Below, one piece after another: positions 1 to 56,867 of a DNA stretch of 56,867 nt; within the stretch, counting starts at the first letter, position 1, and every line of letters starts with the position of its first letter. The DNA is taken from the NCBI GenBank assembly GCA_017446685.1, contig JAFSQI010000114.1, forward strand, positions 1 to 56,867, written 5' to 3'. This DNA is from Butyrivibrio sp. Its GTDB lineage: Bacteria > Bacillota > Clostridia > Lachnospirales > Lachnospiraceae. The notes beneath the pieces were generated by a model that worked only from the letters and a program-made list of their open reading frames with translations, was not told where the DNA came from and did no database searches. Position numbers and translations under genes: made by a program.

Positions 1-12
1 ACTCTCACGTTT
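1..12 (-). rRNA. rrs: 16S rRNA, extreme 5' end (continues off the left edge)
   Basis: Read on the minus strand, the window ends in GTGAGAGT. This matches the start of bacterial 16S rRNA, where the next bases would be TTGATC followed by CTGGCTCAG. By alignment to the E. coli 5' end, about 12 nt of mature rRNA are inside the window. The call rests on this short match together with the typical tandem promoters and leader behind it. The rest of the gene is outside the window. Confidence 0.7.
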
Positions 13-166
13 AAATGTTTTAAGTTTGATCCGGTCAAAACTTAAGCTTGGCTTTTGTTCTGTCCGTTAATTTACTTTTTGTTCTGAATAATTCTCTTGG
101 AATTTTTCAGGGTTGCATTACTGTTTATTTGTCAATGTGCTTTGCTGTTGTGTTCTCAGCAGCAAC
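13..166 (-). other. rRNA operon leader
   Basis: This is the transcribed spacer between promoter P2 and the 16S start. It contains a boxA-like stretch (GCACATTGACAA on the minus strand, about 126-137). Close to the mature 5' end is an imperfect inverted repeat, AAGTTT...AAACTT, of the kind used in rRNA processing stems. A 72-codon open frame on the plus strand (48-266) is a chance reading of this region. Antitermination and processing roles are inferred from known rRNA leaders. Confidence 0.65.
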
Positions 167-172
167 TCGTTT

Positions 173-201
173 AGTATATCGCAGCTTTGAACTTCTGTCA
201 A
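173..201 (-). promoter_or_regulatory. rRNA promoter P2
   Basis: On the minus strand the -35 box TTGACA (201-196) and the -10 box TATACT (178-173) are separated by exactly 17 bp. An A-rich, UP-element-like tract lies upstream. Transcription would begin near position 166 and run left into 16S rRNA. Confidence 0.85.
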
Positions 202-290
202 CATCTTTTTTAATTTTTTTCGTGCTTTCAAACTTAATTTCAAGATTCATTCCTTTTTTCACTTAAGCTTGTCCGCAACGGGTAAGTAAT

Positions 291-319
291 ACTATAGCAC
301 CACTTTTTTTATAATGCAA
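291..319 (-). promoter_or_regulatory. rRNA promoter P1
   Basis: A second minus-strand promoter has -35 TTGCAT (319-314) and -10 TATAGT (296-291), with 17 bp between them. It lies about 118 bp upstream of P2. Tandem P1/P2 promoters are common for rRNA operons. It sits directly after the stop codon of the CvpA-like gene. Confidence 0.65.
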
Positions 320-330
320 GAAATTTTTTG

Positions 331-795
331 TTATTTTTTTAAAATTTTTTCTATCCAACCAAACAATTGTGTAAATGTCGCCAGCACAGGCTCTTTTATT
401 TCTATATCTGTAGCATATTCAATAAGGAGAATTATCATTATTGCTTCTATTATCCCAATAACTGCTCCCAAAAATCTGTCTACATTCCCAATTATTGGAA
501 TATTTTTTATTCGGCGCAAAGCATCTGCTAATGCAGTCATGATCTTGTACACCGCAAATGCAACAACAAGATATCCTATTTTAGGAAGGACATTACCAAG
601 ATTGACAGTAATTATATTATTCACAAGATTTATTGAATAATACACCGCAAAAAAAGCTGCAATAACAGCAATAAGACCTGCTGCTTCCGCAAACAGGCCG
701 TTTTCCATACCATATGACATTCTCCACAGAAATAAACAAACTACTACAATTGTCATGATAATCTGTGTAATATTTAAACCGGCAAATGTTAACAA
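331..795 (-). CDS. CvpA family membrane protein
   Basis: This 154-residue protein is almost entirely hydrophobic, with four predicted membrane segments. It has the glycine-rich signature of the CvpA/colicin V production family near residues 105-120 (VDRFLGAVIGIIEA). Members are small inner-membrane proteins whose biochemical role is unsettled; they are linked to envelope stress tolerance and, in E. coli, to colicin V production. The start is a TTG codon, preceded by GGGG 12 nt after the stop of the upstream DUF5711 gene, so the two are probably co-transcribed. No terminator is visible between its stop and the rRNA promoters. The family call is from sequence pattern and could be wrong at subfamily level. 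Confidence 0.75.
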   Translation of the reverse strand: MLTFAGLNITQIIMTIVVVCLFLWRMSYGMENGLFAEAAGLIAVIAAFFAVYYSINLVNNIITVNLGNVLPKIGYLVVAFAVYKIMTALADALRRIKNIPIIGNVDRFLGAVIGIIEAIMIILLIEYATDIEIKEPVLATFTQLFGWIEKILKK

Positions 796-807
796 ACTAA
801 TACCCCA

Positions 808-2034
808 TCACTTTAAATTCATTGTTTCTATATAACTTGACGTAACCAGCGTAAATCTGCTTCTGAGATTTGTCGGTATTACCGCTTTTACAGCTTCTGT
901 AAATGTTCCCGCATATTTATCATGTCCCGACATGTCTTTGATGATACATTCGTCATCGTTATATATGATTATCTGCCTATCACCAAATATTATTTCAGAA
1001 TAATCCAAATCAAAGTACGTTACCAATGACAAATCCCCGGAAGTATTATATATCTGTAGTCTGTAATCGCCATCTTCTGTACTGTTTGCAAATACCAGCC
1101 CAACGTAAGACTCGTTATAATATATAGATCTGATTTCTTCATCTCCAAGTAGATTTTCGGCTTCACTGACAGGCTTTTGATCTCCTGTATAAAACATTAT
1201 TCTATCATTAGATACCGCAAATGCTGTACTTGAATTCATAAATTGTACATAAGGAACCACAACTCCCGGATAATCATATCCGCTGGCATAGTTATCAATT
1301 GAGTTCTGACCAACCGATCCGAAGTTAAAAAATGCAACACTTGTTTTAAGACTTCCTTCTTCCGGATAGAGATATGATACACACAGAAGCTCTGCGTTAG
1401 GTGACAAGCTTATACTTATCGGATATCCACTATCTTTCATAGTTGTCTTAAAATTTGCAAGAACATTTCCTGTTGAATCATATAAATAAATCCAGGTTAC
1501 ATCTGTTCCATCCAATACTGCAGCAACTACTCCCTGCGATGATACGCAAAAATTTCTGATTGGAAGATTCGTATCAACAGTTCCCATCGCTCCGGCAATA
1601 TTACTTACATAGATGTTATGACCATTATAATCTCCGATAGCTATTATATTTCCGGATGTGTGTGCAATCGGATTTTGCATTTCGTAGGTCTGATTCCATA
1701 ATTGTTTTCCACCTGCATCCAGACAACTTACGCCATCCTTACTGTATTGGATGACATATCCGCTTAAGCCTATTATTTTAGAATCCATTCCGTTCGATAT
1801 ATTGGAATCTATTGTTATGACCGCCTCTGAAAATTGCTTGTCTCGCCAACTTACATATATAGCAGATATAACTATAACTACTGCCGAAATAATACCTATT
1901 GTTCTAAAAAAAACACGTAACTTGTGATTACGTATTTTTTCTTTATAGGAGGCTGACTTAACCGGACTTTGCTCGTAGTCAACACCATTATTCAGTTTTT
2001 TGGCATAATCTGTAAAATCTCTTACTTCAGCCAA
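808..2034 (-). CDS. DUF5711 family membrane-anchored beta-propeller-like protein
   Basis: The 408-residue protein has a cytoplasmic N-terminus of about 40 basic/polar residues and one membrane segment (about 43-63). A long extracellular part rich in short beta strands and aromatic residues follows. Its repeated strand pattern (for example YVIQYSKDG, IIAIGDYNG, IYLYDSTGN) resembles a WD40/PQQ-type propeller. Family DUF5711 has no assigned function. The start is TTG, supported by GGGAGG six bases upstream. It lies between galM (25 nt gap) and the CvpA-like gene (12 nt gap) on the same strand, so it probably belongs to their transcript. A surface sensor or scaffold role would be a guess. Confidence 0.75.
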   Translation of the reverse strand: MAEVRDFTDYAKKLNNGVDYEQSPVKSASYKEKIRNHKLRVFFRTIGIISAVVIVISAIYVSWRDKQFSEAVITIDSNISNGMDSKIIGLSGYVIQYSKDGVSCLDAGGKQLWNQTYEMQNPIAHTSGNIIAIGDYNGHNIYVSNIAGAMGTVDTNLPIRNFCVSSQGVVAAVLDGTDVTWIYLYDSTGNVLANFKTTMKDSGYPISISLSPNAELLCVSYLYPEEGSLKTSVAFFNFGSVGQNSIDNYASGYDYPGVVVPYVQFMNSSTAFAVSNDRIMFYTGDQKPVSEAENLLGDEEIRSIYYNESYVGLVFANSTEDGDYRLQIYNTSGDLSLVTYFDLDYSEIIFGDRQIIIYNDDECIIKDMSGHDKYAGTFTEAVKAVIPTNLRSRFTLVTSSYIETMNLK

Positions 2035-2059
2035 GTCAATCCTCCCTTAAATATTCAAA

Positions 2060-3103
2060 TTATTTGAACTGATATACTGTTACACAGTCATATTCTCTGT
2101 CAGGTCCAAAAATCGGATCAGGGAAACCTTCCTGATTAACTGAGTTTGGATAATACTGAGTTTCAAGACAGAATCCATCTCTTGGCTTGTACTGTGTATT
2201 TTCTTTTCCTTCTTTGCTCTTTAAGAAGTTTCCTACATAGAGCTGTACTCCGGGTAATGTTGTATAACATTTTAATGTTATTCCCGTATCAGGTGACTGT
2301 GCAACGGCAGCCTCTCTAAGCTTTCCTTCTTCCCCATCAACGCAGAAGTTATGATCATATCCACCTACGCACTGAAGCTGCTCATCATTTGCTTCTATAT
2401 CACGACCTATTGTTTTTTCTGTGGTAAAATCGAATACTGTTCCTTTAACATCCTGCAGTTCACCCGTTGGAATAGCAGCAGAATCAATAACAGGTGTAAA
2501 CTTCGATGCATTTAATTTGAGTGTATGTCCAAGGATGCTTCCTGATGCGTGGCCTCCAAGATTGAAATATACATGGTTAGTCATATTGATCAGTGTCTTT
2601 GCATCACTTGTTGCATGATAATGCAGTTCAAAATTATTGTCATCATCCAATGAATATGTCAGTGAAAAAACTCTGTTTCCTGAAAATCCCATATCTCCAT
2701 CATCGGATTTAAGTGAAAATTTTACATAATTCTCGCCTTCTTCTGCATCCCAGATTCTCTTGTGAAATCCATTCTGCATATCTGTATGAAGGTTATTGGG
2801 TCCATCATTTACAGGAAGGTTAAATTCTTTTCCATCTATTGAATATTTCGCGTTGGCAATTCTGTTGGCTGTAGGACCTACAGTTGAGCCAAGGAAGCAA
2901 TCATTATCAAAATATGCCTTAGCATCGTCATAGCCAAGTACAACGTCTACTTTTTTTCCATCCTTATCGGGAACAAAAATATTTTTAATAGTACAACCAT
3001 AGTTAAGAACCACTGCTTCAACACCATTATTGTTAGTCAGGTGATATGCATAGATAGGCTCCGCATTTTTTGTCTCCCCAAACAATACTTTTTTTAATGC
3101 CAT
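2060..3103 (-). CDS. galM: Aldose 1-epimerase (galactose mutarotase)
   Basis: This enzyme interconverts alpha and beta anomers of galactose, glucose and related sugars. The 347-residue length is normal for the family and there is no signal peptide, so it is cytoplasmic. Visible signatures are NLHTD with FHKRIWDAEE (substrate-binding region), TNHVYFNLGGH (catalytic acid histidine), GYDHNF, and the C-terminal FCLETQYYPNS holding the catalytic glutamate. The ATG follows AAGGAGGATTAAGTA. It sits 32 nt after recR and 25 nt before the DUF5711 gene. It may serve the galactosidase and arabinofuranosidase products made elsewhere in this window, though its operon context is housekeeping. Confidence 0.95.
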   Translation of the reverse strand: MALKKVLFGETKNAEPIYAYHLTNNNGVEAVVLNYGCTIKNIFVPDKDGKKVDVVLGYDDAKAYFDNDCFLGSTVGPTANRIANAKYSIDGKEFNLPVNDGPNNLHTDMQNGFHKRIWDAEEGENYVKFSLKSDDGDMGFSGNRVFSLTYSLDDDNNFELHYHATSDAKTLINMTNHVYFNLGGHASGSILGHTLKLNASKFTPVIDSAAIPTGELQDVKGTVFDFTTEKTIGRDIEANDEQLQCVGGYDHNFCVDGEEGKLREAAVAQSPDTGITLKCYTTLPGVQLYVGNFLKSKEGKENTQYKPRDGFCLETQYYPNSVNQEGFPDPIFGPDREYDCVTVYQFK

Positions 3104-3135
3104 TACTTAATCCTCCTTATGATTGACGCAAAAGT

Positions 3136-3735
3136 TTATAATTCAGTTCTTCCCTCAAGCGCTCTAAGAAGAGTAACTTCGTCTATGTATTCAAGATCTC
3201 CTCCAACAGGAACACCACTTGCTATTCTGGTAACCTTGATTCCAGTAGGTTTGATAAGCTTACTGATATACATAGCTGTAGTCTCGCCCTCAAGGCTTGA
3301 ATTGGTTGCAACAATGACTTCATCAACTTCTTCTGTCTGCAGGCGCTTCATGAGCTCTGAAAGTCTGATATCTCCCGGGCCTATTCCCATCATCGGTGAA
3401 ATAGCCCCATGTAAAACATGATACACTCCTTCAAACTTTCCGGTCTTCTCATATGCTGCTAAATCTCTTGCGTTTTCTACAACCATAATAGTTTTGTGAT
3501 CACGACTTTGATTGCTGCATATCGGGCAAATATCATCATCCGTCAAAGTACAACATTCCTTACAATAGTGCACGTTTTCTCTGGCATCAACTATAGCATT
3601 TGCCAGCTTATGAACTCTGTCTTTTGGAAGGCCAATCAAATAAAAAGCAAGTCTTTGCGCGGATTTCCCCCCAATTCCGGGAAGAGAAGAAAGTTCATCA
3701 ATCAGTCGGTTAATATGTCCGCTGTAAAGCTCCAT
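3136..3735 (-). CDS. recR: Recombination mediator protein RecR
   Basis: RecR acts with RecF and RecO to load RecA at single-stranded gaps. The 199-residue protein shows the family order: an N-terminal helix-hairpin-helix (LSSLPGIGGKSAQRLAF, about 16-32), a four-cysteine zinc finger (CKECC...CPIC, about 57-72), a Toprim domain beginning IMVVENARDL, and a C-terminal segment ending in LLRALEGRTEL. Its ATG overlaps the TGA of ybaB (TGATG), indicating translational coupling. The dnaX-ybaB-recR order is one of the most conserved bacterial clusters and confirms the call. Confidence 0.97.
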   Translation of the reverse strand: MELYSGHINRLIDELSSLPGIGGKSAQRLAFYLIGLPKDRVHKLANAIVDARENVHYCKECCTLTDDDICPICSNQSRDHKTIMVVENARDLAAYEKTGKFEGVYHVLHGAISPMMGIGPGDIRLSELMKRLQTEEVDEVIVATNSSLEGETTAMYISKLIKPTGIKVTRIASGVPVGGDLEYIDEVTLLRALEGRTEL

Positions 3736-4082
3736 CAGAAAGGAAATCCTCCGCCAAGGCCACCGGTCATCTTGCTCATCATAGCTCCACTGGCTTCATC
3801 TGCCTGCTTCATTGCTTCATTGACTGCTGCAACAATCATATCCTGAAGCATTTCAACATCATCAGGATCAACCGCATCCGGTGAAATGGTAACTGACTTA
3901 AGTGTCTTATTTCCGAAAACTGTAGCTTCAACTGCTCCGCCGCCTGCTTTTGCTGTAAATTCCTTTGTTTCAAGTTCCTTCTGGCTCTCTTCCATCTGTC
4001 TTTGCATTCTCTGAGCCTGCTTCATTAGATTACTCATGTTACCGGGCATTCCGCCACCCGGAAATCCACCTCTTTTTGCCAT
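3735..4082 (-). CDS. YbaB/EbfC family nucleoid-associated protein
   Basis: The 115-residue protein has a glycine/methionine-rich N-terminus and then the typical amphipathic helix MKQAQRMQRQMEESQKEL. The central strand block includes GGGAVEATVFGNKTL and the C-terminus is glycine-rich. The family forms dimers that bind DNA as nucleoid-associated proteins. Its stop overlaps the recR start. It lies downstream of dnaX with a 70-nt gap that holds no evident terminator. Confidence 0.95.
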   Translation of the reverse strand: MAKRGGFPGGGMPGNMSNLMKQAQRMQRQMEESQKELETKEFTAKAGGGAVEATVFGNKTLKSVTISPDAVDPDDVEMLQDMIVAAVNEAMKQADEASGAMMSKMTGGLGGGFPF

Positions 4083-4152
4083 TTTAATTCTCCTTTGTAA
4101 AAAAATATATCCGAATGAATATGTAATTTTCAGTAAACAAATTTTACTATAA

Positions 4153-5739
4153 TCACTCCTCAGTTACTATATCAAAATTTATAGCCTGAAGGTTAACATA
4201 ATTTTCCTCAAACACCTGCTGAGGTTCAAGATACCTTGTTTCAAATTCTACATGTTTGCCAATTGCATCGTCCAAAAATGTCTGAAGTTCCTCAAATGAA
4301 TCCCCTTTTGAGTATTTCTCCGTCAATTGTCTGTTTTCAAAAACAATCTGCAAAATGTCTCCGTTTCCGAGACTTAGTTTTGCTCGCTGAAGATATGTCT
4401 TCATGGGATTCTCCATGCGCATTAAGAGCCTTGGCCATTCGCTTACAATTCTTTTTATATCATCCGGAACTGCCCTGTCCAAAGTTTTCTTTTCTTTGGG
4501 AGCTCTTACCGCTCCACCCTGAAATGCGCCGGGAGCAGCCGAAACTGCAACCTGTCCGGATTGGATTCCCTTTAGAAGCTTGGAATTTTCCTCATCATGC
4601 TGTTCAAGAATTCTAAGTCTGTCTTCAAAAGCACCCTCAGCATTTTCCATCTGTGGCTTACACACTTTTATTAGCGTGATTTCTATCAAAATACGCTTTT
4701 GCGAAGCATATCTTATCTGCGATGACAACTCGGAAAAAATTCTGATATATCTTAAAATTGTTTCTGTATCTGCTTGACTCGCCTGTTCTTTTAACGAAGC
4801 AAGATTATCAGTTGATATGTCTATTACATCCTCCATCTGGTCAGAAGCCTGCACCAGCATCAAATTGCGCAAATACCAAACAAAATCATTTACAAACTGT
4901 GACAGTTCGCGACCCTGAATAACAATATCAGACAGAAGCGTAAGTGCAGCATTAACATCCTGTTTGTACAGAGCAGAAAAAAGTCTGTTAAAAACTTCAG
5001 TATCAACTGCTCCTAAAACACCAAGAACTTTATCATAAGTCAGTTCTTCTCCATAATTGAAAGCAATGCACTGATCCAATAGAGATAACGAATCTCTCAT
5101 AGAACCATCTGCTGCCTTTGCAACATATCGTAATGCTTTTTCTTCTACTTTGATACCTTCAGCATCAACAACTTCTCTAAGTCTTGCCTCTATTGTATCG
5201 ATGGTTATTCTGTGAAAATCATATCTCTGACATCTTGAAAGTATAGTAATCGGGAGTTTTTGAACTTCCGTAGTTGCCAATATAAAAATAACATAAGACG
5301 GTGGTTCTTCCAATGTTTTCAAAAGTGCATTGAACGCACCTGTAGAAAGCATATGAACCTCGTCAATTATATAAACTTTCTTTTTTCCTCTTGTAGGTGA
5401 ATAAGAGACTTCGTCTATGATTTCTCTGACGTTATCCACACCATTATTGGAAGCAGCATCAATCTCAATAACATTCATACTGTTGCCTGCAGCAATTTCT
5501 TTGCACATTGCACATTCGCCGCACGGACTTCCATCAACCGGATTCTCACAATTTACTGCCCTCGCAAGAATCTTTGCAACAGAAGTCTTACCTGTTCCAC
5601 GGGTTCCGCAGAACAGGTAAGCATGTCCAACTCTATCTGATTTGATCTGATTCTTAAGTGTGGTTACTATATGATCCTGGCCTTTGACATCCTCAAAGAC
5701 CGGTGGTCTGAATTTTCTGTAAAGTGCCACGTAACTCAT
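4153..5739 (-). CDS. dnaX: DNA polymerase III subunits gamma and tau
   Basis: This is the clamp-loader ATPase of the replicative polymerase. From the chosen start the protein is 528 residues. It opens with MSYVALYRKFRPPVFEDVKGQ, has the Walker A motif GTRGTGKTS (about 45-53), a four-cysteine zinc module (C-x8-C-x2-C-x2-C around 64-79), Walker B IIDEVHML and sensor 1 LATTE. A longer frame extends upstream to 5814, but the ATG at 5739 is preceded by TTGGAG at suitable spacing and matches the conserved N-terminus. The C-terminal part (after about 370) is the less conserved tau-like region. No clear frameshift slippery site for a separate gamma form was seen. Confidence 0.96.
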   Translation of the reverse strand: MSYVALYRKFRPPVFEDVKGQDHIVTTLKNQIKSDRVGHAYLFCGTRGTGKTSVAKILARAVNCENPVDGSPCGECAMCKEIAAGNSMNVIEIDAASNNGVDNVREIIDEVSYSPTRGKKKVYIIDEVHMLSTGAFNALLKTLEEPPSYVIFILATTEVQKLPITILSRCQRYDFHRITIDTIEARLREVVDAEGIKVEEKALRYVAKAADGSMRDSLSLLDQCIAFNYGEELTYDKVLGVLGAVDTEVFNRLFSALYKQDVNAALTLLSDIVIQGRELSQFVNDFVWYLRNLMLVQASDQMEDVIDISTDNLASLKEQASQADTETILRYIRIFSELSSQIRYASQKRILIEITLIKVCKPQMENAEGAFEDRLRILEQHDEENSKLLKGIQSGQVAVSAAPGAFQGGAVRAPKEKKTLDRAVPDDIKRIVSEWPRLLMRMENPMKTYLQRAKLSLGNGDILQIVFENRQLTEKYSKGDSFEELQTFLDDAIGKHVEFETRYLEPQQVFEENYVNLQAINFDIVTEE

Positions 5740-5851
5740 GCAAAAATACTCCAACAAAACATAATTACTGCATTTTTGTACCACTAAACGCACAATACCA
5801 AGATCAATATGCACGTATTTGTCTAAGCAGTAACTTCTTTAAATCAAATAT

Positions 5852-6925
5852 TTAATCCCCAAAGCATACTCCAAGCATCTTGGCTTCCTTGATGATGTTC
5901 GCATCCGGTGAAACATATTTAAGCTTGCCGGCAATGTCAGAAAGAGGAACTTTGACTATCTCTCTGTTCTTGTAAGCAACCATATTTCCATATTCTTTGT
6001 TGAGAATCAGCTTACCTGCCTCTGCACCAAGTCTTGATGCAAATACTCTGTCATAAGGATCAGGAGCTCCACCCCTTTGCATATGCCCCGGAACTGTAAC
6101 TCTTACCTCATGACCTGTTCTCTTTTGTATTGCCTCGGCAATTTCATACGAAACAGAAGGATATTTGGAGTTAGCCAGTTTTTCCTTATATTCTTTCTTG
6201 GAAAGCTTGGAATCCTTCTTGGAAATAGCACCTTCTGCCACTGCTATAATGGTAAATCTGCTGCCTCGCTTATCTCTTGCTTCAATTGCTTCACAAACTT
6301 TATCTATATCATAAGGTATTTCCGGAATAAGGATAACATCAGCGCCACCTGCCATTCCGGCATTGAGCGTAAGCCATCCTACCTTATGCCCCATAACTTC
6401 GATTATAAAAACACGTCCATGAGAATCAGCTGTGGTATGAATATTATCAATTACACCTGTTGCTACATCAACTGCACTTTGGAAACCGAATGTCATATCT
6501 GTTCCCCAAAGGTCATTGTCTATAGTCTTTGGAAGAGATACCACATTAAGCCCTTCTTCACTAAGAAGATTGGCTGTCTTTTGTGATCCGTTACCACCAA
6601 GCACTACAAGACAGTCAAGCTGCAGCTTATAATAATTCTGCTTCATAGCCTCAACTTTATCAAGTCCGTTTTCATCAGGCTCCCTAATTGTCTTAAACGG
6701 TGTTCGGGAGCTTCCAAGAATGGTGCCTCCCTTTGTCAGTATACCTGAAAAATCATGTGAAGTAAGCATACGGAAGTCGCCATAAATAAGACCTTTATAA
6801 CCATTCTTAAACCCGTAGAACTCAACGTCTTCTCCGCTGTGCGCAATACACTTAACAACTCCGCGCATTGCCGCATTCAAAGCCTGACAGTCACCGCCAC
6901 TAGTCAACATACCAATTCTCATCAT
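5852..6925 (-). CDS. pfkA: 6-phosphofructokinase, mixed ATP/PPi-type active site
   Basis: The enzyme phosphorylates fructose 6-phosphate in glycolysis. The 357-residue protein begins MMRIGMLTSGGDC. It has GGNGS (110-114) where ATP enzymes have GGDGS, catalytic PKTIDND (132-138), the effector/substrate stretch EVMGHKVGWLTL, and GHMQRGGAPDPYDR. Two residues are used to judge the phosphate donor: glycine in GGNGS (ATP-like), and lysine in PKTIDND, where ATP enzymes have glycine and PPi enzymes lysine. The donor therefore cannot be assigned by sequence alone. The start was moved inward from 6973 because AAAGGAGG precedes this ATG. A strong promoter lies at 6982-7010. Confidence 0.92.
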   Translation of the reverse strand: MMRIGMLTSGGDCQALNAAMRGVVKCIAHSGEDVEFYGFKNGYKGLIYGDFRMLTSHDFSGILTKGGTILGSSRTPFKTIREPDENGLDKVEAMKQNYYKLQLDCLVVLGGNGSQKTANLLSEEGLNVVSLPKTIDNDLWGTDMTFGFQSAVDVATGVIDNIHTTADSHGRVFIIEVMGHKVGWLTLNAGMAGGADVILIPEIPYDIDKVCEAIEARDKRGSRFTIIAVAEGAISKKDSKLSKKEYKEKLANSKYPSVSYEIAEAIQKRTGHEVRVTVPGHMQRGGAPDPYDRVFASRLGAEAGKLILNKEYGNMVAYKNREIVKVPLSDIAGKLKYVSPDANIIKEAKMLGVCFGD

Positions 6926-6981
6926 TGTGAATAGGCCTCCTTTGAATAAAAAAGCTATTTTGTAAACGCACACTACTGTTA

Positions 6982-7010
6982 ATTATACAAAATTATAAAG
7001 TCCCTGCCAA
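6982..7010 (-). promoter_or_regulatory. Promoter of pfkA
   Basis: On the minus strand, -35 TTGGCA (7010-7005) and a perfect -10 TATAAT (6987-6982) are 17 bp apart. Transcription would start near 6975, giving a leader of about 50 nt to the pfkA ATG at 6925. Confidence 0.8.
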
Positions 7011-7019
7011 GTAATCCGG

Positions 7020-7048
7020 TTGACGCAGAATCATAAAAAAAGTATAAT
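7020..7048 (+). promoter_or_regulatory. Promoter of tRNA-Ser
   Basis: -35 TTGACG (7020-7025) and -10 TATAAT (7043-7048) are 17 bp apart. The expected start near 7055 lies about 40 nt before the tRNA. It is back to back with the pfkA promoter. Confidence 0.8.
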
Positions 7049-7094
7049 AAATTCTTGGTTATGAACTAAAACAAAAAATAACTGTCAAGCATAT

Positions 7095-7183
7095 GGAGTT
7101 GTACCCAAGTGGTTGAAGGGTCCGGATTCGAAATCCGGTAGGTCGGTTCGTCCGGCGCAGGGGTTCAAATCCCCTCAACTCCG
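7095..7183 (+). tRNA. tRNA-Ser (anticodon CGA)
   Basis: An 89-nt class II tRNA. The acceptor stem is GGAGTTG/CAACTCC. The anticodon arm is CCGGA-TTCGAAA-TCCGG, with anticodon CGA reading UCG. It has a long serine-type variable arm and a T arm AGGGG-TTCAAAT-CCCCT. The discriminator is G and no CCA is encoded. It is a single-gene unit with its own promoter and terminator. Confidence 0.96.
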
Positions 7184-7208
7184 TTTCCTAATACCATATA
7201 TTTATTTG

Positions 7209-7247
7209 AGTTGCCTTGAAAAACAATAATTCAGGCAACTTTTTTTA
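7209..7247 (+). terminator. Terminator after tRNA-Ser
   Basis: An 8-bp stem AGTTGCCT/AGGCAACT (7209-7216 and 7233-7240) with a 16-nt loop is followed by a run of T residues. It ends the tRNA transcript and separates it from the next plus-strand gene. Confidence 0.8.
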
Positions 7248-7306
7248 TTTGTTTTATCGTCAATAATGTCATTTTAATATATAATATTATTAAGAGGACA
7301 ATTAAA

Positions 7307-7720
7307 ATGCTTAAAACTTGTTTTTTATGTAAAAGATTATTTGACGATTATCTGGACACCAATTCCATGTGTCCTGACTGCAGATCCAAGGAAGAAGCTT
7401 TGCTTAGAGAGGTTAAAGACTATCTCTGGAATAATCCGGGTACTACAGAAGCAAAACTAAACGAAATCTTTAATGTTCCGAGTGGACAGATCAACAAATG
7501 GCTCAGAGACGGAAGATTAGAGCTCACTCCTGATTCTGCCATCAAGCTTCGCTGTACCAGATGCGGAAGCATGATTCTCTCCGGGAAATACTGCAACGAC
7601 TGCGCTGACCGTATAAAAGACGGTTTCAACAAATCGCTTGCCCCAAAGGAAATTTCTTCAATTGTGCTCAAAGATCCTGAAGAAAAAAACAGTAAAATGC
7701 ATTTTATTAGAAAAGAGTAG
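7307..7720 (+). CDS. YvyF-like zinc-ribbon/helix-turn-helix protein
   Basis: The 137-residue protein has an N-terminal zinc ribbon (CFLCKRL...CPDC, cysteines near 5, 8, 24 and 27). A helix-turn-helix-like stretch (EAKLNEIFNVPSGQINKWLRDGRLEL) follows, then a second zinc ribbon (CTRCGS...CNDC). This is the layout of the YvyF/TIGR03826 family, which in Bacillus lies in the flagellar/flgM region. Here no flagellar gene is adjacent. The ATG follows AAGAGGAC. A TATAAT at 7280-7285 may be its -10, but no good -35 is seen. A regulatory role is inferred from family architecture. Confidence 0.75.
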   Translation: MLKTCFLCKRLFDDYLDTNSMCPDCRSKEEALLREVKDYLWNNPGTTEAKLNEIFNVPSGQINKWLRDGRLELTPDSAIKLRCTRCGSMILSGKYCNDCADRIKDGFNKSLAPKEISSIVLKDPEEKNSKMHFIRKE

Positions 7721-7868
7721 TCTTTTTTAGGGGCAATTCTGTTCAAAAATATTAATAAATTGGTCACACTTTTTTCGATGATGCTATGATATGATTGATT
7801 CTGTAGTGTTTTAGGGCTTTTTGAATTATTTTCAATTAGTTAATTACCAATTATATCAGGAGGTTTCC

Positions 7869-9293
7869 ATGGGAGGTTTTTTTGGAGTAGCATCTCGTGA
7901 AAGTGCAGTTTTCGATCTTTTCTACGGAACTGACTATCACTCGCATTTAGGAACCCGTCGTGCAGGAATGGCTGTCTACGACAGTAAGAAGGGATTTGAC
8001 CGTTCGATTCACAATATTGAGCGTTCCTATTTCAGACCCAAATTTGAGGACGACATGTTAAAGATGGAAGGTCATCTTGGAATTGGCTGTATTTCTGATT
8101 TTGAGCCGCAACCACTTATTGTCCGTTCTCATCACGGCACTTATGCAATCACAACTGTCGGTAAGATCAATAACATTGATGAAATCACCAACAAGCTTTT
8201 CGCCGACAATCGTTCACACTTTCTTGAAATGAGCGGTGGAGATATTAATCCCACAGAGCTCGTTGCATCTATTATCAATCAAAAAGTTACCATCGTCGAA
8301 GGCATCCGCTATGCCCAGGAAATTATAAAGGGTTCCATGTCTATTTTACTTATGACACCTGAAGGAATCTATGCTGCAAGAGACCGCTATGGAAGGACTC
8401 CTGTACAAATAGGGCACAAGGACGAAGGTTACTGCGTCTGCTTTGAAAGTTTTTCCTACCTTAATTTGGGATATGATCCATATAAAGAACTTGGTCCCGG
8501 TGAAATTGCATTTATCACTCCTGAAGCTGTGGAAATTGTCGCCCCAGCCTTTGATGACATGCATATATGCACTTTCTTGTGGATTTATTATGGATTTCCT
8601 GCTTCAACCTATGAAGGACTTAATGTAGAAAAAATGCGTTATGGATGTGGCGGAAAGCTTGCTCAGAGAGATATGCAAAGAGGAATTCACCCCGATCTCG
8701 TAGCAGGTGTACCTGATTCCGGTGTAGCTCACGCAATAGGCTATTCCAACACTTCAGGAATTCCTTATTCAAGACCTTTTGTAAAATATACTCCAACCTG
8801 GCCAAGATCATTTATGCCAACTATTCAGTCAAGACGTGATCTTATTGCTAAGATGAAGCTTATCCCTGTCAATCAGCTTATCAGAAATAAGAGTTTGCTT
8901 CTGATAGACGATTCTATAGTACGCGGTACACAGCTTCGTGAAACTACTGAATTTTTATATAAGAGCGGTGCTAGCGAGGTTCACATAAGACCTGCCTGTC
9001 CTCCGCTTATATACGGTTGCAAATACCTTAACTTCTCACGTTCTAATTCCGAAATGGAACTTATTACAAGACGTGTAATTGAAAAACTGGAAGGTTATCC
9101 TTCTCCAAATGAAGATACTGTCAGAAAGTATACTGATCCCGATTCGCCACAGTACGAGGCTATGCTTGATGAGATAAGAAAAGAGCTTAATTTCACCTCT
9201 CTTCACTATCACAGGCTTGATGACATGGTTGAGGCAATTCCTCTTGAACCATGTAAACTCTGTACCTACTGTTGGAGTGGTAAAGAAGATTAA
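7869..9293 (+). CDS. PurF-like phosphoribosyltransferase lacking the catalytic cysteine
   Basis: The 474-residue protein has the two-domain layout of amidophosphoribosyltransferase, the first enzyme of purine synthesis. An N-terminal Ntn-type glutaminase fold includes HSHLGTRRAG and RDRYGRTPV (171-179). A C-terminal phosphoribosyltransferase domain carries the PRPP loop LLLIDDSIVRGTQ (343-355). True PurF starts, after processing, with Cys-Gly; here the start is MGGFFG, so the glutaminase nucleophile is missing. The C-terminus carries a cysteine cluster C-x2-C-x2-C (462-468) that might bind metal or Fe-S. The start is fixed by AGGAGG five bases before ATG 7869. It may use free ammonia or have another role. 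A normal purF would have to be elsewhere in the genome. Confidence 0.85.
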   Translation: MGGFFGVASRESAVFDLFYGTDYHSHLGTRRAGMAVYDSKKGFDRSIHNIERSYFRPKFEDDMLKMEGHLGIGCISDFEPQPLIVRSHHGTYAITTVGKINNIDEITNKLFADNRSHFLEMSGGDINPTELVASIINQKVTIVEGIRYAQEIIKGSMSILLMTPEGIYAARDRYGRTPVQIGHKDEGYCVCFESFSYLNLGYDPYKELGPGEIAFITPEAVEIVAPAFDDMHICTFLWIYYGFPASTYEGLNVEKMRYGCGGKLAQRDMQRGIHPDLVAGVPDSGVAHAIGYSNTSGIPYSRPFVKYTPTWPRSFMPTIQSRRDLIAKMKLIPVNQLIRNKSLLLIDDSIVRGTQLRETTEFLYKSGASEVHIRPACPPLIYGCKYLNFSRSNSEMELITRRVIEKLEGYPSPNEDTVRKYTDPDSPQYEAMLDEIRKELNFTSLHYHRLDDMVEAIPLEPCKLCTYCWSGKED

Positions 9294-9303
9294 CTATAAA
9301 AAG

Positions 9304-9345
9304 CCCGTCAAAAGCTCTAAAGACTTTTGACGGGTAATTTTTATA
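9304..9345. terminator. Bidirectional terminator between the PurF-like gene and trpG
   Basis: An 11-bp perfect stem CCCGTCAAAAG/CTTTTGACGGG (9304-9314 and 9324-9334) has T-rich sequence on both sides. It can therefore stop the PurF-like transcript and the converging trpEG transcript. Confidence 0.88.
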
Positions 9346-9907
9346 TATTGCAAAAATTTCTTAAAAGAGTATGCCCATCCAAAGTCATGATGGATTCCGG
9401 ATGAAATTGAAATCCAAATATAGGATACTTTTCATGCTCAACCGCCATAATTTCACCATCTTTTGTGACAGCTGTGATTTTCAGCTCTTTTGGCATTGTT
9501 TCAGGATCTGCTGCAAGTGAATGATACCTTGCAACCTCCATATTTTCTGCACAATTTCTGAATACCGGACTATTTACATCAACTTTTACAGTCGACTGTT
9601 TACCATGCATAAGTTCCTTGGCATAAGTAACGGTTGCCCCAAAGGCAGCGCATATTGCCTGATGTCCGAGACAAACTCCAAGTATCGGAATGTTTTTGCC
9701 AAGTTCTTTTATCACATCAATTATCACTCCTGCATCCTCAGGACGCCCCGGCCCTGGAGATATTATTATTTTATCCGGTGCTAGTTTTCTAATCTCTTCA
9801 ACAGTAAGCTCATTATTTCTTATCACTTTTATATCAGGATTTATTTCTCCAATCATTTGAAAAAGATTGTAAGAAAAACTATCATAATTATCTATAAGTA
9901 AAATCAT
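9341..9907 (-). CDS. trpG: Anthranilate synthase component II (glutamine amidotransferase)
   Basis: The 188-residue class I amidotransferase supplies ammonia to TrpE for anthranilate synthesis. The catalytic triad is visible: C79 in GVCLGHQ, with H169 and E171 in FHPES. The family start MILLIDNYDSFSYNL and SPGPGRPEDAG are also present. It lies 36 nt after trpE, with GATGGAGG ahead of its ATG. The same protein often doubles as PabA for folate synthesis. The upstream T-box and trpE point to tryptophan as the main pathway. No trpDCFBA follows; the operon ends at a terminator. Confidence 0.93.
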   Translation of the reverse strand: MILLIDNYDSFSYNLFQMIGEINPDIKVIRNNELTVEEIRKLAPDKIIISPGPGRPEDAGVIIDVIKELGKNIPILGVCLGHQAICAAFGATVTYAKELMHGKQSTVKVDVNSPVFRNCAENMEVARYHSLAADPETMPKELKITAVTKDGEIMAVEHEKYPIFGFQFHPESIMTLDGHTLLRNFCNI

Positions 9908-9943
9908 GTTAATACCTCCATCGGATTAAAAATGCATAATTTT

Positions 9944-11404
9944 TTAAGACTCAAGTGCTCTGTTAAGGGCTGTAAGCGATGAACGTGCCTTGTTAAGACA
10001 TTCTTCATACTCCTTTTCAGGAACTGAATCAGCTACGATACCTGCTCCGCTTCTTACAAAAACTTTATTATTTTTCTTATATACGATTCTTATCGCTATG
10101 CAAGTGTCCATATTTCCTGTGAAATCAATATAGCCGATTGCACCGCCATATACTCCGCGCTTGTTTTTTTCAAGTTCTCCAATAATCTGACAAGCTCTTA
10201 TCTTTGGCGCTCCGGACAAGGTTCCTGCAGGTAAAACCGCTTCTATTGCATCTAAAGCATCTTTGTCTTCCCTGATAATTCCTTTAACTGTTGATCCGAT
10301 ATGCATAACGTGAGAATAGCGTTCTATCGAGTGAAGCTTTTCAACTTCTACAGTGCCAAATCTGCTGATTTTTCCAAGGTCATTTCTCCCAAGGTCAACT
10401 AACATATTATGCTCTGCAAGCTCTTTTTCATCTGCAAGAAGCTCTTTTTCAAGTGCCATATCTTCTTCCCAGGTTGTGCCGCGTTTTCTTGTTCCTGCCA
10501 GTGGAAATGTATGCAGAACTCCATTTTCAAGCTTTACCAGAGTTTCCGGAGATGCTCCTGCAATTTCTACATCTGTTCCCGAAAAATAGAACATATACGG
10601 CGAAGGGTTTATTGTGCGAAGATGTCTGTAAGTATCAAACAGATTTCCTTCATAGTCTGCCATTAAGCAGTTCGAAAGAACAACCTGAAAAATATCTCCC
10701 TCCCTGATGTAATGTTTTGCCTTTTCCACCATCTCACAGTACTCTTCCTTGGAAAAAAGAGATGTGACTTCGCTTTTAAGCCTTCCTTCAGGCTCTTTTA
10801 TTTTTTCTCCCTCATGCAGAAGATCAGCTATTTTCTTAAGCTCTTTTACCGCCGCCTGATATCCTTCATCGACATCCGAAAGTGGCATATTTACAATTAA
10901 TACTATTTTCTGAGTCATGTTGTCAAAAACTATAACTTTATCAAAGAGCATGAGATCCACATCCCGGAATTTCTCTATATCTTTAACATTCATTTTGGCT
11001 GTAGGCTCGTTGTAGCACATGTAGTCATAGGCAAAATATCCCACGAGTCCGCCGGTAAATGTTGGTAATTCGTCGAAATGAGGACTCCTATACTGTGAAA
11101 GTATTTCTCTGATTTGAATAGAAGGATTGTCTGTTTTTACTTTTGTTTCCCCAAGGCTTAACTGTCCATCTATGCAGGTTATAAGCATTTTGGGGTCAAA
11201 CCCCAGAAACGTATACCTTCCCCATTTGTCATTTGCTTTTGCTGATTCAAGCATATAGCAATGCACAGATACATTTTTTAATATGCGCATCGCCTCAATC
11301 GGAGTTGTAAAATCCGATAATATCTCGCAGCTTATTGGAACAATGTCATATTTGCCGCTTTTTGCCAGTTCTCTTACTCTCTCAATGTCCGGAAATGTTT
11401 TCAT
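9944..11404 (-). CDS. trpE: Anthranilate synthase component I
   Basis: The 486-residue chorismate-using enzyme makes anthranilate with TrpG. Visible signatures are the tryptophan feedback-site region MLES...KWGRYTFLG near 50, GTRKRGTTWEED, DLGRNDLGKISRFGTV, and LPAGTLSGAPKIRACQ close to the C-terminal active site. A longer reading starts at TTG 11428, but AGGAG stands at proper spacing before the ATG at 11404, which is preferred. Expression is controlled by a tRNA-Trp T-box in the leader. trpEG stand without the other trp genes, so the rest of the pathway must be elsewhere. Confidence 0.95.
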   Translation of the reverse strand: MKTFPDIERVRELAKSGKYDIVPISCEILSDFTTPIEAMRILKNVSVHCYMLESAKANDKWGRYTFLGFDPKMLITCIDGQLSLGETKVKTDNPSIQIREILSQYRSPHFDELPTFTGGLVGYFAYDYMCYNEPTAKMNVKDIEKFRDVDLMLFDKVIVFDNMTQKIVLIVNMPLSDVDEGYQAAVKELKKIADLLHEGEKIKEPEGRLKSEVTSLFSKEEYCEMVEKAKHYIREGDIFQVVLSNCLMADYEGNLFDTYRHLRTINPSPYMFYFSGTDVEIAGASPETLVKLENGVLHTFPLAGTRKRGTTWEEDMALEKELLADEKELAEHNMLVDLGRNDLGKISRFGTVEVEKLHSIERYSHVMHIGSTVKGIIREDKDALDAIEAVLPAGTLSGAPKIRACQIIGELEKNKRGVYGGAIGYIDFTGNMDTCIAIRIVYKKNNKVFVRSGAGIVADSVPEKEYEECLNKARSSLTALNRALES

Positions 11405-11485
11405 AGCACTTTTCTCCTGCTTCTTCAAAAATAAGTTTTTTCTGTCAAGTATTTGAATTTTAGAGAAATTTACTGTTTCAACAAT

Positions 11486-11522
11486 AAAAAAATCCCTGAC
11501 AGAAATACAGTTTCTGTCAAGG
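11486..11522 (-). terminator. Regulated terminator of the trp T-box
   Basis: On the minus strand CCTTGACAGAAA (11522-11511) pairs with TTTCTGTCAGGG (11505-11494), followed by seven T residues. It is the transcription-off structure of the T-box leader, about 80 nt before the trpE start. Confidence 0.88.
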
Positions 11523-11775
11523 ACGAATACACTAAATATATTATCCGCGGTGCCACCTTGAATTCATGGTAAAACCATGCGCTTTGCGAGATACCATCAT
11601 ATCCCCGGCTTCTTACGGGAGCCTTCCGTCGCAGAATACTCTGGGATTATCCCATTTGACTGCACCCTCAGCGGTCCATTTGATAATATGTTTCTTACCC
11701 GTTCTCAGCACACCGGGCTCTCTGTGAAGGCATTATTAACGTTATCTCCGCATCATCGGTTTAACTTATTAACTT
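11486..11775 (-). promoter_or_regulatory. T-box riboswitch, tRNA-Trp specific
   Basis: The minus-strand leader of trpE has the conserved T-box core AAGGTGGCACCGCGG (about 11544-11558), which pairs with the NCCA end of uncharged tRNA. Upstream is a stem I with GAGAGCCCGGT and GCTGAGA-type elements. In the specifier position, AAATGGACC gives codon UGG (11678-11676), hence tRNA-Trp. A terminator closes the leader. Uncharged tRNA-Trp should permit read-through into trpEG. Confidence 0.93.
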
Positions 11776-11782
11776 GTTAAAA

Positions 11783-11811
11783 AGTTTACTGTGACTTTCC
11801 CGTCATGTCAA
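11783..11811 (-). promoter_or_regulatory. Promoter of the T-box/trpEG unit
   Basis: -35 TTGACA (11811-11806) and -10 TAAACT (11788-11783) on the minus strand are 17 bp apart. Transcription would start near 11776, just ahead of the T-box. The -35 lies directly after the stop codon of the small membrane protein gene. Confidence 0.82.
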
Positions 11812-11817
11812 TACATT

Positions 11818-12141
11818 TCAGGACTGTTTTTTATATTTTACAACCATTTTGTAAATATAATATATTCCTACAACAACAGCACATATAATCGATACAATGA
11901 TCATCTTATCAATTTTCATGTGAATATAACCCAGCGATATAAAGCTTATGATAAGAAGCATCAAAAGCATCCAGGCAAATCCTATTGCAACAGATACAAA
12001 GAAAAACAAAAAATCCTTTATTATATCGCGGACATCCGGTTTTTCTTCATATTTCTCTTCGCTTACTTTTTTTGCTGCTTCTTTTAACCTTTCAACAGCA
12101 TCCTGGGTTTTATCGTTGTATATCTTTTTATCTTTACTCAT
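11818..12141 (-). CDS. Small membrane protein of unknown function
   Basis: The 107-residue protein has a charged, helical N-terminus (about 1-43, lysine/glutamate-rich) and then two hydrophobic segments (about 44-70 and 78-98), with a short basic tail. No family was recognised. Its ATG overlaps the TGA of the GH43 gene (ATGA), so it is translationally coupled to it and probably functions in the same unit. Whether it has anything to do with arabinan use is not shown by the sequence. Confidence 0.7.
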   Translation of the reverse strand: MSKDKKIYNDKTQDAVERLKEAAKKVSEEKYEEKPDVRDIIKDFLFFFVSVAIGFAWMLLMLLIISFISLGYIHMKIDKMIIVSIICAVVVGIYYIYKMVVKYKKQS

Positions 12142-13121
12142 CTGATTTTGTTCCTGTAATCAAATACTGGTCTTCCATCTTTATCCCATTTGACTTCAAT
12201 TAACATTGTATGTCTGTTTGGATCATATAGCGGATCTCCCTCAATTTCCTTGTAAGTTCTAGCATGGAATACACATACATCTCTTCCATCAGGAAGCTTG
12301 GTAAAGCTGTTATGTCCCGGGCCATAAAAACCAAGTTCTCTGTCTGAGCAAAGGACAGGCTTTTTTTCTTTTGTCCAGGCTCTTGGATCAAGTAAATCTT
12401 CATTTTCGCCTATGCTAAGCATTCCCATGCAGTAGCATTCTCCTGTTGCACTTGCAGAATATGTAAGGAAAATTCTACCATCTTTTTTTATCACCGCCGG
12501 GCCTTCATTTACCCAGATATCAACTCTTTCCCAATCATAATCCGGAGTAGTCAAAAGAACCTGCTCTGTAGAAAGCTTTGTCGGTGATTCCATTTTCGCA
12601 ATGTAAAGATTTGAAATTCCAATTCCTACACTTACTTTTTCAGCCCATACATAATATAGCTGGCCTTTGTTTTCAAAAACTGTAGAATCGAGACTGAATG
12701 CTTTAAAGGAATAGATATCATCATCACTTCTTTGTATCATTCCTCTTTCAATCCATTTATTATGAATCGGATCCTGACCTTCACACTCTAAAATGTAAGG
12801 GCGCAATCTCCACTTATCTTCTTCTCTTGAAGCGGCAAAATATATATAAAATCTGCCATCTATATAATGAAGTTCCGGAGCCCAGATATGTTTACTCATA
12901 TCGCCGGATTCATGCTTTTCCCATATGCATACTTCTTCTGCTTCCTTAAGACCTAATAAAGAATCACTTTTTCTGAGAATTATTTTATCATATTCAGGAA
13001 CTGAGGCAGTAAAATAATAACTTCCATCTTCATGCCTGTAGACATAAGGATCTGCCCTTTGCTCAATAAAAGGCTCGTTGTATTCTGTTATTATTCCATT
13101 GCGTGGTCTTGTATCCATCAT
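12138..13121 (-). CDS. GH43 alpha-L-arabinofuranosidase (GH43_26-like)
   Basis: The 327-residue single-domain glycosidase has the GH43 five-bladed propeller residues: base D24 (RADPY), the pKa-modulating D145 (FSLDST) and acid E206 (VNEGP). HIWAPELH is also present. The start of the domain (ADPYVYRHEDGSYYFTAS, then PEYDKI) resembles exo-1,5-alpha-L-arabinofuranosidases of subfamily 26, which release arabinose from arabino-oligosaccharides. It has no signal peptide, so it should act on imported sugars. GGGGG precedes the paired ATGs. It lies after the terminator of the importer operon but on the same strand. Subfamily assignment is from memory of sequence resemblance. Confidence 0.88.
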   Translation of the reverse strand: MMDTRPRNGIITEYNEPFIEQRADPYVYRHEDGSYYFTASVPEYDKIILRKSDSLLGLKEAEEVCIWEKHESGDMSKHIWAPELHYIDGRFYIYFAASREEDKWRLRPYILECEGQDPIHNKWIERGMIQRSDDDIYSFKAFSLDSTVFENKGQLYYVWAEKVSVGIGISNLYIAKMESPTKLSTEQVLLTTPDYDWERVDIWVNEGPAVIKKDGRIFLTYSASATGECYCMGMLSIGENEDLLDPRAWTKEKKPVLCSDRELGFYGPGHNSFTKLPDGRDVCVFHARTYKEIEGDPLYDPNRHTMLIEVKWDKDGRPVFDYRNKIR

Positions 13122-13237
13122 CGGTCCCCCATTTTTTCAATTATTCATTTATGTAATATATAAAAAAACTAATAAAAAAGAACTTTTGCCCATTGTCGTT
13201 TGCTATATATCAGTTGCGTGAATTGTGGTTTTATGCA

Positions 13238-13270
13238 TAAAAGGCGCCCCAGAAATCATTTCTGAGGCGC
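13238..13270 (-). terminator. Terminator after the arabinoside importer operon
   Basis: A 12-bp stem with one wobble pair (GCGCCTCAGAAA/TTTCTGGGGCGC on the minus strand) is followed by CTTTTA. The T tract is short, so some read-through into the GH43 gene is possible. The surrounding 13122-13388 holds no gene. It also contains two direct copies of TGTCGTTTGC (13195-13203 region and 13306-13315). Confidence 0.65.
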
Positions 13271-13388
13271 ACTTCTTATCGTAAACTACATTAATATTTG
13301 TCAAATGTCGTTTGCGCCGCCGGATTCTTACCACTTAAAAGCGGCATGTAATCCCAAAATCAAAATCTGAAATAATCAGTATGTATTA

Positions 13389-15923
13389 TCATTCTACTGA
13401 AAGAATCTCAATGAGACATTCCTCACAGGTAATGAGCATATAAACAGGATCTGTAGATGTCAGTGAGCTTGTCATAGAGGTCTTGCTTGTATATGTTTCT
13501 CCGTCAGCACCTTCAATGTTTGCATCAATTGTGATATCTCCGGCTTTTCTCTCAATTGTAAGAGTTACCTTCGCATCCTTCATAGCTGCAAGCCATGTTG
13601 CCCAATCATCGCCCCAGCTTGTCTCGTAAGTCTGAGCAAAAGTGTCATCCCAGCCGTATGCATCTGCTCTTACTGCTGCATACTCAACATGATCTGCACT
13701 TCCTGAGCCATCAGAATTAGGATTCTCATGTGCAGGTGTTTCTTCGTTTGTAAATACAAGTACGTAGTTGTCCCAGTTGTTTACACCATCAGAATAGTTA
13801 TTAAATGTAATTGTCTTTTTTCCTTCTGTGATCTCAATTGGTGTGCTCCAGTCTGTCCACCATGCATTGCTGTAATCTGCAGCTCCAACGCTTTCCACGT
13901 AATCTTCTACAGAAAGAAGTTCAAGATAGCACTCCTCACATGTGAAGAGGAAGTAAATTGGATCTGAAGCTGTAAGACTTGATTCAAGTGTTGTCTTATT
14001 GGTGTAGGAAACGCCTTTTGAATCAACAATTGTCGCATCCATAATGATGTTTCCGCCATCTCTTGTGATAAGCATGTTTACTGTTGCATTTCTCATTGAG
14101 TTAAGCCATGTTGCCCAGTCATCACCCCAGCTTGTCTCATAGGTCTGTGTAAATGTATCATCCCATCCGTAAGCGTCTGCTCTTACTGCTGCGTACTCAA
14201 CATGATCAGCACTTCCTGAACCGTCTGAATTAGGATTCTCATGTGCAGGTGTGTACTCATTTGTAAACATTACAACATAGTTATCCCAGTTGTTGATTCC
14301 GTCTGAGTAGTTGTTGAATCTTACTGCTTTTGTTTCACCGTCCTTAATTTCATAAGCCTCTGTCCAGTCTGTCCACCATGCGTTTGTAAGGCTGACATCA
14401 CCGATTGTATCAATAGCATTTGCAGCAGGCTCAATTGAGAATGGATCTTCTACACTTAAAATATCAATGTAGCACTTCTGACCTGTGATGTAGAAATAGC
14501 AAGGATCTTCTGCTGTAATATCTGCAGTTACCTTCATGGTCATCTGATTCTCAGTTCCGTTATAATCGACCATAACAGCATCTACGGTAATTATGTTATC
14601 TGCTCTTGAAATATTAAGAGTAACATCTGTCTCTCTCATAACCTGCTGAAGCCATGTATTCCAGTTGCCCCAACTATAATATGTCTCAAACTTGTCGGCA
14701 TTGTCTGTTGAGTTGGCATCAGGTGTCTCAGCATAAGCATCTGCACGTACAATTGCGTACTGCTTTGTTGCTGTTGCCATAGGATCCTTGTGTGCCTCAT
14801 TAGCTGCATCAACAAAGCCTACTGCAAAGTTGTCGGCTGAATCAGCCGCATCTGAGAAGTTTCTGAGTGTAACTACCTTGGTTGTTCCGTTTGCAAGTTC
14901 AAAGCCCTCTGACCAGTCACTGTCAGCTTCAAGTGAAAGATCTGTTGAACCGATTGAATCAAGTGCTGTCTCATCTGCATAAACTGTAAACTCATGTGCA
15001 GGTTCTTCATAGGCAACTGTTGTATCGCCTGCTTCATAGAGTGCTTTTACCTGAGAAGCATCAAGAGCATAGTCATATACATATACTTCATCAAAGGCAC
15101 CCTTCATGATGCTGTCCCAATAGTTGATACCAAGTAGGAAGTCAAAGTTATCGGAAGCCTCCATTGCACCTTTAACTATATTTACAGGTCTTGCATTACC
15201 GTCAGCATCTGTTCCCACAAGCTTTTCACCGTTCAGGTAAAGATCTGCAACCAGCAATGTACCATCTTCTGATACATTGGCAGGGTCAACAGTCATTGTA
15301 ACGTTTACCCATTCTCTTGTATGTGCATTAACTTCATCTGTATACCAGTTAGGCCATGGAGATCCTTCTGCATTCTGATCATATGCCCATACACTTGGGT
15401 AAGAAAGATCCTCAGAAGCCGGATTCCAGTTTGCCCAGGTGAAGTTTACATAATGCTGTCCGCCTGTAGCATCTCCGTGCATGTCCGGTCCAAACTGCAA
15501 TGTAGGCATATACTGTGCGTTTCTTGCGGCATATACCCAGAAGGATACTGTATAGGCATCGCCTACTCCGTTAATATCAAGCTTAAGTCCTTTATTTCCG
15601 TCTGTATAAGCGGCATTTCCCTTTACACCGGGAATATAAACCACTTCATCATCCGTTGTCTGGATCATTGGAGTAGCATTTGTATCGCGAACTGCTGTCT
15701 TAACTCCTTCTTCCCCACCATCCATTGAGAAGTAATATTTGTAATCCTGCGGAATTTCTGAAGCAGTAACTGTCTCAGCACTCTCTGCTCCTGTCTGCTC
15801 TGCTGACTGTGTTGTATCCGGTGCAGTTTCTGTAGTCTGGTTAGTTTCATTGCCACAGCCTGCCAAAATTCCGGCTACCATTGCTGAACTGAGTAAAAGT
15901 GATAAAAACTTTTTGTTCTTCAT
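13389..15923 (-). CDS. Surface lipoprotein with LamG-like domain and three repeated modules
   Basis: An 844-residue exported protein. It has a lipoprotein signal with lipobox LAGC (C23) and a Thr/Glu/Ser-rich linker to about 57. A concanavalin/LamG-like domain (about 60-298) ends in the typical FDEVYVYDYALDASQVKALY. Three repeats of about 166 residues follow (about 325-493, 508-673 and 678-844). Repeats 2 and 3 share a 32-residue identical block. Conserved features are NAWWTDW, the WDNY strand, RADAYGWDDTF, SWGDDWATWL and an acidic ending ILSVED. No catalytic motif is seen; glycan binding at the cell surface is inferred. It is 12 nt downstream of the binding-protein gene, so it belongs to the importer operon. 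Confidence 0.82.
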   Translation of the reverse strand: MKNKKFLSLLLSSAMVAGILAGCGNETNQTTETAPDTTQSAEQTGAESAETVTASEIPQDYKYYFSMDGGEEGVKTAVRDTNATPMIQTTDDEVVYIPGVKGNAAYTDGNKGLKLDINGVGDAYTVSFWVYAARNAQYMPTLQFGPDMHGDATGGQHYVNFTWANWNPASEDLSYPSVWAYDQNAEGSPWPNWYTDEVNAHTREWVNVTMTVDPANVSEDGTLLVADLYLNGEKLVGTDADGNARPVNIVKGAMEASDNFDFLLGINYWDSIMKGAFDEVYVYDYALDASQVKALYEAGDTTVAYEEPAHEFTVYADETALDSIGSTDLSLEADSDWSEGFELANGTTKVVTLRNFSDAADSADNFAVGFVDAANEAHKDPMATATKQYAIVRADAYAETPDANSTDNADKFETYYSWGNWNTWLQQVMRETDVTLNISRADNIITVDAVMVDYNGTENQMTMKVTADITAEDPCYFYITGQKCYIDILSVEDPFSIEPAANAIDTIGDVSLTNAWWTDWTEAYEIKDGETKAVRFNNYSDGINNWDNYVVMFTNEYTPAHENPNSDGSGSADHVEYAAVRADAYGWDDTFTQTYETSWGDDWATWLNSMRNATVNMLITRDGGNIIMDATIVDSKGVSYTNKTTLESSLTASDPIYFLFTCEECYLELLSVEDYVESVGAADYSNAWWTDWSTPIEITEGKKTITFNNYSDGVNNWDNYVLVFTNEETPAHENPNSDGSGSADHVEYAAVRADAYGWDDTFAQTYETSWGDDWATWLAAMKDAKVTLTIERKAGDITIDANIEGADGETYTSKTSMTSSLTSTDPVYMLITCEECLIEILSVE
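13392..14951 (-). repeat. Three tandem in-frame modules within the lipoprotein gene
   Basis: Module 1 spans about 14445-14951, module 2 about 13905-14402 and module 3 about 13392-13892. Modules 2 and 3 are clearly the more recent duplication. The blocks at 13638-13733 and 14151-14246 encode identical peptides and differ only at scattered, mostly third-position bases. This indicates duplication followed by selection on the protein. Confidence 0.85.
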
Positions 15924-15935
15924 ACCATCCTCCTG

Positions 15936-17537
15936 TTATTTTGTTCCAACCGGTCTTTCACCGATACCTGTCATAACACCACCTGCATCAACAACACTCT
16001 GATACCATGCTATTTCAGCATCATCAAGCACATCATATCCGTCTTTTCCAAAATAAGAAATCATGTAAAGTGCATGATAGTAGTTTGCCTGAAGGTTTGC
16101 TTCTTCAACATAGTCAGCAGCCTTTCCAAGTCCTTCATCAACGATATTGTGGATACCTGCTGATGAAACGCCTGCTGCGGTCTGTGAATTGAAGTACTGA
16201 TCACAGAAATTCCAATATCCTGCAATATTGTACCAACCATAAGGTACAGGTCTTGTCATGTTTTCAAAGAACTTATCCCAATATTCCTTGTGTTCAGCAT
16301 CCTGAGGGAACATAGCCTTATATGCTGTCCATACTTCTTCATCTGTTGTAAGAGGCATAGGCATGTTGGCTGCCTTAAGTGGAACACCTGAAGAGTTTAC
16401 ATTTGACTCATCAGAATAGATCTCAATTCTCTTTTTCCAACCATCAATACCCCAGTTCATGTACTTAAGAAGAAGGTATGACTCATAAGGATACTGTGTT
16501 GCATAAGATACACCGCCAAGGTACATGTTTCCAAGGACGTTGTGCTGCTTCTCGCCAGAAACTGAAGGAGTTACATATGGATAAATATCCATGTCATAAA
16601 GATCCTGGTAGTAAACTTTAGAACCATCTTCCTGTGTTACATATGTGTTCCAGATGTTCTGGAATGTCCACCAGCCCTCTGAGAATACTGCTACATGACC
16701 TGTTGCGCCAAAATACATTCCATAGTCGCCTGTCCAGTCTTCCATAGCCTGTGTATTCTGCTGAGGTGCAACATAACCGGCAAGCTTAAGGTCAGAGAAC
16801 TGCTGCTCACCTACTGCCCAATACTGAAGGTCAAAGTCTGTTCCGTCATAGCCGAACTCACCCTTAATTGTTCTCTCTGAGCTTGTAGCTGCTGAAATTC
16901 CGTAAAGTGAATCAAGACGGTTATAATAGCCAAGTCCGTAATACTTCATACCTGTTCTGTCATCTACTGTTGCAGCCTGAATAAGATTTATCATATCATC
17001 CCATGTCCAGTCAGGATCAGGCATTTCAAGATTGAGCTTATCAAGTACATTCTTGTCTACAAAAATTGCGCATGGCTGATACCATGTAGGCATCGCATAG
17101 CGGTGGTTCGTATCAAACATACCGATACCATATTCCTGAATTGTAGACATAAGCTTTTCTGTTTCAGGATCATTGTCAACATATTCTGTGATATCTGCCC
17201 ACCACTGATTTGCAAGTGATGTATCAGAATCAGTTGCAATAAACACATCCGGGAATTCATTATTGGAAGCTGCAGCGGTAAGATCTGTGCTCATATCTGT
17301 CATCTGCTTTACTTCTACTTTGATGTTCGGATATTGCTCTGTGAACGATTCAGCAAGCTGAGTCATCAAATCAAGATCCTCATATCCCCAATAACTAAGT
17401 GTGATATCGTCTTTTGTCACACCATTCTCATCAACTTCGCCGGATGGAGCGCCTGATGTGCTTCCGCAAGCTGTGAGTTGTGCAAGTACTGTCGCTGAAG
17501 TGAGCAGACCTGCAATGATTCTTTTGTACTTTTTCAT
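15936..17537 (-). CDS. Sugar ABC transporter substrate-binding lipoprotein
   Basis: A 533-residue family 1 extracellular binding protein. It has a signal peptide with lipobox LTAC (C24), then the usual start of the mature fold (ITLSYWGYEDLDLMTQLAESF) and ASNNEFPDVFIATDSD. Many tryptophan and tyrosine residues are typical of oligosaccharide binders. It follows two permease genes after a 94-nt gap that has no evident terminator, and precedes the LamG lipoprotein. An arabino-oligosaccharide ligand is inferred from the GH51/GH43 context. No ATPase gene is in the operon. Confidence 0.92.
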   Translation of the reverse strand: MKKYKRIIAGLLTSATVLAQLTACGSTSGAPSGEVDENGVTKDDITLSYWGYEDLDLMTQLAESFTEQYPNIKVEVKQMTDMSTDLTAAASNNEFPDVFIATDSDTSLANQWWADITEYVDNDPETEKLMSTIQEYGIGMFDTNHRYAMPTWYQPCAIFVDKNVLDKLNLEMPDPDWTWDDMINLIQAATVDDRTGMKYYGLGYYNRLDSLYGISAATSSERTIKGEFGYDGTDFDLQYWAVGEQQFSDLKLAGYVAPQQNTQAMEDWTGDYGMYFGATGHVAVFSEGWWTFQNIWNTYVTQEDGSKVYYQDLYDMDIYPYVTPSVSGEKQHNVLGNMYLGGVSYATQYPYESYLLLKYMNWGIDGWKKRIEIYSDESNVNSSGVPLKAANMPMPLTTDEEVWTAYKAMFPQDAEHKEYWDKFFENMTRPVPYGWYNIAGYWNFCDQYFNSQTAAGVSSAGIHNIVDEGLGKAADYVEEANLQANYYHALYMISYFGKDGYDVLDDAEIAWYQSVVDAGGVMTGIGERPVGTK

Positions 17538-17631
17538 AGAACCTCCTTTTTAGAAAATACCTTTTCTATTCATACATCTCATCCTTTTATGATGAGTAGT
17601 TGACTATAAAACATTGCTTCGCTATACATCA

Positions 17632-18627
17632 TTATTCGCCGGTAATACCGGTTCTGTCTATGCTTTCCACAAAATGTCTCTGCATAAAGAAATACATGAT
17701 AAGCAGTGGCAGTATTGTAAGACTGGTGGCAGCCATTCTCACCGACTCATTAAGTGAAGTCATCGTTCCGCCGGTGGTTGCTCTGGATTCAAAGCTTGAA
17801 TCAAAATCTTTTAACTGTATAACAAGGTTGTTCCAGAAAGAATTGGAGTTGGCAATTCCTTTTACATACAGTTCTGTAAGATATGACTCATTCCAGTACC
17901 ATACAAAGCAGAAAAGAAATACTGTAAGTATTGCAGGTCCAGCTGAAGGAATCGCAATTCTGAAAAATGATTTCCAATATCCCGCACCGTCAATCTGCGC
18001 CGCCTCAAGCAGAACTTTAGGCACCTGCCTGAAAAACTGGTAAAAGATAAGTATGAATATTGGAGCATTCAGACCATTTGCCACAAGTGCCGGTAAAACA
18101 AATGCCCATATAGTTCCAGTCAATCTCATGTTACTGTAGAGAACATAGGTTGGAATCATTGTAACCTGGCTTGGAAGTATATAACTGAATATCAAAAGAG
18201 CCATCATCAGTTTTTTACCCTTGAATTCAAAGGTTGCAAATCCATAGCCTGTTATCATACAAGTAATAACACTTAAAACTGTAGGAACTCCGGCAATTAC
18301 AAAGCCCTTTAAAAGACTTGCCCAGAAATCCATCGACTTTGCTGCATCGATGTAGTTATCGATGTAGAGTCTGCTTGGAATCCACTTAACTGATGCATCA
18401 AGAAGATCTGCCTGATCCATAAAGCTTGTGCTGAACATATAAAACACAGGGTAAAGATATACAAAACCTATTGCTATAAGCAGCGCATATACTGCGAACT
18501 GTTTTAAAAAACCCTGTTTTTCTTTTGTTCCGAACATGAATCTGTGTATTTTTTCTTTAGTAATCCCCTGAGCCATCATACGTACGGAACTTACCACGTT
18601 TTCTTTGTTTTTCGATTCTCTTTGCAT
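17632..18627 (-). CDS. Sugar ABC transporter permease (MalG type)
   Basis: A 331-residue inner-membrane protein with about six membrane segments. It carries the EAA loop that contacts the ATPase: EAAQIDGAGYWKSFFRIAIP, then SAGPAI. The first 40 residues are a charged extension. The start at 18627 lies inside the preceding permease gene and overlaps it by 71 nt, but AAAGGAGG stands 11 nt upstream of this ATG. An alternative start at 18579 has a weaker site. It pairs with the permease just upstream. Confidence 0.92.
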   Translation of the reverse strand: MQRESKNKENVVSSVRMMAQGITKEKIHRFMFGTKEKQGFLKQFAVYALLIAIGFVYLYPVFYMFSTSFMDQADLLDASVKWIPSRLYIDNYIDAAKSMDFWASLLKGFVIAGVPTVLSVITCMITGYGFATFEFKGKKLMMALLIFSYILPSQVTMIPTYVLYSNMRLTGTIWAFVLPALVANGLNAPIFILIFYQFFRQVPKVLLEAAQIDGAGYWKSFFRIAIPSAGPAILTVFLFCFVWYWNESYLTELYVKGIANSNSFWNNLVIQLKDFDSSFESRATTGGTMTSLNESVRMAATSLTILPLLIMYFFMQRHFVESIDRTGITGE

Positions 18628-19612
18628 TCCTAGCAGACCTCCTTTCTACTCTCCTTGCGGCTCTCATTTCTTTCTTTTCCAGCTTCCTGCGCTTTTTTAC
18701 CATTCTGTCATAAACATCTTTCTTGGAACCTAGAAGAGCAAAGAATATAAGTACAATTGCTGTAACAAGAATTGAGTAAATCCATGCCATCGCTGATGCG
18801 TATCCATAACCTCTCTCCGCTGTTGCAGAGAACATTGCAGTTTTTATCAGGTTGATCAACTGATTCTGTTCATTGCTTGAGAGGAAAATTACTGTATATA
18901 CTGCATTTATTAATATCATGGGCTTTATGGTAGGTAAGGTTATCTTCCAAAAGCACTCCCAACCTGAACCACCATCCATCTTTGCCGCTTCATACAGTCC
19001 CGGATCAATTTTCTGCAAAGCTGACAGGAAAATAAGAATCTGCACTCCGGAATACCATAGAGTCATTATCATATTTCCAAATAGTGTGCCGAGCTGATTT
19101 GCAACTGCGGTAGGAAGGAACGTATCAAATGCACTTACAACCGCCTGTGTATTAAGAGCAGGAATTGAGGCAGCGCCTTCACTTACCAGCATGTTCATAA
19201 CCGGTCCTGAAACAATAATTACCGGAAGGAAAAATACAAGTCTGAAGAATCCTCTGAATTTAATCTTTCCGTTTAACATAATCGCAATGATCAGGGCAAA
19301 GACCACGATAATCGGAACCTGCAGCAGCGTCTGCCATACATATGAAGCTATTCCCTGAATAAAATCAGGATCCTCAATCCATATCTGCGTCAGATTCTGT
19401 GTTCCAACATAAGTAAACTGCAGACCGTTTCTGGCTTTTATTTTAAACCACATGTAGTAAAATGATTGAACCATTGGAATTAGTGTAAATACAAGCATTC
19501 CCACAAGCCATATAGACACAAAGGAATATCCGGCCAGCGCCTGTCTGCGCTCTAGTTTACCCAGCTTTGCCTGAGGATTTTTCTTTTTTAATTTTTTCCC
19601 AAAAACACTCAT
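18557..19612 (-). CDS. Sugar ABC transporter permease (MalF type) with basic tail
   Basis: A 351-residue permease with about six membrane segments and the EAA motif EAAKMDGGSGWECFWKITLP. After the last helix (about 300) it has an unusually long lysine/arginine-rich tail, VKKRRKLEKKEMRAARRVER and beyond, ending GKFRTYDGSGDY. The tail's final 24 codons overlap the start of the next permease. It follows the DUF5696 gene by 29 nt and forms a heterodimeric channel with the next permease, judged from gene order. Confidence 0.92.
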   Translation of the reverse strand: MSVFGKKLKKKNPQAKLGKLERRQALAGYSFVSIWLVGMLVFTLIPMVQSFYYMWFKIKARNGLQFTYVGTQNLTQIWIEDPDFIQGIASYVWQTLLQVPIIVVFALIIAIMLNGKIKFRGFFRLVFFLPVIIVSGPVMNMLVSEGAASIPALNTQAVVSAFDTFLPTAVANQLGTLFGNMIMTLWYSGVQILIFLSALQKIDPGLYEAAKMDGGSGWECFWKITLPTIKPMILINAVYTVIFLSSNEQNQLINLIKTAMFSATAERGYGYASAMAWIYSILVTAIVLIFFALLGSKKDVYDRMVKKRRKLEKKEMRAARRVERRSARNAKRIEKQRKRGKFRTYDGSGDY

Positions 19613-19641
19613 CCTGATCCTCCATAACGATGAGAATATTG

Positions 19642-21849
19642 TTACTTAATACAGTATGACATTGCATCCATCTGCACACCGTCAACTGTCTGTGACGACT
19701 GACTATAGTTGATATAGATCCTGGTTCCGTTACTGTAGGTTACTACTCTTACACTGTTATCAAGAATTACATGATCTACAATCGTTGCACCCTCAGTTTT
19801 TTCATAAATATCACGCAGCTCTGCATCATATTCGATTATTGTAGATTTGAATACATCATACTGCGAACTGTAAATATCACTTGAATTGGTGTTGATAAGC
19901 TCTGAAGACTCCTTTTGAGTGATATAGAAGGAAGGATAAACACCTGCTTCAACCATCTTTAAAAGGAACTCTTTTTTATTAGCCTCAAAATTTACATAAT
20001 CACCATACATCGGCACCACACCTTTTAACACAATTGAGAGAAATGGAATACTTTCATCCTCAATTATGTAATTTGAGGTATAGATCGGCATATCAAGAAA
20101 TGCTGTTGTGTATTTCCAGAGATATTCGCAGGGCTTTTCCAAAACAAGATTTGTGCTTTCTGACAGATCAGCTACAGTACTGTCGTAGCTTGATGCTGTA
20201 TCAAATCTTGTATATTTACTTCCACTGTAGGTATATGTAAATGTAGTGCTCGTAATACCTGCAAGAGCAAGATTATTTACACCCTTGCTTGCATAGCTCT
20301 TAACAAATTTATCTAAGAGATAGTCAGTTCTTGAAGGTGTCAGGTACATAAATGTGTCATATACGATAGCATGAGTTGTTGCTTCATATCTGCGCTTGTT
20401 GACCTGCTTTATTGTATTGAATGTAGCATTCTGCTCATCAGGATTTACCAAAAGAGCATCATTATATAAATAAACAGTATTGCCTTGTTCAGATGCCTCT
20501 TTTATAAACTTTGTAAGAGCGCTTGTTCCACCTATCTCGCTGTCTGCCTTGTATTTGCTGATTGGAAGATTGTATAAGCCGCCATCCTGCCAGCCTTTAT
20601 AAACAGTCAAAAGACCTGATACACCGTTTTTTTCTAAATCGGCATATATATTTTCTGCATCTTCCACAGTTGTCATTACTACAGGAGTAGTTGATAGAAG
20701 CCAGTTTTCTCTTTCTGTTCCAAGGAAATCAACTCTTGTTTTATAGGATGTATCAGTTTGAACAATCTGTCCGTTTTCAAGAAGATAATCTCTGTAAGCA
20801 TTTGCCATTCCTGCATAGGTTGCATCTTTTCCCGAAAGGAAGATGAAGTGAACCTGAAGATCCGAATGACTCCTGTCATCCTCATAAACATGAAGTGAAC
20901 CTGTTGTGGAATTGACACTGGTAGGCTGATTATAGGTTTTTCTTAAAACAAATCTTGCATAAGCCCTGTTATAGCCAACACTGACTCCGTTTGGCATCAC
21001 ATCAATAGAAGCTCTCTCTTCGCCTTCTTCAACAATTCCAAGGAAAGCGATTTGATCATCGGTGTGAGCTATTCCATATATAGGTGCAAAAACCTGTTCT
21101 GCATCTGTAATTGTATTGTATTTGTCCCACAAAAGCGTTTCCGCTGTGGATTCCTCAAATCCTATATCAGTTCCATATATAACTCCTGAATATCCACTGG
21201 AGTATCTACCCTCTTTATCATCGAGATAAATCAGCGCTCCATTTCCATCAGGAACAAGCATATAGCCTTCTTTTTCATCCAGGTATGAGTTTCCCATAAA
21301 CGGATAGATTCTTACTGTTCCGATATAGTACTGCGTTCCATCCTCTTTTATTGACTCCTCAGGAATCCTTGCCACAACACCGTCATCGGTAAGTGTAACT
21401 TCAAGCGTCATTCCGATTTTTAGCTTCGTCCAATATATTTCAGCCGTAAATCCATTTTCGTTGTAAGTTACTGTTTTGGTGTTTTCGTCGTTGATAAGGT
21501 CAGCCTGCGTCGTATCCGAATTATTATTTATCAGAGAAAGAACTATCGCTGATTTCATGGCACCAAGCCAGATATTATTGCTGTTGCCGTCATCATAGCT
21601 TATGGATGATTCCATGTAGCTTCCGGTGTTCTTATCCTCCACAACTAAAGACAGATCTTCTTCATTAACATACAATCTGTATCCGGAATTTTCCGCCAGA
21701 AACTTATGACCATTTATATCACTCTGAGCGCTTGCAGTAACTACTGTTTCAAAATTCCCTATGGAAAAATCTCCTGCAATTGCCGAAATCCCTATTGCGG
21801 CGGCGGTTATTAAGCCGAATATTTTTTTACATGAATACTTATGAGCCAA
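19642..21849 (-). CDS. Secreted DUF5696 family protein
   Basis: A 735-residue exported protein with a signal peptide (basic start, hydrophobic core about 10-26, possible cut near TASA). It then has a beta-rich N-terminal half (about 45-330) followed by an alternating strand/helix half (about 360-640) that looks like a TIM-barrel glycosidase, for example GVSGLLTVYKGWQDGGLYNL. DUF5696 has no established activity. The start is read as TTG 21849: it follows GAGAGGTGG and overlaps the end of the upstream gene by 11 nt, whereas the longer frame to 21927 encodes no sensible signal peptide. It sits between the propeller/Yip1 gene and the second permease pair. A novel glycosidase or glycan-binding role is a hypothesis. 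Confidence 0.82.
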   Translation of the reverse strand: MAHKYSCKKIFGLITAAAIGISAIAGDFSIGNFETVVTASAQSDINGHKFLAENSGYRLYVNEEDLSLVVEDKNTGSYMESSISYDDGNSNNIWLGAMKSAIVLSLINNNSDTTQADLINDENTKTVTYNENGFTAEIYWTKLKIGMTLEVTLTDDGVVARIPEESIKEDGTQYYIGTVRIYPFMGNSYLDEKEGYMLVPDGNGALIYLDDKEGRYSSGYSGVIYGTDIGFEESTAETLLWDKYNTITDAEQVFAPIYGIAHTDDQIAFLGIVEEGEERASIDVMPNGVSVGYNRAYARFVLRKTYNQPTSVNSTTGSLHVYEDDRSHSDLQVHFIFLSGKDATYAGMANAYRDYLLENGQIVQTDTSYKTRVDFLGTERENWLLSTTPVVMTTVEDAENIYADLEKNGVSGLLTVYKGWQDGGLYNLPISKYKADSEIGGTSALTKFIKEASEQGNTVYLYNDALLVNPDEQNATFNTIKQVNKRRYEATTHAIVYDTFMYLTPSRTDYLLDKFVKSYASKGVNNLALAGITSTTFTYTYSGSKYTRFDTASSYDSTVADLSESTNLVLEKPCEYLWKYTTAFLDMPIYTSNYIIEDESIPFLSIVLKGVVPMYGDYVNFEANKKEFLLKMVEAGVYPSFYITQKESSELINTNSSDIYSSQYDVFKSTIIEYDAELRDIYEKTEGATIVDHVILDNSVRVVTYSNGTRIYINYSQSSQTVDGVQMDAMSYCIK

Positions 21850-23911
21850 ATTTATACACCACCTCTCTGACAACTGACTGCAGGAAGTCGAATACCTGTG
21901 CCCAAAGGACGTACAAAATAAAGGCAATCAGGCAAACAATCAAAATTGTAAATAATGTAAGGAAAATAATCTTTGCTGTCTCTCCCACTGTATATTGGTT
22001 GATCTCTCGTATTGAAATCACCACCAAAACAGCAATCCAAACTATCATGCAGAAGGTTCCAAAACTTACAAAGAACTCTTCATTGTAAGTAACGATATGT
22101 GAAAGAATAAATATAAACGGCATCAATATCACATAAGGAGCAAAGCAATAAATGAAAGAGCAGTAAATATGCTTAAGCTTGCCCTCACCATCATTGATAG
22201 TACACATCAGATAATTACATCCAACTACAAGTGCCAGGGCCACAAGAACCAAGCCTACATCCGAAACAACATCAAATGTTCCCTCTCTTACAGTCTTAAA
22301 CAAAAATCCACAAAAATACTTGTTTATTACGTAGAAGATAATCACAAGAGCAAGAATAATGTTGGTTGATAAAAGTGATACTCTGTTCTCCCACTTGATT
22401 CCATAGCATCCGTCTATAGGATGTCTGATAAAATAGAACATGTATCCAAGCTCTTTTACCAGTTTCTTTTCCTTTATTGCAGCTATAAGAGCTCTTGGCT
22501 TATCGAGAATCTTTTTCTTCTCATCAAGCTTCCTTATAATGAATCTTAGAACAAATAACGTAAGGATAATGATAGCAATAGCTGTCAGATTTCTTCTTAG
22601 CCAGTTATTTCTGATTTCCCAAAAGGCATCTGAATATGTGTCAAGATCTATTGAAAGCTTGGAATAATGAAGCGCTCCTTCATAATCCTCTTCCTTGTAA
22701 AGAGCTTTACCCATTGCCTTGTTGGCATAGTCAAAGAGGTTGTTCATCTCCAGAACCTCAGATAACGGTTCCTTGCTCTCCTCATATCTTCCCTTTGAGA
22801 AAAGATAAAGTGCCTCGTGAAGATAGTCTGTAAACTCGGTAGGTTCATAAATCTGAATCTGAGCTTTATCAGAATCAAGAACGTATATCTTGTCATCAGT
22901 GCCTACCTGAATTGCCTCTGCTTTGGTTGAAAGACCGATTCGAAGCTGTCCGTCATCCTTTCCACCAAATACAAATAAAAGCTCGCCTTCGTTGTTATAC
23001 TCATATATAAATCCCTGCTGCGATACCACGAAGCAGTTGTCGTGATTTCCTACTGCTATAGCCGCCGGTACTGTATCATAATCGCTTGCTTCAAGCATAT
23101 TTACGCCGGCTATGTTTAGTCTTTTTACTGTTCCGCTTCCTTCACCTCTTGTTACGGTGTAGATGATTCCCTTATCATCTATTGCCATATTATCCGGTGT
23201 TGAAGGTATATTGGATCTCATCTTTGCTCTCTGGGCATCAGTAAGAACCGCTCTCCAGATAATATTGATAAGACTTGAGTTTGTAGAGTTTGTACCAAAG
23301 TACCCAAGGAATGTTCCATTGTCCACAGGACTTATTTCTACAACACCATTTGTATTTGATTCGCAGATTACATACATTGTTCCCGCTTCATTTACTATTA
23401 CCTTAAGCGGAAGGAAATCCTGTGTCTCACCATACATTGGAACATCCGGTCTTCCGTACGAATTTATCAGATTTCCATCTTCGTCAAAAACAAATATCGC
23501 CTTGGCATCCCTGTCTGCAACATAGGTAATATGCTCATCCGTTACGAAAATTCCTCTAGGAGTAACAAGAGTTCCCTCGCCGAAGCTCTTTATCAGATTA
23601 CCCTCAAGATCCGCAACAACAACTCTGGCATTTCCGCTGTCAAGGATATACATTGTTCCGTCATCAAGTAGCGTAAAATCTGTCGGCCCGTTTAATGTAT
23701 CCTCACCAATCTTGGTAATTGTTTCATAAGGAAGATAAGCTGTTTGTGTCTCTGAAACAGAACCATATCCATCGACTGTATAGGTCTTGTAAGGCGCATC
23801 GGCATGTGCTGTGATTCCTGACACTGAAAGTGTTAGCGCTGCTGCCACAAGGGCTGATGCCACCAGCTTTATAAAGTTCTTTTTTTGTCCCATCGTACTT
23901 TTGTTTCTCAC
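21839..23911 (-). CDS. Membrane protein: NHL-type beta-propeller, TPR and Yip1-like domain
   Basis: A 690-residue protein. It has a signal peptide (about 1-38, ending SGITAHA) and an NHL/SMP-30-like six-bladed propeller outside the cell (about 60-360; repeated units such as DDGTMYILDSGNARVVV, then LEGNLIKSFG). A TPR-like helical pair (about 370-425) and one membrane segment (about 437-457) follow. The C-terminal Yip1-like region (about 490-690) contributes five more membrane segments. The start is GTG 23911 with AGAGGA seven bases upstream. It lies 38 nt after a permease and overlaps the DUF5696 start. It may couple extracellular glycan binding to the importer; that is inference from position. 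Confidence 0.82.
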   Translation of the reverse strand: MRNKSTMGQKKNFIKLVASALVAAALTLSVSGITAHADAPYKTYTVDGYGSVSETQTAYLPYETITKIGEDTLNGPTDFTLLDDGTMYILDSGNARVVVADLEGNLIKSFGEGTLVTPRGIFVTDEHITYVADRDAKAIFVFDEDGNLINSYGRPDVPMYGETQDFLPLKVIVNEAGTMYVICESNTNGVVEISPVDNGTFLGYFGTNSTNSSLINIIWRAVLTDAQRAKMRSNIPSTPDNMAIDDKGIIYTVTRGEGSGTVKRLNIAGVNMLEASDYDTVPAAIAVGNHDNCFVVSQQGFIYEYNNEGELLFVFGGKDDGQLRIGLSTKAEAIQVGTDDKIYVLDSDKAQIQIYEPTEFTDYLHEALYLFSKGRYEESKEPLSEVLEMNNLFDYANKAMGKALYKEEDYEGALHYSKLSIDLDTYSDAFWEIRNNWLRRNLTAIAIIILTLFVLRFIIRKLDEKKKILDKPRALIAAIKEKKLVKELGYMFYFIRHPIDGCYGIKWENRVSLLSTNIILALVIIFYVINKYFCGFLFKTVREGTFDVVSDVGLVLVALALVVGCNYLMCTINDGEGKLKHIYCSFIYCFAPYVILMPFIFILSHIVTYNEEFFVSFGTFCMIVWIAVLVVISIREINQYTVGETAKIIFLTLFTILIVCLIAFILYVLWAQVFDFLQSVVREVVYKFGS

Positions 23912-23949
23912 GAATACGTCCTCTTTTATTTGTAACCCTTTTTGCTCTT

Positions 23950-24828
23950 TTACTTGATTCCTGAATGTGCCATTGTGTTCATTACGTTCTTTTGTAAGAT
24001 ACAGAAAAGTATCAGATTAGGCAAAAACATAATGAGTGAAGCTGCTGCCGCCACACCTTGTCCGGCTACTGTATTGGTTGTAGTTGTAGATGTCAGTGTG
24101 TTCATGTAAAACGCAAGACTCTTAAGAGAATCATCATTGATGTAATAATTGGATGTCTCAAGGTTGGTCCATACCTGCTGGAAAACCAGAATTGCCGCAG
24201 TTGCGATAGCAGGCTTTATAAGTGGAATTATTACCTTTAGATATATTTGCCACTCTTTTGCTCCGTCCATATAAGCCGCCTCAATCAGAGAGTCCGGAAC
24301 CTGATCAACGAACTGTTTTACCAGGAAAAGACCTACAGGAAGCGCTATTAGCGGAAGAATCTCAGCCCAGTAGGTATCGATCATTCCAAGCTTATTTACT
24401 ACAAGATATCTTGGTATCATTACCGCAACCGATACAAACATAAGTGCTATCTGATTTATCTGCATCATTACATTTCTTCCCTTAAATTTCAGCTTTGACA
24501 AAGCATATGCTGCCATCGTTGAAAACAAAAGAGATCCAAACACAACTACCGCAGTTATAAAGATACTGTTAAACACATACTTGCTTATCGGTATTCCGGC
24601 ACTTCTTGAAGCTTTGATCAGCTTTCTGAAATTATCCAGCGTCGGGTTTGTAGTTATAAACTTAGGAGGGAATGCAAAAAGCTCCTCCATTGGCTTGAAT
24701 GCATGAAATATAATGAAAACTATCGGAAGTCCGGTTAAAAGAACCATCGGCAAAATTAAAAGATAAATCTTAATCTGACTTTTTTCGAACTTATCCGGAT
24801 TTGTTCTATGTCCTCTGTATGCTGCCAT
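23950..24828 (-). CDS. Sugar ABC transporter permease (MalG type)
   Basis: A 292-residue permease with six membrane segments and the ATPase-contact EAA loop EAAYMDGAKEWQIYLKVIIP. The family C-terminus ends NVMNTMAHSGIK. It is 18 nt downstream of its partner permease and follows the large binding protein, so the three should form the first importer of this operon. Confidence 0.94.
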   Translation of the reverse strand: MAAYRGHRTNPDKFEKSQIKIYLLILPMVLLTGLPIVFIIFHAFKPMEELFAFPPKFITTNPTLDNFRKLIKASRSAGIPISKYVFNSIFITAVVVFGSLLFSTMAAYALSKLKFKGRNVMMQINQIALMFVSVAVMIPRYLVVNKLGMIDTYWAEILPLIALPVGLFLVKQFVDQVPDSLIEAAYMDGAKEWQIYLKVIIPLIKPAIATAAILVFQQVWTNLETSNYYINDDSLKSLAFYMNTLTSTTTTNTVAGQGVAAAASLIMFLPNLILFCILQKNVMNTMAHSGIK

Positions 24829-24846
24829 ATCTCACTCCTTAATAAA

Positions 24847-25758
24847 CTAATCGTTATCGCCAAACAGCTTTGTTGATACTGATGAGAATATCTGAACTAT
24901 CAGAAGAAGTACTACGGAAACTGCTGCCGCATATCCCATCTCATATCTGATAAAGCCGTAATCTTCGATATGGTTTACGATAAGCTGTCCCGCATAACCA
25001 GGTGTAGGATTTCCCGCAAGAAGCGTTGAAATCATACCGTTTTGGAAAGCACCTACAATCTGCATTACCGCAGCAAACAGCATCTGTGGTTTCATACTTG
25101 GTATCGTCACATATATCATTTCCTGGAATCGGTTCTTTACTCCATCTATAGCTGCCGCTTCGTAAAGAGCTTCATCTACATTTAAAAGACCTGCAAGGAT
25201 TGACAAAAATCCTACGCCCATGCTGCTCCACAAACCAATGATAATTATTATCGGAAGCAGAAAATTGGTGTTGGTCAGCCAGATAATCGGTTCATTTATC
25301 GCCCCGATATCCATAAGCCAACTGTTGAGATATCCTGTCTGATCTCCGGTAAACATTATCTTCCAGAGAACTGCCATAGCAACACCGGTTGTCATGCTTG
25401 GAGAATATAGAATAAGAGCAAATACTGTTCTTGGTCCTTTTGTCAGATTTGAAAGTCCCCATGCAAGGAGGAATGCCAGTACATACCCTCCGACACCGAC
25501 TATAAGCGCATACTTTACAGTGTTCGGTAAAACATATTTCATAAATACATCATCCCCTGTTATCAGGTTGATGTAATTTAAGAATCCCACAAAGCTCGGC
25601 CACTGAATAGCATTAAAGTTTGTAAATGACAGAACAACCGCCATAATAACCGGAGCAAGGATAAAAAGTATGAATAGGATTGCATATGGAGCCACGAACA
25701 CATAACCGTTTTTATTTGAATGCATTCGTTGTCCGACTTTGGTTTTTACTGGTGACAT
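24847..25758 (-). CDS. Sugar ABC transporter permease (MalF/UgpA type)
   Basis: A 303-residue inner-membrane permease with about six membrane segments. The EAA motif is [21 protein letters not shown]. It lies 25 nt after the large binding-protein gene and 18 nt before the second permease. No ATPase follows, so an ATPase encoded elsewhere, such as the one at 40372-41472, must drive transport. Confidence 0.94.
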
Positions 25759-25783
25759 TTTTGTTTACCTTTCTTGAATAACC

Positions 25784-28700
25784 CTATCTTCCTAAAATCT
25801 CTCTGACTTTTTCAACCGAAGGTGTTATGTATTCTTTCAATACATTCCCCTCGCTATCTATATATCCGAATTCCTCAAGCTTACGCTCAGTTTCTCTCTT
25901 GACTGTCTTAACTGCTTCATCGATTCTCGATCTGACAGAATCACCGTTTACAACTATGTCATTAAAAGCGTTACTGGTTTCACGCTCCATCATATATCCA
26001 CCAAGAAGTCTTGGTGCTTCAAGCATGTACTTTGCCTGCTCGATGATGATTTCTTTATCATCTGTAGGATATGGAAGAGCAGAGAATGCTTCGAGGTTTG
26101 CAGTTGGCCAGATGTATTCATCTCCGTACAGAATCTGAAGTCTTTGTCCAAACTCTGCCTGTACTTCAGCAGTTGACCACCAGTCCATAAATTCCCATGC
26201 CTGCTGTTCTCTTTCTTCATTGGAGTGGAACATTACAGTGCTCTCTGCGCCGCCTGCTGTGTACCTAAGGATTTCTCCTGTTTCTTCATCCTCAACACCC
26301 GGAATCAGTGAAATGTCCCATGAGTTTGCGATTTCCGGTGCCGCATTAAGTATCAGGTTGTAAGCATTGAAATCTGCAATTCCAATCGGAAGATCTCCGT
26401 TTCTAAAGTGCTGATAGAAGTTCGGTACATCTACCGGAAGGTTATAAAGAGTAAATAGCTCTGTAAGCTGTGTAAAGCCTTCGACTGTTTCTTCAGAATC
26501 AAGTTCTATATCAAGCGCTGTATCTCCATACAGTTCACCGCCATTTTGATAAATTAACGGTGTTGTTCCGTGATAGTTTCTCATTGCAAGCATTGAGGCT
26601 GTAGGATAATAAACATTTAGTCCTCTCATCTGGAGATCTGTCAGCATTCCTACAAGTTCATCCATGGTATCGGGTATTTCAAGTCCGAGTTTTTCAAGGA
26701 TGTCACTTCTGTAAAACAAAACATAGAAGTTCATGGTTTCCGGAAGAGAGTATAATCCGTCATCCACTACAGAAGGAACAAGAAGGCCTTCGCTGTATCT
26801 TCCGAAAACTTCTTTATAGTTGTCGAACTGAGTAAGATCTACAAGAGCTCCTCTTATCGCCAGATCAAACGGAATTGAATAATTTATTCCTGTTGCAATA
26901 TCAGGTGTATCTCCTGACGCATTTGAAAGAATCAGTTTCTGAGCGTCTGTCATAAGACAGAGATCTACTTCAATTCCTGTTTGCGGAGTAAACTGTTCGT
27001 CTATCATTTTCTGCATGATTTCAACATACTGTCTCGGTCTGTTTACCCACACCTGTATGTGTTCTTCATTTGTATTACTTGCAGAATATGACTGTCCAAA
27101 GAAAGAATTTATAAATCTTGAAATATTCATTCCTATTGATGAAAAGAATGATAATCCCTTAGGAAGCTTTGCTCCTGACTGATAAATATAAATTCTGTCT
27201 ATTGAAAGATTATTGTTTCCTATAATATCTACAAAGTTGGCAATCTGTGTATTGATTGAGTTTACGCTGGTTGAAAGTTCATCAACTCTGTATACCAGCT
27301 CATCAGGTTCTTCAGCCAGGCTCTCAAGCTGATCTGCCGCAATAAGCAGATATGAAAATGCTGCAACATCATCTGCACTCTTCGCATCAACATAAACAGT
27401 TGCCTTTTCTGCAAGCTCCCTGAGTTCACTTATCCAGGTATTTAATCTTTCCTCAAGATCAGGGATATATCTTGTAAGCTTTAAGTCTCTGTACTTATCT
27501 TTATTGGTTCCTGCAACTTTTGTAACATCCAGTGAAAGATCTGAAATACCACTCATGATCTCATCCACTTTTTCAACCGCATATCTTATCTCATCCTGAA
27601 CTATCATCAGAGAAATGGTATGTGTTCCGGCTTCAAGATATACACTTAGCGCATTACCATCATCATCTGAAAAAGTCTTTGTAGTAAAATCTGTGGAAGC
27701 TTCTATGCTATAACTTTCAAACGCTGTATTTGGAACTTTACCGTCAATGCTGATGTCTGCAAAAACGGGGAAATCATTTTTTTCTGATTGTCTGTAATTC
27801 ATAGCCAGGTTGTAATAACCTGCTGTCTTAACCTCAAATGAGTATGTAACTTTTTGTCCTGCTGTATCAAAAGATTCTTCATCTATTATGTTAAGAACCT
27901 TTTCTTTTGCTGAGAGGGGGCTGAGTGCACTGTCATATTCATATGCAGCATGAATTGAAGAATCATTTCTCTCAGCGAAATTCTCCGCTTCAATTGTAAT
28001 TAGTTCTGAACCTTCTGCTTTTTCCGATCCTGAATAATCTTCAGTACTCTGCGGCGAGGTCAGTGTCAGATTTCCTAAAAGAAGCGTTCCCTCTTTTACC
28101 TTGATTCCAAACTCATGCTCACCTGCTGTAAGTTCCAGCTTAAGCGGTGTTGAGTATCTATAACTGGCATCTCCAAGATATTTACTTTCCCATCTCATGA
28201 GCTTATCCGGAAGTGATACAATTTCATTGCCATATCTGTCTACATCTGCATCTTCTTCCTGAACCCAGGTAGTCTCAAAGCTAAGGCTTCTGGCTTCATA
28301 AAACGGATATTCACCATCGACAGTAAACGCAAGCTCTATAGGGAGAATTGATTCATCATAGGATAAATAATCGAATGATAACCAATAAAGACCATCTTCT
28401 GGTACTTCTACACTAAGTGTCAGCTCATCTCCGTGCGCAATATCTGCAACTTTACTTCCATATTCGTGGTTATCACTTGTGAGATAGTCTCTTCCGGTTT
28501 TTAAGTCTTTTTCGACGTTGATCACAACATCACTGCCCGTATAATCAGTTTTGGTATAGCCCTCGCTTATATGCGTATAGTTGGTCGAAAGTCTCTCAGT
28601 ACTTGTAACTTCATCAGTTACAAGTACTTCAATCTCTTCATCGCTTAGCTCATTGGCTGCATCTTCGATACTCTCTTTTTGAGCATCAGCCTCCTCATTA

Positions 28701-28843
28701 AGTGATAAGGATTCTGATGCGCTATCGGATGCACTGTCTGTTGCATAAGCTGTCAATGCTCCGCTAAAAGATCCAAAGCACAGACATGCACAAAGGCTAA
28801 TCCCCAGTACTTTTTGCAGTTTCTTTATGTTACCTGTGATCAT
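25784..28843 (-). CDS. Giant sugar-binding protein: two beta-sandwich domains fused to an ABC binding domain
   Basis: The protein is 1019 residues, about twice the usual length. It has a signal peptide (cut likely after TAYA, about residue 34; no clear lipobox) and an acidic linker (about 37-95). Two carbohydrate-binding-module-like beta-sandwiches follow (about 96-265 and 282-425; the second begins ITIEAENFAERND, as CBM6/35-type domains do). A helical, coiled-coil-like spacer (about 425-560) leads to a family 1 solute-binding domain (about 595-960). It lies between the GH51 gene and two permease genes in one transcript. The fused modules may dock the binding domain to polymer or to the neighbouring propeller protein. 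Binding specificity is inferred only from the arabinofuranosidases. Confidence 0.88.
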   Translation of the reverse strand: MITGNIKKLQKVLGISLCACLCFGSFSGALTAYATDSASDSASESLSLNEEADAQKESIEDAANELSDEEIEVLVTDEVTSTERLSTNYTHISEGYTKTDYTGSDVVINVEKDLKTGRDYLTSDNHEYGSKVADIAHGDELTLSVEVPEDGLYWLSFDYLSYDESILPIELAFTVDGEYPFYEARSLSFETTWVQEEDADVDRYGNEIVSLPDKLMRWESKYLGDASYRYSTPLKLELTAGEHEFGIKVKEGTLLLGNLTLTSPQSTEDYSGSEKAEGSELITIEAENFAERNDSSIHAAYEYDSALSPLSAKEKVLNIIDEESFDTAGQKVTYSFEVKTAGYYNLAMNYRQSEKNDFPVFADISIDGKVPNTAFESYSIEASTDFTTKTFSDDDGNALSVYLEAGTHTISLMIVQDEIRYAVEKVDEIMSGISDLSLDVTKVAGTNKDKYRDLKLTRYIPDLEERLNTWISELRELAEKATVYVDAKSADDVAAFSYLLIAADQLESLAEEPDELVYRVDELSTSVNSINTQIANFVDIIGNNNLSIDRIYIYQSGAKLPKGLSFFSSIGMNISRFINSFFGQSYSASNTNEEHIQVWVNRPRQYVEIMQKMIDEQFTPQTGIEVDLCLMTDAQKLILSNASGDTPDIATGINYSIPFDLAIRGALVDLTQFDNYKEVFGRYSEGLLVPSVVDDGLYSLPETMNFYVLFYRSDILEKLGLEIPDTMDELVGMLTDLQMRGLNVYYPTASMLAMRNYHGTTPLIYQNGGELYGDTALDIELDSEETVEGFTQLTELFTLYNLPVDVPNFYQHFRNGDLPIGIADFNAYNLILNAAPEIANSWDISLIPGVEDEETGEILRYTAGGAESTVMFHSNEEREQQAWEFMDWWSTAEVQAEFGQRLQILYGDEYIWPTANLEAFSALPYPTDDKEIIIEQAKYMLEAPRLLGGYMMERETSNAFNDIVVNGDSVRSRIDEAVKTVKRETERKLEEFGYIDSEGNVLKEYITPSVEKVREILGR

Positions 28844-28920
28844 ACTCTAGTCACTCCTGAATCACTCTCTCAATAAATGCTGACATATTCGCATTTACGA
28901 TATGAACAATAACTTTTTCC

Positions 28921-30426
28921 TTAAATATCAAATGCAAGATGTATTACACTGCTGGCAGGAATTGATAAAGAAGCTTCTCCTTCTTCTCCAAGCTTTACTT
29001 CATCAAATTTTCTTAATACTACGTTTTCGGGCTCATCGAAGGTATTGTGAAGGTGCATCTCACCACCTACGATTTCTCCTGTAACACCCTTTAACTGTGT
29101 ATCTGCAACTAAAATTTCAATATCATAATTTTCTTCGCAGGAAAGGTTAGTAATTGTCGCATGAATCTTTCCATCTGTTCCAATTGAAACTGACTCGGTA
29201 AGGTTTGGTACCATGTATTCGTCAACAAGTCCAATCTTCTTTGTCTCAATGTAGCTGTCAAGAAGCTCTGCATCCTGATGATATTTGTACATATTGAAAA
29301 CATGATAGGTAGGAGTTTTTATCATCCTCTCGCCATCTGTAAGGATAACTGCCTGAAGTACATTTATCATCTGTGCAATGTTTGCCATCTTTACTCTGTC
29401 ACAGTGCTTGTTGAAGATATTGAGATTTATTCCTGCTACGAGAGCGTCTCTTATTGTATTCTGCTGATATAGGAATCCAGGATTTGTTCCCGGTTCACAG
29501 TCATACCAGGTTCCCCATTCATCCACGATAATTCCGACTTTATGTTCTTTATCGTACTTGTCCATGATTGCCTGATGCTTTGTAATAAGCTCTTCCATGT
29601 AAAGAGTCTTAGAAAGCGTCTGATACCACATCTTCTCATCAAAATCCAGTGCACTTCCTTTGTGCTCCCATCCGCCCGGATGAGTGTAATAATGTAGTGA
29701 AAGGCCATCCATAAAACCATGCATCCAGGGTGCCTGTGCAAAGGTTGTTCCCATTACACCTTCAGTCCAGTTGTAGTCATCTACATTTGCTCCGCAGGCA
29801 ACTTTAAAAAGATGTTCTCCCTGCTTGTAGTCTCTTACATATGTCTGATATCTGCGATAGAGTCCTGCATAGTATTCCGGTGGCATATTTCCGCCGCATC
29901 CCCAGTTTTCATTTCCTACTCCAAAATAATCAACTTTCCATGGGCTCTTATGTCCGTTCTTTTCTCTTAGATCAGCCATAGGAGATACTCCGTCGAATGT
30001 CATATATTCAACCCACTCCTGCATCTCCTGAACTGTACCGCTTCCTACATTTCCGTTAACATAATTTTTGCATCCAAGCTGGTCACAAAGTTCCATGAAT
30101 TCATGTGTTCCAAAGCTATTGTCCTCAACGACTCCGCCCCAGTGAGTATTGATCATCTTTTTGCGATTTTCCTTTGGTCCGATACCATCCTTCCAATGGT
30201 ACTCATCAGCAAAACATCCTCCGGGCCAACGAAGAACCGGAACTTTCAATTCCTTAAGTGCCTCAACAACATCCTTTCTCATTCCGTTGACATTGTCGAT
30301 ATTGTCACCTTCTTTTACATATAATCCTTCATAGATTCCTCTTCCAAGATGTTCAGAAAAATGTCCCTGTATTTCCGGATTGATATGTCCCTTATGAATT
30401 CTGGGATTTATACACAGCTTGAACAT
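28921..30426 (-). CDS. abfA: GH51 alpha-L-arabinofuranosidase
   Basis: The 501-residue enzyme removes terminal arabinofuranosyl groups from arabinan or arabinoxylan oligosaccharides. Catalytic residues are visible: acid/base E173 in GNENWGCGG and nucleophile E303 in [24 protein letters not shown] is also typical of the family. The C-terminal part (about 385-501) is the beta-sandwich. No signal peptide is present, so it is cytoplasmic. It is the first gene of the importer operon, with AAAAGGAG ahead of its ATG. A promoter and palindrome lie 70-120 nt upstream. No terminator is seen in the 77 nt before the giant binding-protein gene. Confidence 0.95.
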
Positions 30427-30493
30427 TGTTTTCTCCTTTTATTTTAATTGTTGCTTTAATATTTTAGTTTTATCAAAATTAAATGTTGAAACT

Positions 30494-30548
30494 AGAATAC
30501 TATAATTTTTTCTAAACTTCAACTCTTTAAGACGTAATATTTAACGTC
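30494..30548 (-). promoter_or_regulatory. Promoter and operator-like palindrome of the arabinoside operon
   Basis: On the minus strand -35 TTGAAG (30522-30517) and -10 TATTCT (30499-30494) are 17 bp apart. Immediately upstream is a palindrome, GACGTTAAATATTACGTC (30548-30531), with 5-bp perfect outer arms. This position suits an activator. The leader to the GH51 ATG is about 60 nt. The regulator is not identified. Confidence 0.6.
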
Positions 30549-30553
30549 AAAAT

Positions 30554-30592
30554 ATAAAAAAATTGGACAGATTTTTATGCAATCTGTCCAAT
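30554..30592 (-). terminator. Terminator after the hybrid histidine kinase gene
   Basis: An 11-bp perfect stem ATTGGACAGAT/ATCTGTCCAAT (30592-30582 and 30572-30562) is followed on the minus strand by seven T residues. It separates the two-component genes from the GH51 operon. The rest of 30593-30710 shows no gene. Confidence 0.85.
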
Positions 30593-30710
30593 TATATATC
30601 CAAAATATTTAATCACCTCAAAATACATTCGGCATTGTTTATATATTGTCAATGTTTAACGTTTTACTCTATTACTTTAATTAGAGTTAAAAAATATTTA
30701 AATAAATATA

Positions 30711-33644
30711 TCACAGCATCTCTATCAATTGTTGTGTGTCAACTGCTGCCATAAGTTCTTTTACTTTCATATATTTTTCTTGATATTCATCAGGAATACT
30801 ATATCCGTCAAGCATATTCACAAGTTCATTAGCAGAATCATAATCAAATGCCTGCAATAGTTCTTTTATATTTCCAAATGCTTCCTCAAGCTCTCCAAGC
30901 TGAATTTCAGGTTTTTTTTCATCAGAATTTTTTTCACATACACATGAAAGCTTTTCTTTATAGCTCCTGTACAATTCAAGAAGATCAGGTGTTTTTTCTT
31001 TGATTTCTGATATTTCTTCCTTATCTCCACATTTTTCAAGATATGCTGCCTGTTTTGAAAGCTCCATTGCGCCAATTATTCTGGCTGAACTTTTTAGCGC
31101 ATGAACGGCAACGGTGTAGTTTCTGTAATCTTTTTCTTTTTCAAAGCGTTCTATATCATCAGCTTTCGAATCAATGTTATTATAAAACTCTTTAACTATA
31201 TCTTCAAAAAATTCCTTTCCACCGCAGTTCTTTTCTGCTTCTTCAAGATTAATTCCGGGTATTTCCATAGTTTTAACACGTTCAGCATCAGATGTCTTAT
31301 CTTCTGTTATGTCGCCTTCTGCATCAACAACCTTCTCTTTGGGAAGATATTTCTTCAACATATCTTCAAGAACACCTCCATCGACAGGTTTAGAAAGATA
31401 GTCATCAAATCCTGCAGCAAGGTATTCTTCTCTGGCATTTGCACCTGCATTTGCGGTAAGCGCAATCACGGGAATACCAACATTGAGATTTCCTTCAAGA
31501 TCTTTCATAGCTTCAAGGGTTTCTATTCCGTCCATCTCAGGCATCCTGTGATCGATAAAGATAGCATCATATTTTTTCTTTACTACTTTTTCAAGAGTCT
31601 CTTTTCCACTTTCTGCGGTATCCACATGTACAAGTATCTTTTTTAACAATCCTTTTATAACCATCAGATTCATTGCAGTATCATCAACTACAAGTATTTC
31701 TGCATCCGGCGCTCTGAACTTTTCATGATACCTCTTAAGACTCTTTAAGTATTCTCTGTACTTTTGTTTGAAATCGCCAAGTTCTTCCCAGGAAACCACC
31801 TGCTGTTTCACTTCAAATGAAAAGTCAGACCCCTCGCCATAGACACTTTTTACCACAAGTTTAGTATCCATCATGGCAAGAAGTTTCTTTACGATACTCA
31901 TTCCAAGTCCGGTTCCTTCAACACTCCTGTTTCGAATCTCTTCAATTCTTTCAAAAGGTGAAAAGAGCTTTCCAAGGTCTTCTTCCTTTATTCCTATTCC
32001 GGTATCAACAACCTGAAAACGCAGCAAAATATTCAGATCATCCACTTTGGAATAGCTGACATTCATTGTAATTGAACCTTTTTCAGTATATTTCACTGCA
32101 TTAGACAGTACATTTGTAACGCACTGTTTTATTCTGACTTCATCACCAATAAGTGATGTCGGAAGTTTTTTATCCACATTAACTTCAAGCTCAAGTCCTT
32201 TATCCTGAGCCTTGGCGGATACCATATTTATAAGGTCATTAATCATCGAGCCTATATGATACTGAACCGGAAGTATATCCATTTTCCCGGCTTCTATCTT
32301 GGAGAAGTCGAGAATGTCATTGATAATGCTAAGAAGTGAACTACCTGCATTTTTTACATTGTTGGCATATTCCAGAATCTGTTCATCCTCAGATTCTCTA
32401 AGTATCATTTCATTCATACCAAGTACTGCATTTATAGGTGTTCTTATCTCATGTGACATATTTGACAAAAAGCTTGACTTTGCCTCAGAAGCCTTCTGCG
32501 CAACCTCCAGCTCTTTTTCCAGCTCCTGTTCTTCCTTAATACGTTTGATATACTCCTCAATTGAATGGACTGTGGTTTTCATTGATTCATGCACAACCTG
32601 AATCTCGTCACGGCTTTGCACACGAAACTTATCAATCTTATGGCCTACCTCCATTCGTTTGTCATCATCAGCATTGGCAAATTCATACATAAAATCCGAT
32701 AGCATCCCCAGTGGCATTCCGATATGCATTTTTGAATAATAATTTGCAAACGCCGCCAAAGGGACTCCGATACAAAGCATCATCAAAATCATCTTTATGT
32801 CAAAGCCAACTGCTGAAGCATTAAACCGATAATCCATTCTTTCAAGATGATTTATCATCTCATCTTTTGTCATTTCAACATTTTCTTCTGCTTCAAATTC
32901 CGCATCATTTATCGAGGTTGTCATCATATTTTTTATATCCGGAAAAAGAACCACCATAAAAATTGATACAAAAATGGATAGAATAAGCTCAACGCCAATA
33001 ATTATCGCAGTTATTTTTACGCTTACTCTTGTCTTTCTTAAGTTCCTTTTTATCTCCTGGTCTACCTGAAAAGCCTTGGTATATCCTATTCCAAGCGGAA
33101 ATACCATCTTAACTATATCCGGGGTCTTTACATATAAAAAATGAATGAAAAAAGCTATTGCAAAAATACCAATTGCATCCCTTGATATATATACACCATA
33201 TTGCCAAATGTTGGAAAAAGTATATTCATTGGTGGAAATAACTGTAAAACAAGCAAATTCCACAAAAGAAGTCATAAGAAGAGTATAGAGTGCAGCAAGA
33301 ATTGTTTTCTTTTTATCCATGAACCAGAAGTACTGGGAAAATAGCGAAAAGCAAAGAGTCGCTACAAGATAAATTGCCATTCCGTAGGCTGAATTCATAT
33401 CAAATATTAGTGCGATAACAAAACAACAAAGAAAGTTTCCCATCGCAAATACATAACCATAGAGTGCGCCGGCAAGAAGAAAAGGAATCAAAAAAAAGGT
33501 CAAATAAACATACCCATCTTTTGTAACCGACATGTTTTCATGATGAAGTGAAGCATAAGTACACGCCCGAACCAATATCAGATAGATTAGAACGCTGCAT
33601 GTGTTTATTAATAGCTTAACCTTCTTATTCTGCGTTTTTTCCAT
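30711..33644 (-). CDS. Hybrid histidine kinase with receiver and HPt domains
   Basis: A 977-residue membrane kinase. It has about six N-terminal membrane segments (1-190), another pair flanking a short extracellular loop (about 210-300), a HAMP-like/coiled-coil stretch (310-385), a HisKA domain with H398 (NMSHEIRTP), and an HATPase domain with DTGIGI and GTGLGMSI. A receiver with D698 (IFIDHRMPEMDG) follows, then an HPt domain with H848 (AVHALKSSAR) and a helical tail of about 75 residues. All phosphorelay residues are present. The start at 33644 is chosen because GGAGG precedes it, whereas the ATG at 33662 has no site. It lies 33 nt after the LytTR regulator gene, probably its output partner. 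Confidence 0.92.
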   Translation of the reverse strand: MEKTQNKKVKLLINTCSVLIYLILVRACTYASLHHENMSVTKDGYVYLTFFLIPFLLAGALYGYVFAMGNFLCCFVIALIFDMNSAYGMAIYLVATLCFSLFSQYFWFMDKKKTILAALYTLLMTSFVEFACFTVISTNEYTFSNIWQYGVYISRDAIGIFAIAFFIHFLYVKTPDIVKMVFPLGIGYTKAFQVDQEIKRNLRKTRVSVKITAIIIGVELILSIFVSIFMVVLFPDIKNMMTTSINDAEFEAEENVEMTKDEMINHLERMDYRFNASAVGFDIKMILMMLCIGVPLAAFANYYSKMHIGMPLGMLSDFMYEFANADDDKRMEVGHKIDKFRVQSRDEIQVVHESMKTTVHSIEEYIKRIKEEQELEKELEVAQKASEAKSSFLSNMSHEIRTPINAVLGMNEMILRESEDEQILEYANNVKNAGSSLLSIINDILDFSKIEAGKMDILPVQYHIGSMINDLINMVSAKAQDKGLELEVNVDKKLPTSLIGDEVRIKQCVTNVLSNAVKYTEKGSITMNVSYSKVDDLNILLRFQVVDTGIGIKEEDLGKLFSPFERIEEIRNRSVEGTGLGMSIVKKLLAMMDTKLVVKSVYGEGSDFSFEVKQQVVSWEELGDFKQKYREYLKSLKRYHEKFRAPDAEILVVDDTAMNLMVIKGLLKKILVHVDTAESGKETLEKVVKKKYDAIFIDHRMPEMDGIETLEAMKDLEGNLNVGIPVIALTANAGANAREEYLAAGFDDYLSKPVDGGVLEDMLKKYLPKEKVVDAEGDITEDKTSDAERVKTMEIPGINLEEAEKNCGGKEFFEDIVKEFYNNIDSKADDIERFEKEKDYRNYTVAVHALKSSARIIGAMELSKQAAYLEKCGDKEEISEIKEKTPDLLELYRSYKEKLSCVCEKNSDEKKPEIQLGELEEAFGNIKELLQAFDYDSANELVNMLDGYSIPDEYQEKYMKVKELMAAVDTQQLIEML

Positions 33645-33677
33645 GTGAATTACAGCCTCCATAATCAGACAGCAGCA

Positions 33678-34376
33678 CTAAAAAGTATATTTCACCATTA
33701 AATCGCTAACAACCCTATATGTACCCCTGGGGACAGAAAATTCCGTACCATTCTCCATAACAAGCAGATCTTTTGATATTCTAAGCACCTTTTTAAGATT
33801 AATAAGAGTTTTCATACCGAGAGAATAAAAATATTCACATCCTATTTCATCCGTCAGAGCCTGCATGGTACTTCTGACAAAATAGCTCTTTTCAGGTGTT
33901 ACAATTCTCTTGTAATGATCTTCAGACTCAATATATAAGATATTATCCACATTTATTTTCGAAACTTCGCCGCTTTCCTTTACTGTGAGAAAGTGTATTT
34001 TTTCCTCACTACATACTCTGTCCATCGCATCGAAAAAGTCTTCTTCAAAAATAGGTTTTTCCAGATAATGAACCGCATGAATACGAAAGGCCTCTTTATA
34101 AAATGCGTTAGAGGATGTCATGAAAATAATCTTTCCACTTTTATCCTTTTTCCTGATAGCTTCGGCAATTTCAATTCCATTCATGCTATCAACGTAAATA
34201 TCGAGAAAATATATATCATAAGCACTGTTTTCTATAGCTCCCAAAAGTTCAAGTGATGAGTAAAAAACATCTGCTTTGATATTTATCGCAGGATGCATGC
34301 GTTTGTATTTTTCTATGAGTTCCGCTGCTTCCGAAGCAGAACTCTTTTCATCGTCACAAATTGCAATCTGATACAT
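33678..34376 (-). CDS. LytTR family response regulator
   Basis: A 232-residue regulator. An N-terminal receiver (about 1-120) carries the acidic pair D8-D9, phosphoacceptor D59 (YFLDIYVDSMNG), and the switch region MTSS with the lysine in EKPI. A C-terminal LytTR DNA-binding domain (about 130-230) contains ILYIESEDHYKRIV and the FYSLGMKTLINLKKVLRI stretch. It precedes the hybrid kinase in one transcript. Targets are not shown; the GH51 operon lies directly downstream of the pair. Confidence 0.94.
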   Translation of the reverse strand: MYQIAICDDEKSSASEAAELIEKYKRMHPAINIKADVFYSSLELLGAIENSAYDIYFLDIYVDSMNGIEIAEAIRKKDKSGKIIFMTSSNAFYKEAFRIHAVHYLEKPIFEEDFFDAMDRVCSEEKIHFLTVKESGEVSKINVDNILYIESEDHYKRIVTPEKSYFVRSTMQALTDEIGCEYFYSLGMKTLINLKKVLRISKDLLVMENGTEFSVPRGTYRVVSDLMVKYTF

Positions 34377-34441
34377 TATGCCCCCAACAATACATTCATT
34401 TTTTATAGTATCGGTTCTTTAGCCCAAAATATTTAACCTGT

Positions 34442-35101
34442 TTATTTCCACATTCCACTTACAAAATACATAAGTGCAGACCATGTATATACAGAATAGA
34501 AATGACCATGCTCGTCTACTCCGCTTTTAAGGATTTCTTTTGCCTCATTTTCAGAAACCAATGAAAAGCCGTCAAAGCATTCCTGTCCAAGAGCCCCTGT
34601 CTGCGTAAGTTCATTCAGATTATCAAGCTTAAGAACTACAAGAACAAGAGCATTACTCTCATCTGTCATTCCCGGTGTGCTGAAAAGAAGCGGATTTATC
34701 ACTTCAACTCTGTCTCTTGACAAATCAACAGTAATTCCGGTTTCCTCATGAATTTCTCTTATTGCCGTAGTTTTTGCCGGCTCATTTTCATTTGCATCTT
34801 CAGGGTCCATAAGCCCTGCCGGAACGCTCAAAAGAAATCTTCCTGTCGGATATCTGTATTCATAACTCAAAAGAAGCTGAGGCTCTTTTCCGGGAAGCTC
34901 AACAACAACAACGCAGCTTACAGCATCAGGAAGCATCGTTTTAAATTCATCTTCACTTTTTGATGCCACCAGGTTATCAAGGCTTCTTCTTGAAGCATCA
35001 AAATAATGCGCTCCTTCTTTATAATGAAGATCATAAAGCCTTATAAACTTCTTGTCCAAAACTGTTTCTACATTTTCTTTTTTTATGTTATAGCCCTGCA
35101 T
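34442..35101 (-). CDS. NUDIX hydrolase (ADP-ribose pyrophosphatase-like)
   Basis: A 219-residue cytoplasmic hydrolase of nucleoside diphosphates linked to another group. The Nudix box is present as E-x7-REIHEETGI (about 108-124). The usual G-x5-E spacing is lengthened by about five residues (GLMDPEDANENE). SVPAGLMDPED resembles ADP-ribose pyrophosphatases. The ATG follows AAGGAGAG. It is divergent from the FRG-domain gene. The substrate cannot be fixed from sequence. Confidence 0.87.
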   Translation of the reverse strand: MQGYNIKKENVETVLDKKFIRLYDLHYKEGAHYFDASRRSLDNLVASKSEDEFKTMLPDAVSCVVVVELPGKEPQLLLSYEYRYPTGRFLLSVPAGLMDPEDANENEPAKTTAIREIHEETGITVDLSRDRVEVINPLLFSTPGMTDESNALVLVVLKLDNLNELTQTGALGQECFDGFSLVSENEAKEILKSGVDEHGHFYSVYTWSALMYFVSGMWK

Positions 35102-35153
35102 AAACGATATCTCTCCTTAAAAAATATTGATTACACTTATTCTATCAGATTTT

Positions 35154-35161
35154 GCTATACT
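35154..35161 (+). promoter_or_regulatory. Extended -10 promoter of the FRG-domain gene
   Basis: TTGCTATACT contains a -10 TATACT (35156-35161) with an extended TG just upstream and no good -35 at 17 bp. It would give a leader of about 17 nt that carries the AAGGAGAG ribosome site at 35169-35176. Confidence 0.45.
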
Positions 35162-35184
35162 AAGGTATAAGGAGAGTTACTGTA

Positions 35185-35988
35185 ATGATCAAAGAAATAC
35201 ATATAGACACATTAGAAGAATTGCTTCCGCTTCTTACCGAGCAGGAATACAGGCCGGACCTTGACAGAAACAGAAGTCCTTATGTTTACAGAGGAATGTC
35301 TGACGCCTCATTTAAAATGTACACAAGCTTAAGCAGAAACTGTAAAAGCCAGCAAAAGCACTTAGAGCCGGCAATTTTGGAAAACTTTGCTAAATACGCC
35401 ATAAACGATGAACCCTCAATCGGGCATTCCGTATGGAGACAGATGATTTTGGGACAGCACTATGGTCTTCCTACAAGGCTTCTTGACTGGACGCAATCTG
35501 CTCTGGTCGGACTAAATTTTGCAATGACCGAAGAAAATCTTGAGGAAATGGATAAACACGACTGCATGGTGTGGCGCATCAATATGTCTGAGATGGTTGA
35601 TAATCTTCCTCAGACTTATAAATATGCCGTGAATAAAAAGCATTCTACAATCTTCACTGTAGATATGTTAAAAGAGTTGACCGGAAACAGTTTAAAACAG
35701 TATGACGCGGATATGGGTGATAGCGCTATGGTAATAATTGAACCGCCTTCACTTAATCAGCGTATCATAAACCAGCATTCATTTTTTGCTGTCGTTCCTA
35801 TGGGAATAGAAGATATTGAGAGCTTTTTGGATGCCTACAGCAAGGACACAGTCAAATATATCATAGACAAAAAGCTTAGATGGAGAGTCCGTGATATGCT
35901 CGATCAGCTTAACATGAGTGAACGAATCGTTTATCCCGGTCTTGAAGGACTCTCAAAATGGATTGCAAGACATTATTATGTAAAATAA
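35185..35988 (+). CDS. FRG domain-containing protein
   Basis: A 267-residue soluble protein. The FRG signature is YVYRGMSDASFKMYTSL near 33-50. The second conserved block is MILGQHYGLPTRLLDWTQSALVGLNFAM (in two parts, about 92-119), followed by a hydrophobic strand VWRINMSEM. The family occurs as single genes and in mobile or defence-linked settings, and its activity is not established. No mobile gene adjoins it here; it is bounded by the NUDIX gene and a bidirectional terminator. Confidence 0.85.
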   Translation: MIKEIHIDTLEELLPLLTEQEYRPDLDRNRSPYVYRGMSDASFKMYTSLSRNCKSQQKHLEPAILENFAKYAINDEPSIGHSVWRQMILGQHYGLPTRLLDWTQSALVGLNFAMTEENLEEMDKHDCMVWRINMSEMVDNLPQTYKYAVNKKHSTIFTVDMLKELTGNSLKQYDADMGDSAMVIIEPPSLNQRIINQHSFFAVVPMGIEDIESFLDAYSKDTVKYIIDKKLRWRVRDMLDQLNMSERIVYPGLEGLSKWIARHYYVK

Positions 35989-36004
35989 AAAAGAAAAAAT
36001 AAAA

Positions 36005-36043
36005 AGCTCTGCACGGTAAATATCCATGCAGAGCTGATTTTTT
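36005..36043. terminator. Bidirectional terminator
   Basis: A 9-bp stem AGCTCTGCA/TGCAGAGCT (36005-36013 and 36027-36035) is extended by CGG/CCA-type pairs. T-rich flanks lie on both strands. It serves the FRG gene from the left and the lipoprotein gene from the right. Confidence 0.85.
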
Positions 36044-36049
36044 ATTATA

Positions 36050-36856
36050 TTACTTTACAGTAACTTTTGTAAGGTGTGGGTTAGCTCCCTCATACCAGTA
36101 AAGGAATCCCTCTACATCTACTGTCTGTCCCTGCTCAAGAGAACCTACAAGATTGTAGAACTCTTCATCTGAACCATTGAGGTAGTACTCAAGGCAGAAC
36201 TCATAGTTATTTCCGTCCTTTGAAAGAGTAACATAGATGTCATCACCAGGCTGCTCGTTCTTATAAGAAACTGCTTCAACAGTCATATCCTTGAAAGATA
36301 CAAGCTGGTTCTGAAGATCAATAAGGCTGTCGTTTCCAAGAAGGTCTGTAGCATCTACAGCCTCTGCAACGTAATTGCCTTCCTCTATTTCATATGTAGC
36401 ATCTACGATTTCATATTCGCCTGACCATTCAGACTTAACACCTGTAACCTTAATCTTTGTACCAGGAGTAAGCTTATCATAATCTTCCTGTGAAATAGCC
36501 ATATTGTAGATGAAGTATGCTCCATCCTCATCCTGTGTATAGAATGTAGCGGCATCTTCCCACCAGGACTGCTTAGCCTGTACATAAGTCTCAACTACCA
36601 CTTCTGAATCAACCTCTGCCGCAGCATACTCTTCGTATGTCATAACGCCTTCAGCCTTTTCGCCGTTCTCAGCCTCTGCTACTGTTGATACCTCTGCTGC
36701 AACTTCCTCTGCAACTGACTCTGCTGCAACTGCTGCATCCTCAAGAGTGCTAACAGCATCTGTTGCTGAGCCTGTCTCAACTGTCTCCTTGCTTCCGCAT
36801 CCAACGAAAGAAAGAGCAAGTCCCATTGTTAATACAACTGCCAGTGTCTTTTTCAT
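36050..36856 (-). CDS. Lipoprotein with OB-fold-like domains
   Basis: A 268-residue exported lipoprotein of unknown function. The signal peptide MKKTLAVVLTMGLALSFVGC has its lipidated cysteine at residue 20. An alanine/glutamate/valine-rich linker (about 25-70) follows. Two beta-barrel-like segments are then visible: about 75-160, with GTKIKVTGVKSEWSGEYEIVDA, and about 185-268, with VDVEGFLYWYEGANPHLTKV. They resemble bacterial OB-fold (tRNA_anti-like) domains. The start is set by AGGAGG seven bases upstream of ATG 36856. It has its own promoter and terminator. Confidence 0.8.
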   Translation of the reverse strand: MKKTLAVVLTMGLALSFVGCGSKETVETGSATDAVSTLEDAAVAAESVAEEVAAEVSTVAEAENGEKAEGVMTYEEYAAAEVDSEVVVETYVQAKQSWWEDAATFYTQDEDGAYFIYNMAISQEDYDKLTPGTKIKVTGVKSEWSGEYEIVDATYEIEEGNYVAEAVDATDLLGNDSLIDLQNQLVSFKDMTVEAVSYKNEQPGDDIYVTLSKDGNNYEFCLEYYLNGSDEEFYNLVGSLEQGQTVDVEGFLYWYEGANPHLTKVTVK

Positions 36857-36932
36857 AATATTTCCTCCTATTATGTGCGGGTCCATATGTCATCCTTTGA
36901 CATTACAGCCCAAAACAATTTCAAACAATGCA

Positions 36933-36961
36933 ATTATACTAACAAAATCATCCAAATACAA
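36933..36961 (-). promoter_or_regulatory. Promoter of the OB-fold lipoprotein gene
   Basis: -35 TTGTAT (36961-36956) and a perfect -10 TATAAT (36938-36933) on the minus strand are 17 bp apart. It starts directly after the stop codon of the upstream binding-protein gene, with a leader of about 70 nt. Confidence 0.75.
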
Positions 36962-36965
36962 ATAA

Positions 36966-38558
36966 TTATTTGACATTTCTATTTTTTAATTTATCATTCA
37001 GTGCAAATATTCCTATCAGAACCCATGCAATCACAAGCACAGACAAAAGAATAACCGATGCCACCGGAAGCTTTCCAAGCTCCTGTCTGCCCCCCGCTCC
37101 TGCAACCAGGCCCTGATCCAAATGGTACAAAGACTTCATATCTTCATACAATGCGCTGATATATGCATCATCCACCGTTTTCTTTCTTCTCACGGATTTA
37201 GTCACATTTTCGATCATCTGTCCCGCAGCATCTCGAACTGAGGTTGACCCGTTGAATACCGGCGTAACAAAGGTATTCTCAGTATTTTCCATCAATAGCT
37301 TTGCAGCTTTTATCTTGACATCATAATGTGTATCATTGTCTTTTCCTGCAAGTGAAAGATATTCCTGGTACTCCGCATCATTCTGCGCTTTACTTGTAAC
37401 CGGCACATAACCTTCTGTCTCCGAATACGCAATCTGCACATCGTTAGTCAAAAGATATTGTGCAAACAACCACGATGCCAGGACTTCCTGTGAGTCTGTC
37501 TTGTTAAAAATACATATTGATGGTCCCTGCGAAATCATCTTGGGATTATTTACATCATACTGAGGTATTGCCATAACCTCAGTTTCAAATTCTACAAGCT
37601 TATCCTCAGCAATATCAAGAAGCGGTGCATTAGTGCCCATCCATGTTGCACCTGCAGTTGAATCCACAGCAAAAATACATTGTCCGGCATTCAAAAAGTT
37701 GGCGGGGTAGCCTGAAATCTTGAAAGTAGAAAAAGCACCGCTTTTAGTATGTTCAGCTACCGTTTTCAAAACATTTCTGGTCTCATCATTAAAAAGAAGA
37801 ATGTTTCCTTCATTATCAGAATATGGGGCTTCAAGCTGCTTCAGCGATTGAATCATCATATTATCTGTTGATTTATAAATAAAAGGTATAAGGACATTCT
37901 GTCCGTTTAATTTGTAAGTACCATCTGCATTTTTTTCTGTGGCAGCTTCCGAAACCTCCCAGATAAAATCCCAGGTGAGAGTTTCAGGAAGTGTATATCC
38001 AAGCGCCTCGACATAGGTCTTGTTAACATAACATGCCTCTGTCGACCTCATATAAGGAATCGCATAATGATAGTCTCCAACAATACATTCATCCAAAAAT
38101 TCCGGTACAATTTCAGAAAGCCTGGGTGAATCATATTTCAACTCACTTCCCCCAAGGCCATACTGTTCATCAGTAAAGAGTTCATCAAGCGGAACAACAG
38201 TATTGGCTCCTGTAAGATAAGTAGCTATATGATCCGGATACGTTATGCAGACATTTGGCGTTGTATTTGTGGATATATTTGTAATAACATCATTATAAAT
38301 CTTGCCATAATCTGTATAGAGTCTCATATTCACTGTAATATTCGGATAAAGAGACTCAAAATCCTCAATAGCTTTGTTATATATAGCAGTCTGTGTGACA
38401 TTTGTGTCATTTTTTGCCCAGAAAGTTAATTCAATATTTTTGCTCTCATCAAATTTTTCAGGAATTTCGAATCCTGAGGAGTTCTTCGCTCCATGACATC
38501 CTGTAAGCATTAAAGCAGCCATCAAAACAGACAGCGCCAGTCCAGTTCTTTTTTTCAT
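36966..38558 (-). CDS. ABC substrate-binding lipoprotein with C-terminal membrane segment
   Basis: A 530-residue family 1 extracellular binding protein. The signal has lipobox LTGC (C21). The mature start ESKNIELTFWAKNDTN and NVCITYPDHIATYL match the sugar-binding group. Unusually, it also has a C-terminal hydrophobic helix (about 500-520, VASVILLSVLVIAWVLIGIF) and a basic end KLKNRNVK. The protein may therefore be anchored at both ends, or keep only one anchor. It is the last gene of the ATPase-permease-permease-binding protein operon. Confidence 0.9.
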   Translation of the reverse strand: MKKRTGLALSVLMAALMLTGCHGAKNSSGFEIPEKFDESKNIELTFWAKNDTNVTQTAIYNKAIEDFESLYPNITVNMRLYTDYGKIYNDVITNISTNTTPNVCITYPDHIATYLTGANTVVPLDELFTDEQYGLGGSELKYDSPRLSEIVPEFLDECIVGDYHYAIPYMRSTEACYVNKTYVEALGYTLPETLTWDFIWEVSEAATEKNADGTYKLNGQNVLIPFIYKSTDNMMIQSLKQLEAPYSDNEGNILLFNDETRNVLKTVAEHTKSGAFSTFKISGYPANFLNAGQCIFAVDSTAGATWMGTNAPLLDIAEDKLVEFETEVMAIPQYDVNNPKMISQGPSICIFNKTDSQEVLASWLFAQYLLTNDVQIAYSETEGYVPVTSKAQNDAEYQEYLSLAGKDNDTHYDVKIKAAKLLMENTENTFVTPVFNGSTSVRDAAGQMIENVTKSVRRKKTVDDAYISALYEDMKSLYHLDQGLVAGAGGRQELGKLPVASVILLSVLVIAWVLIGIFALNDKLKNRNVK

Positions 38559-38598
38559 AACACTGCTCTCACTTCGTTCATTTTCTATCAGTTTTTAC

Positions 38599-39471
38599 TC
38601 AACCTTTGGTGCCGCCTCTTGCGACTCCTGCCATAATTTTATGTCTAAAGATAAGGAACAATACCACCAGCGGTACGGATATGACCACAACTGCCGCCAT
38701 CATCGCCGGTACATTTTCTCTGCCGAATCCATTTTCTCTTATCTCCTGTATTCCATTAGATACAAGAAAATAATTCTGGTCATCTGTTATAAGTCGTGGC
38801 CAAACGTAAGAATTCCAGCATTCTATAACCTTAAGAATAATAATTGTAACAATTGTCGGTCTGGAAATCGGAATCATTACTTTCCAAAGATATCTGAAAT
38901 CTGATGTTCCATCCACTTTTGCTGCTTTGTACAGTTCCTCCGGTATCTGCTCAAAGTTTTCTTTTAACAGATAAATATAAAAAACCGATGTAACAGATGG
39001 AAGGATCAGTCCAAGATATGTATTTCTAAGGTCGAGATTTGTAATTGTAACAAAGTTTGTGATGATGACAAGTTCGTTTGGTATCATCATAAGAGAAAGG
39101 AACAGTGAAAAAACAATGTCTTTTCCCTTAAAATCAAGTCGTGCAAAAGCAAATGCCGCAAAAATCACCACAATCATCATCAAAAAAGTCGTAACTACCG
39201 TAAAAATAAAAGTGTTCAGAAAGTATTTCGCAAGCGGGACAGCCGTAAATGCTGTGACATAATTTTGCAGTGTGGGACTTAATGTAAAAAATTTGGGTAC
39301 ATACTCAGAGTTATAGGAGCTATATGTCTTTACCGATGAAAGTATCATCCAGTAAAAAGGAAAAAGCACAAGCACAGCCCATAGAACCAGAAGTAAATAC
39401 CTTAAAAAACTCCTTAAAAATGCAGCTCTTTTTGCTTTTTGTTCTATTTTTTTATTTTCAATATCATTCAT
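38599..39471 (-). CDS. Sugar ABC transporter permease (MalG/UgpE type)
   Basis: A 290-residue permease with about six membrane segments, the loop KAAKVDGTSDFRYLWKVMIP and the family end MAGVARGGTKG. It pairs with the permease 13 nt upstream and precedes the binding protein by 40 nt. Confidence 0.93.
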   Translation of the reverse strand: MNDIENKKIEQKAKRAAFLRSFLRYLLLVLWAVLVLFPFYWMILSSVKTYSSYNSEYVPKFFTLSPTLQNYVTAFTAVPLAKYFLNTFIFTVVTTFLMMIVVIFAAFAFARLDFKGKDIVFSLFLSLMMIPNELVIITNFVTITNLDLRNTYLGLILPSVTSVFYIYLLKENFEQIPEELYKAAKVDGTSDFRYLWKVMIPISRPTIVTIIILKVIECWNSYVWPRLITDDQNYFLVSNGIQEIRENGFGRENVPAMMAAVVVISVPLVVLFLIFRHKIMAGVARGGTKG

Positions 39472-39484
39472 TGGATTGCCTCTT

Positions 39485-40375
39485 TCATTGATAATATACA
39501 GTCTTTTTGCTGACCATAAGATTTATGGTAGTTATTGTAAATACTATCGCAAAAAGCAAAAGCGCTGCTGCCGATGCGTAGGATGGATATCCGCCACTGT
39601 TTCCATATAGCATATCGTACACATATCCTACAATTGTATTCATCCCCGCAGCATTAAGATCGGTTCCAAAGAGGGCAACTTCATCGCTGTATGCTTTGAA
39701 GGCACCAATAAATCCTGTTATGACAAGATAAAACACCATAGGAGAAATCATAGGAAGTGTTATTTTATAAAATATTCTCCACTTAGGTGTTGCATCAATC
39801 TGCGCCGCCTTATAATACATGGGATTTACTGAAGCAAGAGCACTGGTGAGTATCAGGATTTTAAAAGGCATTACAATCCAGATTGTGTAAAAACACATAA
39901 CAAACATTTTGGCCCAATAAGGTCCGTCGATAAAATCCACAGAAGGTCCACCAAAAAGCTGTATAAGCAGTGAAACAAGACCATCAGAATAAGCAGTCTT
40001 TTTAAATAAAATCATGAATACAAGCCCGACTGCCAGGGTATTCGTAACATATGGGAGAAAATAAACTGTCTGAAAAAAATCTCTAAGAACCTTTACAGAG
40101 CTTAGTTCAAGAGAAATCAAAAGAGCAATTCCCGTAGAAAGTGGAACTGTTATTATTACTATAATGAAAGTATTCTTCAGAGCCTGTATAAAATAAGGAT
40201 CATGCAGGACATAAGAATAATTGTAAAAACCGGTTTCCCAAAAAGACTGGGACGCAAAATTGTACCCTTCTTCAAATGAGTAAACCAAAACATCAATAAG
40301 GGGATATACCATGAACACCCCAAGAAAAGCAATTGCCGGCAAAAGACAGAGCCATGCAGTCAGATTTTTTTTCAT
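39485..40375 (-). CDS. Sugar ABC transporter permease (MalF/UgpA type)
   Basis: A 296-residue permease with about six membrane segments. The EAA-type loop is KAAQIDATPKWRIFYKITLP. Its ATG overlaps the TGA of the ATPase gene (ATGA), showing translational coupling in the operon. Confidence 0.93.
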   Translation of the reverse strand: MKKNLTAWLCLLPAIAFLGVFMVYPLIDVLVYSFEEGYNFASQSFWETGFYNYSYVLHDPYFIQALKNTFIIVIITVPLSTGIALLISLELSSVKVLRDFFQTVYFLPYVTNTLAVGLVFMILFKKTAYSDGLVSLLIQLFGGPSVDFIDGPYWAKMFVMCFYTIWIVMPFKILILTSALASVNPMYYKAAQIDATPKWRIFYKITLPMISPMVFYLVITGFIGAFKAYSDEVALFGTDLNAAGMNTIVGYVYDMLYGNSGGYPSYASAAALLLFAIVFTITTINLMVSKKTVYYQ

Positions 40376-41472
40376 AACAAAATCCTCTCCTCTGTAACCT
40401 TGTCAAAAATACGAACTTTAAATGGCTTAAGTGAAAATTTCACTGTATTGTTTACAGGATGTATTTCTTCCTCTGATGGAATGATTGCTCTGATATTTTC
40501 ACCGATAAATGCAGAATTTGTAGCTATGACACTAGTGTCACGTCCCATAACTTCTCTGTTAATAAACCCACACGACAAAGGACCGTTTTCATCTACTATA
40601 AAGCCCTCAGGTCTTACCGCAACATAAACTTCTTTTTCAGAATTATTATAATTTTCAGCAGACATCACGGGTGAATTGCCGATAAATACATTTCCGTCTT
40701 TAATTTTTCCCTCAAAAACATTTATCTGGGGTGTACCAAGAAATTTTGCGACGAAAAGATTCACAGGCTCATCATATATTTCCTGCGGCTCACCCATTTG
40801 CTGAAGTACACCGCTTTTCATAACAACTATAGTATCAGAAATGCTCATAGCCTCTTCCTGATCATGAGTGACAAAAACTGTTGTTATACCAGTTTCAAGC
40901 TGTATTCTTTTAAGTTCTTCTCTTGTCTGAAGCCTAAGCCTTGCATCAAGATTAGATAAAGGCTCATCAAGAAGCAGAACCTGTGGTCTTTTAACAAGTG
41001 CTCTTGCGATAGCAACTCTCTGCTGCTGTCCGCCGGACATCTCTGAAGGGCGTCTGTCCAGCAGTTCCTGTATCTGCACAAGTTTTGCCGCCTCCAAAAC
41101 CTTTTCTTCCATGACTTCTTTTGAAAGCTTATCTTTTCCGCGCAGATTTTCGAGAGGGAATCTTATATTTTCTCTGACAGTAAGATGCGGATATAGAGCA
41201 TAGTTTTGAAAAACAAGACCAACACCTCTGTTTTCGGGAGGAAGCTTTGTTACATCCGTATCACCAAAAAATATTTTTCCCTCTGTAGGCTGCTCCAAAC
41301 CACAAATAAGGTTAAGTGCAGTACTCTTCCCACAACCTGAAGGTCCGAGTAATCCTATGAGTTTTCCATCAGGAATTTCAAAGTTAAAATCATTAACTGC
41401 AACTACATCTTCTTTTATTTTCTTGTTTCTGTTGGGAAATCTCTTGGTGAGATGTTCCAATACTATTTTCAT
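40372..41472 (-). CDS. Sugar ABC transporter ATPase (MsmK/UgpC/MalK type)
   Basis: A 366-residue ATPase. It has Walker A GPSGCGKS (about 43-50), the Q-loop VFQNYALYPHLTV, signature MSGGQQQR, Walker B VLLLDEPLSNLDAR, and the H-loop VFVTHDQEEA. A C-terminal regulatory OB-type domain (about 240-366, including VRPEGF) marks the CUT1 sugar group. The ATG at 41472 is preferred over a TTG at 41490, since GGAGG lies between them. It is the only importer ATPase in the window. The other two importers lack one, so it may be shared as MsmK/MsmX are in other Firmicutes. Confidence 0.93.
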   Translation of the reverse strand: MKIVLEHLTKRFPNRNKKIKEDVVAVNDFNFEIPDGKLIGLLGPSGCGKSTALNLICGLEQPTEGKIFFGDTDVTKLPPENRGVGLVFQNYALYPHLTVRENIRFPLENLRGKDKLSKEVMEEKVLEAAKLVQIQELLDRRPSEMSGGQQQRVAIARALVKRPQVLLLDEPLSNLDARLRLQTREELKRIQLETGITTVFVTHDQEEAMSISDTIVVMKSGVLQQMGEPQEIYDEPVNLFVAKFLGTPQINVFEGKIKDGNVFIGNSPVMSAENYNNSEKEVYVAVRPEGFIVDENGPLSCGFINREVMGRDTSVIATNSAFIGENIRAIIPSEEEIHPVNNTVKFSLKPFKVRIFDKVTEERILL

Positions 41473-41499
41473 ACTCTTAAAATCCTCCAAAGGTAAAAA

Positions 41500-41670
41500 T
41501 CACATCTGATGTCTTACAACTTTATATTCATCATTATCCTGATAATACGGGCAATCTTTTCCATTTCCTGCCACAACCCTGTAATAATCATCCTCATCCA
41601 TGTTTACCATACAGGTATAGCACTCCCAGTCATCATCAAATACATAATTTACACATGTATCACAAATCAT
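41500..41670 (-). CDS. DUF6472-like small cysteine-rich protein
   Basis: A 56-residue protein, easily missed by size. It begins MICDTCVNYVFDDDWECY and ends YYQDNDEYKVVRHQM. It has five cysteines (C3, C6, C17, C20 and C40) in a CxxC...CxxC...C pattern, suggesting metal binding, and many acidic and tyrosine residues. The pattern matches a small protein family (DUF6472) known from Lachnospiraceae, without function. AGAGG precedes the ATG. It lies 42 nt after the ASKHA gene and 27 nt before the ABC ATPase on the same strand. Confidence 0.8.
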   Translation of the reverse strand: MICDTCVNYVFDDDWECYTCMVNMDEDDYYRVVAGNGKDCPYYQDNDEYKVVRHQM

Positions 41671-41712
41671 ATAAACCTCTTTTCTTTACATCCATCAGTA
41701 TAGCATAAAACA

Positions 41713-43359
41713 TTAAATTCTAAAGTCCAGAGATTTTATATATTGTTCTCCAAAATCATTCTCCATTGCAAGTACGAGTTCCTCTGCATTATCAGTTATC
41801 TCTGCAATTTTAGAATATGCATCGCCGTTTTCATATTCCGTGGACTTTATATCATCAATAAATTTAATCAGGCCTTTTAGCGACGTGTTTCCAACAGCCT
41901 CAATTTTATCATCAAAAACATCGGGAAATAGTCCAAGTGTTTTGATCGACTCAATATCAATATGAGTTCCGAATCCGCCTGCAACATATACTACATCAGG
42001 AATATCTTCTTTAGTAAGTTTGTTTATTCCGGTGCATATGGCTGCTTTTGCAAGCTGTACATTTCTTATATCCTGCTGGGTAATCCTCACTATTATTTTG
42101 TCAATGCCTGGTGATTCATATAAAACAAAACCCTCGTCAAAAAACTCCTCTTTTAAAAGCCCGTCAGTTCCCACGTTCTTAGTTCTTACAAGTTCGGCTA
42201 CAGCTTCCATAACCCCTGTGCCGCAAATACCTATTGGTTTCTCGTCATCTATCGTTATTATTTCAACTTTATAGTTCAGAATTTTCACATGAGAAATCGC
42301 TCCCGGTATTGATGCAGTTCCGCAGCTTATGCCACCACCTTCAAATACAGGTCCCGCAGCAGTTGACGTAACTGTAAGTTTTTTTCCGTCAAAATAAGCC
42401 ATCTCTCCATTTGTCCCCAAGTCCAGAAAAAGGGTTTTTGTACCCTTTTTACTTATGATATCAAGATAATATATTCCCGATACTATATCAGCTCCAACAA
42501 ATGCAGATATACCGGGAAGTAATGTAACTTTCGTCTCAGGCTTTAGATACTTTCCTATTTTGGCTCTTCTAAGACTTAAGCTGTTTTCATCTTTAAAAAG
42601 CTCCTTAACAGTAATTATTTCAAAATTTAAATGCTGCGTTTTATACGGATAGCTACCCAATCTGGAAACATCATATCCTCTAAGAAGATGAAGCATCGTG
42701 GTATTTCCCGCAATAAAAATCCCGGAGATGGAACTTTTAAATCCGCCTGCGTTTAATCCATCTTTTATAAGCTTTTCAATGAGGTACAAAATGTCATCCA
42801 AAATCAGTTTTCTGAGCTTAGCGGCATTTCCATCTTTTCCTGCTGCAGCAATCCTTGATATAACATCTGCCCCATATTGCCTCTGATGATTATTTCCCGA
42901 AACAGCGCTTATCACTTCATATTTACTTTTTGTCTTTTCTTTTCCAACCAGTGCCATAGCCACAGTTGTCGTACCTAAATCTATAGCTATATAAAAGTCC
43001 TCTATATCACCTGCATTTAACCTTTTTTGCGATAAAGCCTCAACACTCTCTGCTGCTATTTTATCCTCACCACTAAATTTGTCATCTATAATAATCTCGC
43101 AGTCTTCATTTATTACAGTTTTACAAAGAAGCCTTTTACCGGAAAGAATCTGCTCCCCGGTAAGTAAACTCGCAGTAGCTATATCCGTAGCAGGTGCTCC
43201 GCTTTTAAATGTGATTACGCACTTTCCACACTTTCCGTTTCCTCCGCATGGCATAGAAACAGACATTCTCTCCTTCGAAAGAATGTCTGACAATTTGGTC
43301 CCTGCATTAACAGTTTTTCTAAGATGCACTCCTGCGTAATATAAATCAACTTTTGGCAT
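41713..43359 (-). CDS. RACo-like ferredoxin/ASKHA-domain protein
   Basis: A 548-residue protein. The N-terminal plant-type [2Fe-2S] domain (1-90) has ligands C38, C44, C47 (MPCGGNGKCGKC) and C79 (RLLC). A linker follows, then an ASKHA/DUF4445 ATPase fold starting DFYIAIDLGTTTVAMAL (about 121), with later LFLDLGTNGEMAYF and VYVAGGFGTHIDI. This is the layout of reductive activators of corrinoid proteins (RACo) in methyltransferase systems. No corrinoid protein or methyltransferase is in the window, so its client is unknown. The start at 43359 matches the domain start; the longer frame from 43443 lacks a ribosome site. Confidence 0.88.
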   Translation of the reverse strand: MPKVDLYYAGVHLRKTVNAGTKLSDILSKERMSVSMPCGGNGKCGKCVITFKSGAPATDIATASLLTGEQILSGKRLLCKTVINEDCEIIIDDKFSGEDKIAAESVEALSQKRLNAGDIEDFYIAIDLGTTTVAMALVGKEKTKSKYEVISAVSGNNHQRQYGADVISRIAAAGKDGNAAKLRKLILDDILYLIEKLIKDGLNAGGFKSSISGIFIAGNTTMLHLLRGYDVSRLGSYPYKTQHLNFEIITVKELFKDENSLSLRRAKIGKYLKPETKVTLLPGISAFVGADIVSGIYYLDIISKKGTKTLFLDLGTNGEMAYFDGKKLTVTSTAAGPVFEGGGISCGTASIPGAISHVKILNYKVEIITIDDEKPIGICGTGVMEAVAELVRTKNVGTDGLLKEEFFDEGFVLYESPGIDKIIVRITQQDIRNVQLAKAAICTGINKLTKEDIPDVVYVAGGFGTHIDIESIKTLGLFPDVFDDKIEAVGNTSLKGLIKFIDDIKSTEYENGDAYSKIAEITDNAEELVLAMENDFGEQYIKSLDFRI

Positions 43360-43425
43360 ATATATTTCTTTCAACTCCCAAAATTGGATAAAACTAATGC
43401 ATTTTACGTAAAAATGTGCGAAAAT

Positions 43426-43481
43426 ATTATAGTAAATGCGCAATTTTCTGCATTTACAGTGCTAAATACATATTTTATTAT
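43426..43481. promoter_or_regulatory. Divergent promoter region with operator-like inverted repeat
   Basis: For the plus-strand SPFH operon, -35 TTTACA (43453-43458) and -10 TATTAT (43476-43481) are 17 bp apart. For the minus-strand ASKHA gene a TATAAT (43431-43426) is present with a poor -35. The inverted repeat GTAAATGC/GCATTTAC (43432-43439 and 43450-43457) covers both promoters. A second near-palindrome, CATTTTACGTAAAAATG, is at 43400-43416. Confidence 0.5.
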
Positions 43482-43534
43482 AACAAAAAACAGTTCAAAT
43501 CACTAATTGTGTAAATGTATGAAAGGAGATTGTT

Positions 43535-44710
43535 ATGGGATTATTACAAGCTGCCCTCGTATCCGGAGGAAGTGTACTTTCTGATCAGTGGAGAGATTAT
43601 TTTTACTGTCCTGCTCTTTCAAGCGACGTACTTCTTGCAAAGGGTGTCAAGAAAGCCGGAAAGGGCAATGAAAATATCATTTCAAACGGTTCAATTATTG
43701 CTGTAAATGAAGGACAGTGTATGATTCTGGTAGATCAGGGACAGATCACAGAGATCTGTGCTGAAGCCGGAGAGTTTGTATATGATGTTTCAAGTGAGCC
43801 TTCTATTTTTTATGGCGATCTTGGCGAAAACATCATGGCTTCTTTTAAGCAATTTGGTAAAAGACTTGGCTTTGGTGGTGCCACGGCTAAGGATCAGAGA
43901 GTTTACTTCATCAATACAAAGGAGATTCTCGGAAATAAATACGGCACTGTAAATCCTGTTCCATTCCGTGTTGTTGATACAAACATCGGACTTGATATGG
44001 ATGTATCCTTAAAATGCCACGGTGAATTCAGCTACCGTGTTGTTGACCCGGTTCTTTTCTACAAAAATATCTGCGGCAATGTAAGTGGTGAATTCAGAAG
44101 AGACAATATTGAGTCACAGCTTAAGAGTGAACTTCTCACAGCATTGCAGCCTGCATTTGCCAAAATTTCAGATATGGGAATCCGCTACAGTTCTCTTCCC
44201 GGACATACAACAGAGATTGCTGATGCTCTCAATGAAGTTCTTTCAAAGAAATGGACTGACTTCTACGGCATAAAGATTTCAAGCTTTGGAGTAAGCTCTG
44301 TAACAGCATCTGAAGAAGATGAAAAAACAATCAAAGAATTGCAGAGAGCCGGCGCGCTTAGAAACCCTAATATGGCTGCTGCTACACTTGCAAGTGCTCA
44401 GGCTCAGGCAATGCAGGATGCTGCCAAGAACACTGCCACAGGTCCTATGATGGCATTTGCCGGTATGAATATGGCTCAGCAGGCAGGTGGAATGAATGCT
44501 GCAAGCCTCTTCAATATGGGCGCACAACAACAGCAACAGGCTCCTTCGATGACTCCTTCATCATCATGGACTTGCTCATGTGGTGCGACAAACAACGGTA
44601 ACTTCTGTACAAATTGCGGCTTGCCAAGACCTTCTGCAAACTGGACATGCTCCTGCGGTACAGTTAATAGCGGCAACTTCTGCACCAACTGCGGTTCACC
44701 CAGAAAATAA
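43535..44710 (+). CDS. SPFH-domain protein with two C-terminal zinc ribbons
   Basis: A 391-residue soluble protein. The SPFH/band 7-like domain (about 20-270) contains FYCPALSSDVLL and LDMDVSLKCHGEFSYRVVDP. An alanine/methionine/glutamine-rich linker (about 280-345) follows, then two tandem short zinc ribbons of the form WTCSCG-x7-FCTNCG (about 347-366 and 371-390). This is the YdjI-like 'virion core protein' type found in many Firmicutes. ATG follows GAAAGGAGA. It leads a three-gene set with a zinc-ribbon membrane protein and a TPM protein, an arrangement that recurs in this phylum. Membrane-scaffold function is inferred. Confidence 0.88.
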   Translation: MGLLQAALVSGGSVLSDQWRDYFYCPALSSDVLLAKGVKKAGKGNENIISNGSIIAVNEGQCMILVDQGQITEICAEAGEFVYDVSSEPSIFYGDLGENIMASFKQFGKRLGFGGATAKDQRVYFINTKEILGNKYGTVNPVPFRVVDTNIGLDMDVSLKCHGEFSYRVVDPVLFYKNICGNVSGEFRRDNIESQLKSELLTALQPAFAKISDMGIRYSSLPGHTTEIADALNEVLSKKWTDFYGIKISSFGVSSVTASEEDEKTIKELQRAGALRNPNMAAATLASAQAQAMQDAAKNTATGPMMAFAGMNMAQQAGGMNAASLFNMGAQQQQQAPSMTPSSSWTCSCGATNNGNFCTNCGLPRPSANWTCSCGTVNSGNFCTNCGSPRK

Positions 44711-44721
44711 AAGAGGAAAAA

Positions 44722-45789
44722 ATGGCTTTACAAGAATATGAATGCCCCGCCTGCGGCGGGGCAATGGAATTTAATCCCAAGACCCAGAAGCTGAAATGTC
44801 CATATTGTGATTCGCAGTTCAATGTCAAAGATTATGTTGCTAATCATAACTCAAACAGCGAAGGCGAAGCTGCGGATGAATACAACTCTTCCTCGCAGAC
44901 ATCAGAAGATTCACAGCCCCTTTTCGTATATAAATGCGGTTCCTGTGGAGGCGAAATTCTTGCCACTGAGTCTCTTGGCTCTACAAAATGTCCTTTCTGC
45001 AGCAACAATGTTGTAGTTCAGGAAAAATTTACTGGTCAGTTTAAACCTGATGCGATTATTCCTTTTAAGCACACCAAGAAGGAAGCCGAGGAAACCTACC
45101 GCAAGTACGTCATTTCAAAGAAGCTGGTTCCGAAAGTTTTTTTAAACGAAAACCACATCGATGAAATTAAGGGTGTATATGTACCTTTCTGGCTTTTTGA
45201 TGCAACACAGAGCTTTAACGGTTCATATGAATGTACAACTACCAAAACCTGGTCAGACAGTAAATATATTTACACCAAGACCAATTTCTATAATGTAGAA
45301 AGAGCCGGAACTGAATCTTTTCAGTATGTACCTGTAGACGGTTCCAAAGAAATGCCTGATGACCTCATGGAATCACTTGAACCATTTGACCACAATGAAA
45401 TGGTTCCGTTTAACATGGGATATCTGGCCGGTTTTTTGGCGAATAAATATAATGTTGATGCAACCGCTTCAAAGCCTCGCGCTCTCGAAAGAATGAGCGC
45501 TTCTATTTCTGCGGATTTCAGAAGCACAATTTCAAAATATTCATCAGTCAGAACACTACATGAAAACACCTCCACAGAAAGTCTGTCACATAAATATGCC
45601 CTTTACCCGGTTTACATTCTTAACACTACCTGGCAGGGAAAAAATTATCTTTTTGCAATGAACGGTCAGACCGGCAAGTTTATCGGAAATTTGCCTTGCA
45701 GTACAGCTAAAGCATTAAAATACTACCTACCAATAGGAACTATTTTATCTGTTCTGCTATATGTTTTATACTTGATGTTTTTAGCCTAA
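44722..45789 (+). CDS. TFIIB-type zinc-ribbon protein with C-terminal membrane anchor
   Basis: A 355-residue protein. Two N-terminal zinc ribbons are visible: YECPACGGAMEF...LKCPYCDSQF (about 7-33) and YKCGSCGGEIL...TKCPFCSNNV (about 70-94). A conserved body (about 105-320) includes GVYVPFWLFDAT and the paired-strand stretch after it. One C-terminal membrane helix (about 332-353) ends the protein. It starts 11 nt after the SPFH gene stop. Function is unknown; it probably works with the SPFH protein. Confidence 0.86.
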   Translation: MALQEYECPACGGAMEFNPKTQKLKCPYCDSQFNVKDYVANHNSNSEGEAADEYNSSSQTSEDSQPLFVYKCGSCGGEILATESLGSTKCPFCSNNVVVQEKFTGQFKPDAIIPFKHTKKEAEETYRKYVISKKLVPKVFLNENHIDEIKGVYVPFWLFDATQSFNGSYECTTTKTWSDSKYIYTKTNFYNVERAGTESFQYVPVDGSKEMPDDLMESLEPFDHNEMVPFNMGYLAGFLANKYNVDATASKPRALERMSASISADFRSTISKYSSVRTLHENTSTESLSHKYALYPVYILNTTWQGKNYLFAMNGQTGKFIGNLPCSTAKALKYYLPIGTILSVLLYVLYLMFLA

Positions 45790-45838
45790 AACTCACCACT
45801 GACTACATAAATTCTGTATCCACAGGTAATTTATACAT

Positions 45839-46711
45839 ATGAAAAAAAACAATCAAATAAAAAAAATAATAATTTCTTTACTATCGGTAGTACTTTTGAC
45901 TATTCTTCTGCCGGATTTTAATCTTAATGTATCTGCTTTTGATGATGTTTTGTGGGATGATTACAGCATTCCTTCGACAAGACAAAAGCCAAGGCTATTA
46001 GACAATGCAAATCTACTCGATTCATCAGAAGAAGCAGAAATTTTAGAAAAGCTTGATAAACTCAGTGAAAAGCATAGTTCAAACATCGGTATTCTCACTG
46101 TAAATAACCACACCGGAAATATTCAGGATTTTGCTGATGATTATTTTGATTATAACGGTTTTGGCGCAGACTATAACGGTTCAGGCATCATTTTTATGCT
46201 GAGTATGGCAGACAGAGAATGGGCAATAAGTACATCAGGAAGCGCGATATATGCCTTTACAGATTACGGTCAAAGCAAGATGATTGATGAGATGGCGTAT
46301 TATCTTAGTGATGATGATTACTATAACGCATTTAATGAATACTGCAAAATTGCCGATAAATATTTTGACATGTATGAATCCGGAAATGCATATGACATAA
46401 ATAACACGCACAGTTCCGGTGAAAATGTCCGCGCTCTCATCATTTGTATCATTGCTGGATTTTTGCTTGCTTTAATCCCGATTTTTGTAATGAAAGCAGA
46501 TTTAGCGCCTGTACATATGAATGCTAATGCTTCAGGTTATGCTACCGCTTCCGGAATACACATGGATGTTCACAGAGATACATACCTTCGTTCAACCACT
46601 TCCCGCACCAAAAAGCCCGAAAATGACAGTTCCAGAAGCGGTGGAGGCGGAAGTTCGATTCACACCTCAAGTTCAGGCTCAAGCCACGGAGGAAGTCACG
46701 GACATTTCTAA
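45839..46711 (+). CDS. TPM domain protein (YgcG family)
   Basis: A 290-residue exported membrane protein. It has a signal peptide (about 1-33), then a TPM domain (about 50-180) starting LLDNANLLDSSEEAEILEKL and containing GSGIIFMLSMADREWAIS. A membrane segment (about 198-217) and a cytoplasmic tail ending in a glycine/serine/histidine-rich stretch (GGGGSSIHTSSSGSSHGG) follow, as in related YgcG proteins. It is third in the SPFH operon. The domain is linked to membrane quality control in other organisms; its role here is unknown. Confidence 0.88.
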   Translation: MKKNNQIKKIIISLLSVVLLTILLPDFNLNVSAFDDVLWDDYSIPSTRQKPRLLDNANLLDSSEEAEILEKLDKLSEKHSSNIGILTVNNHTGNIQDFADDYFDYNGFGADYNGSGIIFMLSMADREWAISTSGSAIYAFTDYGQSKMIDEMAYYLSDDDYYNAFNEYCKIADKYFDMYESGNAYDINNTHSSGENVRALIICIIAGFLLALIPIFVMKADLAPVHMNANASGYATASGIHMDVHRDTYLRSTTSRTKKPENDSSRSGGGGSSIHTSSSGSSHGGSHGHF

Positions 46712-46770
46712 ATCCTTTAGCTAAATTCTTAGATGTTTGCTTATTGAAAAATATTTAGGAGTTACTGAGA

Positions 46771-48546
46771 TTGGATATCAAACTAAAGATTAAGACATCA
46801 ATATTATCCATATTGGCTATAGTAATCATGATTACCGTAATAGGCTTTCTGGCATCCGATGCCTACAAATCGCCCAGGTTCAATGATATGATCCAACTGG
46901 ACAGCGGTTGGATGGTTCAGTGCGCCTCAGAGGTCTATTACCCTGAAATACTAAGCGAGACAGTCATGCCTATAGCCAATAATAAAGATGTCATAACTTT
47001 AACCTCAGTTCTTCCTGATTCTAATATTCACCCTGCAGTCCTGCATTTTAGAAGTATTCTATCTACTGTTGAAGTTTATCTTGACGATGAACTGATCTAC
47101 AACTTTGGGCAGAAATTTGTTCGAAGTGGTAAAATGCTGCCTAAGTTTCATCATTTTATTCCACTACCAAAGGATTATTCAGGAAAAGAAATTAAAATAA
47201 TAATAACAGCTCAGGAAAACAATGCTTTTTCCGGGCTCTCTCCAATTATTCTCGGAAATGAAGAAGAAATATCAAGAGACTACACACAGAATAAAAGACT
47301 GGCTCTTTTTATCGGTGTATTCCTTGTAGTTCTGGGATTTACTCTATTCACAATATCACCATTTCTTGTTTTTACCATACATCACGACTATAGCATCACA
47401 TTCAGCGGCCTGTTATCAGTTCTTCTTGGAATGTATATCTTATGCTTTAATGATCTTTTTTGGCTTTTTTCAGATTCGCCAAGCTTTTATACCTTTTTAG
47501 AATATTTTTCACTTTTTTTAATACCATCAGCTATTTTAGGATTTCTGATTGCTGCGGGGCAGATTGGCAACAACCGTGTTTCCTACTTTCTTTTATTTGC
47601 TGACCTTGCCTTTGTTCTTATAACAACGTTACTTCATATCTTTGGGCTGGCACATATTTGTCAATTCGTTCCCTGGCTTCACGTTATTTCAATTATTGAA
47701 GGAATACTGGTTATAATCACACTGACCATCATTGGAATAAAAAGATATAAAAACAAAGACAATATCATTAAAAGTAATCTATCTACTACAATGCTTTTAA
47801 TTGGTCTGTTACTGTTCCTTTGCTGCTCAGTAATTGATATAGTAAAATTTAACATACTTAAATTTATCACTGTTGGCGAAGTCAATACAGACATAAGCTT
47901 TATGACACTTGGCGCACTTGTCTTTATTCTGTGCCTAATACTTAATTACTTTTTCCACTGTATTGAATCAATAAGCGAATCAAATATGAAAAAACAGTTA
48001 GAGGGACTTGCATATACAGACTCCCTGACAGGAATCTCCAACCGTTCCAAGTGCGAACTTGAGCTTGCTAATCTGGATGGCAATTATACTATCATCAGTA
48101 TAGATCTTGATTATTTAAAATACACTAATGACAATTATGGACACGCCGAGGGTGACAGACTTCTAAACGGCTTTGCAGAAATATTAAAAAACAGCTTCAC
48201 AGATGCATCACTAATTGGCAGAATGGGAGGCGATGAATTTATAATTATTCTCCCCTATATCGATAACACAAGGACAAGTCGTGACCTGGAATGTCTGACA
48301 GATCTTATGAAATACAGAAATACAGTCGAAAAGCACATCAAGTACTCAGCTTCTTACGGCTTTGCAGACAGCAAAGAAAAAGTATTGCAGAACAATTTAA
48401 CCGCGCAAAACGTTTATCTTTTGGCTGACACCAGAATGTATGTTATGAAGAATGAACATCACAAACAGACATTAGGAAGATTATACGATGATCTGATAAA
48501 TAACCAGACACTTCAGAATGAGGGAGGGAATTCGAATGCTAAATAA
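46771..48546 (+). CDS. Membrane diguanylate cyclase (GGDEF), first of a tandem pair
   Basis: A 591-residue protein. It has one N-terminal helix (about 8-27) and an extracellular beta-sandwich of about 130 residues (about 40-170) containing VEVYLDDELIYNFGQ. About eight membrane segments follow (about 180-395), then a GGDEF domain (about 420-575). The active site reads MGGDEF, with the metal aspartate in ISIDLDYLKYTND. The RxxD inhibitory site five residues before the motif is absent. It should make cyclic di-GMP in response to an external ligand. The start is TTG with GGAG nine bases upstream. Confidence 0.9.
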   Translation: MDIKLKIKTSILSILAIVIMITVIGFLASDAYKSPRFNDMIQLDSGWMVQCASEVYYPEILSETVMPIANNKDVITLTSVLPDSNIHPAVLHFRSILSTVEVYLDDELIYNFGQKFVRSGKMLPKFHHFIPLPKDYSGKEIKIIITAQENNAFSGLSPIILGNEEEISRDYTQNKRLALFIGVFLVVLGFTLFTISPFLVFTIHHDYSITFSGLLSVLLGMYILCFNDLFWLFSDSPSFYTFLEYFSLFLIPSAILGFLIAAGQIGNNRVSYFLLFADLAFVLITTLLHIFGLAHICQFVPWLHVISIIEGILVIITLTIIGIKRYKNKDNIIKSNLSTTMLLIGLLLFLCCSVIDIVKFNILKFITVGEVNTDISFMTLGALVFILCLILNYFFHCIESISESNMKKQLEGLAYTDSLTGISNRSKCELELANLDGNYTIISIDLDYLKYTNDNYGHAEGDRLLNGFAEILKNSFTDASLIGRMGGDEFIIILPYIDNTRTSRDLECLTDLMKYRNTVEKHIKYSASYGFADSKEKVLQNNLTAQNVYLLADTRMYVMKNEHHKQTLGRLYDDLINNQTLQNEGGNSNAK

Positions 48547-50227
48547 AAAACGACTCCCCTTTGCTATTTCTATTATAATTGTTTTTCTTACAATACTACT
48601 ATGCCATTTCACATTAACATTTGAATCAGATAATACACTTATAACTCTTGATGACGGATGGACTGTTACTTTAAATAATGAGAAGTATGAAAATGTAAAG
48701 TTATCAAAGTTTGACAAAACGATCACCAAAGTTCTGTCAAGAGGCGACCATATTGTCATGACACATTTACTCCCGGACTCCAGCCATATTACTAATCCGA
48801 CAATTGCCTTTCTATCCAGATATACAACCCTTGACTGTTATATCGATGATGAAAATATTTACTCATTTGGGCATGAATTATTTAACAATAAGCACTTTCT
48901 CGGAAAACTCTACCACATTATTTCAATGTCACCTGAGTATCAGGGAAAAAAACTGACTTTTGTGTTAGATGTCGCTGAGGATAAAGCATTTATGCGCCTT
49001 GCCCCGCCTTTGTTCGGATCACATCGTGAGGTGGCAGGTACACTTGTGCATGAGAACCTGATCATCATTTCCACCGGAATTTTTCTTTTCATCTTCGGTG
49101 TTTGTTTCATGTGCATTGCACTCTTGTTTGTTTCTAATGTATCAGAAATAAAAAGCCTGTTGCTGGGCTCCCTTCTTTGTATGGATATGGGAATCTGGCT
49201 ATTTTGCTATTACAGTATCCTCTCCTTCTTTATTTATACGCCATACGAGACACAGATTGAATACTTTACGCTCTACATGATAATTCCATTATGTTATTTG
49301 CTCGTATACTACATTCAGGATTTGTCCGGAAACCGCGTCTATTTAGCCCTTATGACGGTTGGCTGCGGCATTCCCGTTTTGCAGTTTCTTTTGCACTATT
49401 TTTTCAACATTCATCTTAGAGAAACACTGCCTTTGTATCACTTTGACGCTATAATTGGCTTCCTTGTAGTTCTTTATTATGCAATAAAAAACTCACGACA
49501 AAAAAACATTCCGCCATCTTCGTTAATGCAGATGACCGGTATAGTTTTCTTTACAGTAAGCGAATTCATGCATCTCATCATTTATATCCTTGATTTAAAT
49601 GATATTCCTACTATTCCGCTTGCTAACAGGATTATCATCTCCTTAGGATGTCTTATATATGCTATATGTCAGTTATCAACCTACCTGATTTATGTCACAG
49701 AAAACTATGCCCAAAAAAAAGAAAATATATCACTTTCCCATCTTGCATACGCAGACGGGCTTACTAACCTTGCCAACCGGGCAAAAGCAGAGCAATACAT
49801 GGCTTCTCTTGATAAAACCCAGGATGATTATTGCATAATAAGCATAGACCTGAACGGATTAAAAACTGTAAACGATGAATATGGCCATCCTACCGGTGAC
49901 CGCTATATAAAAGATTTTGCCAAAGTTCTAAATAACACCTTCAATGAATTTGGATTGTGTGCCAGAGTCGGCGGAGATGAATTTATGGTCATATTAAATA
50001 ATATTACAGATCTTGATATAGATGGTCTTATAAGCAGAATGAACAGCGCTTTAAATGTCATGAATGCTCTTTATACTGAATACTCCAGAAGCGTTGCAGT
50101 AGGATATTCCTACAGACATGAATTTGAGACTCCCAATGCACACAAGGTATACATGAGAGCCGACCAAAGAATGTATGAAGAAAAGCGTAAAATGCACGAA
50201 GAACTTGGAATACATTGCAGGTTATAA
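48536..50227 (+). CDS. Membrane diguanylate cyclase (GGDEF), second of a tandem pair
   Basis: A 563-residue paralogue of the preceding protein. It has the same N-terminal helix, external sandwich (about 30-165, with LDCYIDDENIYSFGH), about eight membrane segments and a GGDEF domain. The catalytic motif is VGGDEF, with ISIDLNGLKTVND before it. The inhibitory RxxD is also absent. The start ATG 48536 follows GAGGGAGGG and overlaps the preceding gene by 11 nt, so the two are translationally coupled. The external domains have diverged more than the GGDEF domains, suggesting different ligands or a heterodimer. Confidence 0.9.
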   Translation: MLNKKRLPFAISIIIVFLTILLCHFTLTFESDNTLITLDDGWTVTLNNEKYENVKLSKFDKTITKVLSRGDHIVMTHLLPDSSHITNPTIAFLSRYTTLDCYIDDENIYSFGHELFNNKHFLGKLYHIISMSPEYQGKKLTFVLDVAEDKAFMRLAPPLFGSHREVAGTLVHENLIIISTGIFLFIFGVCFMCIALLFVSNVSEIKSLLLGSLLCMDMGIWLFCYYSILSFFIYTPYETQIEYFTLYMIIPLCYLLVYYIQDLSGNRVYLALMTVGCGIPVLQFLLHYFFNIHLRETLPLYHFDAIIGFLVVLYYAIKNSRQKNIPPSSLMQMTGIVFFTVSEFMHLIIYILDLNDIPTIPLANRIIISLGCLIYAICQLSTYLIYVTENYAQKKENISLSHLAYADGLTNLANRAKAEQYMASLDKTQDDYCIISIDLNGLKTVNDEYGHPTGDRYIKDFAKVLNNTFNEFGLCARVGGDEFMVILNNITDLDIDGLISRMNSALNVMNALYTEYSRSVAVGYSYRHEFETPNAHKVYMRADQRMYEEKRKMHEELGIHCRL

Positions 50228-50228
50228 A

Positions 50229-50411
50229 TTAACCTGCAAATGTATGTTTTTCGCCGCAGTATGGGCATTTTGCCTCAGATTTGTTTAAATCAACATAAAA
50301 GGTTCGCTTACACTTTCTGCATGCAACTCTTACAGAATGTGTTTTTGCTCCCCCATTTACTTCACCAAGCTCATTATCTTCAATATTCTGAATGATCTTT
50401 TCCTCGCTCAT
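50229..50411 (-). CDS. Small peptide with double-glycine leader and zinc-ribbon core
   Basis: A 60-residue peptide. The first 21 residues (EKIIQNIEDNELGEVNGG in part) match the double-glycine leader pattern LxxxELxxVxGG of bacteriocin and RiPP precursors exported by peptidase-containing ABC transporters. The remaining 39 residues carry CRKC (31-34) and CPYC (49-52), a zinc-ribbon spacing, in a basic, aromatic context. GGAGGGG stands seven bases before the ATG, so translation is likely strong. No leader peptidase, transporter or modifying enzyme is nearby. It converges on the GGDEF gene with one base between stops. Confidence 0.75.
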   Translation of the reverse strand: MSEEKIIQNIEDNELGEVNGGAKTHSVRVACRKCKRTFYVDLNKSEAKCPYCGEKHTFAG

Positions 50412-50546
50412 ATTCTGTCCCCTCCAAAATGATAATATTTTAGCAAACTATAATAAGAGTTTTACTTCATTATTTACTATAATATTTTATACGAATCAAG
50501 TATATTTTTGGCAATATTGCATTATAATATTTTTTGAGGAGAGTAT

Positions 50547-52319
50547 ATGGGGACAAATAACATGACACCTGACAGACTGGAAGCAGAGGGCAGATTTGAT
50601 GCCTTCTCAAATGGGGAAATTTTACACAACAAAAAGAAAAATCATCTTCCCGCAATGGGATGGAACAGCTGGAATGCCTTTGGAAGTGGCAACACTGAGG
50701 CTCTTACTAAGGCTATGGCTGATAAAATTGTTGAACTTGGGCTTGATAAGCTTGGTTACAAATACGTGGTTCTTGATGATGGCTGTTATAAAGATATGAG
50801 AGTTGACGGAAAGCTTTCAAATGAAGAAGTTAAATTTCCGAATGGTTTTAGAGCTCTTTCCGACTATATTCACGAAAAAGGTCTGAAATTTGGTATGTAT
50901 AATGATATCGGTTCAAATCTCTGCGCAGGAGCAGAAGTCGGAACCTGCGGACATGAAAAAGATGATGCTCAGAGCTACATAGACTGGGCTGTTGACTTTT
51001 TAAAGGTAGATAACTGCTATTATCTTTGGGATAATGCAACTTTTTCTAATCCTGAAAATGCCCGTTATACATTCGCTCCAAATATTAAAGCCATAAGAAT
51101 TGATAACAATGAATATCAGGTAAAAGATGCTTTGGCAAGCAATAACGATGGTAATTGCCACATTACAGGAGACAGAGCTACACTTGAACAGGATTTTGTC
51201 ACAGGACTTGGAACTTATGACGGAACAGGGCCTGATGCCTCACCTATTGGCCTTAGAAGCAGTGAGCTTATTTTTGATATTACCTCTGATGAAGAAAAAG
51301 AAATAGCTCTTAATGTTTTATATGCAACCGGAAAAAGAGAAGGTGTTGGAAGGTGGCTTCAGGTTGCAGTGGGTAATGAACTGTTTTTTGACGGTTTCTT
51401 AAAAGAGACTGACAACGAAGATGAATTTACCTGGAGCGAGAGCATTCTCGTTCAACTGAAAAAAGGTCACAACGAAGTACGACTAATGAATCACAGACGA
51501 CAGGAAAACACGCTCAATTCTTATGCTCGTCTGTTAAAAGAGCTCGTAAGTCTTTCGCCTGATAATGACATTATGTACTCCGCCTGCGAATGGGGAAAAA
51601 CACAGCCGCAAAACTGGGCTTATAAAGTTTGTGATTCCTGGAGAATACTTAACGATATTACATTTAGAGTAGGAAGTGATGGCGATTATGGTGTTGGAAC
51701 CTGGACCGGCGACTATACCTGCAGTGTAACTACACAGTACAACAAGGCCGTAATAATGGACGAATTTGCAGGTCTTGATAAAGGCTGGAACGACCCTGAC
51801 ATGCTTATGATTGGTATGAACGGTCTGGATGATACTCAGAACAAGACACACATGACCATGTGGTGCATGATGAATTCACCGCTTATGCTTGGACTTGATC
51901 TAAGACGAGTCGAAAAAGGTGACAATCTGTACAGGATAATTGCCAATAATGATATAATTGCTCTAAATCAGGATAGTCTTGGCATTCAGGCTAAAAGAGT
52001 CTTTTCAACACTTGCTGAAAAAGAGCCTGACAAAGAGTACATAAAAGATACAAACAGAGTTGATATTCTCGCAAAACCTCTTTCCGGAAACAGATTTGCA
52101 CTTAGTTTTATAAATGTAAGTCAGGATGACCGACATGAAAAGTTTTCAATAGCACTCTGTGATTTGAAAAAATTCTTTGGAGACTGGATTTATAAGAGTG
52201 ACAAATACCTTGTAAAAGATCTCTGGAGCGGCGAAACCAAAGAAGTTTCAGGCAAAGTCTTTGAAATTGAAGGTTTAAATGCCTGCGACAACGTGACATT
52301 ATTAGTTACACCTGTATAA
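50547..52319 (+). CDS. GH27 alpha-galactosidase-type enzyme with inserted beta-sandwich domain
   Basis: A 590-residue cytoplasmic glycosidase; no signal peptide. Family 27 motifs are MGWNSWNAFG (37-46), VVLDDGCY, nucleophile D155 in FLKVDNC, the acid/base pair in WNDPDMLMIG (416-418), and a C-terminal beta domain. Between D155 and the next barrel strand (about 343, IMYSACEWG) lies an insert of about 165 residues with beta-sandwich character, including GVGRWLQVAVGNELFFDGFL. Ordinary GH27 enzymes lack it. Alpha-galactosidase or beta-L-arabinopyranosidase activity is possible, the latter attractive given the arabinoside genes here. GAGGAGAG precedes the ATG. A TATAAT at 50523-50528 is close upstream without a clear -35. 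Confidence 0.9.
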   Translation: MGTNNMTPDRLEAEGRFDAFSNGEILHNKKKNHLPAMGWNSWNAFGSGNTEALTKAMADKIVELGLDKLGYKYVVLDDGCYKDMRVDGKLSNEEVKFPNGFRALSDYIHEKGLKFGMYNDIGSNLCAGAEVGTCGHEKDDAQSYIDWAVDFLKVDNCYYLWDNATFSNPENARYTFAPNIKAIRIDNNEYQVKDALASNNDGNCHITGDRATLEQDFVTGLGTYDGTGPDASPIGLRSSELIFDITSDEEKEIALNVLYATGKREGVGRWLQVAVGNELFFDGFLKETDNEDEFTWSESILVQLKKGHNEVRLMNHRRQENTLNSYARLLKELVSLSPDNDIMYSACEWGKTQPQNWAYKVCDSWRILNDITFRVGSDGDYGVGTWTGDYTCSVTTQYNKAVIMDEFAGLDKGWNDPDMLMIGMNGLDDTQNKTHMTMWCMMNSPLMLGLDLRRVEKGDNLYRIIANNDIIALNQDSLGIQAKRVFSTLAEKEPDKEYIKDTNRVDILAKPLSGNRFALSFINVSQDDRHEKFSIALCDLKKFFGDWIYKSDKYLVKDLWSGETKEVSGKVFEIEGLNACDNVTLLVTPV

Positions 52320-52360
52320 TATAAGCTGTAAATGCTTCCAAAACAAGGAATTAATATAAG

Positions 52361-52753
52361 ATGACAGAAAAAGAATTTTTTGATTATTTTATAGAAGAAT
52401 ATGTAAATAAAACCGGCGGTGATCTTCCCGCCGGTGAACTTGGCTATTATCTTGAATATTTTCTTGATAACTATCCTCCTGAAAAGCTTGGCCTTAAGCT
52501 TACCAAAAAAATTGCCGCAAGAATAATTCATGAATTTATGGTAAATGTCTTTAAAATTGAGGACAGCGAATGGAAAGAATCCGCAAAACTCAAGGACATC
52601 TATGACTGCCGTGTCTGTTCCAATGCAATTGCACAGGTCTATGACAGAGGCATCATTGAAGCTTCCAGCGACATGGTCTTTGGGCTAAATGACCATCTTA
52701 CAAAAGATCAGGCGCAGGAAATAACCGCTCGGGCACTGGCTCTTTTGGGCTGA
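52361..52753 (+). CDS. Small cytoplasmic protein with SLH-like C-terminal half
   Basis: A 130-residue protein without signal peptide or membrane helix. The N-terminal 60 residues are helical with a tyrosine-rich stretch (GELGYYLEYFLDNYPPEKLG). The C-terminal half, from about 80, follows the S-layer homology pattern: AIAQVYDRGIIEASSDMVFG, then N-DHLTKDQAQEITARAL. True SLH domains are exported, but this protein is not, so the match may be only structural. It lies 41 nt after the GH27 gene on the same strand. Function unknown. Confidence 0.7.
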   Translation: MTEKEFFDYFIEEYVNKTGGDLPAGELGYYLEYFLDNYPPEKLGLKLTKKIAARIIHEFMVNVFKIEDSEWKESAKLKDIYDCRVCSNAIAQVYDRGIIEASSDMVFGLNDHLTKDQAQEITARALALLG

Positions 52754-52754
52754 T

Positions 52755-53234
52755 TTATTCTGTAACTACATCCGCGTAGCATACTCGTACAACCTTATCT
52801 ATGTCATTTACCGAGACCTCAACCTGGTAGCCAACTTTTCCTGCCGAGAAAAAAATCTTTTCGAAATTGCAGGCTGTCTCATGAATTATTGTAGGGAAAG
52901 CCTTTTTCATTCCTATTGGCGAGCAACCGCCATGGACATATCCTGTAAGCGGCAGTAGTTCCTTTTGTGGAAGCATGGAAATTGACTTCTCAGATACTGC
53001 CTTAGCTGCTTTCTTTAAGTCAAGCTCCTCTTTTACAGGAATTACGAAAACATAGTGTTGACCTGATTTTCCGGTAGTTACCAAAGTCTTAAAGACTTTT
53101 TGAGCATCTTCTCCAAGAAGCGCTGCTATTTCTTCACCACTCATGGTAGCGTCAGGTTCATACATATGACTAATATATTGCACTTTTTTACCTTCTAAAA
53201 CTCGCATTACATTAGTCTTATCATCTTTTGCCAT
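52755..53234 (-). CDS. ybaK: Cys-tRNA(Pro)/Cys-tRNA(Cys) deacylase, YbaK/EbsC family
   Basis: A 159-residue trans-editing enzyme that hydrolyses mischarged tRNAs. Family features are EEIAALLG near 30, VFKTLV, FVIPVKEELDLKKAAKA, and the glycine-rich YVHGGCSPIGMKK with its conserved glycines and proline around 105-115. The length is usual. It converges with the SLH-like gene with one base between stops, and is followed upstream by the MocR gene on the same strand. Confidence 0.92.
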   Translation of the reverse strand: MAKDDKTNVMRVLEGKKVQYISHMYEPDATMSGEEIAALLGEDAQKVFKTLVTTGKSGQHYVFVIPVKEELDLKKAAKAVSEKSISMLPQKELLPLTGYVHGGCSPIGMKKAFPTIIHETACNFEKIFFSAGKVGYQVEVSVNDIDKVVRVCYADVVTE

Positions 53235-53264
53235 TATTAACTTTTCTCCTCTATAATCAATATA

Positions 53265-54659
53265 CTATCTGATTGCATTTTTTAACTCTTTTAACGCATC
53301 TGTCATACCATCAGTTTTTATTCCTGAATAGTTTACTATAAAAAGATGGCTGTCGCACACCTCTTCCATATAATAATCAGACACACAACCGATGCTTATT
53401 CTCTTTTTTTGAAGCTTTTCCTTTATCTGTGCATCAGAATGCTTCGTTTTTAATTCCAATAAAAAATGGAGTCCTGAATCATTATCTATAACTTTGCACT
53501 CTTCTTCTGAAAAGATACTACTTATCATTTCGAGGATTCTCATTTTCTTTTTCTCATAGCGAAGCCTCATTCTATTGATATGCTTTTCAAAATAGCCTTC
53601 ACTTATAAAGGCAGCAAGAACATATTGGTCAAATGTCGAGACAGTATTCGAATAAAATGATAATTTTTCAAAATACAAATTCGCCAGTTTTTCAGGAAGA
53701 ACCATATAACTGATACGGATTGTAGAAGTCAGCGACTTGGAAAAAGTATTCATATAAATGACCTTTTCACAGGCATCGATACTTTGAAGCGTCGGCACAG
53801 GTCTTCCCTTCAACCTGAACTCACTATCGTAGTCATCTTCAATTATATATCTTCCTTCTTTTTCATTTGCCCATGCAAGTAGCTCATATCTACGGCTGAC
53901 CGGCATAGTAATCCCCGTAGGAAAATGGTGAGTAGGACTAATATGAGCGACCTCTGCTCCTGACTTTTCAAGAAGGCCGATATCAATACCATGGTCATCC
54001 ATATCGACATATCTGCATTCTGCCATATTGCTGCGATAAATATAGGACAGCTTTTTATATCCGGGATTTTCAATTGCATAAATTTTCTCATTCCCAAGAA
54101 GTTTGATCAGTAATGCATAAAGATACTCTGTCCCTGCACCAACTATTATCTGGTCCGGATCAACATACATACCTCTAAAAGATGTAAGATGGTTTGCAAT
54201 TGCACTTCTAAGCTCGTAAACGCCTTCACAGGGCGAAACTTCTAAAAGTTCTTTTTCTTTGGAAGCAAGCGTTGTTCTCACAAGCCGTGACCATATTGAA
54301 AACGGAAAATCTTCACTCTCAGTTCTAGAAGAAGAAAACTCAAAAACCGGTTCATCCGTTTTTCTTTTTTTATCAATCACCAGTACTTTATTCATTTTAG
54401 GAGCAAGTGACTGTGGTCTTTGCAATTCTGCTGCATAATAACCTTTTTTGGGAAGTGCATACATATACCCTTCACTTATCAACTGGTCATATGCATTCTC
54501 AATCGTAATTGTACTAACTCCGAGATTTGAGGCAAGCGTCCTCTTTGATGGCATCTTCTGATTTTTTGTTATTTTTCCAGATAAAATGTCATTTTTTATG
54601 CACTCATAAAGATGTTGATAAAGCGGAATATCAACATTATCAAGTTCATATGTAAGCAT
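53265..54659 (-). CDS. MocR/PdxR-type regulator (GntR helix-turn-helix plus aminotransferase domain)
   Basis: A 464-residue protein. An N-terminal GntR winged helix (about 1-75) contains LPSKRTLASNLGVSTITIENAYDQL-type sequence (seen as MPSKRTLASNLGVSTITIE). A class I aminotransferase fold (about 95-464) follows, with DDYDSEFR and the PLP lysine in FSKSLTSTIRISY. Such proteins sense PLP or amino acids and control transport or vitamin B6 genes. It follows the NhaC gene by 28 nt on the same strand, so it may regulate that transporter. No pdxS/pdxT genes are present. Confidence 0.92.
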   Translation of the reverse strand: MLTYELDNVDIPLYQHLYECIKNDILSGKITKNQKMPSKRTLASNLGVSTITIENAYDQLISEGYMYALPKKGYYAAELQRPQSLAPKMNKVLVIDKKRKTDEPVFEFSSSRTESEDFPFSIWSRLVRTTLASKEKELLEVSPCEGVYELRSAIANHLTSFRGMYVDPDQIIVGAGTEYLYALLIKLLGNEKIYAIENPGYKKLSYIYRSNMAECRYVDMDDHGIDIGLLEKSGAEVAHISPTHHFPTGITMPVSRRYELLAWANEKEGRYIIEDDYDSEFRLKGRPVPTLQSIDACEKVIYMNTFSKSLTSTIRISYMVLPEKLANLYFEKLSFYSNTVSTFDQYVLAAFISEGYFEKHINRMRLRYEKKKMRILEMISSIFSEEECKVIDNDSGLHFLLELKTKHSDAQIKEKLQKKRISIGCVSDYYMEEVCDSHLFIVNYSGIKTDGMTDALKELKNAIR

Positions 54660-54687
54660 ATTTTTCCTCTTTATCCGGCATCTGTTT

Positions 54688-56223
54688 TTATTTTGTTAAA
54701 AGTATTTTAGCTCTTTTTTTGATAATCATTAAAATAGCAATCATGATAATGATTGAAACCGGCAAAGTAATAAGCCAGTTGCGCACAAAGCCCGCCAGAA
54801 CATATCCAACTACAGAGACTGCTGCCGCTGTAAGTGCATAAGGTAACTGAGTTGATACATGCGATATATGTTCGCACTGAGCTCCTGCTGATGCCATGAT
54901 AGTAGTATCTGAAATTGGTGAACAGTGATCGCCGCAAACAGCTCCTGCCATACAAGCAGAAATCGAAATAATCATGAGTTCATTATTTACATCATTTCCA
55001 AATGCAAGAACAACTATAGGAATAAGGATTCCGAATGTTCCCCAGGATGTTCCTGTGGCAAATGCAAGAAATGCTCCAATCACAAAGATAAATGCCGGAA
55101 GAAATGAAATAGCAATACCGTTTTCTGCAATTATTGATACCAGAGAAGCTACATATTCTCCTGCACCAAGTGAATCTGTCATACTCTTTAACGTCCAGGC
55201 AAGTGTAAGAATAAGAATTGCAGGAACCATACTTCTAAATCCTTCAGGAATAGCATTCATACATTCCTTAAAATCCAATACTCTTGTCACAAGATAAAAA
55301 ATTATAGTAATGACAAGTGCAACTGCAGAACCATATACCAGGCCAACGGAGGCATCGGAATTTGCCATAGCATCCACAAAATTCACGCCCTCAAAAAATC
55401 CACCGGTGTATATCATTCCTATAATACAGCATACGATAAGGGTTACGATTGGAAGAACAAGATGTATTACTCTACCTTTCTGAGAAATCGGTGGAGTGGG
55501 CTGTTCCTCAGAACCTGTAATACTTGCTGCCTTTATAGTTGAGTCCGGCATCTTAACCTGTTTATGCTCTTCTTCAGCTTTTTTCATAGGACCGTAATCA
55601 AAATTACCTATGCTCAATGCAATCATCATTGTAATTGTCAAAAATGCATATAAATTATATGGTATGGCTCTGATAAATAATGTAAGGCCATTTGTTCCGT
55701 TTACAAATCCGGTAACTGCTGCTGCCCATGATGAAACCGGTGCTATGATACAAACTGGCGCTGCTGTCGCATCGATAAGATAAGCAAGTTTTTGGCGTGA
55801 AATCTTATTTTTATCCGTTACCGGACGCATTACAGATCCGACTGTAAGGCAGTTAAAATAGTCATCTATAAATATAAGAACTCCCAAAGCAAAGGTCGCA
55901 AGCTGCGCTCCAACTCTGGTCTTAACATGTCCGGATGCCCATCGTCCAAAAGCTGCTGAACCACCGGCACGATTCATCAGCATAACTATACTTCCTAAAA
56001 TTACAAGAAATAGAAGAATTCCAACATTCCAGGAATCAGAAAGCTGACCAATCATACCATCCACAAATATATGCTCCATAGCCGCAGAGGGCGAAAACTG
56101 CGCATACAGCAATCCTCCTACAACTATACCAAGCATAAGCGAAGAATATACTTCCTTTGTAATAAGTGCCAGTAAAATGGCTATTATGGGCGGTAAAAGA
56201 GCCCAAAAAGAATTGCTGAACAT
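54688..56223 (-). CDS. NhaC family Na+/H+ antiporter-type transporter
   Basis: A 511-residue integral membrane protein with about 11-12 helices. Family motifs are FIDDYFNCLTVGSVMRPVTD near 117-137 and a C-terminal GDHCSPISDTTIMASAGAQC near 434-453, together with the paired half-barrel arrangement. A hydrophilic loop (about 205-250) divides the halves. Members exchange sodium and protons or carry organic acids and amino acids. Co-orientation with a MocR regulator hints at an amino-acid or B6-related substrate. A -35/-10 pair lies 36-63 nt upstream. Confidence 0.92.
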   Translation of the reverse strand: MFSNSFWALLPPIIAILLALITKEVYSSLMLGIVVGGLLYAQFSPSAAMEHIFVDGMIGQLSDSWNVGILLFLVILGSIVMLMNRAGGSAAFGRWASGHVKTRVGAQLATFALGVLIFIDDYFNCLTVGSVMRPVTDKNKISRQKLAYLIDATAAPVCIIAPVSSWAAAVTGFVNGTNGLTLFIRAIPYNLYAFLTITMMIALSIGNFDYGPMKKAEEEHKQVKMPDSTIKAASITGSEEQPTPPISQKGRVIHLVLPIVTLIVCCIIGMIYTGGFFEGVNFVDAMANSDASVGLVYGSAVALVITIIFYLVTRVLDFKECMNAIPEGFRSMVPAILILTLAWTLKSMTDSLGAGEYVASLVSIIAENGIAISFLPAFIFVIGAFLAFATGTSWGTFGILIPIVVLAFGNDVNNELMIISISACMAGAVCGDHCSPISDTTIMASAGAQCEHISHVSTQLPYALTAAAVSVVGYVLAGFVRNWLITLPVSIIIMIAILMIIKKRAKILLTK

Positions 56224-56258
56224 ACCGCTTTTCTCCTTTCATTAGATCACATTGTATA

Positions 56259-56286
56259 TTTATACATCTAATGGTCATTTTATCAA
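56259..56286 (-). promoter_or_regulatory. Promoter of the NhaC-family gene
   Basis: -35 TTGATA (56286-56281) and -10 TATAAA (56264-56259) on the minus strand are 16 bp apart, with a leader of about 30 nt. The rest of 56287-56390 holds a 12-bp perfect palindrome, TGCTATATAGCA (56365-56376), and no gene. Confidence 0.6.
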
Positions 56287-56390
56287 ATGAATGTCTATTA
56301 GGCTACAAATTAAAATGGAGAATTCAATTTTTTTATGTAGTAATAATCAAAACAATCCTCCCTATGCTATATAGCACCTTCTTAGCTTAT

Positions 56391-56867
56391 TCATTTCCCT
56401 TCTTGATCATCGCTTTTGTCATTTATAGTTTCAATTAGACCTGTAACTAAATCTTGCAATCGAGCTGCGTTTTTATTCGTGATTACAGGCTTCCCGATTC
56501 TTTTTTCCACCGCCAATCGTGCTTCTCCAGCGGCTTCTCCACCTTCAATTGCGACCATTCGACTTTCTTCAAAGGACTCAGGTTGCTTTTGTTTCGAAAT
56601 TTCCGTAGTGGTGGCTTCAGCCAACATGTTCAGGACAAGCTCCAATGTGGACATATTATCCCTGAGGTTTTCCTTTTTCAGACCTTTATGATTCTTATAC
56701 TGTCGTGTTGTCATCCCGGACCAGGCTTTCGTTATCTCATCTGCCAGGATTACATATTCTACGCCTTTCTTTACGCCGCGTTTGTCCCACTCATCTGTTA
56801 GTTCTTTTCTTACCTGAATTGCCTGCAGGCGCTGATTGATCCACTCCCTTGAATAGCCCTTCTTAGC
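56391..56867 (-). CDS. BRO/DinD-like phage-type protein, 3' part (runs off the right edge)
   Basis: 158 in-frame residues are visible, and the frame is open to the window edge, so the 5' part is missing. The sequence begins AKKGYSREWINQRLQAIQVR, continues GVKKGVEYVILADEITKAWSG and MTTRQYKNHKGLKKENLRDN, and ends with a charged tail. It matches the region that follows the BRO-N domain in phage antirepressors and DinD-like proteins. An internal ATG at 56714 has no ribosome site and is not the start. Its base composition is visibly richer in GC than the neighbours, in keeping with a transferred element beginning here. Exact family is uncertain. Confidence 0.75.
   Translation of the reverse strand, partial: AKKGYSREWINQRLQAIQVRKELTDEWDKRGVKKGVEYVILADEITKAWSGMTTRQYKNHKGLKKENLRDNMSTLELVLNMLAEATTTEISKQKQPESFEESRMVAIEGGEAAGEARLAVEKRIGKPVITNKNAARLQDLVTGLIETINDKSDDQEGK

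Follow-up and report, generated by a model that had tools for sequence, protein, structure and literature searches.

A gene block with two permease pairs and a DUF5696 protein in Butyrivibrio sp. that probably encodes a composite oligosaccharide importer

Which system could require a giant binding protein, an NHL/Yip1 membrane protein and a DUF5696 protein together with ABC permeases? In the window, i.e., the whole 56,867-nt stretch of Butyrivibrio sp. (contig JAFSQI010000114.1) to which all coordinates refer, these genes belong to a conserved block consisting of the long binding protein (SBPL), permeases A and B (PA, PB), NHL/Yip1, DUF5696, and permeases C and D (PC, PD), located on the minus strand (17632-28843; Table 1). 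A short SBP is usually encoded close to this seven-gene block.

Extent of the gene run

The proteins named in the first-pass annotation (SBPL, NHL/Yip1, DUF5696, permeases) were all found at the positions it gave. It had described a four-part unit around one importer; instead, there are two permease pairs, the second of which lies outside 19642-28843. A unit bounded at 19642-28843 was rejected, as DUF5696 is followed by PC and PD in 40/40 loci. In the window, the run continues past these limits with PC, PD and the short SBP, and it is preceded by GH51. Intergenic gaps from GH51 to the 844-aa lipoprotein are small or negative, and the hairpin scan, in which 12 hairpins vs 10.2 in shuffles represent no excess, found no terminator-like hairpins at the internal junctions between 30593-30561 and 13270-13244. 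The shuffles contained more promoter-like sites than the sequence itself (55.4 vs 46). Judged from the sequence, a single transcript across the run is plausible, with GH51 as its likely first gene. The 844-aa lipoprotein is a possible surface glycan-binding protein.

Table 1. Features of the gene run and its surroundings in the window
Feature	Coordinates	Strand	Basis and remarks
Terminator-like hairpin	30561..30593	-	Hairpin scan; upstream of GH51
GH51 alpha-L-arabinofuranosidase	28921..30426	-	PDB 2vrk, hydropathy, Pfam Alpha-L-AF_C
SBPL, 1019-aa binding protein, C-terminal SBP domain	25784..28843	-	Pfam, structure model, hydropathy
Permease A, EAA loop present	24847..25758	-	Pfam, EAA pattern
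Permease B, EAA loop present	23950..24828	-	Pfam, EAA pattern
NHL (+ weak TPR) - hydrophobic segment - Yip1 membrane domain	21839..23911	-	Pfam, hydropathy
DUF5696 protein, GH129-like fold	19642..21846 (ORF as listed starts 21927)	-	Pfam, fold comparison
Permease C, EAA loop present	18557..19612	-	Pfam, EAA pattern
Permease D, EAA loop present	17632..18627	-	Pfam, EAA pattern; listed start overlaps permease C
Short SBP, lipoprotein-type signal (LTAC)	15936..17537	-	Pfam, hydropathy
844-aa lipoprotein (LAGC), repeated C-terminal units	13389..15923	-	Hydropathy, signal; no Pfam match
Terminator-like hairpin, 12 pairs, 7 G-C	13244..13270	-	Hairpin scan; after 844-aa lipoprotein gene
GH43 enzyme	12138..13121	-	Pfam, solved-structure comparison; beyond hairpin 13244..13270

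Component proteins and the DUF5696 fold

CUT1-type features, a BPD_transp_1 domain and an EAA loop, are present in all four window permeases, and the extracellular SBP domain scores above the cut-off in both SBPL and the short SBP. Across loci, the EAA pattern failed in 34/96 PA, 1/94 PB, 24/109 PC and 10/109 PD. A MalK/MsmX-type ATPase was not found among the block's genes; the same genome encodes one OB_MalK ATPase on another contig, a MalK-type gene is present in five loci of set 2, and ORFs with Walker-A/LSGG in L143 and L037 are other ABC-domain proteins without OB_MalK. The EAA loops of the window permeases also favor a reading that we regard as somewhat unlikely, in which SBPL-PA-PB and short SBP-PC-PD each work as an ordinary CUT1 importer, independently of the other. 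DUF5696 would then be a GH129-type exo-glycosidase of the same operon, trimming outside, and NHL/Yip1 a membrane protein of side function.

The earlier description of SBPL as a long binding protein of 1019 residues with two extra beta domains agrees with the structure model (mean pLDDT 83), which places the SBP domain (Pfam match, E 1e-19) at residues about 590-996, preceded by a helical stretch (420-542) and two beta-rich regions with strands within 132-262 and 281-414. In the fold comparison, the SBP domain alone was matched and the N-terminal regions were barely covered. SBPL scored below the Pfam cut-offs for CBM_35 (22.3 bits, cut-off 28) and GH115_C (19.7 bits, cut-off 24.1), and its classification as a CBM35 protein was rejected on the former score. 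No lipobox was found in the window SBPL; across loci it occurs in 9/94. The next unusual protein had been read as a propeller/TPR/Yip1 fusion, of which the NHL repeat (PF01436, 30.6 bits vs cut-off 20) and Yip1 (PF04893, 30.6 bits vs cut-off 28.6) were upheld, and the TPR was below the cut-off both in the window (TPR_2, 13.5 bits vs 27, E 0.085) and in the NHL/Yip1 protein of L033 (20.9 bits vs 27). The Yip1 part (within 481-688) is encoded as a separate ORF in 18 of 40 phylum loci.

The DUF5696 profile (PF18952) is matched over its full length (579.8 bits vs cut-off 25.6, E 9e-174, profile 2-612 of 612). Translation likely starts at a TTG at 21846, with an 8-nt overlap with the preceding stop, giving a protein of 734 aa that has an N-terminal hydrophobic segment and in which no lipobox was found. 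Its fold is of the GH129 type, i.e., a beta-sandwich, a TIM barrel and a C-terminal beta domain, which is in line with the exo-glycosidase of the independent-importer reading. In contrast to the GH129 glycosidases DagB/ZgGH129 (5opq) and NagBb (5wzn), the window protein has no match to PF11308 (Glyco_hydro_129) at E up to 0.1. A PF11308 search of 299 genomes gave 0 matches, but this is no evidence, as its controls were silent and a G325 protein does match PF11308; when DUF5696 profiles were aligned to a GH129 protein by hhalign, the alignment was confined to the C-terminal domain. As a catalytic reference, Asp435 of NagBb, equivalent to Asp486 of DagB, and Glu517 of DagB were used. With positions assigned by eye and from the spacing, acids at 528-531 and 570 are present in 9/30 diverse DUF5696 sequences (A1) and in 3/52 of the window clade (A3), and D538 with D/E570 in 11/30 and 0/52, respectively. 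The latter 11 sequences, as well as the conservation of E570 in 43/52 of the window clade, support an enzyme; however, no acid pair appears to be kept across the family. Because the candidate catalytic acids seem unconserved despite the GH129 fold, DUF5696 may bind glycans as a receptor instead of trimming them, and with no PF11308 match in addition, the GH129 enzyme was rejected as an assignment. Of the earlier proposal that a cell-bound complex holds, trims and hands over glycans, a glycan-handling importer still fits, and trimming by DUF5696 is doubtful.

Co-occurrence and gene order across genomes

A strong DUF5696 match was obtained in 37 of the 398 genomes of the phylum sample, approximately one in eleven, and all 37 also match SBPL and NHL/Yip1, where it has to be considered that DUF5696-linked genes from 20 and 18 of these genomes served to build profiles A5 and A6, respectively, so that matches in those genomes arise by construction. 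The first-pass annotation named absence of co-occurrence outside close relatives as a refuting test, and the outcome does not refute it: the carriers belong to 15 families, and in GTDB loci with enough room the parts co-occur in 57/57. The co-occurrence is not chance. Genomes with only a weak DUF5696 match are excluded from the 37; G302 and G325 exceed the Pfam cut-off, giving 39/398. Six weak matches that were scanned proved to be alpha-amylase-type (three), DUF6259 (two) and GH129 (one). Rows of the SBPL profile were left out for G007, G054, G093, G127 and G157 (best E between 5e-34 and 1e-51, with matched ORFs of 396-561 aa) and, despite a strong match, for G104 and G154, on 3.8 and 4.3 kb contigs; those of the NHL profile were left out for G368 and G382 (E 4e-23 and 7e-21) and for G243 (8.5 kb contig). 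Lachnospiraceae from rumen and gut as well as R. albus 8 are among the named carriers, and one genome (G062) has ten DUF5696 genes.

NHL/Yip1, DUF5696, PC and PD are consecutive in all 40 fetched loci of a phylum-wide sample although the neighboring enzymes differ, which argues against independent importers. PA and PB are linked to DUF5696 in 32/40 loci, compared with 40/40 for PC and PD, and the short SBP lies on the same strand in 30/40 and 67/80 loci. In seven genomes, DUF5696 units are partly without a nearby SBPL, yet SBPL occurs elsewhere, mostly in stand-alone SBPL-PA-PB loci; draft genomes may give false orphan units, above all G082. Such separation also speaks against two independent importers and suggests one shared half (SBPL-PA-PB) and substrate-specific halves.

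Conservation is highest in PA and PB and lowest in the short SBP. The value for SBPL (40%) does not exceed that for NHL/Yip1 (41%), which leaves PA/PB, without SBPL, as the only conspicuously constant components. Shared ancestry inflates the distance correlations, which are 0.91-0.98. The conservation ranking, together with the hybrid kinase and LytTR regulator encoded directly upstream in the window, would suit a nutrient sensor formed by SBPL-PA-PB, NHL/Yip1 and DUF5696, whose permease pair transports little while PC/PD and the short SBP transport. We consider such a sensor improbable, as the few flanking regulators seen are of differing kinds (AraC in L042; LacI-like, by eye, in L046, L050, L071 and L147).

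Substrate, proposed system and known counterparts

The best PDB match of GH51 is the alpha-L-arabinofuranosidase 2vrk (E 3.5e-203), and, with no N-terminal hydrophobic stretch, the enzyme is probably cytoplasmic. GH43, also without such a stretch, is near solved structures named arabinofuranosidase/xylosidase. The cargo in this window probably consists of arabinofuranose-containing oligosaccharides, these two neighbors being the sole basis. Between loci, the neighboring polysaccharide enzymes vary (GH51, GH43, GH26, GH30, GH106, apiosidase, and Glycoamylase family with SOGP); GH144-like and GH140-like are further family labels in use. Membrane-anchored proteins and wide distribution might also indicate uptake or recycling of glycans from the cell's own envelope instead of dietary ones. 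This is very improbable in view of the locus-varying polysaccharide enzymes and of a comparable Caldicellulosiruptor bescii locus reported as induced on xylan (PMC8579813).

It is fairly probable that the block forms a composite CUT1-type ABC importer for complex, often branched, oligosaccharides. DUF5696 would be a membrane-anchored extracytoplasmic glycan receptor on a re-used GH129-like glycosidase fold, in the window clade without the usual acid pair. The NHL/Yip1 protein would act as a membrane organizer with its propeller outside, the positive-inside rule serving as general background. The short SBP with PC/PD would provide a substrate-specific import path, and SBPL with PA/PB could serve several such halves in common, as an importer or engine. 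The energy for all of them would come from one shared ATPase of the MalK/MsmX type, with its gene elsewhere, and the last steps on arabinofuranose-containing oligosaccharides would be carried out by GH51 and GH43 in the cytoplasm.

The Caldicellulosiruptor/Anaerocellum xylan degradation locus, xloEFG-X-GH129-axoFGE-xynF (Athe_0174-0185), has, as published, the same order as the block, i.e., an SBP and two permeases, X, GH129, two permeases and an SBP, then xynF, and differential expression on xylan and Avicel is listed for it (PMC8579813). In L060, a 601-aa SBP and then a 1370-aa GH43-CBM-CBM6 protein come after the block, the latter resembling, by architecture, the 1347-aa XynF Csac_2411 (PMC5658599). 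The passages on the Caldicellulosiruptor locus assign no function to X or GH129, and the authors name two separate transporters, XloEFG and AxoFGE (PMC8579813), an annotation that favors independent importers over the composite one; the window block instead probably serves an arabinofuranosyl substrate. Xylo-oligosaccharide uptake has been ascribed to another transporter, XynUVW (PMC12285236), which also counts against the composite reading, as does the Glycoamylase-family enzyme of L149, exported by the look of its N-terminus. In Paenibacillus O199, GH129 and CBM35 proteins were reported exclusively on crystalline cellulose (PMC4867992).

CUT1 importers with MsmX/MsmK, such as A. bescii Athe_0595-0598 with MsmK (PMC12838199), share with the block permease pairs with EAA loops, an SBP, and probably an ATPase encoded elsewhere. 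The block differs from them in its two permease pairs, in NHL/Yip1 and DUF5696, and in an SBPL of approximately 1000 aa, mostly without a lipobox. Bacteroides SusC/D is comparable in its way of working only, in that long glycans are captured at the surface ahead of import: uptake there uses a TonB-dependent outer-membrane transporter, whereas the block permeases are of the ABC type, and Pfam scans of the scanned window proteins named neither a TonB-dependent transporter nor a SusD lipoprotein.

As a tentative extension of the composite importer, one can imagine that both ABC permease pairs are united in one membrane supercomplex. A shared SBPL-PA-PB engine would there accept interchangeable receptor halves (NHL/Yip1-DUF5696-PC-PD), and the pseudo-glycosidase of each half would capture a particular large glycan. 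If true, this would be a modular, plug-in Gram-positive counterpart of SusCD systems. No paper in the literature searched mentions DUF5696, and papers on the block as a unit are not among the matches listed in these searches. The seven genes keep their order in many Gram-positive bacteria, and their products seem to form an elaborate machine at the cell surface that takes up plant-type sugar chains. The import of large plant glycans by these bacteria becomes testable, as does the role of a glycosidase-like protein and a Yip1 protein beside permeases. For DUF5696, a family of unknown function, there is now a fold, a gene set and, per locus, a hint of the substrate.

Gene run in the window

The open reading frames and families named in the first-pass annotation were all found in the window. 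The block consists of a long binding protein (SBPL, 1019 aa), permeases A and B, the NHL/Yip1 protein, the DUF5696 (PF18952) protein and permeases C and D, usually with a short binding protein nearby. From the GH51 gene to the lipoprotein gene, the intergenic gaps are, in order, 77, 25, 18, 38, -8, 29, -71, 94, and 12 bases. Neither hairpins (12 vs. 10.2) nor promoter-like sites (46 vs. 55.4) in the window exceed the numbers in shuffles.

Features of the window
Feature	Position	Strand	Remark
FRG-domain protein	35185-35988	opposite	
RACo-type protein	41713-43443		C-terminal ASKHA domain, 2Fe-2S domain
Second importer, binding protein	36966-38558		set (36966-41490) outside block
Second importer, permeases	38599-40375		
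Second importer, own ATPase	40372-41490		
Hybrid histidine kinase (receiver, Hpt) and LytTR regulator	30711-34376	minus	directly upstream of GH51
Hairpin	30593-30561	minus	
GH51	28921-30426	minus	
SBPL	25784-28843	minus	
Permease A	24847-25758	minus	
Permease B	23950-24828	minus	
NHL/Yip1	21839-23911	minus	
DUF5696	19642-21846	minus	TTG start 8 bases inside preceding gene; listed ORF start 21927
Permease C	18557-19612	minus	
Permease D	17632-18627	minus	
Short binding protein	15936-17537	minus	
844-aa repeat-bearing lipoprotein	13389-15923	minus	
Hairpin	13270-13244	minus	after the lipoprotein gene
GH43	12138-13121	minus	beyond this hairpin

The kinase/LytTR pair possibly regulates the operon. 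The lipoprotein has zero Pfam matches, and its C-terminal part is a repeat with 257-nt copies, 80% identical, at a spacing of 513 nt. Locus L143 of a close relative carries a putative counterpart, likewise of 844 aa, and, upstream, an ABC-domain protein of another kind in place of the kinase/LytTR pair. Many Lachnospiraceae loci have ORFs of 500-990 aa at the lipoprotein's position.

Conservation of the block

A sample of 398 genomes, spread evenly over the phylum, was screened for PF18952, scoring at most three places in each. Matches exceed the cut-off in 39 genomes and are long and strong in 37 of them; by the taxon labels of the sample, these 37 belong to 19 genera and 15 families. From the 57 strong places (window excluded), 40 loci of 33 genomes were fetched and mapped in six frames, using HMMs built from the window and the same loci they score. 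Among core genes on the same strand, DUF5696 is directly preceded by NHL/Yip1 and directly followed by permeases C and D in 40/40 loci. SBPL and permeases A and B stand before NHL/Yip1-DUF5696 in 26 loci, after permease D in 6, and were not seen in 8, of which four (L041, L044, L045, L072) have >8 kb before the gene and four 1.2-5.2 kb. Among named genomes, at least 570 of at least 592 matched stretches were confirmed. In the best 80 of these, the nearest to the window protein, all seven genes stand in order in 57/57 loci with at least 7 kb before and at least 2.5 kb after; hosts among the 80 extend from Butyrivibrio, Ruminococcus albus 8, and Butyribacter through Bacillus, Fictibacillus, and Gracilibacillus. 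The window's own genome holds two more full cassettes, divergent from the window's and with NHL and Yip1 as separate genes, one flanked by a GDSL esterase (L052, contig C93) and the other by a LacI-like gene, identified by eye (L071, contig C10).

Two further profiles, one for the NHL/TPR part and one for the N-terminal half of SBPL, match 40 and 44 genomes, respectively, of this 398-genome sample (E <= 1e-20). All 37 strong-DUF5696 genomes lie within both sets, the SBPL match of G103 being a fragment at a contig start. Rows of the two alignments come from 20 and 18 of these 37, which match by construction, and the informative part is the other DUF5696 genomes and the 361 without DUF5696. Among the latter, 3 match the NHL/TPR profile and 7 the SBPL profile; of these ten, seven are weak, and the three with the strongest matches, G104, G154, and G243, have them on contigs (3788, 4307, and 8538 bases, in that order) whose edge cuts the genes. 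Hypergeometric values for the strong sets (4e-50 per genome, 4e-27 per genus) serve for orientation only, as genomes are non-independent. Co-occurrence extends beyond close relatives, the parts being together in 15 families. The block is real and widespread.

Shared and specific parts

All DUF5696 and SBPL copies, fragments included, were counted in eight genomes; a DUF5696 gene was called an orphan if no same-strand SBPL lay 10 kb or less away.

Copy numbers and mapped lone SBPL-permease A-permease B loci
Genome	DUF5696	SBPL	Orphan DUF5696	Lone locus
G062	10	4	7	L167
G165	8	4	5	L171
G135	10	4	7	L173
G101	3	3	1	L169
G240	1	1	1	L174
G040	11	6	6	L170
G082	19	9	13	
G342	4	4	0	

At least one SBPL lies away from any DUF5696 in 7/7 orphan-bearing genomes, and G342 has neither orphan nor lone SBPL. 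In the six mapped genomes (contigs of 53-148 kb; the most fragmented genome, G082, left out), the lone loci are flanked on both sides by genes matching no HMM of the set. Over 51 non-redundant loci that carry the full set of eight genes, permeases A (57%) and B (53.5%) have the highest mean pairwise identity and DUF5696 (34%) and the short binding protein (29%) the lowest; SBPL (40%) is not above NHL/Yip1 (41%). Mainly because of the copy numbers, and to a lesser extent the identities, SBPL with permeases A and B may be read as a shared half, and NHL/Yip1-DUF5696-permeases C and D-short binding protein as substrate-specific halves. Distance matrices correlate at 0.91-0.98, values that shared descent alone could yield.

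Neighbouring enzymes, which were hand-picked, vary from locus to locus: GH51/GH43 in the window, GH26 (L034, L046), GH106 (L041), apiosidase, GH31, and fucosidase (L045), WbsX (L050), GH30 (L037), GH43-CBM (L056, L060), and the Glycoamylase family (L147, L149, L152), with GH35 in L147 and SOGP in L152. The nearest solved structures to the window's GH51 and GH43 are arabinofuranosidases and GH43 enzymes. The Glycoamylase-family enzyme, which we take to be GH144-like, stands in L152 alongside a SOGP-type phosphorylase, suggesting beta-1,2-glucan as the cargo of these three Bacillus-type loci. Since 12/15 checked enzymes lack a 12-residue window of >2 hydropathy near the N-terminus, their sequences suggest that depolymerisation is often completed inside the cell; the L149 enzyme, outside this check, has a hydrophobic N-terminal window by eye.

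Relation to the xylan locus and overall reading

In Caldicellulosiruptor bescii, the excerpts of one paper describe differential expression on xylan and Avicel of the operon xloEFG-X-GH129-axoFGE-xynF-xynE-xynD-xyn10A-xynX-xynB, name XynR and AraR as its regulators, and give MsmK as the ATPase common to CUT1 transporters (PMC8579813). According to excerpts of another, XynR binds the operator of this xylan degradation locus (XDL) upstream of Athe_0174, with a target of 14 genes, and xylo-oligosaccharide transport is assigned to XynUVW (PMC12285236). The gene order of L060, matched by architecture, is that of the XDL. Because of this match and the C. bescii operon, the block is, as far as these excerpts go, partly known already, in one bacterial group, as two transporters. 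A search for DUF5696 in one library of papers found none; among the literature matches listed, in the portions available, there was no earlier account of the block conserved as one unit, of a GH129-like fold with unconserved candidate catalytic acids (DUF5696) or of the DUF5696/SBPL copy-number pattern.

That the block proteins form one physical supercomplex seems rather doubtful. The block is probably a composite importer, a CUT1-type ABC system for which the structural and evolutionary case is good and whose mechanism we infer.
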